Positions 1 through 46,071 of a stretch of DNA of 46,071 nt are shown here, piece by piece; within the stretch, counting starts at the first letter, position 1; the number at the start of each line of letters is the position of its first letter. The notes beneath the pieces are model-generated. The model did no database searches. It was not told the origin of the DNA and saw only the letters and a program-made list of their open reading frames with translations. The stretch is from a virus. A program made the position numbers and the translations under genes. The stretch spans positions 1 through 46,071 of IMG/VR virus record IMGVR_UViG_3300050821_017459; one strand, 5' to 3'.

Positions 1-327
1 GCCGAAGATGTGGCCTGTCTCTCGATTGGCAAGCACACGGGCATTCACCGCCCTGATGATGTGCGGTGCGGTGCCGAATTCGACGTAGGGCGCGTACTTC
101 GCCATCGGCCACCAGCGGGCGAAAAGCTGTCCCACCTGCCATCCCCAGTTTTGGACAAGATAGCTCGTGTGCACGGGGACAGTACTCGCGTTCGTATTGC
201 CTGAGAGGATCGCTTGGCACGCCACGATGGCGTTCTGGAGGATGGGGGCGGAAATCGCAGGATACGAAGCCAGCTTCGCGCGAAGCTCCTCAAGGTTTGG
301 GATTTGGATTCGAAAAGCGCCTGGCAT
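1..327 (-). CDS. HK97 gp10-like tail-completion/connector protein (3' part outside window)
   Basis: The reading frame starts with ATG at 327 and runs off the window edge after 109 codons. The translation begins MPGAFRIQIPNLEELRAKL and contains YAPYVEFGTAPHIIRAVNA. The YVEFGT-x-PHxI signature is the hallmark of HK97 gp10-type proteins, which sit at the head-tail interface or complete the tail. It follows the gp6-like connector gene with a 3-nt gap, which is the usual order (MCP, gp6, gp10) in siphovirus head-tail modules. Its C-terminus cannot be judged. Confidence 0.75.
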   Translation of the reverse strand, partial: MPGAFRIQIPNLEELRAKLASYPAISAPILQNAIVACQAILSGNTNASTVPVHTSYLVQNWGWQVGQLFARWWPMAKYAPYVEFGTAPHIIRAVNARVLANRETGHIFG

Positions 328-330
328 GTT

Positions 331-1242
331 TCAGAAGACTTGCCCCACGCGGGTGTAGTTGGTTATGACCTGTTTGTCCTCCGCATCGTAGTCGTTCCGG
401 AACGCTATGGTCGCTCCGGCGAGCGATTCGCTCGACTTGCCTGCTAGTGAAAGCCGCTTGAATGTCCGCACCACAATGTTTTCGCACGTGTTCGTGAGAT
501 CAGCGGGGAGGCGGTGCGTCGCGCCATTGCCGGCGTTCTGCCAGTCAACGGGATAGCCCGCGATATACGTCGCCCTAAGCATGTTCGAGTAGATGTACGG
601 GAGCTTGCCATACACGCGCATGATCCCCGAGCGTCCCTGCTCCATGATTTCGGACTGGTCCTGGATAAATGGCGTCCACACAGGATTCGTGGGCGTGCCG
701 GAGCGCCACTGGAAGCTCAAAAGGCCGCTCACTTCGACGATCACATTCGTGCCGCTTACCTGCGGCGGGATATTGAACGTGAAGTTTCCCGCGCCGTCGC
801 CGCCGGTGATGTAGCTGCCCTGCGCGATGCCGGCGCCGAGGATCGGGAGGCCGTAGACGAAATTGGCCGCGCTGATGAGCGGCGTGACCTGGCTCATCAA
901 TGCGGCAGGAAGCATGGTGAGGAGCGCGGGTGAATTGATGCCGACGCCCTGCGTCACCGTTGCGGAGACGACCGCGTTCATGACGGGCTGGTTCCTAATA
1001 ACAAGGTGCTCCTGGCGCTTGCCGCCGACGGTGTAGATTTCGTTCACGTAGACCTTCTGGATGAAATGGCAATCGTTCGGATATGCTTCCATGCCCGCTT
1101 TGCCGCACATGCGCTCGATATTGTCGGAAACGGAATTGATGATCCGCGTCAAGACGGCATCACTCTGGTCATTGGTGATTGAAAGGCGATCCTTAACCCG
1201 TTGCAAGGTTGTGAGCGCCCATGGCGATACGATTTCTTTCAT
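331..1242 (-). CDS. Phage gp6-like head-tail connector protein
   Basis: This 303-residue protein starts MKEIVSPWALTTLQRVKDRL. The N-terminal helical region (LTTLQRVKDRLSITNDQSD, then a helix ending in ERMCGK) resembles the gp6-like/head-tail adaptor family, whose members form a ring below the portal. The family is usually about 100 residues, so the 200-residue remainder, rich in beta-prone sequence, is an extension of unknown role. It lies between a capsid-associated protein and a gp10-like gene, which supports a connector function. There is no Shine-Dalgarno sequence; the leader is ACCAATCCAATG. Confidence 0.6.
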   Translation of the reverse strand: MKEIVSPWALTTLQRVKDRLSITNDQSDAVLTRIINSVSDNIERMCGKAGMEAYPNDCHFIQKVYVNEIYTVGGKRQEHLVIRNQPVMNAVVSATVTQGVGINSPALLTMLPAALMSQVTPLISAANFVYGLPILGAGIAQGSYITGGDGAGNFTFNIPPQVSGTNVIVEVSGLLSFQWRSGTPTNPVWTPFIQDQSEIMEQGRSGIMRVYGKLPYIYSNMLRATYIAGYPVDWQNAGNGATHRLPADLTNTCENIVVRTFKRLSLAGKSSESLAGATIAFRNDYDAEDKQVITNYTRVGQVF

Positions 1243-1266
1243 TGGATTGGTGAGAGAAGAATTCCC

Positions 1267-1305
1267 TCGCCACAGGCCTTCTCGAATGAGAAGACCTGCT
1301 GGCGA
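1267..1305 (-). terminator. Strong hairpin between capsid-associated and connector genes
   Basis: Plus-strand TCGCCA at 1267 pairs with TGGCGA ending at 1305. Inside, AGGCCTTCTC pairs with GAGAAGACCT (one mismatch) around a GAAT loop. The hairpin fills the 83-nt gap between the genes at 1326-1976 and 331-1242. No clear T-run follows on the minus strand, so it may be a weak terminator, a processing site or an RNA-stability element. Confidence 0.5.
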
Positions 1306-1325
1306 AAGTTCGAAATCCTAGGGGG

Positions 1326-1976
1326 CTAGGTGTTCGAAACAGCCGGGTTCTGCGGCAACTGCTGCGGAGGTCCGCCCTGTACGATTTCGGCAAAGCCGAG
1401 GATCGCTGGGGAAGAACCGCCGGTGAACGCCGGAGTGACGACCGCACGAAGGTACTGGTGCCGGTTGAGGCCGAGGCCTTCAATCCGTGCCTGGCCTTCG
1501 ACCGAAAAGGTGAGCGCTTCGCTCGTGTTCGACGAGGTGGCGTTCGCGCTGATCGTGATCGCGGTCGTGCTCTGGATGGCCGTGATGACCGAGCCTGACG
1601 GGATGCCGGTGCCAGCGATGGCCTGGCCGACATAGAGGCCGGTCACGCTGGTCATCGCCGTGATGATCGGGGAGCCACTCGCGGTCGTTCCGGTCACGCC
1701 GATCACGCCCGTGAGGGTGAAGCCGATGACCGTGCCGGTGTTGTCGAGGGCGTTCGTCCAGCCGCTGTTGCCGGTCGTCGATTCCTGGAGGGTCACGACG
1801 AGGTTGGCAACCGTGCCGGGATTAGACGGAGCCGCGCCGTAAGCGCGGAGGATCGCATCCGTCATGCCCTGCGTGTTGACCACGTTCCCGTTTACTGCGG
1901 AAGAACCGGAGAACGACTGCGGAGGAAGGCTCACGCCTCCCTGGAACGCGACGTTATCGTATACGGAGTTTCTCAT
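1326..1976 (-). CDS. Putative capsid-associated (decoration-like) structural protein
   Basis: This 216-residue protein lies directly downstream of the major capsid gene. It begins MRNSVYDNVAFQGGVSLPPQ and is rich in Gly, Thr, Ser and Ala, with almost no Cys. The middle (residues about 95-150) contains TGLYVGQAIAGTGIPSG, a beta-rich module seen in many phage virion proteins. Position after the capsid gene and a predicted all-beta composition suggest a capsid decoration or head-fibre protein. I do not recognise a defined family. The leader CAAATCAAACCACCATG lacks a Shine-Dalgarno sequence. Confidence 0.5.
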   Translation of the reverse strand: MRNSVYDNVAFQGGVSLPPQSFSGSSAVNGNVVNTQGMTDAILRAYGAAPSNPGTVANLVVTLQESTTGNSGWTNALDNTGTVIGFTLTGVIGVTGTTASGSPIITAMTSVTGLYVGQAIAGTGIPSGSVITAIQSTTAITISANATSSNTSEALTFSVEGQARIEGLGLNRHQYLRAVVTPAFTGGSSPAILGFAEIVQGGPPQQLPQNPAVSNT

Positions 1977-1997
1977 GGTGGTTTGATTTGGCCCCTG

Positions 1998-2133
1998 CCT
2001 TCCTTCGACTTTGTGCGGAAGGGATTGGAGCGCGATGCCTAGAGATCCTGCGGATGCCTAGGTATCGCGTTCCAACGGGCGGTTTATTTACCCCGTCCGT
2101 CCCGGCCTGCGCTTAGGAATGGGCGCAAGCCGG
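1998..2133 (-). other. Cluster of three hairpins between capsid and downstream gene
   Basis: The 173-nt gap between the major capsid gene (ends 2150) and the next gene (starts 1976) holds three stems. They are CCTTCC/GGAAGG (1998-2003 with 2017-2022), a 16-nt arm pair GGAGCGCGATGCCTAG/CTAGGTATCGCGTTCC with two mismatches (2027-2042 with 2058-2073), and an 11-bp stem (2102-2112 with 2123-2133, one G-U/mismatch). Likely roles are partial termination or mRNA stabilisation after the highly expressed capsid gene; this is inference. Confidence 0.5.
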
Positions 2134-2149
2134 AAGCAGACAATGCGGA

Positions 2150-3403
2150 CTACGACGCCGATGTGTAGATGACGGTGAACGCTTTGGGGAGCACGACCAC
2201 GAGGGCGTGGTCCTGCTTGTAGACGATGCCGGACTGGTCGGACAGCGCGATTTCCTTGCCGCCAAACGAGCCTGACTGGAAGTTGCCGACGCGGATCGCG
2301 CCCTTGTCGCCGTACGCCATGGCCTTCAGGTTGCCGAAGATCATGAACGCGGTCGAGGTCTGGGTCGCGAGAGTCGTGGCAGGAAGCCAGCGGTTCGTGT
2401 AGACGGGGAAGCCCATCATGTGTCCCGCGTTGCGGATCGGGCCGCCGAGCGGATCTTTTTCAAGACCCGACTGGTTGGCCGCGAACGCGCCGAGGAACAA
2501 GAACGGGATGCCGGAGGTCGAAGCCAATTCCGAGGCGATCGCGGCCCAGACGGTGCGGTGCATGTACCATGCGGCGCCATCCAAGACGGATTCCTCCAAA
2601 GTCGCTACGACGTTGGCTGCATCAGTGACCGGGTTGAACTTCGCGAACGTCGTTCCACCCGAGCCGAGCGTATATGTGTTAACCGTATTCGCCGGCATGT
2701 TCATGATTCCGACAAACGGGCCGTTCGCCGGGCTGCCGACGAAACCCTGCTGGTCGATCATGTTGGCCAATGCCTCGCCCGCGAGGGTGAGGAGCCAATC
2801 GCCGAGCTGGACCGACGCATCGCGCAAGAGGTCGTTGCCGAGCGCGAACGCGAGCTGCCACTTGCGGCTGATGAGAACCGCCTGGCCGAAGGTCAAGCCG
2901 GTGATCACGCCGGGGAGATCGACGCCGATGTAAGAACCCGTAAGGAAGTTGCCAGTGTAGTTCGGAATACCGAGCTGGTCGGTCTTCATGTTCCACTTCT
3001 GGGCCTGCTTCATGATGGTTCCCACGGACGCCGCGATACGCAAGATCGCCGCAGCCACTTCTGGCTGGACGAGGTATCCGCCGCGGTTGTCCTGCTCTTC
3101 GATGAGCGCTTCGTTGGCCTTCGTGACGCGCTCGCCGCCCATCTTCGTGATGCGGACGGCTTCGCGCTCGTGGCCCTTGTAGGCCTCGATCACCTGCGCC
3201 GCGAAGTCCTTCTTCTGCTCGTCGGAAAGAAGCGTGATGTCACGCCCCTTGACGTACCGCTCTATGGTCATCTCTTCGACGACCTGGCGCGCGGTCTTCC
3301 GGGACACTTCCTCCATGTTCGTGAGGGATTTCTCCATCACATCGTGGAAGTTCTTGGTGACGGTTTCAGCAACCGCCGCCAAGATTTTCTCTTCACTATT
3401 CAT
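2150..3403 (-). CDS. HK97-fold major capsid protein
   Basis: This 417-residue protein has the layout of HK97-type major capsid proteins. A helical, charged N-terminal delta-like region (about 1-100) is followed by the shell domain, which starts near EEQDNRGGYLVQPEVAAAIL. The motifs GNDLLRDASVQLGDWL, GFVGSPANGPFVGIMN and the C-terminal stretch FMIFGNLKAMAYGDKG...DQSGIVYKQDHALVVVLPKAF are typical. The protease-scaffold gene sits just upstream (22-nt gap), as expected for head assembly. The retained delta-like region suggests scaffold assistance and N-terminal cleavage during maturation. The leader ACAACTCAATAAATG has no Shine-Dalgarno sequence. Confidence 0.88.
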   Translation of the reverse strand: MNSEEKILAAVAETVTKNFHDVMEKSLTNMEEVSRKTARQVVEEMTIERYVKGRDITLLSDEQKKDFAAQVIEAYKGHEREAVRITKMGGERVTKANEALIEEQDNRGGYLVQPEVAAAILRIAASVGTIMKQAQKWNMKTDQLGIPNYTGNFLTGSYIGVDLPGVITGLTFGQAVLISRKWQLAFALGNDLLRDASVQLGDWLLTLAGEALANMIDQQGFVGSPANGPFVGIMNMPANTVNTYTLGSGGTTFAKFNPVTDAANVVATLEESVLDGAAWYMHRTVWAAIASELASTSGIPFLFLGAFAANQSGLEKDPLGGPIRNAGHMMGFPVYTNRWLPATTLATQTSTAFMIFGNLKAMAYGDKGAIRVGNFQSGSFGGKEIALSDQSGIVYKQDHALVVVLPKAFTVIYTSAS

Positions 3404-3425
3404 TTATTGAGTTGTAGGGATAGGT

Positions 3426-5039
3426 CTAACGGCCGCGAGTGGTCAGTTCCTTGATCTTAGGATTGATCTGGCGGAGCACCTCTTCGGCGGCAGTTTTGAC
3501 CTGCCTCACGAGCCGCTGGTTGAAGAGGTAAACCTCCAAATCAGCTTTTGCTCCCGAGGGGCTCGACCTTGGTTTCGGGGCCGCGCCGGACTTTTCGCCC
3601 GGCTTCGGTTCCTCCCCCCCGCCGCCAGCGTCCACAAGGGACTTTAAGGCCGCGGTTATCTCGTCAGTGGACTTACCATGTTCCTCATGGTGGTCTTCAA
3701 TAGCTTTGATGATTGCCTTGAGCTTTTCTTTGGTCGCCGCCGAAATGGCGCGGCCGGCTTTGAGCGCGATTGCTTTCACGAGTCGCTCGGAAAGCTGGTC
3801 CAGCGAGCCACCCTCTTCGGCGAGGACCGATTTGACTGCTTCTGAAATCAGTTCGAAAGACTTATCTTCCGATTCGCCTTCGCCCATGCGGTCGGCTTCC
3901 TTCTCGCACAATTCCTTGTGCGCCTCTTCGTGGCGGTCAAGCTCGCCGTCCATCGTTTTCGTGAACTCGTCGATGGCTTTGCGCTTCTCTTCCGTCTCGC
4001 CGTCGTGTGGGAACTCGCCCTTGAACTCGTCGATGGCTTTGTCGGTCGCCTTGACGTGCTTCAGATGCTCATCGGTCATGTCTGACTTGAACTCGTCGAT
4101 GGATTTCGCGTGAGTTTTCTCCGGCTTGTTTTCCTCGCGGCCAAACGTTTCGTACTCGTCGTCGATGGCCTTCATGGACTTTTCGAGGTGCATTGCCTGC
4201 TCGGTGCCGATGGCATCCTTGAACTCGTCGATGGCCTTTTCGCTTTCCTCAGATTTTTCCTCCTTTGTGCACTTCTCCTCGAACTCGTCAATGGCCTTGC
4301 CGACTTCCTCGCCGTGCCGTTCGTGTTCCGCTTTTAATTTCTTTTCGAGTTCGTTCATGGGTTCGTTTGATTTGGTTTCTTTCTCCTCTCGTGGCACGCA
4401 CACCAGCTTTCCGGGATCGCCCTCGCTTTCCGCGAGTACCCCTGGCGAGCCGTCTTCCAGCTCGCACGAATCGCCCACCTGCGGCGACTTTTCCTTCTTC
4501 TCCTCGTAGAAGAATCCCTTAGTGACCAGATCGCATGTGGAAACACCAAGCCGTCCGACTTGGCGGAGCGATAGCGCATAGCGGCCTGCGGGAACTGGGC
4601 AAAAGCTCATTTCGAGCAGTTCTCGCGTGCCGTCGTCGTTTTGGATGTAGCCGGGGGAAACCGTGCGGAGGATCTTCTCCTGATAAAGGGCACAGGCCAT
4701 GTCCGCCTCTGGGTTCACGCCTGCCTGTGCGAATTTGCCCGTCGCTATCGCCTTGTCTCCCTCGATGCGGATGTCCTCGACGACGCCGATGGGGAAGCTC
4801 TGGTAATCGTGCGCCCAGAGAACGACTGGGTTCATGTCGAAATACTTGAAATCCCACTTGGACTGGTCCAGCTCATCGCCCTGCCGGTCCTCGTCGGACG
4901 TGCTCATGACGACTTCGAACGTTCGGTCGTCGCCGGAAGCCTTGACCTGCTTAATGAAATCGGCCGTCTCAGACGACGAAAGCTTGCCCTTGAGGTCAAG
5001 GGCAAGCTTTGCCGTGAATTGTCTGAGGGTTTCGTTCAT
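3426..5039 (-). CDS. Prohead protease fused to a repeat-rich scaffold-like tail
   Basis: Residues about 25-165 form an HK97-type (S78) prohead protease. WAHDYQSFPIG carries the likely catalytic His77 and ILRTVSPGYI the likely Ser128. At 537 residues it is more than twice the usual length. The extension contains six KAIDEF-type repeats (residues 248-375), is highly acidic and helical, then has a Gly/Pro linker near 470-500 and a basic C-terminus (NQRLVRQVKTAAEEVLRQINPKIKEL). A fused protease-scaffold that is cleaved during maturation is the natural reading. The start is supported by GGGGA just before ATG. It lies immediately upstream of the capsid gene. Confidence 0.82.
   Translation of the reverse strand: MNETLRQFTAKLALDLKGKLSSSETADFIKQVKASGDDRTFEVVMSTSDEDRQGDELDQSKWDFKYFDMNPVVLWAHDYQSFPIGVVEDIRIEGDKAIATGKFAQAGVNPEADMACALYQEKILRTVSPGYIQNDDGTRELLEMSFCPVPAGRYALSLRQVGRLGVSTCDLVTKGFFYEEKKEKSPQVGDSCELEDGSPGVLAESEGDPGKLVCVPREEKETKSNEPMNELEKKLKAEHERHGEEVGKAIDEFEEKCTKEEKSEESEKAIDEFKDAIGTEQAMHLEKSMKAIDDEYETFGREENKPEKTHAKSIDEFKSDMTDEHLKHVKATDKAIDEFKGEFPHDGETEEKRKAIDEFTKTMDGELDRHEEAHKELCEKEADRMGEGESEDKSFELISEAVKSVLAEEGGSLDQLSERLVKAIALKAGRAISAATKEKLKAIIKAIEDHHEEHGKSTDEITAALKSLVDAGGGGEEPKPGEKSGAAPKPRSSPSGAKADLEVYLFNQRLVRQVKTAAEEVLRQINPKIKELTTRGR
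3921..4298 (-). repeat. Six KAIDEF-type protein repeats in the protease tail
   Basis: Repeats start at residues 248, 268, 290, 312, 334 and 354 of the protease (KAIDEFE, KAIDEFK, KAIDDEY, KSIDEFK, KAIDEFK, KAIDEFT). Spacings of 20-22 residues equal roughly two hendecads, suggesting a long coiled coil. At DNA level the plus strand shows recurring GAACTCGTCGATGGC. Confidence 0.9.
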
Positions 5040-5066
5040 TCCCCGGATGGGAGTTGATTGATTTGC

Positions 5067-5630
5067 CTAAACGCCGGTTGCGAAACAGGTCGTCTTGAGC
5101 GTGCTCGACACGCCGGTGACCGTGCTGGTGACTGTGACCGAGACGCTCGCGCCCGTCGCGTTCAAGATGGTGACCGTGCTTGTGACCGCGCTGCCGCTGA
5201 CCGCCGTGACCTGGCCGGACATGATGAGGGTCGAGGTCGTGCCGCTGTACTGCTCGACGCACGGATCGCCGATGGCGAAGCCCGGCGAGGTGAATGCAAC
5301 CGAGGTGGTCGTCGCGGCCGAAGCGAACGACGACGTAGCGATGGTGGTCGCCGAGAGCGGCCATACCGTGACGCCCGTGTACACTTCCGCTAGCTGATTG
5401 TTCGCCGCAACGCCTCCGGCGCTGATGCTGCCGTTCACGTAGAGGTTCGACAGGCTAGGCGTCACGCTGTTGGTCGTCACGTTCGCCGTTAAGAGCTGGC
5501 TCGGCTGGATGCCGCCTGCGAAATCACCGCCCGTCATTGCCGATGGATGCACAAACGAGAATCCGAGCGCACCGAGGAACACTCCTACTGCAATCGCGAG
5601 ACCGATGAAGAAATATTCTTTCATTTCCAT
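5067..5630 (-). CDS. Membrane-anchored Thr/Val-rich protein, function unknown
   Basis: This 187-residue protein starts MEMKEYFFIGLAIAVGVFLG, a single hydrophobic segment at residues about 5-28 that would act as a signal anchor. The rest is beta-prone and Thr/Ser/Val-rich (VSVTVTSTVTGVSSTLK near the C-terminus), with two Cys residues. It lies between a BppU-like gene and the protease gene on the same strand. An N-terminal membrane anchor is odd for a virion protein. It could be an envelope or surface protein made during lysogeny, or a fibre component. The leader is the Shine-Dalgarno-less ACCAATTAACTACCACATG. Confidence 0.5.
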   Translation of the reverse strand: MEMKEYFFIGLAIAVGVFLGALGFSFVHPSAMTGGDFAGGIQPSQLLTANVTTNSVTPSLSNLYVNGSISAGGVAANNQLAEVYTGVTVWPLSATTIATSSFASAATTTSVAFTSPGFAIGDPCVEQYSGTTSTLIMSGQVTAVSGSAVTSTVTILNATGASVSVTVTSTVTGVSSTLKTTCFATGV

Positions 5631-5709
5631 GTGGTAGTTAATTGGTTTGTTATGACATAACTGTATCTCGACCTTTCGATTTCGGGAAGCCAGTGGGGCT
5701 GTGGATAGC

Positions 5710-6051
5710 TTAGTTGATGGCTTTCGGAAGGGAAGGGAGGACGATCAGCATCGGGCCAACCCACGTGAGAACCTCGCTGCTTGACCAAGTGGCGGTTACG
5801 GTCGTGAGGAACGTACCCGGATTCGGGAAGTCGCCATTCGCCACGGTGTAGTGGCACGTCCCCGCGCTTGCGCTGTCTATCATCATGCTGCCGCCGAGCG
5901 TCAAGTTCGTGCCGCTCGGGTCCTGCGAGGATTGCACTTTGAGCGTGAGCGCTGCGCCCGCCAGATTAACGGGGCTGCCGTTGCCGTCCTCAAGCGTGAA
6001 GGGAATCTGGTAGCCGTAGTCGTTTTGGACGACTTCCTGTGGTTGGATCAT
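5710..6051 (-). CDS. BppU N-domain-like baseplate/fibre adaptor
   Basis: This 113-residue protein has the pattern of the N-terminal domain of baseplate upper proteins: YQIPFTLEDGNGSPVNL, then ALTLKVQSS, then GTFLTTVTATWSSSEVLTW. Those proteins use this beta-sandwich to join receptor-binding units to a virion, and stand-alone versions are common in phages. It is in a small same-strand cluster with a 52-residue protein (4-nt gap) and the DUF2341-LamG protein, suggesting a role with these surface proteins. Confidence 0.6.
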   Translation of the reverse strand: MIQPQEVVQNDYGYQIPFTLEDGNGSPVNLAGAALTLKVQSSQDPSGTNLTLGGSMMIDSASAGTCHYTVANGDFPNPGTFLTTVTATWSSSEVLTWVGPMLIVLPSLPKAIN

Positions 6052-6055
6052 GGCC

Positions 6056-6214
6056 TTAGATGTTGTTTTTGAATCCTAACATCAGAACATTCATGAGACC
6101 ATAGCCGCTCTGAAGGACGCGCATAGCGAGTTTGACGGTAGGCCCCACGATGCCCGCACCGAACAACCGGCGGCTCGCGTAAGGGTTAATTCCGTATCCA
6201 GAGAATCCGTACAT
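6056..6214 (-). CDS. Small 52-residue protein upstream of BppU-like gene
   Basis: An ATG at 6214 opens a 52-codon frame, MYGFSGYGINPYASRRLFG..., ending in TAA at 6056. It fits tightly between its neighbours (14-nt gap above, 4-nt gap below) on the same strand, which supports expression. The protein is basic and Gly/Tyr-rich at the N-terminus, with an amphipathic C-terminal half (LAMRVLQSGYGLMNVLMLGF). No family recognised. Confidence 0.5.
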   Translation of the reverse strand: MYGFSGYGINPYASRRLFGAGIVGPTVKLAMRVLQSGYGLMNVLMLGFKNNI

Positions 6215-6228
6215 GAACTTGGCGCTCG

Positions 6229-8589
6229 TTAATTGACCGTCGTCCTCGACCTATCGACCCCGAAATCAACATTCTGGAAAATCAACGAGTATGTTGAATT
6301 ATCATTGGATGCAAACGGATAAATGATATCCGTCCCGCTTGCCCTGCGCAGGCCGATAATGGGATTGAACCACTCGGCGAAGAAGTTCGGATTGCTGATG
6401 GTAACCGACGGAAACCAATGAATGAGATCGTTACTTACGAACACTTTGTTCGTGTGGTTCACGTTGTCGTCCTCGCAGAATCCGAGAAACATCTTCACTT
6501 CTGGCGAGTACATAGCCCCGTGCATAGCACAACCATTGGCGACTGAATCGTATACTTTGGCAGTCTGGGTATAATCGGAATTCCATTTCACGCCGTCCCA
6601 GTGTTGCCAGGATGAGCTCGCCATCGGATCAGATGTCTTCTTGAAACGGTGGATGCCCGAACCAACGGCAGTGGTGCCGTTCATGATGGTTCCCAACAGA
6701 TAAACGTATGATGTGTCGAATCCCTGGATTACGGGGCAGTTCACGGTATTTGCCTGGCACGTTTGCACTAAAACGAGTTGCGACATGAGGTTGGTCAAAC
6801 TACCATCTTGACCTACGGGCCACTCTAGAGCAGCCGTACTCGTGGGTGCGTTTCCCGTCGCCCCCCAATTCGAGGACGTACAAGTATTTCCCGCGTTTGT
6901 ATAGGTCGTATAGTTGCACCAGTGCGCGCCATGATCGGGGCTTATGATGAGCCCCGAGGCGTGAGGCAGGTTAGAGAGGTCTTGACGATAGACGTTATAA
7001 TACATCGTATCGTTTATGAAGAAGGGGCCATATCCCTTCCAAGTATAACTTCCGGTCTCTCCCGATATAGTCGATGTCTGACTCTGTGTTCCAAACGATG
7101 TTAGCGCATTATTGCAAACAAGGGCCGTGTTCGTCGTGGTGCTCGCGTCGTAGACACTCAGCTCGTTCAAGAATACGTTGCCCCCGCCGCAGGGATTGCC
7201 CAATCCGTCGTTGCTTCCCCCGATAATTTTCCCACCGCTAAAAGTTCCGCTACTTTTTGACCACCCCGTCCATGTATTTGTATCGCCGCCAAGCGAGGTG
7301 CAACACGAATTGTTTTTGAGCTGTGTCGTGGTTCCAACGATGGTAGGAGTTGTGAGCAAGCCCGCCGCAACGCTTTGCTGGAAGTTTCTGATCCAAGCTC
7401 GACCTCCTGAAAGGAACGAGGTGTGCGTGGGGGCGGATACCAAAGTATAGGTTAAGAATCCCGCCTGACCTATATTGCCAGGCGTTATGGCGTTTTGGTA
7501 GGTTGAGGAGACCTCGGCGGAAGACATGATGCGGTTATAGAGCCTCACGTCAACAAGGTCCCCCGCCCAATGCCAGTCGGCCGTCCCGAATCCGTTGCGC
7601 CATCCGACACTCGTATTCCCTCCACTTGCATACGTGTCAGGGCTTCCGTTATTCGTCTGCGAACCCGATCCAGCTACGCCGTCTATGTAAAAGTTAATGG
7701 TCGTTCCGTCGAACGTCCCGACCAGAAGATGCCATGAGTTAGCGGAAATACTGTTGTTATTGGCTGCCCAAAATCGGTATGTCCCTCCCGTTGCCCCATC
7801 GTATTCGTAATATGGTTGGCAGTTTGTATTATTAAGCCGGAAGGAGATTCCCGAACCACCATTCGTTTCAACAATAAACTTTCCATGGCCATTGACGCAT
7901 CCGGTAGTGTTCACCCAAGCCATCACCGTGTTACCGCTTGACGATAAGGCGTTTTGGTTTCCACCATTGAGGGACGAATTGCTTCCGTCAAAGAAAGCAC
8001 CACTGCCTCCTATGATGCTCGTGGTTGCAACCGGGGGTGGTGTCCCTGTGAGTGTCGCGTTGTAGCCGTTCGCGCTCGAATCGGGGCTTGGGCTTTGAAG
8101 CGTCGTCCCGTTGGGCATGTGATAAACCGCGAGAGCATTTGACCAGACACTCGAAGAAGAATTGCTCCCCGTGTTCTGTGCGGTCGTTATCGAAGAATTT
8201 CCTGCGCTCAAATAGTACGTCTGTGTGGTACTAGAATTGCACGTTCCCTTAAAGAAGCCGTTTATGACGCCGTTTGCGTTGTCGTACGATGTTATTTCCC
8301 ACGGGATATAGTTTGCAGACGTCGCCGGAAGTGCGCTTGAAAAGACGACATCATTGGCAGAGGAATTACTGATCGATCCTCCATGCGCCACATCCTCTAA
8401 GACTTGATTTGATAGAGAAAACTCGAAAGCAAAGTTCGAGGTCGTGCTCCCGCCGCATTTGGTCGGGTCGGTCTGGACCTTCCATGTGTATTGGAAACCA
8501 GAAGTGACCGCTTGGGCGGGTGCGGCATTAAACTGTAACGCTGTACCAATGAACAGTGTCAATAAGGTTATTGATACGAGCTTTTTCAT
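6229..8589 (-). CDS. Secreted DUF2341-LamG protein with propeller-like C-terminus
   Basis: Residues 1-27 form a clear signal peptide (MKKLVSITLLTLFIGTALQF, cleavage site near APAQA). About 30-150 resembles DUF2341 (NANGVINGFFKGTC..., AVYHMPNGTTLQSPSPDSS). About 195-370 is a LamG/ConA-like lectin domain (MAWVNTTG, WHLLVGTFDGTTINFYIDG, DLVDVRLYNRIMSSAEV). The C-terminal 400 residues contain blade-like phrases (SGLIISPDHGAHWCNYTT, NKVFVSNDLIHWFPSV) reminiscent of sialidase/GH43-type propellers. It would bind or act on surface glycans. The export signal is unusual for a gene placed among head genes, so it may be an envelope-displayed lysogenic conversion protein rather than a tail fibre. Confidence 0.7.
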   Translation of the reverse strand: MKKLVSITLLTLFIGTALQFNAAPAQAVTSGFQYTWKVQTDPTKCGGSTTSNFAFEFSLSNQVLEDVAHGGSISNSSANDVVFSSALPATSANYIPWEITSYDNANGVINGFFKGTCNSSTTQTYYLSAGNSSITTAQNTGSNSSSSVWSNALAVYHMPNGTTLQSPSPDSSANGYNATLTGTPPPVATTSIIGGSGAFFDGSNSSLNGGNQNALSSSGNTVMAWVNTTGCVNGHGKFIVETNGGSGISFRLNNTNCQPYYEYDGATGGTYRFWAANNNSISANSWHLLVGTFDGTTINFYIDGVAGSGSQTNNGSPDTYASGGNTSVGWRNGFGTADWHWAGDLVDVRLYNRIMSSAEVSSTYQNAITPGNIGQAGFLTYTLVSAPTHTSFLSGGRAWIRNFQQSVAAGLLTTPTIVGTTTQLKNNSCCTSLGGDTNTWTGWSKSSGTFSGGKIIGGSNDGLGNPCGGGNVFLNELSVYDASTTTNTALVCNNALTSFGTQSQTSTISGETGSYTWKGYGPFFINDTMYYNVYRQDLSNLPHASGLIISPDHGAHWCNYTTYTNAGNTCTSSNWGATGNAPTSTAALEWPVGQDGSLTNLMSQLVLVQTCQANTVNCPVIQGFDTSYVYLLGTIMNGTTAVGSGIHRFKKTSDPMASSSWQHWDGVKWNSDYTQTAKVYDSVANGCAMHGAMYSPEVKMFLGFCEDDNVNHTNKVFVSNDLIHWFPSVTISNPNFFAEWFNPIIGLRRASGTDIIYPFASNDNSTYSLIFQNVDFGVDRSRTTVN

Positions 8590-8590
8590 C

Positions 8591-9985
8591 TTAATTTGCG
8601 GTTACGGAAAGTTTGGCTCCTATCGTTGTTGGTTCGGTGCTGCTGCCGAGTGTCAGGTTCGCGCAAAGCCATGCAGGACTTGACGCCGTACCGCTAATGG
8701 TCGTAGTCGTGAAAGATCCTAATGATGAATCGACGACACTAAAGACTCCAGCGGAAAGTGTGTTCCCCGTGCTGCTCGTGATTGATGTCGCGGCCGACGG
8801 ACCGCTCGATGCGTAAACCGCATTGGTCGCCGTTAGCCAATCAATCGTGCTTGTGCCGGTAGACGTGGCCGTATCGCTCGTCCAAAGGACCACGGATTTA
8901 ATTGTGAATGCGTACGTGAACGGGGAGCAGTATTTGTATCCATTGATGATAGGGGCTCCGGCGCCATCGAACGTAACAGCAATCTCTCTTATGGCTTGAT
9001 TCGCTGAAGTTGATGTGCTGAACGGATTTCCGCTGGCGTCTACGGCATTGCCAATCGCCCACGCGCCGTTCTTGAAATAAGGAGTTCCGGTTGAGGCGAC
9101 AGGAAATGGCTTGCCTTGGATTCCGGTGACCGTGATGTTGTGCGTGATTGAGGTCGTACCGCTGTTCGTGCCAGTCGCGTCGCCCGAGGCAGTAATCGTG
9201 ATGGTCTGGTTGCCGGTGATGAATCCTGCGCCATTGGTGAGCTGGTTTGTGTTCGTCGGTATGGTCGTCGAAGGGGCGAAGTATTGATCGTTCGCCGGTG
9301 GGATTGTCCATTTGAAAGTCTGCGTTCCGGAGGCGACGATGTTCCACGTGTTCGCCGCCGTCGAGGTCGCTAGAATGAACGACGGCCCGCTGAGCGTCGT
9401 CGTGGAAACCTGAATGGTTGTCGTAGCCGTGGCGGCGGGGAAAGAAATCGAGCCGCACGACGTGACGCCGGTCGCCGTGATCTGGTTTACGAACTGGTTG
9501 GCCGAACAAGTCTGCGTCGAGCCGTTGTTGATGTTGAGGGTGAGCGTCGTCGTCGAATTGGAGCCAGATGTGGAAGTCGAGTATGAAAGGCCCGTGCCGG
9601 CGATGACTGAGGCGTTCGGCGCGCTCATCCCATTCAACGCCAGCAAAGCGGCCGTGAGGTAATTCTGGACGAGCGTGAACTGGATGTTCGTTCCGGTCGG
9701 AGCGGAGGCGATGACCTGCGAGGATGACTGCACCGATTGTACGCCGGAATTCGCAATGCTGAGGCTTCCGGACGCTGGCGTGATGTTAACGCCGGGGCCG
9801 GCGGTCGGTATCGCGGGCGTATAGCTCCCAGCGCCATTGCCGATGGGGATGCTTCCCGATGCCGGTGTCTGGCTCGTGCCGAGTCCGCCCACGCCGGTAG
9901 GGAACGGCGCGGCGAAAGAATCAACTGCGCCAACAAGGGCGAAGAGGGCGACTGCACTGAAGACGATTGCCAAAAGTTTTTTCAT
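8591..9985 (-). CDS. Secreted fibre-like Ser/Thr/Asn-rich protein
   Basis: This 464-residue protein begins with a signal peptide (MKKLLAIVFSAVALFALVGA, cleavage near DSFAA) followed by GVGGLGTSQTPASGSIPIGN, a glycine-turn motif typical of phage tail-fibre shafts. The rest is low-complexity and beta-prone with Thr/Ser/Asn runs and two short Cys pairs. It is one nucleotide from the DUF2341-LamG gene and overlaps the upstream gene by 4 nt (ATGA), so the three genes are probably co-translated. A trimeric surface fibre is a reasonable reading, but export by the Sec pathway is odd for a virion fibre. Confidence 0.6.
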   Translation of the reverse strand: MKKLLAIVFSAVALFALVGAVDSFAAPFPTGVGGLGTSQTPASGSIPIGNGAGSYTPAIPTAGPGVNITPASGSLSIANSGVQSVQSSSQVIASAPTGTNIQFTLVQNYLTAALLALNGMSAPNASVIAGTGLSYSTSTSGSNSTTTLTLNINNGSTQTCSANQFVNQITATGVTSCGSISFPAATATTTIQVSTTTLSGPSFILATSTAANTWNIVASGTQTFKWTIPPANDQYFAPSTTIPTNTNQLTNGAGFITGNQTITITASGDATGTNSGTTSITHNITVTGIQGKPFPVASTGTPYFKNGAWAIGNAVDASGNPFSTSTSANQAIREIAVTFDGAGAPIINGYKYCSPFTYAFTIKSVVLWTSDTATSTGTSTIDWLTATNAVYASSGPSAATSITSSTGNTLSAGVFSVVDSSLGSFTTTTISGTASSPAWLCANLTLGSSTEPTTIGAKLSVTAN

Positions 9986-10545
9986 TGATAGCGAGCGGTG
10001 TGAGGTTGTCCCGACAAATTCGCCGGAGGCGGGGTTATGTAGGTAATCGTAACGCCAGAGACGGTATAGTCAATCCCCTGTTCCTGCGGCTGGCGCGCGA
10101 GCTTCAGGTCCATGGAGTTCGGATCGAACGGGGTTATAGAACCGTGAAGGGTAAAGGTGGTGTTCACCCCGTCGATCGCGCCATCCACGTTCACCAAATG
10201 CCACGGCTTTTGAAGGTTGTTGCCTATGTCGGTAATCATCTTCGCCGTGATGCCGAGCATGAGCAGGTAGGTCTTGCCGGCGGTGTTCTTCGTGGACGCG
10301 CTGGTGCCTTCCTGCGCGCGGGTGACGGTGAGCGTGTTGCCACTGACGTTCGTTACGCGCACGATCTCCTTGTTCGGGTCGTCTGATGGGTCTGAGAAAT
10401 CCGTCGAATTCCACCAGGTCATGTTGAATGGTGTTGCTGGCAGGCTTGAGCCGCCGGAAGAAACCACGATGGAAGTCGCTGCTGCGTCGTAGCCGGTCGA
10501 AAGGGTAAGCTTTATGAAATTTTGAACTGCGTCTAGGTTTGCCAT
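9982..10545 (-). CDS. Phage fibre-associated structural protein
   Basis: This 187-residue protein lacks a signal peptide. It contains KEIVRVTNVSGNTLTVTRAQ followed by EGTSAS, a signature common in phage virion proteins that attach or precede tail fibres. The C-terminal half (VDGAIDGVNTTFTLHGSI, DYTVSGVTITYITPPPA) is a second beta module seen in the same kind of proteins. It starts 4 nt below the portal stop and ends with an ATGA overlap into the fibre-like gene. Confidence 0.65.
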   Translation of the reverse strand: MANLDAVQNFIKLTLSTGYDAAATSIVVSSGGSSLPATPFNMTWWNSTDFSDPSDDPNKEIVRVTNVSGNTLTVTRAQEGTSASTKNTAGKTYLLMLGITAKMITDIGNNLQKPWHLVNVDGAIDGVNTTFTLHGSITPFDPNSMDLKLARQPQEQGIDYTVSGVTITYITPPPANLSGQPHTARYQ

Positions 10546-10549
10546 GAGG

Positions 10550-13500
10550 TTAAATGCTTATGTCTGCGGGACGGAGGAAACAACGGCACTGCACATGTAA
10601 GGGCGGAGAGCCAACGTCACCGTAATCGAGCGACATCGTTTTCGCGGCATCGCCTTCGCCTGCCGTAATTGATTCGCCGTTTTTGAAAAAGACATCATCA
10701 ATCGGAATCGTCGTGCCGTCCATCTTTAGGCAATAGGGGCAAACTGAATCCAATCCGCTCGTGAACCAACGGACAGTCTTGACGACTCCCGATTCCTTCC
10801 ATGCCTGCTTCAGTGCGCCATTTGTGGCCCTGAACGATTCCGTCTTCGCAACCATGCCGGCGCGGCTGTCGTCGCTCCACTGGTAGACCTGCTCGACGCG
10901 CTTCGTGATGTCGGCCAAGCTTTCGCCAGCCTGCAACCCGTCGTTGATGTGGCTCTCCAGCGCTTCAAGCGTCGTCTTGTTGTAGCTCTCGGACATCATC
11001 TGTACGGATTCATGGACCGAGGCTTTTAGAGCATCGCTATACGGCTTGTCACTCACTTCGCCGATCGCGGCCAACGCTTCGGCCGCCTGGTGTGCGGAAA
11101 GCGTCTCCATGATGGGGAGAATTGCGTTCGTGGTTATCGAAATCCAGTTGTCGAGATTGAACAGGTCAGAGGGATTGATGCCCTTCGTGATGGCCGCTTC
11201 GAGGTTGGCGAGCACCTCTTTCCGCTGTTCGGCGTTCAGCGCCTTCATCGTCTCGACGACGTCCTTCTCCGCCGCGTGCGTGAACTCGGCGAGGTCCTTC
11301 GCCGCGAGCTCGTCCTGCTCCTTCGTCGATTCGAACTTCTTGCTCGGCGCGTTGAGCTTCTCCTTGAGGTCGGCGGTGATCTTGTCCGCCAAGGACTTCG
11401 CCTGCGTGGAACGGTTCTTTGCGATGCGCTGGAACTTGGTCCGTGAAGGCCGGTAACCGACTCTCAAACCGTTAGCGGCTTTCGTTCGGTTCGCGGTGAT
11501 GGTCTTATGGACAGTCTTGGAATTGGGGTCATCTTCCGGCTGGGCCTGCGTGTCAGAAGGCTTCTGTGCCTGCCCGACCGGCGCCATCGCGGTCGGGGAC
11601 ATGAGCACGTCGCCGCCGTCCACCGGCCCCGCTCCCATGAACTGCTCGCGCGCCTCGTTCACCGTGAGGATTGGCTGGCCGCCGACCGACGTCATCATCT
11701 CGGTATTGCGCGCGGCCTTGTCCTCCGGAACAGGGTCAATGAAGCTCACGTACAGGTTGTCGCCGTAGCGCCCTGTGAGGCGGTCGTTCAGGGTGCCGCA
11801 GATGGCGATCATGTGCGGCTTGATGACGCGCTTGGAGAAGACGTAGTCCGCTGTCTCCGCGGTGTTGCCTTGAAGGGCAATCTTGCCGTTGCGCCGCGTG
11901 ACGAAAAGGCCAGTGGTGGTCTTGAAGCACCAGACATTGCCGTCATAGTCCACCTCGGTCCGCATATCCCGGTGCTGCCAGTCGAGCTGTTGTTCGGTGC
12001 TGCCGAAGTCGAACATGACGCGGTAACAGGTATTGCGATTGCCATTCGCTTCGTAATGAATGTCTGCGTGGGACTGGATGCCGAGAGAGAAAGCAAGGCG
12101 CTGAACATCGTCCGCAAGCTGGTGCGAGGTCGTCGAATAGTATCCGCATTGGCGATTCTCGCGCGGGTCGATACTGCCGTCACCCACCATCAAAGCGTCG
12201 AAGAGAATCCTACGCTGCCGCATATCGAGGCCGAACACCCATGCCGGAAGGTGCTTGTCGTTCGCATAGCTCCCGATGTTGTCGTGCATCCAGAAAATAA
12301 GGGGTGCGCCGTAGACGTTGAAGCGCGTGCCGCCTTCCTCCTTGTCCGGGTAGGAACCGAAATTGAGGCAACCGCTTTTCTTCAGCCGCTTCAAGCAGGC
12401 CAGAATCTTCTTCGTGTGAGGCTGTTTTTTCTGGTAGAGCGTGATGATGCGATTTGAGCCTGACGATACGCCGCCCTCCGAAATGACGTAGCCGAGGAAT
12501 TCAAGCCAGTCGTTCATCATGAAGTTGCGGGATTTGTTCTCAGGATGACTGCCTTTCTGGTAATAAGGAATGCTGAATATCTGCGGGGACTCCCCACCGT
12601 TTTGCGGAGCGGCGGCCTTGAAGTAACACATCTTCGGCAAGTCTTCGGCAAAGCCGATGCGGTAGTTCGCGCCTTTATGGTCTGGCCGATACCACATGCG
12701 ATGGTCGGGCGTGACCATGATGTCCATCTTGCAGTTCTCGAAGTGGAGCATCTTGCCCTTGTAGGGGTAGACGTACTTGCCGAGTGGCAATGCGAAGCGA
12801 ACCTCGTTCGTGACACCGTCATATTCGGCAATGGCCTCACCGTCCATGACCTCGTAATATTTTTTCCAACCGCCCTGCGTGAGCACTTCGGTCTGATCGT
12901 CATAGCAGGCGCGGTTCGTGTCTGATTCCGCCGTGCCCAAGATTGTCTTGCTCGCGCCGAACATCGAAAGGATGCGGTCCTTCATTTCGAGCGACATCTT
13001 GCCGAAGTCCATGTCCTTCGGCGTTGCGCCGTTGGCAGACCACTTCACGCCTTTCGGCAAAACGCCGATGCGGTTCATGTTGTCGATTCCGCCGTGCATG
13101 TCGGCAAAGCCCACCTTCAGCGCCTCAAGCTGCGACTCCGCGACGAAATCGCTTTCAAGGAATCCTGCCGGCCGTGCTCCGTTCCTAAAGAAATTGCTGT
13201 TGAACCTCGTCGCATCATTGTCGTTGTCAATGTACGCCGCGCCTGCCATGACAGGGCTGTAGCCCTCGAAGAAGTTGCTGGGATTCGGCCCACGGAAGTG
13301 GACGATCTCGTAGGGCTTGAATGCCATCTCAACAGTTTCGAGCTTCATCTTGTAGCCGATGAGCTGGTACGGCCACGAACGGCGGTCGATCACCGGGCGC
13401 ACGCGGTCCGGCGGCATGAGATGGATGCCCTTCGGCTGGTCGGTGTCACTGTTCACGCCTTCGAGCCACCAGTACGTATTCCCGGTCAGATCCAAACATG

Positions 13501-13939
13501 CCGAAGTGAGGTACTTCAGCTCAAGGCCGTTCATGTTGTCGTTCGGGCTGTCAAGCAGATTAAGAAGCTCGTGGTCGCTCTCTTCCTTGGTGTCCTCGCC
13601 ATCAGCCGAGAAAAGCCGCCAGTCGATTGTCATGACCTCGCGGGCTTTGGCGTTCACGGCCGCGTAGACGAAGCCCTTGAAGTTCTCCAAAGCCCTCGAA
13701 GGGTCAACGGGGATGCCGGCGCCCGGCCGCTCGATCACGAACTGGTTGCTGCCGTTAATCTCGCCGAACTGCGAAACTCCTGCCTTGTTCTTGACGCGCT
13801 TCACGATGCCGTACTGCGTCATGACAATGCCGCCCTGTTCCTGTTCGTAGATCTCCGGGTCTATGCGCGAAGCAATCCCGCGCATGAGGCGGGGGAACCA
13901 ACTCGGCTTGTTCTGTGCGTTGAGGGAAGGGGATGGCAT
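10550..13939 (-). CDS. Portal protein fused to MuF-like head morphogenesis domain, interrupted by an intein
   Basis: The portal part spans residues 1-344 and 693 to about 830 (VYAAVNAKAREVMTIDWRLF, YEIVHFRGPNPSNFFEGYSP, MSLEMKDRILSMFGASKTIL, then TAETADYVFSKRVIKPHM). An intein of 348 residues occupies 345-692. After a charged linker, residues about 980-1129 form a Mu protein F-like domain (DITKRVEQVYQWSDDSRAG, DSVCPYCLKMDG, SPPLHVQCRC). The spliced product would be 781 residues: a dodecameric portal carrying a minor head protein as a C-terminal fusion. The intein interrupts the conserved segment TNRA/TAET. The start is in a Shine-Dalgarno-poor context. Confidence 0.85.
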   Translation of the reverse strand: MPSPSLNAQNKPSWFPRLMRGIASRIDPEIYEQEQGGIVMTQYGIVKRVKNKAGVSQFGEINGSNQFVIERPGAGIPVDPSRALENFKGFVYAAVNAKAREVMTIDWRLFSADGEDTKEESDHELLNLLDSPNDNMNGLELKYLTSACLDLTGNTYWWLEGVNSDTDQPKGIHLMPPDRVRPVIDRRSWPYQLIGYKMKLETVEMAFKPYEIVHFRGPNPSNFFEGYSPVMAGAAYIDNDNDATRFNSNFFRNGARPAGFLESDFVAESQLEALKVGFADMHGGIDNMNRIGVLPKGVKWSANGATPKDMDFGKMSLEMKDRILSMFGASKTILGTAESDTNRACYDDQTEVLTQGGWKKYYEVMDGEAIAEYDGVTNEVRFALPLGKYVYPYKGKMLHFENCKMDIMVTPDHRMWYRPDHKGANYRIGFAEDLPKMCYFKAAAPQNGGESPQIFSIPYYQKGSHPENKSRNFMMNDWLEFLGYVISEGGVSSGSNRIITLYQKKQPHTKKILACLKRLKKSGCLNFGSYPDKEEGGTRFNVYGAPLIFWMHDNIGSYANDKHLPAWVFGLDMRQRRILFDALMVGDGSIDPRENRQCGYYSTTSHQLADDVQRLAFSLGIQSHADIHYEANGNRNTCYRVMFDFGSTEQQLDWQHRDMRTEVDYDGNVWCFKTTTGLFVTRRNGKIALQGNTAETADYVFSKRVIKPHMIAICGTLNDRLTGRYGDNLYVSFIDPVPEDKAARNTEMMTSVGGQPILTVNEAREQFMGAGPVDGGDVLMSPTAMAPVGQAQKPSDTQAQPEDDPNSKTVHKTITANRTKAANGLRVGYRPSRTKFQRIAKNRSTQAKSLADKITADLKEKLNAPSKKFESTKEQDELAAKDLAEFTHAAEKDVVETMKALNAEQRKEVLANLEAAITKGINPSDLFNLDNWISITTNAILPIMETLSAHQAAEALAAIGEVSDKPYSDALKASVHESVQMMSESYNKTTLEALESHINDGLQAGESLADITKRVEQVYQWSDDSRAGMVAKTESFRATNGALKQAWKESGVVKTVRWFTSGLDSVCPYCLKMDGTTIPIDDVFFKNGESITAGEGDAAKTMSLDYGDVGSPPLHVQCRCFLRPADISI
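11864..12907 (-). mobile_element. Intein with LAGLIDADG homing endonuclease in the portal gene
   Basis: The intein begins at Cys345 (CYDDQTEVLTQGGWKKYYEV, block A) and has a block-B TPDH at MDIMVTPDHRMWY. It carries two LAGLIDADG-type helices (WLEFLGYVISEGGV and RRILFDALMVGDGSI) and ends VWCFKTTTGLFV...KIALQGN at Asn692, with Thr693 as the first extein residue. The usual penultimate His is replaced by Gly (GN/T), a known but less common variation. Length is 348 residues, typical for a full intein with endonuclease. The endonuclease looks intact. Confidence 0.88.
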
Positions 13940-13943
13940 CGGA

Positions 13944-14159
13944 TCAGGTGATAAGGAATTCTTTATAAAAGCGGATGCCCTTGAAGTGTTCCGGCTGGAT
14001 CATCTCGTTCGGTTTCGGGTGGGAGATCAGCTTGAGGCACCACGCATGGATAAACCAGAACTGCCGGTGGAGGAATCGCTGCTGCCATTCGGGAGCCTTG
14101 CCCCAAGCGATCCCCGCCTGCCACTGGTTCAGTTTTCCGTGGAGGACGCCGATCTTCAT
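13944..14159 (-). CDS. Small phage protein upstream of portal
   Basis: This is a 71-residue aromatic-rich protein (WQAGIAWGKAPEWQQRFLHR, QFWFIHAWCLKLI). It follows the zinc-ribbon gene directly (start codon adjacent to that stop) and ends 5 nt before the portal start. A fragment of its C-terminus (IRFYKEFLIT) recurs in the collapsed prophage near 40650, where it is joined to the zinc-ribbon gene by deletion, so the gene order was conserved. Function unknown. Confidence 0.6.
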   Translation of the reverse strand: MKIGVLHGKLNQWQAGIAWGKAPEWQQRFLHRQFWFIHAWCLKLISHPKPNEMIQPEHFKGIRFYKEFLIT

Positions 14160-14534
14160 TTACGCGGTTATGAGTTTTCCTTCAGTGACCTTGAACGTGA
14201 GCGTGCGGCAGTACGGGCAGGTGACGGGTGTCTCGATGGTGAGCGGCTCAACGGAGACGATCCTGTGCTCCTTGCTCGTGGCGCATGGCTGGTTGCACTG
14301 GGGGCAGTTCACGATGATGGCGTCATACTCCGGCCAAACGATTTCGATGATCTGCTTCAGCTCTTCCTTTTTGCCGAACCATCTCCACCAGATGCGCTCC
14401 AAGATTCCTTGCGGCGGGTCCAGCGGGACGCGCTTGAACGTGATGGCAGGCTGGCGCTTCTCAACAAAAAAGTAATCACCCCGTTTCAAGAGGTCTTCCG
14501 AATACTGGACGCGCCTGACGGTGAGTGCCTCCAT
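14160..14534 (-). CDS. Zinc-ribbon protein of the packaging module
   Basis: This 124-residue protein starts MEALTVRRVQYSEDLLKRGD and has two CxxC pairs (NCPQCNQP and TCPYCRTL), consistent with a zinc ribbon. The preceding segment ILERIWWRWFGKKEELKQII is amphipathic. A close but truncated relative is at 40574-40918, showing that the gene is a stable part of this phage lineage. It sits just upstream of the small gene before the portal, so a role in head assembly or late regulation is possible. Confidence 0.65.
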   Translation of the reverse strand: MEALTVRRVQYSEDLLKRGDYFFVEKRQPAITFKRVPLDPPQGILERIWWRWFGKKEELKQIIEIVWPEYDAIIVNCPQCNQPCATSKEHRIVSVEPLTIETPVTCPYCRTLTFKVTEGKLITA

Positions 14535-14601
14535 TTGCTGTTAAGTATAGGGATTGGGTTGGGAATGGCAATCGTGACGAGTGCACAGGATAGAATAAGA
14601 T

Positions 14602-15576
14602 ATGCCACGCCTTCCCATGAGCAAGATAGCCTACGTACATTCAGAAGACTTTGACACCGAAACCAGGCCCGACGCGAGACAGTGGGACGCGATGGTAAAC
14701 AGGTGCAGCTTGCGCGCGCAGGATGCGCTCAAGACTCCTACGGCGAGTTACAGCAAGATACATTCCGAACAGATGGCGGATATCTTCCATTCGATGTCCT
14801 GCACTCATTTTACTATTCGCCTACTCTTGGACCGCGATGTGCCGATCGATCCCCAGACGGTGGATACGCTGCCCCTGGCTCGGCTCCAGCTCGAATGCCT
14901 GTACGCCATTTGCCTGATGCTTGAAGGTCCCAAGTACGTAACGGAATACCTGCACGATCATTGGCGGAAGCGATACGCTCGATACCTTCTCGAAAAGGAA
15001 GAGACAAAGAACCTACCACGCGCACAGGAATACTATCAGACTGGCGAGCAACTGAGGGATATCACAGCCTTCGGCGATGCGATAGGCATCACACCAGAGC
15101 AACGGATGACCGTAGATCTTGAGGAAATGGGGACACCTCTGCCACCGAACGTCAAGGGGCAGCCAATTGCGAGATTCAAAACCCCTGGTTCGGCCATTCC
15201 GAGGATTGTGTCGTCGGCATCGAAAAAAGCCATGCTCGAACGGCTCTATGCCAAGTATGGAGACCTCTGTTCGTTCGCTCACGGCCTAGCCCAATCAACC
15301 TCGCTCAAACGGCTGTTCGACAATCGGTCTGCCCAGCGAAAACTGACCACCGACGGCAAAATAAAACGGCAATACCAGCTTGACATCGTGTCGGAAGCCT
15401 ACCTGACAAGTGTCATGAGCGTCGCTCAGGCAGCGGCTGAATTGACGGTGCTCTATCCAAACGACCTGGAACTCTTGGTATCCGCCCATGAGACCTGGCA
15501 GGAAATAGCCCGCGCCAGCCTGCTGAGCAAAGCGATATGGGAAATACGGACGAAAGCTCTTCTACGCGTGATTTGA
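14602..15576 (+). CDS. Plus-strand moron, helical protein of unknown function
   Basis: This 324-residue, mostly alpha-helical protein contains MADIFHSMSCTHFTIRLLLD, ARLQLECLYAICLMLEGP and KYGDLCSFAHGLAQSTSLKR. It vaguely resembles DUF5677-like proteins, but I cannot confirm that. It is transcribed against the packaging genes. A -10-like TAGAAT lies at 14591-14596, only 5 nt from the ATG, and there is no Shine-Dalgarno sequence, so the message may be leaderless. Its site between portal and terminase modules and its own promoter mark it as a moron, perhaps a lysogen-expressed exclusion or fitness gene. Confidence 0.6.
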   Translation: MPRLPMSKIAYVHSEDFDTETRPDARQWDAMVNRCSLRAQDALKTPTASYSKIHSEQMADIFHSMSCTHFTIRLLLDRDVPIDPQTVDTLPLARLQLECLYAICLMLEGPKYVTEYLHDHWRKRYARYLLEKEETKNLPRAQEYYQTGEQLRDITAFGDAIGITPEQRMTVDLEEMGTPLPPNVKGQPIARFKTPGSAIPRIVSSASKKAMLERLYAKYGDLCSFAHGLAQSTSLKRLFDNRSAQRKLTTDGKIKRQYQLDIVSEAYLTSVMSVAQAAAELTVLYPNDLELLVSAHETWQEIARASLLSKAIWEIRTKALLRVI

Positions 15577-15746
15577 TGTCGCTATCTGCTGCGTCGTGCG
15601 ACGGACGGTCTGGCTCGTTGCTCTTATATCTTCGGCAACAAGGATTGTTTGAGCCATTAGAACCCCAATAGGAATAATGCGAATAATAAGAAAAAAAAGG
15701 GTTCAAATGCTCCGCCCGATCCGTATACTGGTGCCGAGGAATCGTC

Positions 15747-16388
15747 ATGAACAAACGTCTCGGGACCCTAGCGCTCGCCGCCGCATGTCTCGCTCTTGGG
15801 GGCTGCTCCAAGGAACTGACCCGGTCGCGGGCGGCCGATCTGATTGAAAAAAATGCGGAGTTCGGCGCGCCAGCGGAAGTCAAGATACCCGTTGGGACAT
15901 TTTGGTGGGACTACAGAAACCTGAGCATCTTCCCGGCTCCGTTGACGATGCTCACGGATATGAATATCCTGACGGTCCGAGGATCAGGACAGAAAGATTG
16001 CTGTTGGCAGATGGAGTATATCGCGGAATTGACCGCTCACGGAAAGGACGTTTCTACGTCGTGGACCGAGACGAAAGATAGGATGCTGGAGGACACCAGG
16101 CCGGCATCGGCGATGTGTTATGTCGTGGTTCACCATCCCGAGCCATGCCACAATGCGCGTGGCAAGGTATACTCTCAGGTCGTCGCTCGGAGGAAGATTA
16201 TTGAAGTGACTGGAATAACGGGAGATCAGGACGGGCAATCTTCGCAAGCCGAATTTGACTGGAGATGGATTGCGTCCTCTGAAGCAAAGGTATTCGGAAT
16301 CACCTATGCGGCGGACGCTAAAAAAGGACAGGCGACGTTCCGTCACTATGATGATGGATGGCGCATGGTCAACATTGCGCTCAAGTGA
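15747..16388 (+). CDS. Plus-strand lipoprotein moron
   Basis: The N-terminus MNKRLGTLALAAACLALGGC is a lipoprotein signal peptide with lipobox LGGC, so the 213-residue product should be lipid-anchored. It ends with a GQATFRHYDDGWRMVNIAL motif. A second lipoprotein at 41119-41805 shares the same plan and ends GQARFKKYDDGWRIVE. A -10-like TATACT at 15724-15729 lies 17 nt before the ATG, with GAGGA as Shine-Dalgarno. The same TATACT-to-ATG spacing occurs before 41119. Lipoprotein morons in other prophages often block superinfection; that role is inferred here. Confidence 0.7.
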   Translation: MNKRLGTLALAAACLALGGCSKELTRSRAADLIEKNAEFGAPAEVKIPVGTFWWDYRNLSIFPAPLTMLTDMNILTVRGSGQKDCCWQMEYIAELTAHGKDVSTSWTETKDRMLEDTRPASAMCYVVVHHPEPCHNARGKVYSQVVARRKIIEVTGITGDQDGQSSQAEFDWRWIASSEAKVFGITYAADAKKGQATFRHYDDGWRMVNIALK

Positions 16389-16397
16389 TGCATCGCT

Positions 16398-18872
16398 TCA
16401 CGCCTCAATCCAGTGAATCTTCGGCAGGTCCAAGCCCTGCTCCACAAGGCCCTGAATGAGCCACACCAGTGCGTCACAATTGTGAACGAGGATGCCGTTA
16501 GCGAAGAACTCGTGTGCGTCCTCAACCAGGAGGTTGTAGACGGGGACGACATTTGGTCTTGCCGAATCCCTGTCGTCTCGCGTGTTCACGATGCCATTCT
16601 CTTCCGGCTGGAGATTTGTGCCATGCGGGAGCCGCTGCTTGCGCTGCCCTGATTGCACGGCGAGACATCCTGATTCGCTCTGGTTCCCGCATGTGGTCGG
16701 ACATGTGCACTCGCTCGTCCTTTGCATTGAGGTTGGACAAGTCGTTATTGAGCGAGTTGCCGTCTTTGTGGTGAACATCGGTAAACCTGTCGGTTGGACC
16801 GTGGTGGTCAATCCATAGTTGCCGATGAAGCGACATCGGCTTTGTTTGCGCCCCACCGTGATACCAGTAATAGACCCGATTAGCGCGGCGCTCCGATTGA
16901 GGATTGCGGTGATATACGTTTTCGTTGTAGATGACGTGCGTCGGAGGATGCCGCCAATCCACGTCCTCGTATCGAACTGCGATGTCATCCCACCTGCGCC
17001 GATGGGCTTTTCTGATGCTTGCCCCCAGCTTTCTGCGTGATGCTTCATTGAGCTGGTTTCCCTTAAATCGTTGGCCGAGGTTTCGGACGTTCTTGACTGC
17101 GCAACAATGGCGCGAGCAGTAGCGGTTATCAGTTGGGCGATCCGGGCGCGGATATCTCGTGAATGCCTTGCTACAGGTTTCACATTGGAAGCTGCGCATG
17201 CCCGGATACTTCCTCGGTTCCATGAGTACACCATATCGTTCTGCTCCAAAACGTCAAGCCGCTTTATCCCCAGCATAGTAATGACGGGATGATCCGGGGT
17301 TCCAGTCAATCCGAAGCGGGTAATCACCTCGCGTTCGCCTGTCTGCCCAGCCCAAAGGACGCGCTTATAGCCTTGGCGAGTCATGACAAAATCGCCCGCT
17401 AAAACGTCACGCAGATTTATCTCGCCGCGCTTGGTAAGAACTTTGGTATCGCCGGCCAGACAGAGGTCGTCGTGCGATTCAACGCCGAGGTTGAAGAGCT
17501 GGCCAAGGAGCTGTTCGCATCCGGCGCGGGGAAACATGACCGTGCCGTTCTTGATGTACGGCGCAACAACCTGAAGCCGTGAGCGCTTGTCCGTCGTCGG
17601 CTTCATCGGCACCACGGGAAGCATGGCGCGCTCCATCTCCTGCACGGCCGCCTTCTGGTAGCCGATGTCCTCCACGAAAAAGATGTTCGCACCGCCGCGC
17701 TCGCCGGGGATGCCGCGGACGTGCTTCATCGTCTCGTGAAAATTGACATGCTCGTTGTACGGATTCGCGCGGACGTAGATTTTCGGCGTGTCGTCCACGT
17801 AGTACACGTCGCCGGAAACGATGGCGGTATAGTCCGCGCTCTCCTTCTCGGATATCGCAAGGTCAACGCCGTGGCCCTTGAGCGATGCGAGGATCGGAAT
17901 CCTGACCTTCTCCCCCTTGTCGTTGGTCGTCTCGTTCATCGGCGGGATCTCGTCGTAGTAATGAATGTCCTCCGGCGTGATGATCTGGCCTTCCTCGGCC
18001 ACGATCTTGAGGAGCATCTCCCGCTGCCACGCAACCGGCCCCATGTCGCGTTCCTTGTCCTTGAGCGACTGCTCCGTGGGATACATCGCCGGCCATGTGC
18101 ACACGCCGTTCTTGTCGATCAGCGGGAATTCAAGGCATTTGAAGCCGGTGCCGGGCGCACGGAGCCTTGAAAGCAGCGCGTCCATGTGGAGCAGGTTGCC
18201 GATGACGACCAGCTTGCCCTTGCGCGCGTCCATGCCCGGCATGATTTCGGATTTCAACCAGCGGTCGGTCTTGTCGCGGTTTTCCTTCGTGCGTACCCAT
18301 TCGCCATCCTCCGGGTCGTCAACCACGATGAGCCGCGGTCGGTGCTGTAGATGGCGGAGGCCGCGCACCTTCTGGCCGCGAGATCGGGCGAGGATTCGGA
18401 CACCGTTCGATAAAACGATGTTCTGCTTCTGCCATTCCTCACCCTCGCCCTGGAGTTCGATGACGTTGCCCCGGATCTCACCGTAATCCTGCTTAATGAG
18501 GTCGTTGGTTTCGAGTTCGTGCTTGATCGAGCTGATGTTCAGCGTCGCTTGGCGGCTGGAATCTGCGACAAGGATTATGAAGGGATATCTTTCGGGATAT
18601 TCGAGGGCGGCCCACAGGGGAAGGGCAAGGCTGCCGAAGGTTGATTTGCCGGAACCCCGGAAGCCAAGTATTAGAACGCGCTTCTCGTCTTCGCGTTCGA
18701 GGGCGCGGAGCAATTCAGGGTGGAAAGTCGCGGGCGGATCGGTGAAATAGCCGGTGAGGTAAACCAGCGAAAAGCCAAGCAGGGACTTCCTGCTCTCCTT
18801 GCGCGCGTCGTAGCTTTCGAAAAGCGCGTCAATCTGCCTATGGACTTGTAGCTGGCTTGGCTGGTTCTCCAT
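16398..18872 (-). CDS. terL: Terminase large subunit interrupted by an intein
   Basis: The ATPase domain has Walker A GFRGSGKST (residues about 70-78) and Walker B LIVVDDPED (181-189). The RNase H-like nuclease has GVDLAISEKESADYTA (Asp337) and the conserved HDD (467-469). An intein occupies residues 471-798, splitting the nuclease motif HDDL/CDAL; the spliced protein would be 496 residues. The C-terminus KIHWIEA is also found as a remnant at 42368. It overlaps the small-subunit candidate gene by 35 nt. The frame stays open through a nested HNH gene read in another frame (see 16522-17223). Confidence 0.88.
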   Translation of the reverse strand: MENQPSQLQVHRQIDALFESYDARKESRKSLLGFSLVYLTGYFTDPPATFHPELLRALEREDEKRVLILGFRGSGKSTFGSLALPLWAALEYPERYPFIILVADSSRQATLNISSIKHELETNDLIKQDYGEIRGNVIELQGEGEEWQKQNIVLSNGVRILARSRGQKVRGLRHLQHRPRLIVVDDPEDGEWVRTKENRDKTDRWLKSEIMPGMDARKGKLVVIGNLLHMDALLSRLRAPGTGFKCLEFPLIDKNGVCTWPAMYPTEQSLKDKERDMGPVAWQREMLLKIVAEEGQIITPEDIHYYDEIPPMNETTNDKGEKVRIPILASLKGHGVDLAISEKESADYTAIVSGDVYYVDDTPKIYVRANPYNEHVNFHETMKHVRGIPGERGGANIFFVEDIGYQKAAVQEMERAMLPVVPMKPTTDKRSRLQVVAPYIKNGTVMFPRAGCEQLLGQLFNLGVESHDDLCLAGDTKVLTKRGEINLRDVLAGDFVMTRQGYKRVLWAGQTGEREVITRFGLTGTPDHPVITMLGIKRLDVLEQNDMVYSWNRGSIRACAASNVKPVARHSRDIRARIAQLITATARAIVAQSRTSETSANDLRETSSMKHHAESWGQASEKPIGAGGMTSQFDTRTWIGGILRRTSSTTKTYITAILNRSAALIGSITGITVGRKQSRCRFIGNYGLTTTVQPTGLPMFTTKTATRSITTCPTSMQRTSECTCPTTCGNQSESGCLAVQSGQRKQRLPHGTNLQPEENGIVNTRDDRDSARPNVVPVYNLLVEDAHEFFANGILVHNCDALVWLIQGLVEQGLDLPKIHWIEA
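16479..17462 (-). mobile_element. Intein in terL with an out-of-frame HNH gene inside
   Basis: The intein starts with Cys471 (CLAGDTKVLTKRGEINLRDV, block A), has block B TGTPDHPVITM, and ends VYNLLVEDAHEFF...GILVHN at Asn798 with Cys799 following, so all canonical splicing residues are present (Cys1, TxxH, HN/C). N-terminal splicing sequence is recognisable to about residue 550 and C-terminal sequence from about 774. Between them, about 225 codons are low-complexity Thr/Ser/Arg-rich filler, because the DNA there encodes an HNH endonuclease in another frame. Confidence 0.88.
16522..17223 (-). CDS. HNH homing endonuclease nested out of frame in the terL intein
   Basis: This 233-residue frame begins MEPRKYPGMRSFQCETCSKA, with Cys pairs (CETC and CSRHC) forming a zinc finger. 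It has a helix ASRRKLGASIRKAHRRRW like modular DNA-binding repeats of homing enzymes. The HNH core is SLHRQLWIDHHGPTDRF followed by DVHHKDGNSLNNDLSNL. The frame is shifted by 2 nt relative to the intein and ends inside intein block F. It may be translated from its own ATG at 17223, or reached by frameshifting. The family assignment is clear; the mode of expression is unknown. Confidence 0.8.
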   Translation of the reverse strand: MEPRKYPGMRSFQCETCSKAFTRYPRPDRPTDNRYCSRHCCAVKNVRNLGQRFKGNQLNEASRRKLGASIRKAHRRRWDDIAVRYEDVDWRHPPTHVIYNENVYHRNPQSERRANRVYYWYHGGAQTKPMSLHRQLWIDHHGPTDRFTDVHHKDGNSLNNDLSNLNAKDERVHMSDHMREPERIRMSRRAIRAAQAAAPAWHKSPAGREWHREHARRQGFGKTKCRPRLQPPG

Positions 18873-19359
18873 CCTCCTTTGGGGCGGCTAACAGTCCCCA
18901 GTTGCCGAACACTTCCCGTATCGTCTTCTTCTTTTCCTCTGGTAACGGCGCGTTGCGTATCGTGGTTTCCAGAGTGCCGAGCTTGCGTTCGAATATGCCC
19001 GCGTCGAAGAGCTTCTCGAACACATCGTTGTGCGCCACGCGGATCTCGCGGAGGGCGGAGAGAACCTCGTTACGCTCGGCCATGGGGTCGTTCACGATCT
19101 CCCATGCCTTGCGGACAATCTCCGTCATCACGTCCTGAAATGATGCAAGTGCGGTGGTGAGCGTCACGGTGTCAAGTCGCTTCGTGCGCTCGGCATAGAT
19201 GGAATTCAAAAGTGAGGCGAGGTACTGGCGATCAAGGTCAAGGCCGTCAGCTTTGAGCCGTTCCTGCAAAGCGCGTTGCGTGATCTGATGGTCTTGGGCG
19301 AGGATGCTACGGATGCGCGCCTTGTAATACTGCTTGTTCTCCTGTGAAATGCGCGGCAT
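18838..19359 (-). CDS. terS: Putative terminase small subunit
   Basis: From ATG at 19359 the product is 173 residues (MPRISQENKQYYKARIRSIL...). Residues about 20-60 (DHQITQRALQERLKADGLDL, then DRQYLASLLNSIY) look like a DNA-binding helix-turn-helix. The middle is a helical oligomerisation-like region. It lies directly upstream of terL and overlaps it by 35 nt. An in-frame ATG at 19440 would add 27 residues of unrelated character, so I prefer 19359; neither has a good Shine-Dalgarno sequence. Function is inferred mainly from context. Confidence 0.55.
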   Translation of the reverse strand: MPRISQENKQYYKARIRSILAQDHQITQRALQERLKADGLDLDRQYLASLLNSIYAERTKRLDTVTLTTALASFQDVMTEIVRKAWEIVNDPMAERNEVLSALREIRVAHNDVFEKLFDAGIFERKLGTLETTIRNAPLPEEKKKTIREVFGNWGLLAAPKEDGEPAKPATSP

Positions 19360-19466
19360 GAAAATGAGAGGATTGGCGGGTTTGAAATAACTGTACAGCT
19401 TTATGTCCCTCGTGGGAAGAGCGAGGGCGTATTTTGTCAATGCGACTATGATAATCTGTTGGGCCT

Positions 19467-20027
19467 ATGGGTTCGCACAAGCTTGAATTCATTCTCCACC
19501 TCATCGAAGTCCTTGCCGCTATAGTGATAGCGACATTTACGGTTCTGATATTCTTGCTACCAACTGGAAGCAAATTTCCACAGTGGACTTGGATAGTCCT
19601 GGGAGTCGCGGCATTCGTGGTGTTCGGAATCGGAGCGCGAGTATTATTTCAAATGTTGCGACCGATGACTCTTATTAGATCGTACGTCGAGCCGCTTGAT
19701 GCAAACCTCGATTTCAGCCCAAAGTTTCGGGTCGAACTACGCAATGACTCCGGCCACTGCCTGGACGTCACAACATCGAAGTGGATAGAGGGCCAACCGT
19801 TAGTCCATAACATGCCGCATAAAACATGGCAGGTATTCCGGGATGGGACATGGACTCCATCTCCCGTGGGAGAGATGTCAATTCACGTTCACCCAGGTGA
19901 ATTGGTGCGAACGTGGATGCAATTCAAAGGAATGAATCAGAACCAGGTAGAAAATGCTAGGACAAACAAATGGCTGGGGAGGCTCGAAGTTTCGGCTAGT
20001 GGAAAGCGTTTCAAGCTAAAGCTTTGA
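19467..20027 (+). CDS. Plus-strand two-helix membrane protein (moron)
   Basis: This 186-residue protein has transmembrane segments at about 11-31 (VLAAIVIATFTVLIFLLP) and 41-61 (WTWIVLGVAAFVVFGIGARV), then a soluble domain of about 120 residues. A -10-like TATGATAAT at 19447-19455 ends 11 nt before the ATG, without a Shine-Dalgarno sequence. It reads away from the terminase genes and is followed by another plus-strand gene. An inner-membrane exclusion or sensing function is possible but unproven. Confidence 0.55.
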   Translation: MGSHKLEFILHLIEVLAAIVIATFTVLIFLLPTGSKFPQWTWIVLGVAAFVVFGIGARVLFQMLRPMTLIRSYVEPLDANLDFSPKFRVELRNDSGHCLDVTTSKWIEGQPLVHNMPHKTWQVFRDGTWTPSPVGEMSIHVHPGELVRTWMQFKGMNQNQVENARTNKWLGRLEVSASGKRFKLKL

Positions 20028-20053
20028 TAGTGTTGAAAGGTTGGCGGTTAAAT

Positions 20054-20380
20054 ATGACACTGGAAACGTGGGGTGGCGGGGGCGAGACGTTCAAGTACGA
20101 CGGATCGGTCGCCACTGGCACGACCATCCATTACGGCGAAAACTTCCGCTGGAAGGCGGTGATAGGTGCGTCAGACTATGCGCGCCTGTTACGACAATTC
20201 TCCGGCAAGGAGGTCGCGATCGGGACTTCCAAATCCACGCCGCCGCCGGGCAGTGTCGGCGAATGGATGAAGGCAAACGTCAACAAATCTGGTCTGATGT
20301 CCTACGTCGGCGCGATACTTGTGAAAGAAAAGTACGCAGTGAAGCCACGTGCGGGGCGGATACAGTTCCGCGCGGTCTAG
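20054..20380 (+). CDS. Small plus-strand protein following the membrane protein
   Basis: From ATG at 20054 the product is 108 residues (MTLETWGGGGETFKYDGSVA...). A TTG at 20024, overlapping the upstream stop, could add 10 residues. The segment ASDYARLLRQFSGKEVAIGT followed by GSVGEWMKANVNKSGLMSY resembles a small folded domain of unknown family. It probably shares a transcript with 19467-20027. Its stop overlaps the stop of the convergent gene at 20377. Confidence 0.5.
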   Translation: MTLETWGGGGETFKYDGSVATGTTIHYGENFRWKAVIGASDYARLLRQFSGKEVAIGTSKSTPPPGSVGEWMKANVNKSGLMSYVGAILVKEKYAVKPRAGRIQFRAV

Positions 20381-20583
20381 ACTTCGCCGGGCTCAAGGAA
20401 CTCATCCACTTCATCGCTGAATTGCATCGGCACGCCCGATACCGGGCAGAACATATTACCGACGGGCGGATGTTCCAGCTTCAGGCCCAATGACTCCAAC
20501 GTAGCCCTGTCCACCAGCTTTGCATTATGGGTCTTGCACATCGGAACGCCGTCGAGCTTGTATCCTTCGCACATCGAGGGCAT
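20377..20583 (-). CDS. Small Cys-containing phage protein
   Basis: This 68-residue frame has CEGYKLDGVPMCKTHNAKLV near its start and FCPVSGVPMQF later, giving C...C...H and a third Cys that could bind a metal. It is the last gene of the minus-strand accessory run and meets a plus-strand gene tail to tail. Function unknown. Confidence 0.45.
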   Translation of the reverse strand: MPSMCEGYKLDGVPMCKTHNAKLVDRATLESLGLKLEHPPVGNMFCPVSGVPMQFSDEVDEFLEPGEV

Positions 20584-20625
20584 GACACCTCCACTTGAAA
20601 AGATGGTAGCAAATCTTGATCTCTC

Positions 20626-20820
20626 TCATTGTCTTTGTAATTGCTTAATGAGGTCTACGACCTCTTTCAGGTCCTCGAAGTCTCCCACCACTTCGATCCG
20701 CGCCTTCATCTTCTTGATATCGGGAATCTGGAGCGGCGTCTCGCCTGATTCATGTAAAGCCTTCTCCAGTTCCTTCTGGCTGACGGCGGGGCCGAATTTG
20801 ATGGTGTAGCGGTCGATCAT
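20626..20820 (-). CDS. Small acidic/helical phage protein
   Basis: A 64-residue product, MIDRYTIKFGPAVSQKELEK..., with an alternating beta-alpha pattern (KARIEVVGDFEDLKEVVDLI). The leader AACAATCAACCGCCAAATCAC before the ATG is the G-poor, CAA-rich type shared with other minus-strand phage genes. Function unknown. Confidence 0.5.
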   Translation of the reverse strand: MIDRYTIKFGPAVSQKELEKALHESGETPLQIPDIKKMKARIEVVGDFEDLKEVVDLIKQLQRQ

Positions 20821-20893
20821 GTGATTTGGCGGTTGATTGTTTTTAGCCGATGAAACGAATCCCGCCGGGCGGGGCTAGTGTGGCATCGCCCAT

Positions 20894-21049
20894 TTGACGG
20901 CAATTGGGCTACGGCACTCACATAGTGGGTGAAATGCCCCACTGAAACCCGATATGGCCCCCAGGGCTTCATCAGGTAAAGGGACTGATGTAGGATTCTC
21001 CTACACTTCGAGGTTGGTACACCTATTGCATTGCTTCCTGTGTAGGAGG
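20894..21049 (+). promoter_or_regulatory. Divergent intergenic region with palindrome and hairpin
   Basis: The gap between 20820 (minus) and the plus-strand small genes holds a hairpin AGTGGG/CCCACT (20924-20943) and a perfect 7-bp-arm palindrome TGTAGGATTCTCCTACA (20989-21005). The half-site TGTAGGA recurs at 21041, where it runs into the Shine-Dalgarno-like AGGAGG (21044-21049). A repressor binding TGTAGGA sites to control the downstream small genes is an attractive guess. No confident promoter was found. Confidence 0.35.
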
Positions 21050-21056
21050 AAGGAAA

Positions 21057-21260
21057 ATTTCACTCAATGAGACCCATGCACGTCTGCGTCGCCAGGTGCA
21101 AACAACCCATATCCGTTTGATGAAAACCATCGGGACGGGGAAAAGTGAGGCTGAAATTGCTGAGGTCGCTGGGCACTACATGGATGCGCTTGAGAAATAT
21201 CGCGTGGCTCTCCTGGCAGGGATATTCGAAACGCCGACAACAAGAGAACTTGTGGCCTGA
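21057..21260 (+). CDS. Small helical protein, possible AUU start
   Basis: The frame has protein-like helical sequence well upstream of its first ATG (21120): LNETHARLRRQVQTTHIRLM, then KTIGTGKSEAEIAEVAGHYM. AGGAGG at 21044-21049 is 7 nt from an in-frame ATT at 21057, the best-spaced start; no in-frame ATG, GTG or TTG fits that ribosome site (a GTG at 21093 is 43 nt away). From ATT the product is 67 residues, from ATG 46. It is followed after 7 nt by a second small gene. Function unknown. Confidence 0.4.
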   Translation: MSLNETHARLRRQVQTTHIRLMKTIGTGKSEAEIAEVAGHYMDALEKYRVALLAGIFETPTTRELVA

Positions 21261-21267
21261 GGCGATT

Positions 21268-21456
21268 ATGAGGCCGACCGCATTAGAAGAGGTGCCGATT
21301 GCCGAGCGCCAGGTGCACGAACTGGATCACGCGAAACATCGCTGGCTGGAGAAGAAGGCGCAATTGGTCGAAGCGTTACGTCGCTGTAATTCATGTACGA
21401 GTCGCTGCGATGGGATTGATCGCTGTCGGCATCGCAGTTCCACGTCTGAAGGATGA
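21268..21456 (+). CDS. Small charged helical protein
   Basis: From ATG at 21268 the product is 62 residues. The first 42 (ALEEVPIAERQVHELDHAKH, then RWLEKKAQLVEALRRCNSC) form a strongly charged helix; the C-terminus is less protein-like. GAGG lies 6 nt before the ATG, and the gene follows the previous small gene after 7 nt. Function unknown; the 3' end could be degraded. Confidence 0.4.
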   Translation: MRPTALEEVPIAERQVHELDHAKHRWLEKKAQLVEALRRCNSCTSRCDGIDRCRHRSSTSEG

Positions 21457-21600
21457 GTTAAAATATCGGACCGGGAAGCCCCTTTGCCCGACGGATGGGG
21501 CGGTCGCGCAGGTGGGAGTGAAATTGCCGCCTAGGACGGCTTCCGTCAATTTGTCCCTGCCACGCCATTGCTGGTGCGCGTTCCCGGCCACTCTGATTCG

Positions 21601-21849
21601 CTATTCAGAATCCTTGTCCGTCTCTTCTTCCTGCGAACTATCTTTTGGCGCTACATCTTCGGATGCCGCTGCCGTTTCCGCCTCCGTGGCTTTCTCGGCG
21701 CTCTCCGGCGAGGCTGCTTCTTCGGCGGGCGCTGCCGTCGATTCCTCCGGCGCTGCTTCCGTCGCTACGACGTCCTGCACCTTCGGCTGCTCGGCGACCT
21801 GGCCTTTCTCTGACATCCCTCCATTGGGACTCGCAATGAAATCTGCCAT
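21601..21849 (-). CDS. Acidic low-complexity protein
   Basis: From ATG at 21849 the product is 82 residues, MADFIASPNGGMSEKGQVAE..., continuing as an Ala/Glu/Ser/Thr-rich acidic tail ending QEEETDKDSE. Such tails are intrinsically disordered. An upstream ATG at 21942 would overlap the preceding gene by 83 nt, so the shorter form is preferred. Function unknown. Confidence 0.45.
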   Translation of the reverse strand: MADFIASPNGGMSEKGQVAEQPKVQDVVATEAAPEESTAAPAEEAASPESAEKATEAETAAASEDVAPKDSSQEEETDKDSE

Positions 21850-21859
21850 GATGTGAAAA

Positions 21860-22063
21860 TTATTTTTGTTTCCGGCCGCGCCGACCTGTACGCGCCGTTT
21901 CTGGTGGTATCGGAATTCGGGGAATGGGATACGGCATCTCAATCCAACGGTCGCCTGCTTCTCGGTGCGGCGCGTACGTGAAGACTCTGCCGTTGTCGTA
22001 GAGCACGCTTATTGGCACTCCATTTAGGAAACCTAACTGAATGATCTTTGGTTCCTTTTCCAT
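21860..22063 (-). CDS. Small phage protein, function unknown
   Basis: A 67-residue product. IIQLGFLNGVPISVLYDNGR followed by VFTYAPHREAGDRWIEMPYP reads as a small beta-hairpin domain, and the C-terminus TARTGRRGRKQK is basic. It lies between same-strand genes with gaps of 10-12 nt. Confidence 0.5.
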   Translation of the reverse strand: MEKEPKIIQLGFLNGVPISVLYDNGRVFTYAPHREAGDRWIEMPYPIPRIPIPPETARTGRRGRKQK

Positions 22064-22074
22064 TGGCGTAACGA

Positions 22075-22584
22075 TTACAGTTTCCTCAACAGCTCCGCGA
22101 ACTCGCGCGACTGCTGCGCCTGTTTGCGGAACATCGCGGCGGTGTCCTCGTGGCCTTTAATCTGCTCCTCCAGTTCCTTCGCCTTCGCGCGGTTGGCATC
22201 TGCCATCTGTACGGCCTCTTTGCGCTCCTTTTCTGACTCGTATTTTTGCTGGCCGGTCATCTCGGATCGCTTGATGAACTTCTTTGGAGCATTGCAGGTG
22301 TGGCAAAGGGCGACTTGCCCAGTAGTGTCTACGGCAGTATGGCCAGAATTTTCCTCCTCATGCCCGTTGTCGCAAAGCCAAAATCCCTTCTCCTGCAACT
22401 CGTCCACGCGCTTGATGCTGGCATCGATCGCGTCCGCCTGGGCGATGTGGCTCTGCATTGCTCGGCGTTTCTCGTTGGCATGGTACTCTGATGCCGATGC
22501 GTTCAAGTCCTTCATAGCCGCGTCCTGCTCCTCGCGAAAACTGTAGGTCACTTTCGTCCATCGCTTCGCAATAAATCTCAGCAT
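22075..22584 (-). CDS. Coiled-coil protein with a central Cys/His cluster
   Basis: From ATG at 22584 the product is 169 residues. Two long charged helices (AAMKDLNASASEYHANEKRR and ANRAKAKELEEQIKGHEDTA) flank FWLCDNGHEEE...VALCHTCNAPKKF, which could bind one zinc. It overlaps the 3' end of the HNH gene by 7 nt. The leader ACAACATCAACTAACATG is of the CAA-rich, Shine-Dalgarno-less type. Function unknown. Confidence 0.5.
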   Translation of the reverse strand: MLRFIAKRWTKVTYSFREEQDAAMKDLNASASEYHANEKRRAMQSHIAQADAIDASIKRVDELQEKGFWLCDNGHEEENSGHTAVDTTGQVALCHTCNAPKKFIKRSEMTGQQKYESEKERKEAVQMADANRAKAKELEEQIKGHEDTAAMFRKQAQQSREFAELLRKL

Positions 22585-23396
22585 GTTAGTTGATGTTGTT
22601 TTTTGTATTGATGAATCTTGTGTCCATAGGTTGGCGTATCTCGATGACACTCATGACAGAGAGTTCTTCCGTTCTCTACCATAAACCTGAGGCGAGGAAA
22701 TAGCGAGAATGGGTAAATGTGATCTGCTTCGATGTTTCCACCTTTCTGACCACAGCCCAAACAGCGATAATCGTCTCTCTTGAATACAGCCTGTCGCCAA
22801 AGTTTGTACTCAATCGAATTCTTGATGGCTGCATTGACCGATGAGATGCCCCCCATCCAGAAGTGACTATTTGCGCCCCGGAAAGCCTTTGAGATGTTCA
22901 AGCGGTGCTCGATCGTCTTGGGCTTACCAAGCATCGCTAGCCGCCGTCGCATTCTGCCGGCCTCATCAACCGTTTGTCCCTTGTGGGCGATGCTCATGCG
23001 CAAGCGGAGTTCCGGCGTATATTCTACTGTCTTGCGATTGGGATTTCGGACATAAGGGCGGTGCTTCTTGCCCGTCATGGCCATTGATAATTTGAGCCTA
23101 TGTTCGGCTGAGAGGGGTGGAAGGGTCTTTCCTTTATTCCACGGAATTCTCCCCTTATGAGCTTCGCTCAATTTCCGGCGCATGGCCTCGCTGACGGGGC
23201 GGCCGAACATCCACGGCGTCGGCAAACCTCGATGTGCTTCACTCATCTTGCGCCGCATGGCTTCGGACCAATGTTTTCCCTTGAGCCACGAGGATCGACG
23301 GTGTGCGCTCTCGCTCATGCGCCGCAACGCTTCGGGAGAATAGATGCCCCTTTTTCCCTTGTTCCACGGAATGGCTTTGGCCGGAGCCGAAATCAT
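22578..23396 (-). CDS. HNH homing endonuclease with NUMOD3-type repeats
   Basis: The 272-residue product has several copies of the NUMOD3 DNA-binding motif: SPEALRRMSESAHRR, SEAMRRKMSEAHRG, SEAMRRKLSEAHKG, SAEHRLKLSMAMTGK and TPELRLRMSIAHKG. The HNH core follows near the C-terminus (CLGCGQKGGNIEADHIYPFS, then NGRTLCHECHRDT). This is the layout of free-standing homing endonucleases found in phages. It overlaps the upstream gene by 4 nt (ATGA) and the downstream one by 7 nt, so it is embedded in the operon. Confidence 0.85.
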   Translation of the reverse strand: MISAPAKAIPWNKGKRGIYSPEALRRMSESAHRRSSWLKGKHWSEAMRRKMSEAHRGLPTPWMFGRPVSEAMRRKLSEAHKGRIPWNKGKTLPPLSAEHRLKLSMAMTGKKHRPYVRNPNRKTVEYTPELRLRMSIAHKGQTVDEAGRMRRRLAMLGKPKTIEHRLNISKAFRGANSHFWMGGISSVNAAIKNSIEYKLWRQAVFKRDDYRCLGCGQKGGNIEADHIYPFSLFPRLRFMVENGRTLCHECHRDTPTYGHKIHQYKKQHQLTC

Positions 23397-23584
23397 GCTT
23401 CTATTGATGTTTTTGGTTTTTCCTGACCTTTTTGTTTGTGCAGTTCCGCTATCGCTGACCGAAGCTCGGCAATCAGCTTCCTCACCGCCTTCTCCGGCGA
23501 GTCCGCCCGAACCACGAACTTCTGCTTGGGCAGGGCCTCGCAGGTGATGTGGTATTCGGTGACCTGTTTCGGTTCGGCGATCAT
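23393..23584 (-). CDS. Small lysine-rich phage protein
   Basis: From ATG at 23584 the product is 63 residues, MIAEPKQVTEYHITCEALPK..., followed by SPEKAVRKLIAELRSAIAEL. It reads as a beta-hairpin plus helix. A longer frame from 23713 would run through the promoter and first codons of the divergent Abi-alpha-like gene, so the short start is preferred. It overlaps the HNH gene by 4 nt. Function unknown. Confidence 0.45.
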   Translation of the reverse strand: MIAEPKQVTEYHITCEALPKQKFVVRADSPEKAVRKLIAELRSAIAELHKQKGQEKPKTSIEA

Positions 23585-23660
23585 GTTGATTTTAATGCTA
23601 CTGTTTTCGGAGAAAATATCAATGTACCGCTGGTGGATAAAACTGATAGAATCGCTGGTC

Positions 23661-24464
23661 ATGGAACCAGTCTCCAGCGCCATCATTAAGGCGGCGACGA
23701 ATGAAGTAACCACGGCAGCTAAGAAAGAATCGGAAAGCTTCCTAAAGGCCGTGTTGGGGGAACCTGCAAATGCCTTAGGCGGCCTAATTGGGGACTGGAT
23801 AAACCAACGTCGTCACGCGAATCTGATTAACATCACGGTTGAAGCTAAGCGAAGGCTCGCAAAAGCTGGCGTTTCACCGAAGGAAGTGCCGTTGAAGATC
23901 ATCCACCCCGCCATCGAGGCCGCGTCCCTTGAGGACGAGCCTGATCTTCAGAACCTCTGGGCCAATCTCCTCGCAAACGCCGCAGACCCAACATCCACAC
24001 TCAACATATCCGCGATTTTCCCGGACATACTGCGACAGTTATCCAGGGTAGAGGCTAGGTACCTCGATAGACTCTACACCTCAACAACCGAACAGCTCGC
24101 TCCAGGGCTGCGTAACCATACTTTCAATGTCGCTTTCCGAAATATTGGAAGCCAAGATGCGTTGATCTCCGACTTTGTCATAGCTGAGCTTGGCAACCCT
24201 GATATCCAGATGTCCATAGAGAAGGAGAGCAGCGATGAAAGACTAGCAAGAATGTTTGAGTGCGAGAGGCAATGCCATATCGCGATCGGAAATTTCCTTC
24301 GATTAGGAGTCATCGGCACGAAACTCTCACTCGATTTGCCACCTCGTGAGAAAAAGCGAGAAGTCGAATATCTTTCCTTGACAGAAGCCGAGAAGCTATT
24401 TACGATGAACCATTTTCACTTGACGATTCTCGGCGCGGAGTTCGTTCGAGCTTGTCGGAGATAA
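23661..24464 (+). CDS. Abi-alpha (DUF4393)-like abortive infection protein
   Basis: From ATG at 23661 the product is 267 residues. The core PLKIIHPAIEAASLEDEPDL, then QNLWANLLANAADP and SAIFPDILRQLSRVEARYLD matches the Abi-alpha/DUF4393 pattern as I know it. Members of that family are linked to abortive infection and phage exclusion. The gene is a plus-strand moron. TAGAAT at 23647-23652 lies 8 nt from the ATG and there is no Shine-Dalgarno sequence, so a leaderless message is likely. Its last 65 nt overlap the convergent DUF1064-like gene. The in-frame extension to 23436 lacks protein character. Confidence 0.72.
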   Translation: MEPVSSAIIKAATNEVTTAAKKESESFLKAVLGEPANALGGLIGDWINQRRHANLINITVEAKRRLAKAGVSPKEVPLKIIHPAIEAASLEDEPDLQNLWANLLANAADPTSTLNISAIFPDILRQLSRVEARYLDRLYTSTTEQLAPGLRNHTFNVAFRNIGSQDALISDFVIAELGNPDIQMSIEKESSDERLARMFECERQCHIAIGNFLRLGVIGTKLSLDLPPREKKREVEYLSLTEAEKLFTMNHFHLTILGAEFVRACRR

Positions 24465-24930
24465 CAACTGCACTCAGCCGCGCATTTGCAACTGTATACC
24501 GATAATTCTCATGCTCGGGCAACCAGAGCACTTCGATCTCATCTCGAAGCATCTTCCAGTCCCGCGTCTCAAAACCCTTCGCTTCAACCAGCTCGTAACT
24601 TCCGTCGTTGTGCGTGATCCTGAAATCGACTTTGTGCCGCCGCAATAGTTCGCCGGTCTTTGGGTTGCGGATCTCGATCACGAACTGCCGCTCCCATGCC
24701 TGGATATCTTTTCCTTTAAGCCGCCAGTCCAGCTCCATCGCCATCAGTGCCTCGAACTTCGAATCGTAGGTGAAGCCGTCGTAGGTACACCGGATCGCGT
24801 GGTACTTGCCCGCCGCCGCTTTCTTCGACCCCCGCACCTTCCCGCAGAGGCATACCGCGTCTGACGTGTTCGCATCCACGAAATAACGATGGCTGTGGCC
24901 TTTCGGCTGGCGCCGCTGGATGTAGGTCAT
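24400..24930 (-). CDS. DUF1064-like phage nuclease
   Basis: The 176-residue product has the pattern YDGFTYDSKFEALMAMELDW, then RHKVDFRITHNDGSYELVEA followed by KG. The E...VDF...ELVEAKG arrangement fits a PD-(D/E)xK-type nuclease of the DUF1064 class, thought to act like a Holliday-junction or debranching nuclease in phage recombination. A CLCG...RCTYDG region near residue 27 may bind a metal. It overlaps a 60-residue gene by 4 nt upstream and the Abi-alpha-like gene on the other strand downstream. Confidence 0.65.
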   Translation of the reverse strand: MTYIQRRQPKGHSHRYFVDANTSDAVCLCGKVRGSKKAAAGKYHAIRCTYDGFTYDSKFEALMAMELDWRLKGKDIQAWERQFVIEIRNPKTGELLRRHKVDFRITHNDGSYELVEAKGFETRDWKMLRDEIEVLWLPEHENYRYTVANARLSAVVISDKLERTPRRESSSENGSS

Positions 24931-25109
24931 TCCTCCCGTGTGATCGTTACTTTGTTCTTGCGATGGGCAGCTTCGACGTTATGCTGCCATACCTTGAGGA
25001 ATTGCTGAAGAACCCGCATCGACACCTCGCGCTGGATGGCACTTCCGAACGTCGCTCTGATGGTTATGGCTTCTTCGATTGTCGGTGCGGACGAATGCGA
25101 GGTATTCAT
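24927..25109 (-). CDS. Small helical phage protein
   Basis: A 60-residue product (APTIEEAITIRATFGSAIQR, then EVSMRVLQQFLKVWQHNVEA) ending in a basic tail. It is linked by ATGA overlaps to genes on both sides, which strongly supports translation as part of an operon with the DUF1064-like gene. Function unknown. Confidence 0.55.
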   Translation of the reverse strand: MNTSHSSAPTIEEAITIRATFGSAIQREVSMRVLQQFLKVWQHNVEAAHRKNKVTITREE

Positions 25110-25420
25110 GGTCCATCATTACCGATCTGGGCGTTAAACTCAATCGCACAATCTTCCCACTCCGCGACAACCTGTGCGATGAGGTTCCGTATGACAATCG
25201 CGTGAAGCTCCGGCGGCACTACTTTGAGGACATTCACCAGTGCGTCGGCGTAGTGCGCCGTGAACGTGGCAAGGGACGGGTCGGATTCGAACCGCTTTGT
25301 CATGCGGATCTCCGCCTTGTGCGCCTCGCGGAGCATCGCCTCGGCATTGCCGGCGAGCGCGGCTTGCGCGGCGATGTGGTCGTTGACAATTTCTATCATG
25401 GTTCTAAGTCCCTGGCTCAT
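25106..25420 (-). CDS. Helical phage protein, function unknown
   Basis: A 104-residue all-helical product (IAAQAALAGNAEAMLREAHK; FTAHYADALVNVLKVVPPEL; IVIRNLIAQVVAEWEDCAIE). It is first in the translationally coupled trio 25420-24400. The promoter region between it and the divergent gene at 25443 is only 22 nt, so the two genes must share or overlap promoter DNA. Confidence 0.5.
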   Translation of the reverse strand: MSQGLRTMIEIVNDHIAAQAALAGNAEAMLREAHKAEIRMTKRFESDPSLATFTAHYADALVNVLKVVPPELHAIVIRNLIAQVVAEWEDCAIEFNAQIGNDGP

Positions 25421-25442
25421 GGTGATGGTATAGTCGATATTT

Positions 25443-25703
25443 ATGGCTCACACAGATAGATCACTCTTGGAAGCGGCAATAATTGGGTATCGGGCCAAGC
25501 TGGACCAGATCGACGCGGCTATCGCGGAGATCAGGGCAACGCTCAAGGGTTCTGCGCCCGTTGCCGCTCTAGATGGCGGAGGCGGTGGCATTCCCACGCC
25601 GTTCAGGAGGAAACGGAAGATGTCGGCTGCTGGCCGCAAGCGCATAGCAGAGGCCACGCGTAAGCGCTGGGCGGAATGGCGCAAAGCCAAAGCCGCGAAA
25701 TGA
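25443..25703 (+). CDS. Small protein with acidobacterial-type basic C-terminus
   Basis: An 86-residue product: an N-terminal helix (LLEAAIIGYRAKLDQIDAAI), a Gly linker, then KRKMSAAGRKRIAEATRKRW. This basic tail resembles C-termini of many small acidobacterial proteins and of histone-like or DNA-binding proteins. TATAGT at 25429-25434 is 8 nt from the ATG with no Shine-Dalgarno sequence, so the message is probably leaderless. It may bind nucleic acid. Confidence 0.6.
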   Translation: MAHTDRSLLEAAIIGYRAKLDQIDAAIAEIRATLKGSAPVAALDGGGGGIPTPFRRKRKMSAAGRKRIAEATRKRWAEWRKAKAAK

Positions 25704-25709
25704 ACCAAA

Positions 25710-25907
25710 CTAGCCGATATCGGTAATCGCCGGACTTCCTTTGTATCCCCGCCGCTCGCCCCACACGATCTCCTCATCCGCAGGCTTGTGGCACTTGCAC
25801 GCGCACGGGCGCCACGGCTCGTTCCATTCCAGCTTCGGCGCTTCGCCATCGCAGGCGTCGTGATAGCCTTCTTTGCAGTTCCATGAGGAGTTGGGGAGCT
25901 TGGGCAC
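25710..25907 (-). CDS. Small Cys/His-rich probable zinc protein
   Basis: A 65-residue product with WNCKEGYHDACDGEAPKLEW and PCACKCHKPADEE, giving five Cys and two His that could bind zinc. It sits between two plus-strand genes. Function unknown. Confidence 0.5.
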   Translation of the reverse strand: MPKLPNSSWNCKEGYHDACDGEAPKLEWNEPWRPCACKCHKPADEEIVWGERRGYKGSPAITDIG

Positions 25908-25934
25908 AGGTGGGTGTATTATTTTTGATTAGCC

Positions 25935-26402
25935 GTGAGACAATTCCAATATCGGCGTAAGCCTACCGAAGAGATCGAGCTCTATTGGCGGATGGGTGAC
26001 CGTCTGACGATACAAGCCACGAAAGCACTATACCTTTTTAGGAGACAGGGGACGCGAGAGATCCTCTACATCGGCAAAGCGTGCAAACAATCCATAAAAC
26101 AGCGATGGCGATGCCCTGCAAAGAACCGACTGGATAAGCTGGCTCGGAAGGAGCACGTCGCCATGAAGCCGTTGGTCGCCGGATTTCACACCAGTCGGCC
26201 GCTCACTCCTCAACTCATCAACGACGTGGAGCGGTTGCTGATTTTCCTGCTGAGTCCGCGGTGGAACGGCCCTGGAAAAAGGACGTGCCGCCTCCATCAT
26301 CACGAAATAACAGTCAAGTGTTTGGGAGAATGGCCGCACCAGAGAACGGTCTTCACCTACTACGATGAATTCCCGTTCTCCCTTGCCTTTGGCTCCTCGT
26401 AG
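25935..26402 (+). CDS. GIY-YIG-type nuclease-like protein
   Basis: The 155-residue product (GTG start) has ALYLFRRQGTREILYIGKAC followed by IKQRW. LYLF-x9-LYIGKA with a downstream Arg is a recognisable variant of the GIY-YIG nuclease core. The His/Cys-rich segment RTCRLHHHEITVKCL may bind metal or DNA. TATTAT at 25917-25922 is 12 nt from the start. As a plus-strand single gene it behaves as a moron; it could be a homing, repair or defence nuclease. Confidence 0.6.
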   Translation: MRQFQYRRKPTEEIELYWRMGDRLTIQATKALYLFRRQGTREILYIGKACKQSIKQRWRCPAKNRLDKLARKEHVAMKPLVAGFHTSRPLTPQLINDVERLLIFLLSPRWNGPGKRTCRLHHHEITVKCLGEWPHQRTVFTYYDEFPFSLAFGSS

Positions 26403-26423
26403 GATTCTGCCACCTGACGAATA

Positions 26424-26891
26424 TCAAACGAGCGGATGCTGACTGTGTTCGACCTTTGAATCCGAAGGCTTGGCAACGCGTTGAGGAATCGGCTGAACCT
26501 CGTAGGCAAACTCCTTCTCGAATACCGGAATCCTCCCCTTGAGTTCGTCAATGTGGATCAGTTCCTCCGAATGCTCTTGAACGTGGTTGCGAAACGTCAG
26601 GACCTTCAGCGGCACGCGGATCTCTCCACGAAGGAACTGCCCGCCGCGCGATGTGATGAGCCAGTACCCCGGCTTGCCCTTCACCTTCGCCACGAGGCCG
26701 TGAAAGCGGAGCTTTGTGAGATTGCAAAATTCGTTGACGGTGAGGTGAAGGTCGTTCTGGAGGTGGAACTCGTTGCGATTGCAGGCGTGGACAAACTCGA
26801 TGGCCTTCACGAGGATGCTCACGAGGCCCGGCGTGAGCGTGTGCCAAAACTGCTTGAGGGAAGCGTTGCATGTTGGACAGCGATCGTTCAT
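26424..26891 (-). CDS. Winged-helix-like protein with N-terminal CxxC
   Basis: The 155-residue product starts MNDRCPTCNASLKQFW. Residues about 50-95 (LHLTVNEFCNLTKLRFHGLV, then GYWLITSRGGQFLRGEI) look like a winged helix-turn-helix. It could be a regulator or replication-associated DNA-binding protein. The leader AAATAATCAACCAATTCCATG lacks a Shine-Dalgarno sequence. Confidence 0.5.
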   Translation of the reverse strand: MNDRCPTCNASLKQFWHTLTPGLVSILVKAIEFVHACNRNEFHLQNDLHLTVNEFCNLTKLRFHGLVAKVKGKPGYWLITSRGGQFLRGEIRVPLKVLTFRNHVQEHSEELIHIDELKGRIPVFEKEFAYEVQPIPQRVAKPSDSKVEHSQHPLV

Positions 26892-26906
26892 GGAATTGGT
26901 TGATGA

Positions 26907-27344
26907 TTATTTGCCATCGCCGAGGAACAGGCCCGGATTCTGCCCAACGGCGTTCGCAAGCGTCCGGCCGTCCTTCATGATGGCGTAGGGCAGGAACACT
27001 TCCTGTGTCGTCGCCATCTTTGTCTCGACGAGGGCCATTTGAGCCTCCACCCAATCCTTCACGATGCGCCAGGCAACACGGACCGCCTGCGTCCTGTTGA
27101 CCTGTGCGCGCGGAACCTTCCGGTCATCCTCAAGTATTTGAAGCACCGGCTTCCAATCGCACGGCAGACGGAACGAGATCATGTTGCCAGCGAGGTTCAG
27201 CCGGAACGATATCGCGGTGACATAGCTATCTTTCGGATCGTACTCGGTGAGCACCGCCTGCGCCCCATGTAAGGAGAGGCATTTTGCGATCTCGCCTGCT
27301 GTCCTGTCGGCGTCTACCTTGGTCGTGTAGTTGAGGATCGGCAT
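26907..27344 (-). CDS. Conserved-looking phage protein, function unknown
   Basis: A 145-residue product. TAGEIAKCLSLHGAQAVLTE and SYVTAISFRLNLAGNMISFR suggest an alpha/beta domain. VNRTQAVRVAWRIVKDWVEA, then TTQEVFLPYAIMKDGRTLAN resembles a small protein often found beside phage recombination genes; I cannot name the family. Its start codon overlaps the upstream stop by one nucleotide. Confidence 0.55.
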   Translation of the reverse strand: MPILNYTTKVDADRTAGEIAKCLSLHGAQAVLTEYDPKDSYVTAISFRLNLAGNMISFRLPCDWKPVLQILEDDRKVPRAQVNRTQAVRVAWRIVKDWVEAQMALVETKMATTQEVFLPYAIMKDGRTLANAVGQNPGLFLGDGK

Positions 27345-27817
27345 CAGGAGCGTTTTCTAAGTTGCTTGTATTCTTCCTCCAAAGCGGTCCAAATGGCCTC
27401 ATCGCCCTGACGTAGCAGCATGTCCATGAACCTATCGCTTTGGAGTGCGCTTCCGTCGCCGTAGCACGGTCTGCCGATCCAATCGCAATTATCTTTCGAG
27501 ACGTGTTGGCCTTTGAAATGCCGCTTGATGTCGTGATAGCCGACGTCATAACCCATAGGGCTGTTCATGATGTAGTACCGCTCCGAGAACGATGACTTTG
27601 TTGGCGTGAGCCGGCCGTCCTTCGCGTACTCCTGCATAGTCTCCGGAAGGTACATCCCCGTTGAGAATACGAAGTGAACGGCTCTGTCATTTCCTTTGAG
27701 GACCATGATGCAACGTACAGCACCGATGCCACAGTTCTTGCTGGGATCAGGATTCCGCTTGTCGAAGGCTGGAAAGAACCTGACAATACGCTCCAGTTTA
27801 TAGGGTTGCTTCTTCAT
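27344..27817 (-). CDS. Phage protein of unknown function
   Basis: A 157-residue product, MKKQPYKLERIVRFFPAFDK..., with VRCIMVLKGNDRAVHFVFST, then YLPETMQEYAKDGRLTPT and MGYDVGYHDIKRHF. Cys residues are scattered (CGIG, CDWIG, CYGDG). It reads as one folded alpha/beta domain. It sits between SSB and 26907-27344 in a tight operon (gaps of 3 and -1 nt), so it probably serves DNA metabolism. Confidence 0.5.
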   Translation of the reverse strand: MKKQPYKLERIVRFFPAFDKRNPDPSKNCGIGAVRCIMVLKGNDRAVHFVFSTGMYLPETMQEYAKDGRLTPTKSSFSERYYIMNSPMGYDVGYHDIKRHFKGQHVSKDNCDWIGRPCYGDGSALQSDRFMDMLLRQGDEAIWTALEEEYKQLRKRS

Positions 27818-27820
27818 GGC

Positions 27821-28333
27821 TCAAAAAGGAATTTCTTCCGGCTTTATTTCCCCCTCTCCGAACAGCGGCTTCATCGACCTCTCGCCGTCCGCCATGTCAT
27901 CGCGCCTCGCACCAGTCCACGATTCGCGCCGCTCCGGCTTTTTCGCCGCGGGCGCTTTCGTTTTCGGCGGCAATATCGACTCGCTCGCGGGCTTTCCCGC
28001 TTGGGTCGGGCGCTGGCCGAGCTGCATGTTCTCGCAGACGATCTCCGTCTTGTAGTGGGTCACGTTCTGCTTATCCGTCCACTGGCGCGTTTCGAGGTGC
28101 CCTTCGATGAGTACGGGCGAGCCCTTCTGAAGGAACTGGTTGGCGATCTCCGCCGTCCGGCCCCATAAAACTATCGAGTGGAACTGAACGCTCTCCTGCT
28201 TGTTGCCGTCCTTGTCGGTCCACGTCCGGTTCGTGGCGACGCTGATGCTGGCGACTGACTGGTTGCTGGGCGTCATGCGGAGTTCCGCGGGTTGCGCGAC
28301 GCGGCCGACGATAAGACATTTGTTCAAATCCAT
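27821..28333 (-). CDS. ssb: Single-stranded DNA-binding protein
   Basis: A 170-residue SSB: MDLNKCLIVGRVAQPAELRM, then VASISVATNRTWTDKDGNKQ, VQFHSIVLWGRTAEIANQFL and GSPVLIEGHLETRQW form the OB fold. A disordered Lys/Pro-rich linker leads to an acidic tip ending GEIKPEEIPF, the usual partner-binding tail. It lies in the same operon as the Sak4/AAA_24-like ATPase, whose family is known to work with SSB. The leader AAAATAATCAACACACAC lacks a Shine-Dalgarno sequence. Confidence 0.92.
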   Translation of the reverse strand: MDLNKCLIVGRVAQPAELRMTPSNQSVASISVATNRTWTDKDGNKQESVQFHSIVLWGRTAEIANQFLQKGSPVLIEGHLETRQWTDKQNVTHYKTEIVCENMQLGQRPTQAGKPASESILPPKTKAPAAKKPERRESWTGARRDDMADGERSMKPLFGEGEIKPEEIPF

Positions 28334-28356
28334 GTGAGTGTGTGTTGATTATTTTT

Positions 28357-28716
28357 CTATCTCCATTCCTCCGGCAGGATTACATTAGCCGGGGGGGTCG
28401 CAAAAAGCGACTTCATCTTTCTCATGCTAAATCCTGCAATGCCAGTCCCGACGGCCGTCATCAGAAATTCCTTTTCGAGATTGTGCCGGGCGAATTTGAA
28501 GAACCTATCGCGGCTTAGGGCAAGCATGTCATCCGAGCACTTTGCCAAGTTGCCGCGAAGCGTCGGAAAGGCATACGCCCGGCCAGTCAATCCTTCGCCG
28601 CATCCATCTTGCGCACCGAACATCTCCCTTGCCTGTTTCGCCGCCCCGCCAGCATGGTTGCCGGCGTGGTTGGAGCCGAAGACGAATATCTGGTTTTCCT
28701 TGAGCGACGTGATCAT
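28357..28716 (-). CDS. FVFGSN-type phage protein (A1S_2505-like)
   Basis: From ATG at 28716 the product is 119 residues. IFVFGSNHAGNHAGGAAKQA, then GCGEGLTGRAYAFPT matches a widespread family of small phage and plasmid proteins of unknown function, annotated A1S_2505-like as far as I recall. The start chosen overlaps the upstream stop by ATGA. An ATG two codons earlier is equally possible. Longer frames from 28824 give basic, unrelated sequence. Confidence 0.65.
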   Translation of the reverse strand: MITSLKENQIFVFGSNHAGNHAGGAAKQAREMFGAQDGCGEGLTGRAYAFPTLRGNLAKCSDDMLALSRDRFFKFARHNLEKEFLMTAVGTGIAGFSMRKMKSLFATPPANVILPEEWR

Positions 28717-29489
28717 TGCCATAGCTCTTGGGTCGGGACTTCCCGAAGTACCTTGATTTTCGACGCTCTCACTTTTCCGTCGCAGTCTTTGGCGACTACG
28801 ATATCTTTTACGGCGACCTCGCATTCGAGCAGGGCCATATCGGACCAGCCAGCGCCGAAGGACCGCGCCCAGGACTTTTCGGAAACGTGGATGCCTTGCG
28901 AACAGGAATTATCCTTTGAAGGATTGCACTTCTGCTGCTTGATCTTTCCAACCTCGTATTTGAACGACGCGTCGTAGTGGCTCAGATATTCGCCGTCTCT
29001 CTTGTGGACCGCCTTGTACAAGATCGCTTTTCCACCTTTGGAATCGACCGGGTAGCGCGCGGCGAATTCAGCGAAGGTCGGTTTGAAGTCGGGAATTACC
29101 TTGAGATACGAATTCTTGCCCACCACGAGCTTCATATTCTTTCTGTCCGACTTCCTGACCGATATGACGTTATAGCCCTTCGCAACTATCTCGGCAGAAT
29201 TGAATGCGCTTACCATCGCCTCGCCCCATAGCACGGCGTGGCTCGATCCCCATAGCACGGCGTGGCTCGATTCCCATAGCTCGGCGTGGCTCGATTCCCA
29301 TAGCACGGCGTGGCTCGATCCCCATAGTCGTACCCATGCCTGACCTCGCACGATGACGGCCGCTTCCTTAAAGGCAACGGCTAATTCCAACGGAGTGGCC
29401 TGGGAACCGCCTTCGACGTAAATCACGCCGGCAAAATCCTTGCTTAACGCATCCACTTCCGCTTGTGTCTTCACGATGATTTCTTTCAT
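28713..29489 (-). CDS. Phage protein with SSHAVLWG solenoid repeats and DUF7666-like C-terminus
   Basis: From ATG at 29489 (MKEIIVKTQAEVDALSKDFA) the product is 258 residues. Residues about 55-92 contain tandem octapeptides (SSHAVLWE, SSHAELWE, SSHAVLWG), likely a beta-solenoid. The C-terminal part (ILYKAVHKRDGEYLSHYDAS, CSQGIHVSEKSWARSF, CDGKVRASKIKVL) resembles DUF7666-type proteins in phages. The 24-nt DNA repeat behind the octapeptides could change copy number without breaking the frame. The frame extends upstream to 29783 only as a shadow of the ATPase gene. Confidence 0.6.
   Translation of the reverse strand: MKEIIVKTQAEVDALSKDFAGVIYVEGGSQATPLELAVAFKEAAVIVRGQAWVRLWGSSHAVLWESSHAELWESSHAVLWGSSHAVLWGEAMVSAFNSAEIVAKGYNVISVRKSDRKNMKLVVGKNSYLKVIPDFKPTFAEFAARYPVDSKGGKAILYKAVHKRDGEYLSHYDASFKYEVGKIKQQKCNPSKDNSCSQGIHVSEKSWARSFGAGWSDMALLECEVAVKDIVVAKDCDGKVRASKIKVLREVPTQELWQ
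29224..29319 (-). repeat. Four tandem 24-bp repeats inside the solenoid gene
   Basis: Plus-strand units start at 29224, 29248, 29272 and 29296 (core CCATAGCACGGCGTGGCTCG). The third unit has one change (CTCGG for CACGG) and a fifth partial unit follows. Each unit encodes one octapeptide. Near identity at DNA level suggests recent amplification by slippage. Confidence 0.9.
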
Positions 29490-29502
29490 TGAGAGTGGTG
29501 CA

Positions 29503-30453
29503 TTACGCCGCTTTTGTTTCCTCCAATTCATCCGGCGTCGGCATCGCCTGATCTTCGAACACGACCTGATACGCCGCCTTCTTGTCCTCGGCCGCGACAA
29601 GGGCGTCAACGATGGTTTTGAGGTTCTCGTTCTTCGCTTCGATGCCCGTGAGCTTCTTGATAGCCGACGACAGGAACTTGCCGGCTTCCTCCGGGCTGCC
29701 GTTCGGGACGGGAATCTCAAGCCGTTCGAACTGGCCGACAATCTGGCGCTTGAGTGCGCCAATGTCTTCGCGTCCTTCTTCAAGCCATTTGGCGAGCCGG
29801 GCGCCCGTCTGCTCGTCCATGATGAACACCTCGTTGCCGAACATGTTGGTTCGGTCCTTCGTGGTCTTGGCGTAGTGGTCCTGCGAGATATCGAAGAATA
29901 CGGTGAACTCGTACTCCATGCCCTCGCGCTGGACCGGGGCCAAGCCGAGCTTCTTCACGCTGGCCTTGCCCTTGTCGTCCGTCTCCATCGCGTACTCCTG
30001 CTTGGAGCGCATCGTGCCGATGATGTGCTTGGGCGAATTGAGGAGCGCGTTTACGAGCCGGCGGTGCTGGGGCGTAAGGTCTGCCCAGAGCGTGAACCGA
30101 TTTTTGCCGCTGTTCTGCATCTTGTCCGCCTGGTCCAAAATGCCGCCCTCGTCGCTCCAGAAGTGCGACAGGGAATCAATGATGATGACGTTGAAGCCCG
30201 CCTTCTCCGCCGCGTGGATCGCCTCGATGAGGATATCCGGCTTGAACGGCGGCTCAAGAGTAATGACCGAGTAGTCGTACAGGTTGGCGTACAGGTCGCC
30301 GGAGCCGCGCTCCGTGTCAATCAAGCACACCGGGCCGCCGATGCCTTTCGCAACCTTCAAGGCGCTCATCGTCTTTCCCGACCCCGACGGACCCGCCAGC
30401 CCTAAGCGGAGTTTTGACTTGACCCGCTCCGCTTTTCTAATTTCTATTGCCAT
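29503..30453 (-). CDS. RecA-like AAA ATPase (Sak4/AAA_24-type), likely ssDNA annealing
   Basis: A 316-residue product with Walker A LAGPSGSGKTMSALKVAKGI (residues about 19-27), IDTERGSGDLYANL, and Walker B FNVIIIDSLSHFW. HIIGTMRSKQEYAMETDDKG follows the sensor region. This matches the AAA_24/Sak4 group of single-domain RecA-like phage proteins that promote single-strand annealing together with SSB. The C-terminal 110 residues are helical and acidic. It overlaps the upstream 78-residue gene by 17 nt; AAGGAA precedes the ATG. Confidence 0.75.
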   Translation of the reverse strand: MAIEIRKAERVKSKLRLGLAGPSGSGKTMSALKVAKGIGGPVCLIDTERGSGDLYANLYDYSVITLEPPFKPDILIEAIHAAEKAGFNVIIIDSLSHFWSDEGGILDQADKMQNSGKNRFTLWADLTPQHRRLVNALLNSPKHIIGTMRSKQEYAMETDDKGKASVKKLGLAPVQREGMEYEFTVFFDISQDHYAKTTKDRTNMFGNEVFIMDEQTGARLAKWLEEGREDIGALKRQIVGQFERLEIPVPNGSPEEAGKFLSSAIKKLTGIEAKNENLKTIVDALVAAEDKKAAYQVVFEDQAMPTPDELEETKAA

Positions 30454-30673
30454 TTCCTTTTTGTTGGTTTGTGTCGCCGTCCGGACTAGGGACGGACTCT
30501 ATCCTTCCTCCTCTCTTGCTATCGTGCGGCTGGCAGTTCGGGTGCCGCACTATCCACTTTGTAGGTCCCCAGCCTCTATCGCCTGGCTCCCTCGGAACCT
30601 GCTCCACCAGACCCTCCAATTCCGCGACCACCTCCCCGCACACGTAGCAGAAATCCTCGTACTTGTTTTTCAT
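30437..30673 (-). CDS. Small zinc-binding-like protein
   Basis: A 78-residue product: FCYVCGEVVAELEGLVEQVP, then WIVRHPNCQP gives CxxC...HxxxC for one zinc, followed by a polar tail. It is coupled by ATGA to the upstream HNH gene and overlaps the ATPase gene by 17 nt. Function unknown. Confidence 0.55.
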   Translation of the reverse strand: MKNKYEDFCYVCGEVVAELEGLVEQVPREPGDRGWGPTKWIVRHPNCQPHDSKRGGRIESVPSPDGDTNQQKGNGNRN

Positions 30674-31026
30674 CGGGATTGATATTTAGCTATTCGTTGA
30701 CAATGGCTCAGAAACTTCTCCACTGAATACTCTCTCTTCATCAGGTTACAAACGCCGCAGCAAGGGACAATATTGAATGACATATAGGGCAAGGAACTAT
30801 CGACTCGGTCTATGCCCACTCGATCCAATATGCATCCGCAATACGTACATGGTTTACCAATCGTTGCAAGCACCTCTTCTTTAGTAAGCTCGAACATGAT
30901 GCCTCGCATCTTTGCATCACTCCTATAGTGGGAGTACATCGTATTTGGTCTATAACGATTTCGGAATGCTTTTAGCTTGTCGCGCTCCTTTTTCTGCTGG
31001 ACAGTGATGTGCGAGATTCGCGACAT
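30670..31026 (-). CDS. Small HNH endonuclease
   Basis: A 118-residue product with PCTYCGCILDRVGIDRVDSS, then MSFNIVPCCGVCNLMKREYS. CxxC, the central GIDRVD and the C-terminal N...PCCxxCN are the features of compact phage HNH nucleases. It overlaps the next gene by ATGA. An 80-nt inverted repeat (31045-31125) stands just upstream. It may be a homing enzyme or a packaging-assisting HNH protein; distance from terminase favours homing. Confidence 0.72.
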   Translation of the reverse strand: MSRISHITVQQKKERDKLKAFRNRYRPNTMYSHYRSDAKMRGIMFELTKEEVLATIGKPCTYCGCILDRVGIDRVDSSLPYMSFNIVPCCGVCNLMKREYSVEKFLSHCQRIAKYQSR

Positions 31027-31044
31027 GATTTGAATAGTTCAACG

Positions 31045-31125
31045 ATTCGGGAGGGTGAGAGCTAACCGTTGCCGAATAACTCTCCGTCTATCTTGGGCTA
31101 GCGTTGATAGCTGACCCTCCCGAAT
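31045..31125 (-). other. Long stem-loop just upstream of an HNH gene
   Basis: ATTCGGGAGGGT (31045-31056) and ACCCTCCCGAAT (31114-31125) are perfect inverted repeats. The pairing extends imperfectly to GCTA/TAGC, with a loop of about 45 nt. On the minus strand it lies between the 31-residue membrane peptide gene and the HNH gene. It could be a terminator/attenuator, or the edge of an inserted homing cassette. Confidence 0.55.
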
Positions 31126-31132
31126 GCAACCG

Positions 31133-31228
31133 TTATTTTGCCGCCCACTGAAGAAGTAACAGCACGAAACCGATGATCGCCGCCATGCCCACGATGCCTT
31201 CTACCCACTCACGAACCTTTTTCCACAT
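31133..31228 (-). CDS. 31-residue single-span membrane peptide
   Basis: ATG at 31228 opens MWKKVREWVEGIVGMAAIIG, followed by FVLLLLQWAAK and TAA. A charged amphipathic head and one hydrophobic span give a typical small membrane protein. The leader ACAAACCAACAAACAAAGAG is the CAA-rich type and also offers a weak AGAG site. No holin is seen elsewhere in the window, so a lysis-related role is one possibility. Confidence 0.5.
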   Translation of the reverse strand: MWKKVREWVEGIVGMAAIIGFVLLLLQWAAK

Positions 31229-31277
31229 CTCTTTGTTTGTTGGTTTGTTTCGGCCTTTTGATTCTGTCGCGCTGGCG

Positions 31278-31400
31278 CTAGGGCATCACTGGAGCGAGCA
31301 AGGCCGGTATCCGCCGGGTTAAAGCTTTCTCCGTGCGTTTTTTGAAAATGAGTTTCGCCTCTCCATGCCCATTTGCGTTCGTGATGTTGTTCCCTAGCAT
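31278..31400 (-). CDS. Possible 40-residue small protein
   Basis: ATG at 31400 opens a frame reading MLGNNITNANGHGEAKLIFK, then basic (KRTEKALTRRIPALL), ending at 31278. Residue choice is protein-like, but there is no Shine-Dalgarno sequence and no homology clue. It fills part of an otherwise gene-free 330-nt stretch (31229-31560). Confidence 0.3.
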   Translation of the reverse strand: MLGNNITNANGHGEAKLIFKKRTEKALTRRIPALLAPVMP

Positions 31401-31439
31401 CAGCGAACCAGATTCGGAATACGGGGGAGTGTTGGAAGC

Positions 31440-31514
31440 TTAACGGGATGGTACCAGCCGAAACCGATGCGTCCTTCCAATGTCTTGCGAAATCACTTCC
31501 GCTCCCCCATTCAT
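31440..31514 (-). CDS. Possible 24-residue leader peptide
   Basis: ATG at 31514, 12 nt from the -10-like TATACT of the promoter at 31527-31554, opens MNGGAEVISQDIGRTHRFRL and stops at 31440. Its only support is position relative to that promoter. Confidence 0.25.
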   Translation of the reverse strand: MNGGAEVISQDIGRTHRFRLVPSR

Positions 31515-31526
31515 CCGATATTTAGA

Positions 31527-31763
31527 AGTATACGGATTTCCCAACTTACCGCAAGTCGAGTTATGCACAGGCCGCAAGTCGCTTTTTCTCAGCCAGTTTT
31601 GCAATCCTTCCGGCGGCCATGACCTTGCCGTGTGCTGATTTCTCTTCCTTGGTCTTATCTTTCCAGCGGCGCTTTGCCAATGCTCTCATACCCTCCCTGA
31701 TCAGTTTGTCTTGTATCTTGCTCATTGAGCGAATACTACCATTCTTGCCAATTACCGCAAGTC
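31527..31763 (-). promoter_or_regulatory. Duplicated early promoters with a shared 12-bp element
   Basis: On the minus strand GACTTGCGGTAA occurs twice, at 31763-31752 and 31557-31546. In both copies TTGCGG is followed after 16 nt by a -10-like hexamer (TAGTAT at 31738-31733; TATACT at 31532-31527). The first serves the 54-residue gene, whose ATG lies 7 nt after TAGTAT. The second faces the rest of the leftward early region. The common element may be a -35 region, an activator site or a repressor operator. Confidence 0.55.
31561..31725 (-). CDS. 54-residue basic small protein
   Basis: ATG at 31725 opens MSKIQDKLIREGMRALAKRR, then WKDKTKEEKSAHGKVMAAGR, ending with TAA at 31561. The composition is strongly basic and helical, similar to small ARKRWK-type acidobacterial or phage peptides. 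TAGTAT lies 7 nt upstream, suggesting leaderless translation. Its place as first gene of the leftward early transcript makes a regulatory or DNA-binding role plausible. Confidence 0.5.
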   Translation of the reverse strand: MSKIQDKLIREGMRALAKRRWKDKTKEEKSAHGKVMAAGRIAKLAEKKRLAACA

Positions 31764-31809
31764 ATTTCTATACACATAAAAGATTCATTCGCACGATTCG
31801 CACACCGTC

Positions 31810-31865
31810 TTGATTTCTTGGTTATCCGACTTACGATTAGGTGAGCACCGAAAAGGAGGTGACTC
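31810..31865 (+). promoter_or_regulatory. Promoter and strong Shine-Dalgarno of the primase gene
   Basis: TTGATT (31810-31815), a 16-nt spacer and TACGAT (31832-31837) form a plausible sigma-70-like promoter. It reads divergently from the leftward early promoter 70 nt away. AAGGAGGTG a few nt before the ATG at 31866 is the strongest ribosome-binding site in the element. Confidence 0.45.
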
Positions 31866-32792
31866 ATGGAACGAACGAAGATAGATTTCGCAGCGCTCAA
31901 GTCGGGAATCGCCATTGATGCGGTTCTCACCCATTACGGCGTGCAAACCAAGAAACGGAACTCTCAGTACCTCGTCGCGGAATGTCCCCTGCCTTCACAC
32001 ACTTCAAAGGAATCCCCTCTTTCTTTCGCCATCAACGTCGAGAAGAACCTGTGGACCTGCCACAGCGACTCATGCAAGAAAGCTTCCGGCATGAAGGGCG
32101 GCGACGTGATTGACCTCGTGTGCCTTATCGAAGGGACGAAGCTCCCGCTCGAAGGCGCGCGGCGGCTCGTCGAGTGGTTTCCGCATCTGACTGGCAACGG
32201 CGGCGAAGCGAGGCCTGCCGGTATTCCCCTTATCGAAAAAAATAAGCCCCTCGCCTTCACGCTGAAGGACGTGAATCCCGAGCATCCGATGATCCAGTCC
32301 CGCGGCATCGCCGTTGCGACCGCCAAAGAGTTCGGCGTTGGCTTCTTCCCCGGCAAAGGCTCGATGGCCGGCCGCATCGTGTTCCCGCTCTACGAACAGT
32401 TGCGCTCGAACGGCGATGGCACTTCGCAAGTGGCGCTCGTCGGTTACGCTGGCCGGCTCGTGGCTGAACCAACGGCGGAGAATCCCAAATGGAAACTCCC
32501 GCCGGTCCATAAGAGCTTCCTGTACGGATTGGAGAAGACGTGGAATCCGGGAAAGCTTCTGATCCTGGCTGAGAGTTTCTGGGCGCCCTTGTACTACTGG
32601 GAGCGCGGCGCCCAATGCGCTTCGCTCATGGGCAAGGCGCTCACGGAAGGGCAGGAGAAACAGCTCGAACGCTTCCACGACATTTGCGTGGCGCTGGACA
32701 ACGACGAAGCAGGCCGTGAGGCTGCTGAAAAGATTTGTGCGCGCCTCAAAATGCGCCACAGGGTTATGCGGGCATTTCTGATGGAGGGCTGA
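31866..32792 (+). CDS. DnaG-type primase fragment: CHC2 zinc finger plus TOPRIM
   Basis: A 308-residue product with a CHC2 zinc finger (Cys40, His45, Cys65, Cys70; CHSDSCKKASGMKGGDVIDL). A middle segment MIQSRGIAVATAKEFGVGFF and a TOPRIM-like domain (LLILAESFWAPLYYWERGAQ with Glu236; CVALDNDEAGREAAEKI with Asp278 and Asp280) follow. It lacks a helicase domain and is shorter than cellular DnaG, as in phage and plasmid primases. It is the only major plus-strand gene in the core, with its own promoter, so primase expression can be controlled separately. Confidence 0.78.
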   Translation: MERTKIDFAALKSGIAIDAVLTHYGVQTKKRNSQYLVAECPLPSHTSKESPLSFAINVEKNLWTCHSDSCKKASGMKGGDVIDLVCLIEGTKLPLEGARRLVEWFPHLTGNGGEARPAGIPLIEKNKPLAFTLKDVNPEHPMIQSRGIAVATAKEFGVGFFPGKGSMAGRIVFPLYEQLRSNGDGTSQVALVGYAGRLVAEPTAENPKWKLPPVHKSFLYGLEKTWNPGKLLILAESFWAPLYYWERGAQCASLMGKALTEGQEKQLERFHDICVALDNDEAGREAAEKICARLKMRHRVMRAFLMEG

Positions 32793-32817
32793 TAAAGAGA
32801 GATCGAGACGCAGATGC

Positions 32818-33030
32818 TTATTCGCTTGGATCTGGAGGTTTAGGGCAGGTTTTAACCGTGTGACCTTCTGCTCCACAGCGCCCGCAGGCTTTCGGCTTGC
32901 GGGTTTTTATTTCACCGGCGACGACGTCGTATGATAACGAGGCCAGCTTACTGTTGATCAGAATCCGTTCGGCGAGAAGCAGGTCAATCGCCTGCTTCCG
33001 CAATTGTTCGGCTTGTTCTAGGATTGTCAT
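32818..33030 (-). CDS. Zinc-knuckle protein
   Basis: From ATG at 33030 the product is 70 residues (MTILEQAEQLRKQAIDLLLA...), a helical region followed by CGRCGAEGHTVKTC. That is a CX2CX4HX4C zinc knuckle, usually binding single-stranded nucleic acid. AAGGA is 6 nt from this ATG, preferred over an upstream ATG at 33066. It lies between the primase gene (convergent) and a coiled-coil gene. Confidence 0.65.
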   Translation of the reverse strand: MTILEQAEQLRKQAIDLLLAERILINSKLASLSYDVVAGEIKTRKPKACGRCGAEGHTVKTCPKPPDPSE

Positions 33031-33075
33031 AAAAGTCCTTGCGCTGTGTGAGGACGGAGCAGGCAACGGGGTTAG

Positions 33076-33582
33076 TTAGTGTACCGTCGCTTCAAAGTTA
33101 AGAAACGGTTCGATGATCTTTACCGCTTCTTCCGCCGTTTCTACCGTCATGAGCTTCAGCCGGGCCGCTTCAAATGGCTTGGCAAGCGCTTCTTCCTTGG
33201 AACCCAGTGCTTTATCAAGGCTTCGTCTCAACGATTCCTTCAGGCCATCAGGCGCGTTGTCGCTCAATCCGACGGTTCCATCATTCGCAAGCTCGAATCC
33301 AAGAATGGCTAGAGTTTCCTCACTCTGCGAAACCGCGGATTTCGCTTTGTTGAGTTCGCGTTCGGCCTTCTCTTCAGCAAGCCTGAGCTTATGGATTTCG
33401 TCAAGTGAAGATTTCGCGCCTTCCTTCTGAATAAAATCCCTGATATACGTATCCGTCAAAACCGCACAAGCGTCCTCGTAATCGCGCTTCGCTCTACACC
33501 AAATATCGCAGTTGTAGCCTGTGCCCATCATCTCCAACAGCTCCTTACGTCGGGGCTGTGTCAATCGTAAAGTGTCTTTCAT
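33076..33582 (-). CDS. Coiled-coil protein, function unknown
   Basis: A 168-residue helical product; the central coiled coil is IHKLRLAEEKAERELNKAKS and the C-terminal helix is EAARLKLMTVETAEEAVKII. N-terminal Cys residues (GYNCDIWCRAKRDYEDACAV) may be structural. It sits between the zinc-knuckle gene and the coupling ATPases. The leader CCTAAACAACAATG lacks a Shine-Dalgarno sequence. Confidence 0.45.
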   Translation of the reverse strand: MKDTLRLTQPRRKELLEMMGTGYNCDIWCRAKRDYEDACAVLTDTYIRDFIQKEGAKSSLDEIHKLRLAEEKAERELNKAKSAVSQSEETLAILGFELANDGTVGLSDNAPDGLKESLRRSLDKALGSKEEALAKPFEAARLKLMTVETAEEAVKIIEPFLNFEATVH

Positions 33583-33711
33583 TGTTGTTTAGGTTAATGG
33601 TTTATTGGCCCGATACCATTCCGCCCTCGCCACAGTCGCAAGACCATAATGGCAGAAAATGTCCACACGGCAGCAGTTCAAGATACGCAGATTACGCAGC
33701 CAAGGATTCTC

Positions 33712-34974
33712 TTAGGGATGGGAGGCAAGGAACTTCATGATCTTCGCCTCGGCTGCTTTCCGGTCGGTTCCCCAACGCTCCAGCGAGTGCTTTATGAGCT
33801 TCGTTGGCTTCGCCTCATCGCCCCGGCGTGCGATCGGTGGCGCTGCACGTACCTTGCGGACAATGGGCACGAACTGCGGCTCCTTGTCTTCGTCGCTGAT
33901 GTTTTCGAAGCTGCGAAGGTAAAAGCGGTATTTCGGAAGATCGGTGATATTCGCGGCGATGTCGTGGCCCCAGTTCTTTGCCATGATTTCTGCGTCTTCT
34001 CCCGAGCCATTGAAGATAATCTGGTTCCCGCAGTTCGAAAGGATGTCCCGAGCGAACGGGAGTTGGTGAAGGCCCTGCATAACTGGGACAACGCTGATTC
34101 CATATTTCCGGCCCTCAGCCAGGAGCGAGCTGAACCGTCCGCCATGGACGAAGTTCGGAGCCTCATCCACCACCAACAGGAACGGTGGCCTATCCTTTTG
34201 CCGTTCTCGCCGTAGGGCAGCGATGGATATCATGGAGACGATCAACGAGCCGATGATCTGCGCGATCTCCTCGCCGAGGCGTCCTTTCGACAGGCGGCAG
34301 ACCATGACCTTGTGGCCGTTCATGATATCGAGGAAATCGAGGGATTTGTCCTGTCCGATGATAGGAAGGATCGAGGGGCGCATCAACTTCCCTACTTTGT
34401 TGATCGGCGGGCTGAACTTTGCCATCTGGTCGCGCTCCTGGAGTTTCTCGTCATACTGCTCGCGGAACATTTTGAGAAGGGGGTTGTCGGTTTCCGCCAG
34501 TACCGTTTTCCGAAACTGGCCATCTGCTAGAAACCGGAAAACGTGGACCGGAGACGGATGTTTGAACTTTGCGCATACGGCGTCGATGGCATTGATGGTG
34601 ACGCGCGCCGACTCGTCGCCCCAAGCGGTTCCGGCAAGCGCTTTATTGATGGTGAAAAACGTCTCCTTGGCAAGTTCCAACTCCTCAGGTGTGTCGAAGT
34701 TGAAGGGGTTGAGCGGAATGGAGCTCTTGGCATCTGGATCAAGATAGATGAAATCCCACAGCCGGGACTTTGGGAACATGGTAGTCGTGAGGTCGGCAAG
34801 GTCGCCGTGGGGATCAATCAGCCCCGCGCCCCCGCCTTCCCTCACATGATCGAAGAATAGGTTGGCGAGGATGGTGGATTTTCCCATGCCACTACCCCCG
34901 ACTATGCAGGTATGTTTGGTGAGATCTATGTAGACGGGCTTGCCCGTCGCATCGTCATCGCCGATGTACGTCAT
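33712..34974 (-). CDS. TraG/HerA-like coupling ATPase (type IV secretion-type)
   Basis: A 420-residue ATPase without membrane segments: Walker A IVGGSGMGKST (residues about 24-34), AGLIDPHGDLADL, IPLNPFNF, and Walker B FLLVVDEAPNF (265-275), then VVPVMQGLHQL and GNQIIFNGSGEDAE. The DPHGDL and VVDEAPNF signatures are those of conjugative DNA-transfer/DUF87-type ATPases. A second, membrane-anchored ATPase of the same class lies upstream (35696-37798), with a replication-relaxation-like gene between. Together they look like a mobilization module rather than normal phage genes. Confidence 0.78.
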   Translation of the reverse strand: MTYIGDDDATGKPVYIDLTKHTCIVGGSGMGKSTILANLFFDHVREGGGAGLIDPHGDLADLTTTMFPKSRLWDFIYLDPDAKSSIPLNPFNFDTPEELELAKETFFTINKALAGTAWGDESARVTINAIDAVCAKFKHPSPVHVFRFLADGQFRKTVLAETDNPLLKMFREQYDEKLQERDQMAKFSPPINKVGKLMRPSILPIIGQDKSLDFLDIMNGHKVMVCRLSKGRLGEEIAQIIGSLIVSMISIAALRRERQKDRPPFLLVVDEAPNFVHGGRFSSLLAEGRKYGISVVPVMQGLHQLPFARDILSNCGNQIIFNGSGEDAEIMAKNWGHDIAANITDLPKYRFYLRSFENISDEDKEPQFVPIVRKVRAAPPIARRGDEAKPTKLIKHSLERWGTDRKAAEAKIMKFLASHP

Positions 34975-34994
34975 GGGGGGAAGGAAAGGCCGCC

Positions 34995-35043
34995 AACCCG
35001 CCTCCCATCCGAAACGCGGATCACGCGCTGAGGGAGGTGGGTT
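34995..35043 (-). terminator. 12-bp-stem hairpin between coupling ATPase genes
   Basis: AACCCGCCTCCC (34995-35006) pairs with GGGAGGTGGGTT (35032-35043), with one G-U. The loop contains a smaller stem ATCCG/CGGAT. It fills the 123-nt gap between the replication-relaxation-like gene and the downstream ATPase gene. Attenuator or processing site; there is no long T-run. Confidence 0.5.
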
Positions 35044-35097
35044 CTCGGTGTTGCAGGGGTTCTGCCCGCTGCCCCGCCCGTAGGCGATTACTTTGAA

Positions 35098-35871
35098 TTA
35101 TAGGTCGAGGAAGGAAAAAGTGTCGCCCTTGGGTGTGCGGAAGTCGGCCAGGAGATTTGCTTTCGTGCCAAGCCAGAACATACGGTGGTTCAGATCGGGC
35201 TGCATTGCTTTGACGAGATTGTCACGGGTTTCAATGGTCTTCTTGAAAAGTACGACGCGGTAGGTCTTGAAGCCCCACTGCTCCTCGCACTCGGCGGAGT
35301 TGTAGTACTGATAGAAGTGTTCCAATTTCCGCGTGACGCTATACTTGCCGTCCTTCATATTGCCGAGCTTCGCACGCTCGAATTCAAGAAAGAAGTGGTT
35401 GGTATTCTTGGCCTCCCGACGGAGATCTGTTATGGAGAAATACGCATCGGGGTCGATAAAATGCTTGAGGTCATGCTGCCGCCACTTGAGGCTCAAGCTG
35501 TGTCGGTCACAAAGATCCTGGAGAGCAATGTGGAATAGGGAGATTTCTAGCTCGTGGTCCAAGGTGCGGTCAGAGTGCTCATCGAAGGTCTTGCCTCCGT
35601 ACTCTGCAACAGCCCTATCAGTGAGGCCACATGCATAGCTGACCCCATCGGTTTGAAGATCAAGGTATTTCAGACGCCGGACAAGATTGAGCTCATCAAG
35701 TAGCTTCAGGCTCCGGTTTATCGTTCTGATGTCGTTTCGGTTCGGCGCCCTTTTTCGGATTAGCCGAGCCAGGTCCTTGCTCCGGAGGACGAAATGGCTC
35801 GCTAGAACCTGAAGCACTGCCCGCATCGTGCGGCGTGGGGGAAGTGGTTGGTTGCGGTTCCGGTTTGGCAT
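35098..35871 (-). CDS. Replication-relaxation family winged-helix protein
   Basis: A 257-residue protein. The N-terminal winged helix is VLQVLASHFVLRSKDLARLI, then NRSLKLLDELNLVRRLKY; next come ACGLTDRAVAEYGGK and ELEISLFHIALQDLCDRHSL. The C-terminal domain has HFFLEFERAKLGNMKDGKYS followed by KLEHFYQYYN. This matches replication-relaxation (MobC-like/relaxosome-associated) proteins found beside coupling ATPases on plasmids and integrative elements. Its first 176 nt overlap the 3' end of the larger ATPase gene in another frame; the winged helix needs the early start, so the overlap seems real. Confidence 0.72.
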   Translation of the reverse strand: MPNRNRNQPLPPRRTMRAVLQVLASHFVLRSKDLARLIRKRAPNRNDIRTINRSLKLLDELNLVRRLKYLDLQTDGVSYACGLTDRAVAEYGGKTFDEHSDRTLDHELEISLFHIALQDLCDRHSLSLKWRQHDLKHFIDPDAYFSITDLRREAKNTNHFFLEFERAKLGNMKDGKYSVTRKLEHFYQYYNSAECEEQWGFKTYRVVLFKKTIETRDNLVKAMQPDLNHRMFWLGTKANLLADFRTPKGDTFSFLDL

Positions 35872-37798
35872 TACCTGAATTATCGGGATTTTGCACAGAT
35901 TTGCAACCGTACAATTCCAACGTGCGTTTCTTGATGAAATCTGCGTGACTGATCGGTGATTCGCCTAGTTCCTGCCACGTGCCCGTCAGCACCCTGCGTA
36001 TAGGTTCGGTAGGTTTGCGATGGATGGCGTGGAACTTTTCAAGTCGGGTCAGTTCGAGGACATCGAAGTCCTTGAGGACATCCTGCTCTGACATGAACAT
36101 GTCCGAGGGTATACCAGCGCGGGAGACGCCCCGCTCCTTAAGTGCATCGACCTTATCCTTCTGCCACGAGCGGAGGCCAGAATGGGCGAAGCGGTTCGCG
36201 TCGTTTGATTGGAGCCGGAAGAGGAACATGTTACCAACGCCCAGAAGGCCTTGAAAGATGTCGTCGTTGATCTGGTCAAACCATTGGTTCGCCAGTGTGA
36301 GGCACAGTTTGTACTTCCGCGCCTGCGAGAGGATCGTTTTGAAGTCCGAAGAGACCTGGCACTCGGGGAACTCATCGACGTAGAGCATGTGAAAAGTCCG
36401 CGTGGACTCGTCTTCGTTGTCGGCCTGGCTGAGCGCGGCCTGGAGCAACTTTGCGATGATCAAAGCTGAAACGATTGTGCGGTTTTCCTTTTGGCTCCCT
36501 TTCAGGTTGACGAGCAAGATCTTTTTTTTGAAAAAGACATCGGATATTTTGAGAGCCGGATTCCTGCTGCCGAATATCGTCCTGAGGCTCGGGTTCCAGA
36601 TGAGGGGGGTTAGGGTCCGTATGATCGGAAGCGTGTCCTGAGGACTGAGCTTCATGCGACGCCAACGGAGTTTTAACTCCGGGGAAATCGATGGCTGGCT
36701 GAGGATCTCCTCGCGACGGAGATCGTGTTGAAGGAAGTCATGGATGTCTAGGAAGCTGACATCTTTCGCGTCCAGAAGAGTGTACAGGAGTGGGATCAGC
36801 ACGCTCTCCATCACCTTGCCGACATGGCTTCCGGTGCGCTCCGAGAACGTATTGAACAGGGCGAGGATGTCAGCGACTATCGTTTCCTTTTCCTCAGGGT
36901 TGGACCAACCGAGGAAATCAATCGGAACGGGATTCTTGAGGTCGATATAGATCGTGTCTGCGGCCCGCTCCGGGGGTATCCAGTGGATGATTTTGGAGAC
37001 CAGGTCTCCGGCCGGATCGATGATGGTCACGCCTCGCTTTGGGTCCCTGCAAGCGTGACGGAGTTCCGCCAAATCTTCCGAGGGAGTTTCCGGCTTGAAG
37101 TCCAGGCCCTGGCAAATGTCGTTGATTGCGAGGCGCAGCATGAACATGCTTTTCCCTTGGCCGGATACGCCTGGCATCCAGATATGGTGGGTGCGCTCTT
37201 CGTCGGATAGGCGTTTTACTTCAGACCATCGGCTGTGCTCTTCGGCTTTACTCAACAGAGGCTTCTCCTTCGGACGGGCGGCGATTGCCTTCCATTGTTC
37301 ATGCTCCTCCCTCGATTTCTTGAGTTCAGTAGTGCGAATCTCAGCCTGCTGAAGCTCGTGCAGGCGCTTGGAATACTTAGAGTGTTTGTCGCTGGTTTCG
37401 ACAGCTTGCCAGCCGCTATACATGGTGGCGATGACCGCCAATCCTAATAGAAGGTTAGGTGGCCGGACGGGCCGGAGGCCTACGGTGATTGCCGCATAGA
37501 TCCCGATGATCCCGAATGCCGCGGCAACCACCATCCAGAGGGTTTTCTTGTGGCAAAACTCTTCTGCGAGGGTACGATATTCCGGTATATCATGAGGCAC
37601 AATCCGTGCCATGATCGGAGTTGCCAACCGGAGGACTTCCTCCTGGGGTACTCCTATCGCGATCATTTCATTTAGTTGCTTCCGCTGGAGTTCCCACTTG
37701 CGATTTTCCCACTTAGGCCATAATGAATGGTTCGTCCAATAGGCGAGGAGTGCGCCAACGGTAGCGGATACGAGGACGATGATAATGGTCACGAGCAT
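35696..37798 (-). CDS. Membrane-anchored VirD4/TraG-like coupling ATPase
   Basis: A 700-residue product with hydrophobic segments at about 3-20, 87-105 and 115-129, then a helical linker. The ATPase has Walker A MPGVSGQGKSMFM (210-217), DPAGDLVSKI, and Walker B HMLYVDEFPECQ (472-477), then TILSQARKYKLCLTLANQWF, the TraG/VirD4 sensor-type motif. The C-terminal 65 residues are Pro/Gly/Ser-rich (EPQPTTSPTPHDAGSASGSS) and are encoded by DNA shared with the next gene. Such proteins deliver DNA-protein complexes to type IV secretion channels. No channel genes (VirB4, VirB6 and so on) appear in the window. Confidence 0.78.
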   Translation of the reverse strand: MLVTIIIVLVSATVGALLAYWTNHSLWPKWENRKWELQRKQLNEMIAIGVPQEEVLRLATPIMARIVPHDIPEYRTLAEEFCHKKTLWMVVAAAFGIIGIYAAITVGLRPVRPPNLLLGLAVIATMYSGWQAVETSDKHSKYSKRLHELQQAEIRTTELKKSREEHEQWKAIAARPKEKPLLSKAEEHSRWSEVKRLSDEERTHHIWMPGVSGQGKSMFMLRLAINDICQGLDFKPETPSEDLAELRHACRDPKRGVTIIDPAGDLVSKIIHWIPPERAADTIYIDLKNPVPIDFLGWSNPEEKETIVADILALFNTFSERTGSHVGKVMESVLIPLLYTLLDAKDVSFLDIHDFLQHDLRREEILSQPSISPELKLRWRRMKLSPQDTLPIIRTLTPLIWNPSLRTIFGSRNPALKISDVFFKKKILLVNLKGSQKENRTIVSALIIAKLLQAALSQADNEDESTRTFHMLYVDEFPECQVSSDFKTILSQARKYKLCLTLANQWFDQINDDIFQGLLGVGNMFLFRLQSNDANRFAHSGLRSWQKDKVDALKERGVSRAGIPSDMFMSEQDVLKDFDVLELTRLEKFHAIHRKPTEPIRRVLTGTWQELGESPISHADFIKKRTLELYGCKSVQNPDNSGNAKPEPQPTTSPTPHDAGSASGSSEPFRPPEQGPGSANPKKGAEPKRHQNDKPEPEAT

Positions 37799-37832
37799 GG
37801 GGGCCGCCGAGCGGCGTTTAACACCGGCAATC

Positions 37833-37984
37833 GCCGCCCGTCCTCACGATAGTGACCCGGTAGGGCGAGCGCAGCGACGGGCAATCTTCGTCGCGATAGC
37901 GCCCGATAGGGTCTTCTCACGCTGACTGGTAAGGAAGCTGAAGAAGAACGAAGATTGCCCGTCGCTAGACGAGGGACGGGCGGC
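37833..37984. repeat. Nested inverted repeats, candidate oriT or replication origin
   Basis: Inner 19-bp arms at 37873-37891 and 37948-37966 are perfect reverse complements (CGACGGGCAATCTTCGT core). Outer arms GCCGCCCGTCCTC (37833-37845) and GAGGGACGGGCGGC (37971-37984) match apart from one extra base. Outside lie direct repeats CACCGGCAA (37822, 37986). Between the arms is a degenerate direct repeat CGATAGTGACCCGGTAGGG / CGATAGCGCCCGATAGGG (37847, 37894). The region is noncoding, immediately upstream of the large coupling ATPase gene. Confidence 0.6.
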
Positions 37985-38089
37985 GCACCGGCAAACCTTG
38001 CTAAAGCAACGGAAATACTGGGGTAAATAGGATACGTGGAAGCTCGGCGCGATTTTTCTTGAGTACTAATCGGGGGTAGCCGTGGGTAC

Positions 38090-38234
38090 TTGAGCAAAAT
38101 GGCACCGAAGCGGTATTATAAAGCACCTCTTGCCTTAATGGGCAAGGGGGGCGCACTCATGATCCCGCATGGCGGGTACCAGGGTGCGGCTTCTCGTTTT
38201 CTTCCCGTAAGGGAAGGGGAATTCAGGAGGTTAC
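38090..38234 (+). ncRNA. Structured 5' leader of the excisionase-like gene (candidate cis-regulatory RNA)
   Basis: A promoter-like TTGAGC (38090) and TATTAT (38114-38119), 18 nt apart, would start transcription near 38126. The leader then holds three stems. First is a 9-bp stem CCTCTTGCC/GGCAAGGGG (38126-38149). Next is CGCAC/GTGCG (38152-38156 with 38184-38188) enclosing CCCGC/GCGGG (38164-38176). Last is CTTCCC/GGGAAG closed by a GTAA (GNRA-type) tetraloop (38201-38216). AGGAGGT precedes the ATG at 38235. I do not recognise a known riboswitch class. Confidence 0.45.
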
Positions 38235-38447
38235 ATGGATTCCTTCGAGAAGATGTACTCGGTTAAAGAGGCAGCAGCCGTGCTTGGGTGCTCGCCTGAT
38301 ACGGTCAGACGTCGTATCGGTGACGGCTCCATTAGGGCGTGGAAGTTGTTCGGCGGGACCAGTCAGCGGAAACGGAAGTACGAGAGCTGGCGAATTCCGG
38401 AGAGCAGTTTGAAGCGCTTCATGAGCGACGGGAGCAACGCAGCTTGA
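38235..38447 (+). CDS. Excisionase-like MerR/HTH_17-type DNA-binding protein
   Basis: A 70-residue product: MYSVKEAAAVLGCSPDTVRR, then RIGDGSIRAWKLFGG and YESWRIPESSLKRFM. This is the winged helix of excisionase/HTH_17 proteins, which bend DNA and steer integrases toward excision. It converges on the integrase gene with a shared terminator. The ATG is preceded by CAGGAGGT. An alternative is a simple transcriptional regulator. Confidence 0.7.
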   Translation: MDSFEKMYSVKEAAAVLGCSPDTVRRRIGDGSIRAWKLFGGTSQRKRKYESWRIPESSLKRFMSDGSNAA

Positions 38448-38458
38448 CCGGGTGCCGG

Positions 38459-38476
38459 GGGGTGGGCGACCACCCC
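38459..38476. terminator. Bidirectional terminator between excisionase-like and integrase genes
   Basis: GGGGTGG (38459-38465), loop GCGA, CCACCCC (38470-38476) form a 7-bp GC stem between two convergent stop codons (38447 and 38480), followed by TCCTTATTT on the plus strand. Confidence 0.65.
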
Positions 38477-38479
38477 TCC

Positions 38480-39568
38480 TTATTTCACGCGCACCAGTTT
38501 TGGCGCGGTCCACGTCTCCTTCAGGAAATCATCTAAGCGCTCCTGCCGTCCACGAATCCACTGCGAATAGTGCTTGATAACGATCGTCGGTGAGTTACCA
38601 AGTATTGCGGCAACGTCTTCCACGCTTGCGCCACGCATGAGCAAATCCGCAGCGAGGGTATGCCTAAATCGGTGGGGGTGGTCGGGTGAAATCTTGGCGT
38701 CCTTGCACATCCTTTTGATCCGGCGCCGCCAGAGATTTGAGGCGGTGTGCGGGTTGTCGGACTCCCCGATCAGGAACAGGTATCCGCCCTTGGGCGTGAT
38801 GGCCTTCAGCTCGGCTACGAGGTCGGGTGGCAGGAGAATATGGACAGGCGTGCCGGCCTTCGTGGTTTGGAGATAGAGCCGGTTCTCGATGAGGTGCGAA
38901 GTCTTTAAGAGGGACGCATCGCCGATCCGCAATCCGGAGTGCCCGAGGGTTTTTATGAATGTCGTCTCGATCGGCGTCTTGCATTTCCCGATGATCTTCG
39001 CCACCTCTGCTTCATCGAACGGGAGACGCGGATTCGGCCTGACCTTCGGAGGCTTGATGATCTTGGCCGGGTTCTTTGGAATCCACTCCTGTTCCTCGAA
39101 GAACCGGAAACAGGTTCGGACCCGCTCCAACTCTTTGGCTGCCGTGATGGAGGAAACGTTGCGACCTTTGAGCAAATCCCTGACTTGCTGAGTCCCGAAT
39201 TCGGAGAGGTATCTTAGGCCATGCTCCTCCGCGAATTTCGAAACGATGTCGCGCACAGTCCGGTATTTCTTGAGCGTGTTCGGCGATAGCCTTCTGGCTT
39301 CGCAGTCCTCGTAGTATTTCTTGACCGCGCTTTCCACGGTGATACGGTCGGGCTTCTTCTTGCCTTCCCATTCCTTGATAGTCTTGTCGGCCTCGCTCCA
39401 TGAGCGGGTCTTTAGGGATTCCTTAATGGGCCTGCCGTTGTGGACTCCGCGCACCCACATCGGGCAAGAGCACTTCTTCCAGTAGGAATCGGACGCGTGA
39501 GGGCAGGCGGCGACGGTCTTCCCGCCGACGATCCGCGCCTGTTCGTGCCGCCTATAAAGCGTGAGCAC
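38480..39568 (-). CDS. int: Tyrosine integrase of the element
   Basis: From GTG at 39568 the product is 362 residues starting VLTLYRRHEQARIVGGKTVA. GGAGG lies 6 nt upstream, and a longer frame from 39631 would run across integrase arm-like sites, so GTG is favoured. It has an N-terminal Cys-rich segment (CPHASDSYWKKCSCPMWVRG) and a core-binding domain with LSPNTLKKYRTVRDIVSKF. The catalytic domain has Arg214 (GHSGLRIGDASLL), Lys237 region (LQTTKAG), HPHRFRHT (His299, Arg302) and HYSQW (His333, Tyr334). All catalytic residues are present. The att core lies 108 nt upstream of the start. Confidence 0.9.
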   Translation of the reverse strand: MLTLYRRHEQARIVGGKTVAACPHASDSYWKKCSCPMWVRGVHNGRPIKESLKTRSWSEADKTIKEWEGKKKPDRITVESAVKKYYEDCEARRLSPNTLKKYRTVRDIVSKFAEEHGLRYLSEFGTQQVRDLLKGRNVSSITAAKELERVRTCFRFFEEQEWIPKNPAKIIKPPKVRPNPRLPFDEAEVAKIIGKCKTPIETTFIKTLGHSGLRIGDASLLKTSHLIENRLYLQTTKAGTPVHILLPPDLVAELKAITPKGGYLFLIGESDNPHTASNLWRRRIKRMCKDAKISPDHPHRFRHTLAADLLMRGASVEDVAAILGNSPTIVIKHYSQWIRGRQERLDDFLKETWTAPKLVRVK

Positions 39569-39587
39569 AAGCCCTCCAAAACCAACA

Positions 39588-39800
39588 TTGGGACAAAGTT
39601 GGTACAAAGGCAATTTGAAAGATTCGCACAAATCGCGAAGTGGCTTGTTTTAAATGAGTTGGGACAAAAGAAGCATGGCGGAGAGAGAGGGATTCGGACA
39701 CCGTCGGGATGTTGATGGCGTGCAAGTTATTGATTCCTCAAGTCGCCCGAGTCGCGTGATTCGCAGGAGTGCCGAATCATTGGTACAAAATCGGTACAAA
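39588..39800. promoter_or_regulatory. Five integrase arm-type-like sites (TYGGKACAAA) around the att core
   Basis: TTGGGACAAA at 39588-39597 and 39659-39668, TTGGTACAAA at 39599-39608 and 39780-39789, and TCGGTACAAA at 39791-39800 share one consensus and orientation. Three lie on the integrase side and two beyond the core. Arm-type sites bound by the N-terminal domain are expected on both sides only in an attP-like junction. Confidence 0.55.
39676..39696. other. att core copy (inner), matching the tRNA-Ser 3' end
   Basis: Twenty-one bases beginning TGGCGGAGAGAGAGG are identical to 42769-42789, the 3' end (CCA, acceptor strand and part of the T arm) of tRNA-Ser; identity stops right after GATTCG. 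This copy is 108 nt from the integrase start. It is the junction between the main element and the collapsed one. Confidence 0.85.
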
Positions 39801-40125
39801 ATCGTGTGTGCGCGCCGCTCATCACCTGCTCATTGGTAAGCCGCAGGATTTTGATGCCCCGTGCCGCCTCGAAGGCGGCATCCTTGCGGCGGTCTTCTTC
39901 GGCGTCGTGGTAGCGGCCGTCGATCTCGATGATGAGCTTCAGATCGGGAAGGTAGAAATCCGCGATGCGGTAGAACGGGTGGTAGAACCCCTGCTGGAAG
40001 CGATAGGTTAGGCCGAGTTCTTCGAGGCGGCAGCAGAACCGGCGCTCTGCGGGCGTCGCCTGCTTCTTGAGGCGGGATACGAAGATCGCGTGCCGCTTCG
40101 CCATCGTCATGCCACTGAAGGCCAT
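39727..40125 (-). CDS. DUF559-type (Vsr-like) endonuclease-like protein
   Basis: A 132-residue product: SRLKKQATPAERRFCCRLEE, LTYRFQQGFYHPFYRIADFY, then LPDLKLIIEIDGRYHDAEED and GIKILRLTNEQV. This is the PD-(D/E)xK fold of DUF559 proteins, related to Vsr repair nucleases. The last 25 residues run through arm-site-like DNA and are unlike the family, so the 3' end may have been rewritten by integration. GACTTGCGA upstream (40158-40150) resembles the early-promoter element at 31.5-31.8 kb. It lies in the collapsed prophage. Confidence 0.8.
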   Translation of the reverse strand: MAFSGMTMAKRHAIFVSRLKKQATPAERRFCCRLEELGLTYRFQQGFYHPFYRIADFYLPDLKLIIEIDGRYHDAEEDRRKDAAFEAARGIKILRLTNEQVMSGAHTRFCTDFVPMIRHSCESRDSGDLRNQ

Positions 40126-40299
40126 GCCTGATTATTGGCACGAAACGGGTCGCAAGTCCATGAAAAGATTATTGAAGCTATTAGAAACCGAATACTAGTT
40201 GTGATTCGAGTCTTCTGATTCGATAGAGTTACCTTAACCAAATTTAGCGTTCCAAACGCAATGTCATTTATCGTAGTGTCAGTACGAGGTTTAAAGAAA

Positions 40300-40434
40300 A
40301 TGCCACTGCCATTACTTGCGCTACTAGCCGGAGCTGTCGTCGGAAAAGCAACGTCCAAGAAAAAGATCGCCGTCAACGGGCGCACGAAAAAAGACGGCAC
40401 GAGATCGAAGGCGCACCTGCGGAAGGCGAAGTAG
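40300..40434 (+). CDS. 44-residue small protein: hydrophobic head, basic tail
   Basis: ATG at 40300 opens MPLPLLALLAGAVVGKATSK, then KKIAVNGRTKKDGTRSKAHL and TAG at 40432. A short Ala/Leu-rich hydrophobic N-terminus followed by a Lys/Arg-rich tail is typical of tiny phage or membrane-associated proteins. It has only a weak upstream AGG. It lies in the collapsed prophage. Confidence 0.45.
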   Translation: MPLPLLALLAGAVVGKATSKKKIAVNGRTKKDGTRSKAHLRKAK

Positions 40435-40470
40435 TAAATCTCGTCGTGTCGTCGGGCTGAAGGGGACCAG

Positions 40471-40587
40471 TTAGAAGCCGAATTCATGCTTGACAACCTG
40501 GTAGAGCACGAATAGAAAGCAGGCCAACAATACGGCCTCAAAGACGATGAACTTGATTTGGAATATCCTATAACTAAATCTCGCCAA
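40471..40587 (-). CDS. Possible 38-residue single-span membrane peptide
   Basis: A frame with TTG at 40587 reads LARFSYRIFQIKFIVFEAVL, then LACFLFVLYQVVKHEFGF and TAA. The central hydrophobic stretch would cross a membrane once. There is no ATG; it overlaps the end of the zinc-ribbon remnant by 14 nt. Confidence 0.3.
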   Translation of the reverse strand: MARFSYRIFQIKFIVFEAVLLACFLFVLYQVVKHEFGF

Positions 40588-40918
40588 CCTGCCTTCGGTT
40601 GAGTGTCGCGCCTGCATTGGTCCTCCAATGCCGAAAGATAGGTGATGGGGAATTCTTTGTAGAAGCGGATGGCTGGTTGCACTGGGGGCAGTTCACGATG
40701 ATGGCGTCGTGCTCCGGCCAAACGATTTCGACGATCTGCTTCAGCTCTTCCTTCTTGCCGAACCAGTTCCACCAGATGCGCTCCAGGATTCCCTGCGGTT
40801 GCATGACCGGCACCCGCTCAACCGTGATATTCGGGTGCCGCTTGGCGACGAAAAAATAGTCGCCCTTATGGAGCAGGTCTTGCGAATACTTGACGCGGCG
40901 GACGGTGAATGCCTCCAT
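40574..40918 (-). pseudogene. Deletion-chimeric zinc-ribbon gene of the collapsed prophage
   Basis: From ATG at 40918 the first 80 or so residues (MEAFTVRRVKYSQDLLHKGD..., RIWWNWFGKKEELKQIVEIV, NCPQCNQP) closely parallel the intact protein at 14160-14534. After CNQP the similarity stops, the second CxxC is missing, and the next DNA (plus-strand GAATTCTTTGTAGAAGCGGAT, from 40650) matches the 3' end of the neighbouring gene at 13944-14159 in another frame. The fusion fits a deletion of about 0.3 kb between GCGGATG-like microhomologies. Confidence 0.75.
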
Positions 40919-41118
40919 TTGCTTAGAAGTATAAGTGCTTATCCTGCTTTGGCAATAGCTATATGCACAGTGGCCAATCAACTACCGAATTCCTAATGCG
41001 CTCGGTTCGCGGAGTTATCAGAGTCATAAAACGCCGGTCAAATAATGTGCGGAAGTGTGCGACAAAAACAGGTGTCATGCCGTTCAGTTCGGCTCTATAC
41101 TAGACCCCGAAAGGACAA

Positions 41119-41805
41119 ATGCTCATGCAACGATTCTCCACTTCAGTTCTTTTGTGCTTCGTAGTCGGCATTACGGGCTGCTCTGAGCCACACCTCAGCC
41201 GAGGAACCGCTGAACGCGCCTTGCGCGGGAAGGTGAAGACCGAAATAACCTCAGACGTTCTTGGTAGAACAGACTGGTGGGAGAGCCAATGGGGTCGCGG
41301 GCAGAATTACGAATACATGAAAGCATTCGCCAATGCAGACATGGACTACCGGAACCTTTTGGTGGCGGAAGGAATTCTGAAGAGGCCGCCAGACACTCGC
41401 ATGGATTTCGGATGTACACCCAAGCCTGAATGCCAGCAACGGGATTTTTCCGTGTACTTCCAGGTCATTCCTTCTGCCGTGGTTAAATCAGGTTATCCAG
41501 GAGGACCGTACGCCTACGCCATCCTCGTCCTGGCGAAGCCGAGTGACCCAAAGGTGACGGGCATATCGGAAGAGGGGAATGACGCCATCGTCGAGTATGA
41601 GGTGGGGTACACGCCAACAGAACTCTACAAACGGTTGTCAGCCAAGACGCAAGAGCTCATGGCGAGATGTTCGCTCCCTAGCCTTTCCCGAAATCTGCCG
41701 ACGTTCTGCACTCGGTGGTTGAGCGAAGCCGCAATTCGCGATAGGAAAGACCACGGTCAGGCGCGCTTCAAGAAATATGATGACGGATGGCGAATTGTGG
41801 AGTAG
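41119..41805 (+). CDS. Lipoprotein moron in the collapsed prophage
   Basis: A 228-residue product: MLMQRFSTSVLLCFVVGITG then C, a lipobox ITGC. It shares plan and C-terminal motif (GQARFKKYDDGWRIVE) with the lipoprotein at 15747-16388, although sequences have diverged strongly. TATACT at 41096-41101 and AAGGA precede the ATG with the same 17-nt TATACT-ATG distance as at 15747. It occupies the same place between zinc-ribbon and terminase ends, so the two are probably positional equivalents. Confidence 0.7.
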   Translation: MLMQRFSTSVLLCFVVGITGCSEPHLSRGTAERALRGKVKTEITSDVLGRTDWWESQWGRGQNYEYMKAFANADMDYRNLLVAEGILKRPPDTRMDFGCTPKPECQQRDFSVYFQVIPSAVVKSGYPGGPYAYAILVLAKPSDPKVTGISEEGNDAIVEYEVGYTPTELYKRLSAKTQELMARCSLPSLSRNLPTFCTRWLSEAAIRDRKDHGQARFKKYDDGWRIVE

Positions 41806-41846
41806 CCAATCCTTGTGCATGAGGGCAGTGAGATATACTGGCAACC

Positions 41847-42386
41847 ATGGAAATCGCTCCAGAGCGGCACGTGGCGAAACATAATGGAAGGATTTTGATC
41901 GTAGATCAATCCAAAGGCGGGCATTGGGGCTGGTTCGCCATGATCGAGGAGACTGGCGAGAAGGAAGGACTCGCCGATTGGATGGGAATAGAGGTCTATT
42001 ATAACTTCGAAGACACACTCGAAGCCGCTAAGGAAGCGGCCTGCCAAAGCGTCACTTCGAGAGTCAATGCCTTCGGAAAGAACTGTGCTGAGGCCAATAT
42101 CAGTTGGACACGGGGTTCTCAACCGCTCACGCCTCATATGAAAGCCACCATTACTTTGAGGTTCTACGATGGGGAGTTTTGGATCGAAATAACCGATGAA
42201 GCGACTGGAAACACCGAACGGCTAACCCAAGTGTATGACGAACCTGATGACGTCGCCGCAGTCCTTCAAAAACTCGGGCTTACGCTCAGCCAAACGCAAC
42301 ATCTAGTGATGCAGAATGCCATGAACCTAGGCACAGCGAGTCTGTCGGGTGTGACCGTACCCCGCAACTATGCCTCGATCCAGTGA
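41847..42386 (+). CDS. Second moron of the collapsed prophage, function unknown
   Basis: A 179-residue product: NGRILIVDQSKGGHWGWFAM, then FYDGEFWIEITDEATGNTER and VAAVLQKLGLTLSQTQHLVM. It reads as an alpha/beta domain with a helical C-terminus. TATACT at 41834-41839 is only 7 nt from the ATG and there is no Shine-Dalgarno sequence, so the message is probably leaderless. Its last 19 nt overlap the antisense terminase remnant. Confidence 0.55.
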   Translation: MEIAPERHVAKHNGRILIVDQSKGGHWGWFAMIEETGEKEGLADWMGIEVYYNFEDTLEAAKEAACQSVTSRVNAFGKNCAEANISWTRGSQPLTPHMKATITLRFYDGEFWIEITDEATGNTERLTQVYDEPDDVAAVLQKLGLTLSQTQHLVMQNAMNLGTASLSGVTVPRNYASIQ

Positions 42387-42437
42387 ATCTTCGGGCACCG
42401 CAAGCGCCCCTTGGCGATTTGAAAGCCATAGTGTCCG
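42368..42437 (-). pseudogene. C-terminal remnant of a terminase large subunit
   Basis: In the minus frame ending TAG at 42368 the last codons read RLRCPKIHWIEA, matching the end (DLPKIHWIEA) of the intact terminase. The DNA ATCCAGTGAATCTTCGG is shared with 16408. It is joined directly to an integrase fragment, so the rest of the prophage between terminase and integrase has been lost. Confidence 0.7.
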
Positions 42438-42668
42438 CGACCGCTCTTTCAGAAGATCGCGTACTTCCTGGGTTCCGAACTCGGAGAGGTATGTGATGCC
42501 GTGGCGTTCGCTGAATTTTGAGATGACGTCCCGGACGGTTCGATACTTCTTCAAGGTGTTCGGCGAGAGCCGTTGTTCCTCGCAAGCGCTGTAGTATTTC
42601 TTGACCGCGTTTTCGACCGTGAGGCGCTCGGGCTTTTTCTTTCCCTCCCATTCCTTGATGATCCGGTC
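42438..42668 (-). pseudogene. Internal fragment of a tyrosine integrase
   Basis: The translation RIIKEWEGKKKPERLTVENA, then LSPNTLKKYRTVRDVISKFS and YLSEFGTQEVRDLLKER matches residues about 61-135 of the intact integrase at roughly 75-80% identity by eye. The N-terminal 60 residues and the whole catalytic domain are missing. It lies 100 nt from the tRNA-Ser att core, like the intact gene from its core. Confidence 0.85.
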
Positions 42669-42768
42669 AACGCGGCAACACACAGTATAAGAGGTGGCAC
42701 AGCTTACCACGTCTTGTACACCTTGTACATTTTTCTCAGGAGTTTTTTGTAAGTTGTTGATTTTAAAC

Positions 42769-42789
42769 TGGCGGAGAGAGAGGGATTCG
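42769..42789. other. att core copy (outer) at the 3' end of tRNA-Ser
   Basis: The same 21 bases as 39676-39696, here as part of the intact tRNA. It is the chromosomal boundary of the integrated array on this side. Confidence 0.85.
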
Positions 42790-42858
42790 AACCCTCGATA
42801 GAGTTTCCCCTATACACGCTTTCCAAGCGTGCGCCTTCAACCACTCGGCCATCTCTCC
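42769..42858 (-). tRNA. tRNA-Ser(GGA), integration target
   Basis: Read on the minus strand the acceptor stem is GGAGAGA/TCTCTCC with discriminator G and encoded CCA. The anticodon arm is CACGC-TTGGAAA-GCGTG (anticodon GGA). A long variable arm (TATAGGGGAAACTCTATC) marks a class II tRNA, and the T arm is GAGGG-TTCGAAT-CCCTC. Complete and apparently functional despite integration. Confidence 0.95.
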
Positions 42859-42946
42859 GATTCGGAAAAATCGTGCGGCTCGCGACTTCCTCAAGCTGCG
42901 GTGATCTCCCATCAGGATAACATGCGCCGCACGTACAATAAGAAAA

Positions 42947-44101
42947 GTGAACCGCTCCCTTTCCCGCCGCGACCTCCTGGTCTCCTCCGCCGCCGCTCTG
43001 GCCGCCTGCGGCCAGCCGAAGGCCACCGCGTATCCGGGCTACTGCTTCGTCGCCAATCAGGATAGCCGCTCCGTCGCCGTCGTCGATCTGCGCCGCTTCC
43101 GCGTCCGCAAGCAGATCGCGCTCGATGCCGCCCCCAGCCTCGTGGTCGCGCATCCCACCGCTCCCAAAGTCTTCGTGCTCGCGCCCGATGCCGGCACCGT
43201 GTACGAGATCGAAGCCGCTTCGCTTTCCGTGAGCCGCCGCGCCAGGGCAGGGAACCAGGCCGTCGGTATGCGGATGTCGCCGCACAAGAAAGCTCTGTGG
43301 ATCCTGTATCGCGACCCCGCGTCGCTGGTCGAATTGCCCATCGATTCCATGCAGCCGGGCCGCCGCATCCCCTTATCGTCAGAGCCCGGCGCCTTCGATC
43401 TCACCGGCGAATCCGGCGATCCGCAGCGGGCCGCCGTTGCCTGTCAGGACGGCACCATCGTTCTCGCATCTCTCGACAGCGGAACCGTCGAGCGCACTAT
43501 CGCGACCGGCGAAACGCCGTCCATCGTTCATTTCCGCTTGGATGGAAAGTCTCTGATTGTGGGGCATCGCGCCGATCGTAGTCTCAGCATCTTCGACGTG
43601 CCCTCCGGAAAAACCGTGGTGCGGCTGCCGCTGGCGGTCGAGCCGTCCAATTTTTGCGCGAACTCCGACGGCGGGCAGATCTTCATCAGCGGACCCGGGA
43701 TGGATGCCGTCGTGATCGTCTTCCCCTACAGCACCGAGATCTGGCAGACGGTACTGGCGGGACGCGCGCCGGGAGCCATGGCCGTTACCGATGCGGCTCC
43801 GCCTTTTCTACTGGTGGCCAATCCGGAAACCGACAGTCTCACGGTGCTCGACGTGCGCACACAAAAGCTCGTCGCCGTGGTCCGGGTCGGCCGCGGGCCA
43901 GGGCAGATTCTCCTGACGCCCGGCGATCAGCAATTCGCGCTGGTGCTCAACGAACAGTCGGGCGACCTCGCGGTTATCCGAACTTACTCGCTGCGCGCGC
44001 CGCAGTTGGCTATGCGGGCGCGCTTCAAATCGGCGCCCGTATTTACGATGATTCCCGTTGGCGAAAAGCCCGTCAGCGCGGCCGTCGTCGCGCTCGCTTG
44101 A
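42947..44101 (+). CDS. YncE/YVTN-type beta-propeller lipoprotein
   Basis: A 384-residue product (GTG start). The N-terminus MNRSLSRRDLLVSSAAALAA followed by CG combines a Tat-like RR motif with a lipobox. Repeated blades follow (GYCFVANQDSRSVAVVDLRR, LVVAHPTAPKVFVLAPDAGT, FLLVANPETDSLTVLDVRTQ, QILLTPGDQQFALVLNEQSG), typical of seven-bladed YVTN propellers in acidobacteria. TACAAT at 42934-42939 is 7 nt from the start codon, suggesting a leaderless message. It faces away from the tRNA and is the first clearly chromosomal protein gene. Confidence 0.8.
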   Translation: MNRSLSRRDLLVSSAAALAACGQPKATAYPGYCFVANQDSRSVAVVDLRRFRVRKQIALDAAPSLVVAHPTAPKVFVLAPDAGTVYEIEAASLSVSRRARAGNQAVGMRMSPHKKALWILYRDPASLVELPIDSMQPGRRIPLSSEPGAFDLTGESGDPQRAAVACQDGTIVLASLDSGTVERTIATGETPSIVHFRLDGKSLIVGHRADRSLSIFDVPSGKTVVRLPLAVEPSNFCANSDGGQIFISGPGMDAVVIVFPYSTEIWQTVLAGRAPGAMAVTDAAPPFLLVANPETDSLTVLDVRTQKLVAVVRVGRGPGQILLTPGDQQFALVLNEQSGDLAVIRTYSLRAPQLAMRARFKSAPVFTMIPVGEKPVSAAVVALA

Positions 44102-44149
44102 GAGGATCGCGCGCGGTCGCACTCCTGAACGCATTTAAACGGTTAAAAC

Positions 44150-44184
44150 GGACCGCCCCCGTCGCTGCGACCGGGGAGCGGTCC
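44150..44184. terminator. Bidirectional terminator
   Basis: GGACCGC (44150-44156) pairs with GCGGTCC (44178-44184), with an inner CCCC/GGGG stem. AAAAC lies before it and GGTTTT after it. It stands between two convergent stop codons (44101 and 44191). Confidence 0.75.
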
Positions 44185-44190
44185 GCGGTT

Positions 44191-45057
44191 TTACGCGGTC
44201 ATGCGCTGCTGCCAGTTCTGATGCACCCACTTTTCGAACGAAGTCAGCGGGTACTCGCGGCGCAGGTCCGATATGTCCACGTGATAGCCGACATCCTGAA
44301 ACCAGCGGAACATCGTCGTGAGTTCGTGTCCCACGTTCTTCTCGAACAGTTCCCAAGGCACCTGTTCGTAGCGCACCTCGCGGCCTGCCATGCGGCTGAA
44401 CACTTCCGCCAGCTCGGTCATCGAGAGTTCATCGCCCGCCAGGTCGACCGTGCGTCCCTGCCAGTGCCCCGGCTTGTCGAACGCCATCGCGACGAAGCCG
44501 CCAATGTCGTCCACCGCGATCATTTGCAGCCGCGTTTCGGGGGTCAGCGGCATTCGCAGCGAGCCCTGGTCGATCTGGTCGCGCATGGAGAGCCAGTTCT
44601 CCATAAAGAAGACGGGCCGCAAGATCGTGTAGCGCATGCCGGTGCCGCGAATATGCTCCTCGATCTTGTACTTGCTGTCGAAGTGCGGGACTCCGGTATT
44701 GCGATCGGCGCTGCCGACGGAGCTGTAGACGAAGTGGCGTACGTCATTGCGCTTCGCTTCATTGGCGAGGAGCATGCCTTGGCGCAGTTCGCCCTCGACG
44801 CCTTTCTCCACGAAAGTTTGGACGGCATACACACCGTAGACACCGTCCAGCGCGCGCCGCACCGACGCCGCATCGTCCAGATCGCCGCGCGCCATCTCGG
44901 TGCCGCGGCCCACTAACGCCCGGGCCTTATCGCTGGTGGGATCGCGGGTGAGGCAGCGAACGGTGAATCCTTTCTCCCGCAAGTGCCGCAATGCCGCTCC
45001 GCCCTGATTCCCGGTTGCCCCGGCGACCAGAATGGTCCTGCTCTCTTTCTTTGCCAT
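44191..45057 (-). CDS. NmrA-family NAD(P)-binding protein
   Basis: From ATG at 45057 the product is 288 residues. TILVAGATGNQGGAALRHLR is the Rossmann GxxGxxG motif; RDPTSDKARALVGRGTEMAR, VYAVQTFVEKGVEGELRQGM and FVYSSVGSADRNTGVPHFDS follow the NmrA/HSCARG pattern. These atypical SDR proteins sense or use NADP(H) and often lack the catalytic Tyr-x3-Lys. The start at 45057 is chosen because GAGGAGG lies 5 nt upstream; an extension to 45189 is shadow sequence. Confidence 0.85.
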   Translation of the reverse strand: MAKKESRTILVAGATGNQGGAALRHLREKGFTVRCLTRDPTSDKARALVGRGTEMARGDLDDAASVRRALDGVYGVYAVQTFVEKGVEGELRQGMLLANEAKRNDVRHFVYSSVGSADRNTGVPHFDSKYKIEEHIRGTGMRYTILRPVFFMENWLSMRDQIDQGSLRMPLTPETRLQMIAVDDIGGFVAMAFDKPGHWQGRTVDLAGDELSMTELAEVFSRMAGREVRYEQVPWELFEKNVGHELTTMFRWFQDVGYHVDISDLRREYPLTSFEKWVHQNWQQRMTA

Positions 45058-45157
45058 AGAGCCTCCTCGATGATTTCCGATACCGCAAAATCCCGCAGGT
45101 TGGTAGCCACGGGTTGCGGCATTCGGTACCAATACGCACCGAGGAGGCTCCGGGCCG

Positions 45158-46071
<914 letters not shown>

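Follow-up and report, generated by a model that had tools for sequence, protein, structure and literature searches.

How can the same stretch of DNA serve as part of an intein in a viral terminase and, in another reading frame, as a gene for a homing endonuclease, and is such an arrangement a coincidence, an error or a product of selection? The question is raised by the gene for the large terminase subunit (terL) in a metagenomic virus, IMG/VR record IMGVR_UViG_3300050821_017459, all 46,071 nucleotides of which were analysed (hereafter, the window). Our reading, to which we assign a probability of about 0.85, is that terL contains a mini-intein whose central loop houses a separate, overlapping gene for an HNH homing endonuclease, an independent gene that entered there in the -1 frame.

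Anatomy of the terL intein and of its nested gene

The terL ORF (16398-18872; minus strand, as for all window features given below) is a single stop-free open frame of 824 aa that comprises an N-extein, an intein and a C-extein. The N-extein (17463-18872), the ATPase/nuclease body of TerL, ends in ...ESHDDL and was recognized by the match of ORF aa 23-469 to the PHROG family of large terminase subunits (phrog_38, 3.7e-70). The intein (16479-17462; 328 aa, ORF aa 471-798) has the residues of a class 1 intein, namely, Cys1, the TxxH motif of block B (TPDH, 17289-17300), in which T55 and H58 are invariant (alignment A5), and the C-terminal HN at the end of block F/G (VEDAHEFFANGILVHN, 16479-16526), followed by Cys+1 (16476-16478), the first residue of the C-extein (CDALVWLIQ...). 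The C-extein, including the stop codon, occupies 16398-16478, as judged from the translation and from comparison with relatives. Both ends of the intein matched the respective profiles (TIGR01443, C-terminal, 1.3e-6; TIGR01445, N-terminal), and a match to Pfam Intein_splicing was obtained at 6.3e-6, which is under the curated cut-off of that family. In the AF2 models, both splicing halves adopt the HINT fold (pLDDT ~97), with the gp41-1 and DnaX mini-inteins as the top Foldseek matches (E 8e-6). A comparison of protein sequences further showed an uninterrupted SHDDL/xD site in 29 close terL relatives without the intein, as expected of a precise insertion. Both intein halves lie in one ORF in the window, and the locus is accordingly not a split intein or a fractured gene. 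The terL insert is most likely a class-1-type mini-intein, and is predicted to splice.

The HNH_3 endonuclease gene (16522-17223; 233 aa) is located inside this intein and is not in frame with it, as the endonuclease of a full-length intein would be: its codons begin 1 nt before those of the intein, a -1/+2 shift, and it has its own ATG and TGA. The predicted product matches HNH_3 (PF13392; 4e-7, over the curated cut-off) and phrog_15471 (6.2e-11), and has the HHx(n)N...H catalytic core (HHKDGNSLNN...H, 16705-16773), with H151, H152 and H173 invariant and N160 and N164 nearly invariant (alignment A6). It is predicted to fold (AF2 mean pLDDT 83), and its best PDB match is I-HmuI, albeit a weak one (E 0.06). 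The start codon (17221-17223) overlaps a Trp codon of the intein (tcATGGaac), and the stop codon (16522-16524) is formed by T|GA of a Val-Glu codon pair in intein block F. Over the HNH DNA, the intein frame encodes filler that is predicted to be disordered (AF2 pLDDT <50), and the third frame across the intein DNA is full of stops. The preliminary description of this locus had reported the complete splicing ends, the HNH gene shifted by 2 nt, the HNH stop within block F and a filler-like middle across which the intein frame reads through; all these observations, coordinates included, held up.

Recurrence of the arrangement and selection on the two frames

Related inteins were sought in viral and genome contigs with a profile of the 26-residue intein C-terminus, so that neither HNH nor an open frame was required for detection. 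This profile replaced an alignment of the diverse HNH proteins, which was too variable for scanning, and thereby removed any selection of loci on HNH or openness; a scan of viral contigs with HNH-only patterns had recovered no relatives, the patterns being too specific. Together with the loci from the search for terL relatives, these scans, with the best 80 matches kept per scan, yielded 163 distinct inteins, among which 88 had both intein halves and a sense-strand HNH_3-type match, in every case in the -1 frame. The intein frame is open, with both halves in one ORF, in 87 of these 88; the sole exception, L142, has both frames broken. HNH_3 was found in frame in none of the 163 distinct inteins surveyed, that is, no relative had the two frames fused. 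The same frame pair is present in L001 and L002, which come from independent assemblies and share 63-64% identity in terL, and the same HNH-in-intein layout is present in terL of two isolates, Tetrasphaera phage TJE1 and Acinetobacter phage Highwayman, where the loci are annotated merely as large terminase. Pfam scans of 80 N-exteins assigned the majority to terminase families. At least one host is not terL: in L033 (2521-4470), a viral contig, an HNH intein of the same class resides in a DegT/DnrJ/EryC1 aminotransferase.

For a metagenomic virus record such as the window, one might in principle suspect that indels introduced during sequencing or assembly had displaced an ordinary in-frame HNH domain. 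However, an identical frame relation recurs in dozens of independent assemblies; the ends of the splicing halves and of HNH are intact, and HNH has its own start and stop. Because the isolates TJE1 and Highwayman have the same layout, assembly error is excluded, and we give displacement by indels practically no weight, in line with the preliminary description, which had argued against sequencing errors.

The probability that the intein frame stays open was estimated with a codon model in which the HNH protein was held fixed and synonymous codons were resampled with the usage of the extein of each locus, under the assumption that codons are independent. For the window alone, this probability is 0.0097, and a value of about 1% is by itself not decisive; long spurious ORFs are also common in the window, and the open frame could accordingly be viewed as a chance by-product of codon usage that nothing selects for. 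Across the loci, however, the median probability is 0.0076, and 3.8 of the 84 inteins tested would be expected to be open, compared to 87 of 88 observed (the 85 of 85 open in the codon-model set presupposes that the intein halves share an ORF, whereas 87/88 is the unconditioned count). The open set includes AT-rich inteins, for which the probability is 1e-6 to 1e-7. Moreover, 1-12 stops interrupt the would-be intein frame in nine of the ten free-standing HNH relatives tested, the tenth (L011) having zero. Chance openness thus appears very improbable, and selection for an open intein frame, as claimed in the preliminary description, is borne out. For the opposite sense shift, the median probability of an open frame is 2e-8, so that avoiding stops would be about 10^5 times harder, and this would explain why HNH_3 is constantly found in the -1 frame.

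The preliminary description had also proposed comparing synonymous and nonsynonymous change in both frames. In pairwise comparisons of 20 unsaturated pairs, the median dN/dS is 0.20 for the HNH frame and 0.95 for the filler frame; purifying selection acts on the HNH frame but not on the intein-frame filler. Because the HNH wobble base coincides with the second codon position of the intein frame, we considered selection for a hydrophilic filler; this idea was rejected, as the hydropathy of the filler matches that obtained by synonymous resampling. HNH and splicing-domain similarities show just a partial correlation (Mantel r 0.46), indicating that the pairing of the two is not strictly stable. 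Given its recurrence in about 90 related inteins, the two-frame HNH/intein arrangement is real, selected and widespread, and is neither a fluke nor a sequencing error.

Origin, expression and role of the nested HNH gene

Neither the intein nor HNH is present in the large majority of close terL relatives, and the distribution of the element is patchy. Free-standing relatives of the HNH gene adjoin terL in L011, L027, Exiguobacterium EauM-23, Lactobacillus CL2, Pseudomonas PAE1 and FBPa53, Sphaerotilus SN1 and Brevundimonas Poludnitsa; in L011 (4380-5080) and L027 (4430-5053), the gene, of the same family, follows an intein-less terL. In L011, the 3' end of terL (QGLELPKIHWIEA) is duplicated after the HNH gene, as expected if the insertion restored the end of the gene. 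Mini-inteins without HNH occur as well, and the L062 intein (2135-2578) is close to a copy of the L061 intein (1646-2578) minus HNH, the difference being a 489-nt deletion that keeps the intein frame. In Vibrio phage 1.245.O (L227) and Brochothrix BL3 (L220), the two halves of the intein occupy different ORFs, between which lies HNH or an HNH remnant; these phages show that the intein frame is occasionally lost, and their terL inteins are candidates for natural split inteins. These forms suggest an order of stages in which a free-standing HNH gene beside terL becomes nested in the intein and is later deleted or split. The origin advanced in the preliminary description, a free-standing HNH gene that invaded a mini-intein, agrees well with the free-standing relatives beside terL, the HNH-less mini-inteins and the clean deletion in L062.

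We propose that an independent HNH gene entered the central loop of a terL mini-intein in the -1 frame. During translation of terL, the HNH DNA would then yield a disordered filler of ~200 residues that the intein tolerates, and the intein would excise itself, joining the terminase at SHDDL/CDAL. Translation of HNH would start internally, at the ATG that overlaps the intein Trp codon, to give a separate protein, which would probably cut intein-less terL alleles, so that intein and HNH are copied as one unit. Selection preserves the HNH residues in one frame, whereas the other is constrained only to stay free of stops.

With respect to expression, only a weak Shine-Dalgarno sequence precedes the HNH start in the window, at -2.8 kcal/mol, and strong ones are found in ~14% of loci compared to ~3% of controls, a modest enrichment. 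Given that a strong Shine-Dalgarno sequence is missing at many HNH starts and that the -1 relation holds throughout the HNH_3 family, HNH might instead be made as a fusion to the N-terminal intein half by -1 ribosomal frameshifting. However, -1 slippery heptamers are present close to the HNH start at 12 of the 85 loci, not above the 15% in random intein windows, and none was seen directly upstream of the HNH ATG in the window. The position and context of this ATG are conserved in L001, L002 and L157, which, with the strong Shine-Dalgarno sequences in some loci, speaks against frameshifting, to which we leave a small share of probability. Internal initiation is favoured by these sequence features.

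Two further alternatives concern the role of HNH. Some phage HNH proteins act in DNA packaging with terminase, and the free-standing relatives sit between terL and the portal gene, so the nested HNH might aid packaging instead of homing. The packaging role is unlikely in view of the intein-less, HNH-less state of most close terL relatives, the class member in the aminotransferase L033, the HNH-deleted variant L062 and the non-HNH endonucleases at the same position in other inteins. Alternatively, HNH could be a relic undergoing decay, in an intein that has ceased to home, as deletion variants such as L062 and the broken frames of L142 might suggest; in the window, however, the catalytic residues, start and stop are intact, and the low family dN/dS likewise makes decay quite improbable. 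We accordingly retain homing as the probable role of the nested HNH.

Other overlapping endonucleases and comparison with known systems

The survey also recovered overlaps with other nuclease families and in other frames. In 24 cyanobacterial inteins of ~377-453 aa (L158, L169, L175, L181, L182 and others among L188-L219), the open intein frame spans an ORF of 283-360 codons in the -1 frame, which matched LAGLIDADG_2 in all three cases scanned (E ~1e-19 to 1e-21); the median probability of an open frame under the codon model is 2e-8. Gorbalenya's work of 1998, taken up below, is said to treat a cyanobacterial DnaX intein. The +1 frame of an open intein is occupied by an HNH gene (PF01844) in L155 (1644-2516, plus strand) and by a DUF559 nuclease gene in L156 (1854-2519, plus strand). 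Antisense to an open intein are a DUF559/Vsr-like gene in L117 (1364-2215, minus strand) and two HNH-like genes in L089 (599-1234 and 1847-2572, minus strand), the second of which matches HNH_3 at 1.7e-8. In-frame controls are provided by DUF559 in L091 and LAGLIDADG_3 in L146, and the window contains an internal one: the portal/head-morphogenesis ORF (10550-13939, 1129 aa) has a conventional in-frame LAGLIDADG_3 intein (about aa 344-697) across which the other sense frames are closed. Elsewhere in the window, at 22578-23396, there is a free-standing NUMOD3 and HNH endonuclease gene.

On balance, we lean towards the view that out-of-frame overprinting is a general means, used time and again, by which inteins carry homing endonucleases. 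It would have arisen several times (HNH_3 in the sense -1 frame and antisense, LAGLIDADG_2 in -1, HNH PF01844 in +1, and DUF559/Vsr-like nucleases in +1 and antisense) and would uncouple endonuclease expression from the spliced precursor, with -1 dominating as the sense frame most easily kept stop-free. The departure from the in-frame norm noted in the preliminary description is genuine, although the locus is not unique and belongs to a widespread class with analogues in other nuclease families and frames. Its notion of a homing element within a homing element fared less well: since a mini-intein lacking an endonuclease cannot move on its own, HNH is more aptly regarded as the gene that gives this intein its mobility, encoded in another frame.

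Out-of-frame HNH genes have been described in phage DNA methylases, namely, the ShiLan domain and the Pacc40 gp60 insertion (Arsenault et al., Genes 2025, PMC11855218). These resemble the present case in that the insertion, with its out-of-frame HNH, introduces no stop codon into the host gene and has a patchy, homing-like distribution, but they lack intein splicing motifs and are presumed to be retained in the protein (PMC11855218), whereas here the insertion is a recognizable intein with complete motifs and the host is terL. For overlapping frames in actinobacteriophages, the same paper cites Gosselin et al. 2025 (bioRxiv) and Gorbalenya 1998 ('Non-canonical inteins', NAR 26:1741); as far as this citation indicates, the two works probably overlap with ours, and out-of-frame intein endonucleases may already be described there. 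Our literature search for out-of-frame intein endonucleases found nothing beyond the ShiLan paper (PMC11855218) and these two works.

The present survey indicates that ~90 HNH inteins, and 24 cyanobacterial inteins with a long ORF that is LAGLIDADG_2 in the cases scanned, use an overlapping gene in place of an endonuclease within the polypeptide, which accounts for a group of inteins with a junk-looking middle. Together they make up a natural collection of long overlaps on the same strand, with an enzyme in one frame and mere openness in the other, and hence a clean test bed for the evolution of overlapping genes; the capture route, from a free-standing HNH gene beside terL to its nesting and eventual deletion or splitting, becomes directly testable.

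As in fractured genes and natural split inteins, an independent endonuclease gene lies between intein halves (in Vibrio phage 1.245.O, a relative of the window HNH), but the window intein is one continuous open frame. In the textbook intein, e.g., PI-SceI, the endonuclease is a domain of the same polypeptide. The terL intein is like such full-length inteins, including the portal LAGLIDADG_3 intein of the same phage, in that its N- and C-terminal splicing blocks flank an endonuclease, and unlike them in that this endonuclease is a separate overlapping gene and not a domain of the intein polypeptide. Group I introns can hold nested HNH genes of the free-standing type (I-HmuI; collaborative homing). 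There, too, an independent endonuclease gene resides in a self-removing element, and I-HmuI is the top, if weak, structural match of the window HNH; in the terL intein, by contrast, removal would take place at the protein level, and the nested gene must therefore be read through in a second frame.

Follow-up and report, generated by a model that had tools for sequence, protein, structure and literature searches.

Relaxases and coupling ATPases in mobilizable elements and phages

The gene block described here has relatives both in mobilizable elements and in phages. PMC5357655 describes integrative mobilizable elements (IMEs) that pair MOBC relaxases with VirD4-type coupling proteins, and the account in PMC7431656 presents CloDF13 as encoding its own membrane coupling protein and the membrane anchor of MobB as essential for mobilization. 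The MOBC relaxase TraX of pAD1 is described as binding a site made of five repeats (PMC12857230). In phage SPO1, the ATPase gp27.4 is encoded directly upstream of gp27.3, which belongs to the same family as the relaxase-like protein analysed here (RR) and is labelled "replication initiation by nicking" in RefSeq.

A relaxase-like gene between two ATPase genes in a temperate tailed phage

The window, i.e., the whole 46,071-nt stretch of viral DNA analysed (IMGVR_UViG_3300050821_017459), carries TerL, portal, capsid and integrase genes as well as att-like copies, which identifies it as a temperate tailed phage. The capsid assignment of 2150-3403 is based on conservation in sister phages and on position; the left end of the window is cut off, and tail genes were found in the sister G404. 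An earlier note had placed three genes between a primase and an integrase, and all three open reading frames were confirmed, on the minus strand, within the following arrangement:

31866-32792, plus strand: Toprim primase, on the opposite strand to the block; its position is shared by most sisters and the G262 contig
32818-33066, minus strand: 82-aa protein, with a relative at the same spot in G418
33076-33582, minus strand: 168-aa protein, whose relatives adjoin ATPase A in several sister phages
33712-34974, minus strand: ATPase A, 420 aa, soluble TrwB/TraG/HerA-type ATPase
35098-35871, minus strand: RR, 257 aa, Replic_Relax/MOBC-like, with a winged helix and a putative PD-(D/E)XK-like nuclease core
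35696-37798, minus strand: ATPase B, 700 aa, a putative ATPase of TrwB/HerA fold with two hydrophobic segments fused to its N terminus
37833-37984, minus strand: candidate cis element, a two-stem inverted repeat with CTAYCG direct repeats, directly upstream of the operon
38235-38447, plus strand: HTH_17 excisionase-like protein
38480-39631, minus strand: tyrosine integrase
39676-39699: att-like sequence that repeats the 3′ end of tRNA-Ser at 23 of 24 nt
42769-42858, minus strand: tRNA-Ser(GGA), with the second att-like copy at its 3′ end (42769-42792)

As called, RR overlaps ATPase B by 176 nt, and its true start may therefore lie further inside.

ATPase A exceeds the cut-offs of PF10412, the nucleotide-binding domain of coupling proteins (41.9 bits, cut-off 20.5), PF12696 (37.2 bits, cut-off 22) and PF01935/DUF87 (34.5 bits, cut-off 23.2), and its best PDB relatives are IcmO and TrwB. 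It shares 47% identity with its homologue in G404. By hydropathy, its single hydrophobic stretch (236-254) is internal, inside the ATPase core, and an N-terminal membrane anchor is absent. A weak match to the terminase family phrog_2666 was also obtained; a packaging role for the block was rejected because the phage has its own TerL.

ATPase B scores below the Pfam cut-offs for coupling proteins (PF02534, 17.6 bits against 20.1; PF10412, 14.2 bits against 20.5). It matches PHROG 5156 (E 3e-21), and its AF2 model (pLDDT 71.5) matches HerA and TrwB about equally in Foldseek (E 5e-9 to 2e-8), a profile and fold match from which it would be of TrwB/HerA type. Two hydrophobic segments found by hydropathy (residues 1-19 and 90-108) point to an N-terminal transmembrane region and thus to a membrane-anchored protein. 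In most sisters, a separate membrane-protein gene lies upstream in place of this fused segment. The ATPase itself is strongly diverged in G404, G412 and G427, those of G404 and G412 being 16-17% identical to that of the window, and the G404 protein has no Pfam match. The proposal of two coupling-type ATPases, one membrane-anchored and one soluble, is supported as regards their location and as regards the type of ATPase A; for ATPase B, the Pfam profiles did not bear out the coupling type, which the PHROG and fold matches suggest.

The replication-relaxation assignment of the protein between them was upheld by profile search, since RR scores 30.4 bits against PF13814 (Replic_Relax, the MOBC relaxase family; cut-off 25.3). 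The cut-off is also passed by five of nine sister records, the G404 protein lying slightly below it at 24.8. Residues H106, P141-D142, E163 and K182 are shared without exception by 10 phage homologues that are 18-50% identical to the window protein, and E165 is kept in at least nine of them, giving RR in this alignment an acidic/lysine active site of PD-(D/E)XK type; K182 is not conserved in a separate alignment taking in other elements. The AF2 model (pLDDT 85) shows a MarR-like winged helix followed by a helix-strand-strand-strand-helix-strand core, an order of elements that fits the PD-(D/E)XK fold; hits in PDB searches were chiefly to the winged helix. A second PDB search listed winged-helix proteins alone, which leaves a nuclease fold possible for the remainder. 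Searching plasmids and phages for RR by tblastn was unproductive, and proteins of this fold in phages were found by structure instead.

Conservation of the block

A search for other phages with the block recovered the ATPase B-RR-ATPase A order in 13 other phage contigs and in one bacterial contig, the Terminase-bearing G262:C103, with the primase on the opposite strand in most contigs sharing it. Among capsid-sister contigs of at least 46 kb, RR and a TraG/HerA-type ATPase are present in nine of ten. The sister G404 assembles as a circle (41-bp end repeat) containing the whole phage and the module. The block is a core part of this lineage of soil phages, whose hosts are probably acidobacteria, and not a stray IME. 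Gene order differs in G431, G433 and G435; in G406 an ATPase was found and the other module genes were not, and G419 (46,031 bp), which has TerL and integrase, yielded neither an ATPase nor RR nor a primase in the parts examined.

Of 396 acidobacterial genomes sampled, 22 had matches to PF13814 and 26 to ATPase A. Twenty of 24 RR loci were fetched with their flanks, and a TraG/HerA ATPase lies nearby in 12 and in none of the other eight. No PF13814 match turned up in eight genomes from which relatives of the flanking host gene come, and searching viral and genome contigs with one protein at a time (ATPase A, ATPase B or the integrase) was unproductive.

A candidate cis element upstream of the operon

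The inverted repeat upstream of ATPase B has outer arms at 37833-37843/37974-37984 and inner arms at 37873-37891/37948-37966, with four CTAYCG direct repeats within 37847-37909. It was found upstream of ATPase B in 10 of the 13 phages checked, and not in G425, G427 or G262. Its arms co-vary, the true pairing beating all other arm pairings (1 of 5040), and 198 of 202 stem positions are Watson-Crick. A blind scan of the whole collection returned eight contigs, six of them with the module; the matches in the two without it (L327 and L330) are in coding sequence, miss the extended complementarity and were read as chance. The pattern has no match in the 396 acidobacterial genomes. The element looks like a candidate origin for RR, and a concrete origin-like site is now supplied alongside proteins that, as the earlier note had it, are of relaxase and coupling-ATPase stock.

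Possible functions of the module

Judging from its sequences, the module appears to be built of the same parts as MOBC mobilization modules, i.e., a relaxase and coupling-type ATPases. The reading that we place first, tentatively, is an integral nick-and-pump DNA-processing module of temperate tailed phages that most likely serves their own replication or maintenance, a use slightly favoured over conjugal mobilization. RR would bind the upstream cis element, probably at the CTAYCG repeats, and nick the phage DNA there; the membrane-tethered ATPase B and the soluble ATPase A would act as ring-shaped pumps, moving the nicked DNA along or unwinding it, and the primase and SSB of the phage would act on the exposed strand. 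The purpose thought most likely is replication or maintenance of the phage at the membrane after excision. SPO1 and phage G are both strictly virulent and carry the ATPase-RR pair, which favours an intracellular use. A primase accompanies RR and an ATPase also in the non-phage elements G297, G298 and G193. Replication is made less secure by the membrane anchor, which most phages have, fused or as a small upstream protein, and which simple replication does not need. It is also weakened by G419, in which no module was found in the stretches examined, by the reordering in G431, G433 and G435 and the divergence of ATPase B, and by a cis element that was not found in three contigs and could be a transcribed leader. 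If correct, this reading would reveal what Replic_Relax proteins do in phages.

Mobilization is possible, though on balance doubtful. RR would nick the excised circle at the cis element, acting as oriT, and ATPase B, perhaps with ATPase A, would deliver the strand to the type IV secretion channel of a conjugative element resident in the same cell. The IME and CloDF13 precedents, the membrane anchor and the direct repeats, which recall the TraX site of pAD1, argue for it, as do the adjoining positions of int, xis, origin-like site and module and the presence of the same gene set in non-phage integrative elements. It fits poorly with the retention of the pair in virulent SPO1 and G, the two ATPases instead of one, the near-universality in the lineage (as expected of a core function) and the Pfam scores of ATPase B, and no helper is known. 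If true, the phage would spread not only in particles but also, in the manner of CloDF13 with its MobB and MobC, by conjugation, joining two transfer routes in one element; with a working MOBC relaxase, coupling ATPases and an oriT as a lineage-wide core, its genomes could leave the cell both in particles and as single strands through a helper channel.

The cis element could instead act as a structured leader, or an attenuator, in the mRNA of the ATPase B operon, with RR acting elsewhere, which is unlikely and, as it covers this element alone, compatible with any reading of the module. The element is directly upstream of the first gene (in L319 and L322 a few bases separate its end from the start codon), CTAYCG keeps to one strand (39 copies against one in 10 elements) and the predicted fold is strong. 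However, the 202 stem positions include no G.T pair, which is uncommon in RNA stems of such variability, and Rfam has no match.

A role in competition or defence, in which the RR nuclease and the HerA/TraG translocases would attack rival phage or plasmid DNA and the inverted repeat would be an operator or a protected self site, is improbable. HerA-nuclease pairs are common in defence, the PADLOC mad8 model (E 2e-20) and HerA models match ATPase A, and RR has a MarR-like winged helix. However, among 10 proteins scanned, PADLOC matches for the module were limited to mad8/HerA/DndH-like ATPase models, with none for the RR and ATPase B of the window; the block holds a core position beside int and primase and not a variable cargo slot, and paired co-varying stems are not a short operator.

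That the block is a separate IME inserted beside, or fused to, a prophage at tRNA-Ser, as the earlier note had also considered, is scarcely credible: tandem att copies and an integrase relic lie at 39.7-42.8 kb and related elements exist in genomes without a TerL match, but sister phages keep the same block, G404 forms one circle including it, no att copy was found near 31 kb in the window, and the extra copy frames the relic on the far side of the integrase rather than 31-38 kb. An IME with its own boundaries and without phage structural genes does not describe the block.

Comparison with known systems

HerA-type defence ATPases and mad8 share the domain of ATPase A; among the proteins scanned here, no defence partner gene was recognised and RR had no PADLOC match.

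SPO1 (gp27.4/gp27.3) and phage G (gp156/gp146) also combine a TraG/HerA-type ATPase with a Replic_Relax protein, which contradicts the earlier view that none of these proteins belongs to standard tailed-phage biology. The two genes are adjacent in SPO1 and about 5 kb apart in G. Both are large Bacillus phages in which a single ATPase (825-906 aa) stands in place of the pair seen here (gp155 of G is at best a very weak second ATPase), and, unlike the window, they show no integrase, Xis or tRNA context in the stretches examined. The module is thereby linked to SPO1 genes 27.3 and 27.4, whose role is, to our knowledge, unexplained, and it shows that temperate phages can retain a relaxase/coupling-ATPase set over long times among their core genes.

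The acidobacterial integrative elements G297:C16 and G298:C112 share RR, ATPase A, a related primase and an integrase with the window, and in G297 a tRNA-Ser adjoins the integrase. Unlike the phage lineage, their genomes have no TerL (phrog_38) match and the elements carry other cargo, and G297 differs further in an RPA-type replication initiator and a 1039-aa ATPase.

No reading frame of the CloDF13 record matches the module profiles. As described in PMC5357655 and PMC7431656, MOBC-type IMEs and CloDF13 (MobB/MobC) resemble the block in having a membrane coupling-type ATPase and a MOBC-type relaxase without a secretion channel. The block differs from them in lying in a tailed-phage genome, together with a second, soluble ATPase, a primase and a structured cis element.

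Gene content and probable host

The 46,071-bp virus record passes from phage genes into host chromosome and is truncated within the phage on its left side. From the right, the minus strand carries tRNA-Ser(GGA), a prophage relic, the integrase, ATPase B, a replication-relaxation-type protein (RR), ATPase A and two small genes. Beyond a plus-strand primase, it continues with endonuclease VII, a Sak4-like gene, SSB, a DUF1064 resolvase-like gene, TerL, portal/MuF, a protease-like gene (labelled by position only) and the capsid. The best relatives (64-67% identical) of the flanking NmrA-like host gene belong to Terriglobia/Bryobacteraceae MAGs, and from this single gene the host would be a member of the Acidobacteriota.

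33712-34974, minus: ATPase A
35098-35871, minus: RR, 257 aa
35696-37798, minus: ATPase B
37833-37984: cis element upstream of the ATPase B operon
39676-42792: decayed related prophage
44191-45189: NmrA-like host gene

The packaging genes of this one phage hold two intein-like insertions: a LAGLIDADG-bearing one in the portal/MuF fusion (10550-13939; 1129 aa versus 782 aa in the related phage contig G404) and a C-terminal Hint/intein in TerL (16398-18872; 824 aa versus 499 aa). Between endonuclease VII and the primase lie 839 bp without a long ORF (31027-31865), with a 12-nt inverted repeat (31045-31056/31114-31125). A 24-bp tandem repeat, CCCATAGCACGGCGTGGCTCGATT, in about 4-5 copies (29225-29344), stands between the SSB-side genes and the Sak4-like gene.

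Proteins of the module

The earlier note described two coupling-type ATPases, one of them membrane-anchored, on either side of a replication-relaxation-type protein. ATPase A matches TrwB_AAD_bind, TraG-D_C and DUF87 with scores above their Pfam cut-offs, and its family profile retrieves IcmO/DotL and TrwB first from the PDB, then HerA. ATPase B falls below the Pfam cut-offs, and its model (pLDDT 71.5) matches HerA and TrwB; two N-terminal hydrophobic segments (hydropathy) support the anchor. Membrane segments were assigned by hydropathy in all loci. They are fused to ATPase B in the window; in G404, G411, G412, G415, G418, G427, the bacterial contig G262 and loci L318, L319 and L321, a predicted segment lies in an ORF of its own upstream of ATPase B. 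Among the called ORFs of L317, L320 and G425 there was none of this kind.

The identity of the middle protein also held, RR exceeding the PF13814 cut-off. In the literature, PF13814 corresponds to MobC relaxases (PMC5357655) and serves as a relaxase model (PMC11104534), and MOBC relaxases belong to the PD-(D/E)XK enzymes (PMC12857230). The AF2 model of RR (pLDDT 85) consists of a winged helix, which PDB matches mainly cover, followed by elements arranged in a PD-(D/E)XK-like way, and this predicted arrangement suggests a nuclease. H106, P141-D142, E163 and K182 are invariant among ten aligned phage homologues; K182 is not invariant in another homologue set. As called, RR overlaps the ATPase B frame by 176 nt (35696-35871), and overlaps of varying length occur in several sisters.

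A paired cis element upstream of ATPase B

Upstream of ATPase B, a perfect 19-nt inverted repeat (37873-37891/37948-37966) is enclosed by an 11-nt one (37833-37843/37974-37984), and the region folded as DNA lies 6.2 SD below its own shuffles. The same element occupies the same place in L317, L318, L320, G418, G411 and L329. A diverged form with the core CGGG(G)TATCY occurs in G404, G412 and G415, in the last just within the ATPase B start as called. Searches of G425, G427 and G262 found no such element; at this site L319 is cut by the contig end and L321 is too short.

Across seven sequences, the variable portion of the inner stem pairs at 52 of 56 positions when the arms are cognate, versus 3.4 of 8 when they are mismatched, a level reached by the true arm assignment alone among 5040; as the sequences are related, this serves as a comparison rather than a probability. 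No G.T pair occurs among their 202 stem positions. Two core patterns facing each other are found once in each of nine loci (eight phages) across the 369,653 bases scanned from phage loci, and never in the 978,362 bases scanned from bacterial loci. A blind inner-arm scan of all viral contigs matched eight, six of them with the module, including the newly found L329. Across ten elements, the operon strand holds 39 copies of the motif CTAYCG and the opposite strand holds one. An 18-nt stretch (37826-37843) that includes the outer arm recurs inverted within the ATPase B gene (37272-37289).

The block as an integral phage module

Apart from the window, 13 phage contigs share the order ATPase B-RR-ATPase A (G404, G411, G412, G415, G418, G425, G427, five behind L317-L321, and L329), ATPase A of G415, masked in ORF calling, being counted by profile only. 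G404, retrieved by a scan with the ATPase A alignment (47% identical), is colinear with the window through integrase, ATPase B, RR, ATPase A, opposite primase, Sak4, SSB, TerL, portal and capsid; its tail genes include one for a tape measure. Both contig ends carry the same 41 bp in direct orientation, within the Sak4 gene, which would fit a circular assembly. Near the G404 integrase (locus L160) are a tRNA-Ser(ACT) gene (2716-2789) and an IS1595-type transposase (2953-3819).

Of 88 relatives from a capsid scan, 80 were kept, and 32 of the longer ones were searched for the ATPase, which was present in 11; among contigs of at least 46 kb it was present in nine of ten, and RR in the same nine. 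Gene orders differ in G431, G433 and G435; the module was not found in G419, nor the rest of it beside the ATPase of G406. In a bacterial contig (G262:C103), near a Terminase_6 gene, the three genes are ordered alike and the primase lies on the other strand. The block is well supported as an integral phage module of relaxase and coupling-ATPase type.

A separate element at 31-38 kb, which the earlier note had named as what would refute its reading, is strongly disfavoured by this recurrence in sister phages, by the circle-like G404 and by the lack of an att-like copy near 31 kb in the window. At 39676-39699, 24 bp repeat the tRNA-Ser 3′ end (23/24 identical; 0 expected in shuffles). The two att-like copies bound 39676-42792, and between them lies the relic, which comprises an integrase fragment (42327-42710) sharing 74% identity with the integrase gene of the phage, a DUF559 gene (39727-40125) and 269 nt with 82% identity to window 14281-14549. 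These sequences point to two related elements integrated in tandem at tRNA-Ser.

Relatives and possible function

The module had also been considered alien to standard tailed-phage biology, a view that relatives in other phages overturn. Among phage folds resembling RR, Bacillus phages JL and G supply the leading proteins (Foldseek E 1e-11). Against PF13814, phage G gp146 reaches 90 bits, and tblastn links it to SPO1 gp27.3. That gene lies directly downstream of gp27.4, a TraG/HerA-type ATPase by profile (E 4e-34); phage G gp156 is an ATPase of this type as well (E 1e-61). The ATPase-RR pair is therefore wider than the lineage of the window, and SPO1 and phage G are strictly virulent. Non-phage acidobacterial integrative elements also combine RR, ATPase and primase; in a 396-genome sample, a TraG/HerA-type ATPase is nearby at 12 of 20 RR places (24 in total). 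At locus L106, a 1039-aa TraG/HerA-type ATPase (1612-4731) carries an HTH_17 excisionase-like domain as a C-terminal fusion; the window encodes its HTH_17 protein in a gene of its own nearby.

The literature listings searched yielded no description of phages with such a module. Because of the virulent relatives, the near-universal retention and the linked primase, we tentatively favour a role in processing the phage's own DNA, at slightly under an even chance. Mobilization is the less probable reading, at about one chance in three, and this whole weighting is a matter of opinion; the membrane anchor, a coupling-type ATPase of its own alongside a MOBC-type relaxase, and an origin-like site beside int/xis speak for it. 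The MOBC relaxase TraX is described as binding five direct repeats at a distance from nic (PMC12857230), and the CTAYCG direct repeats of the cis element may resemble them.
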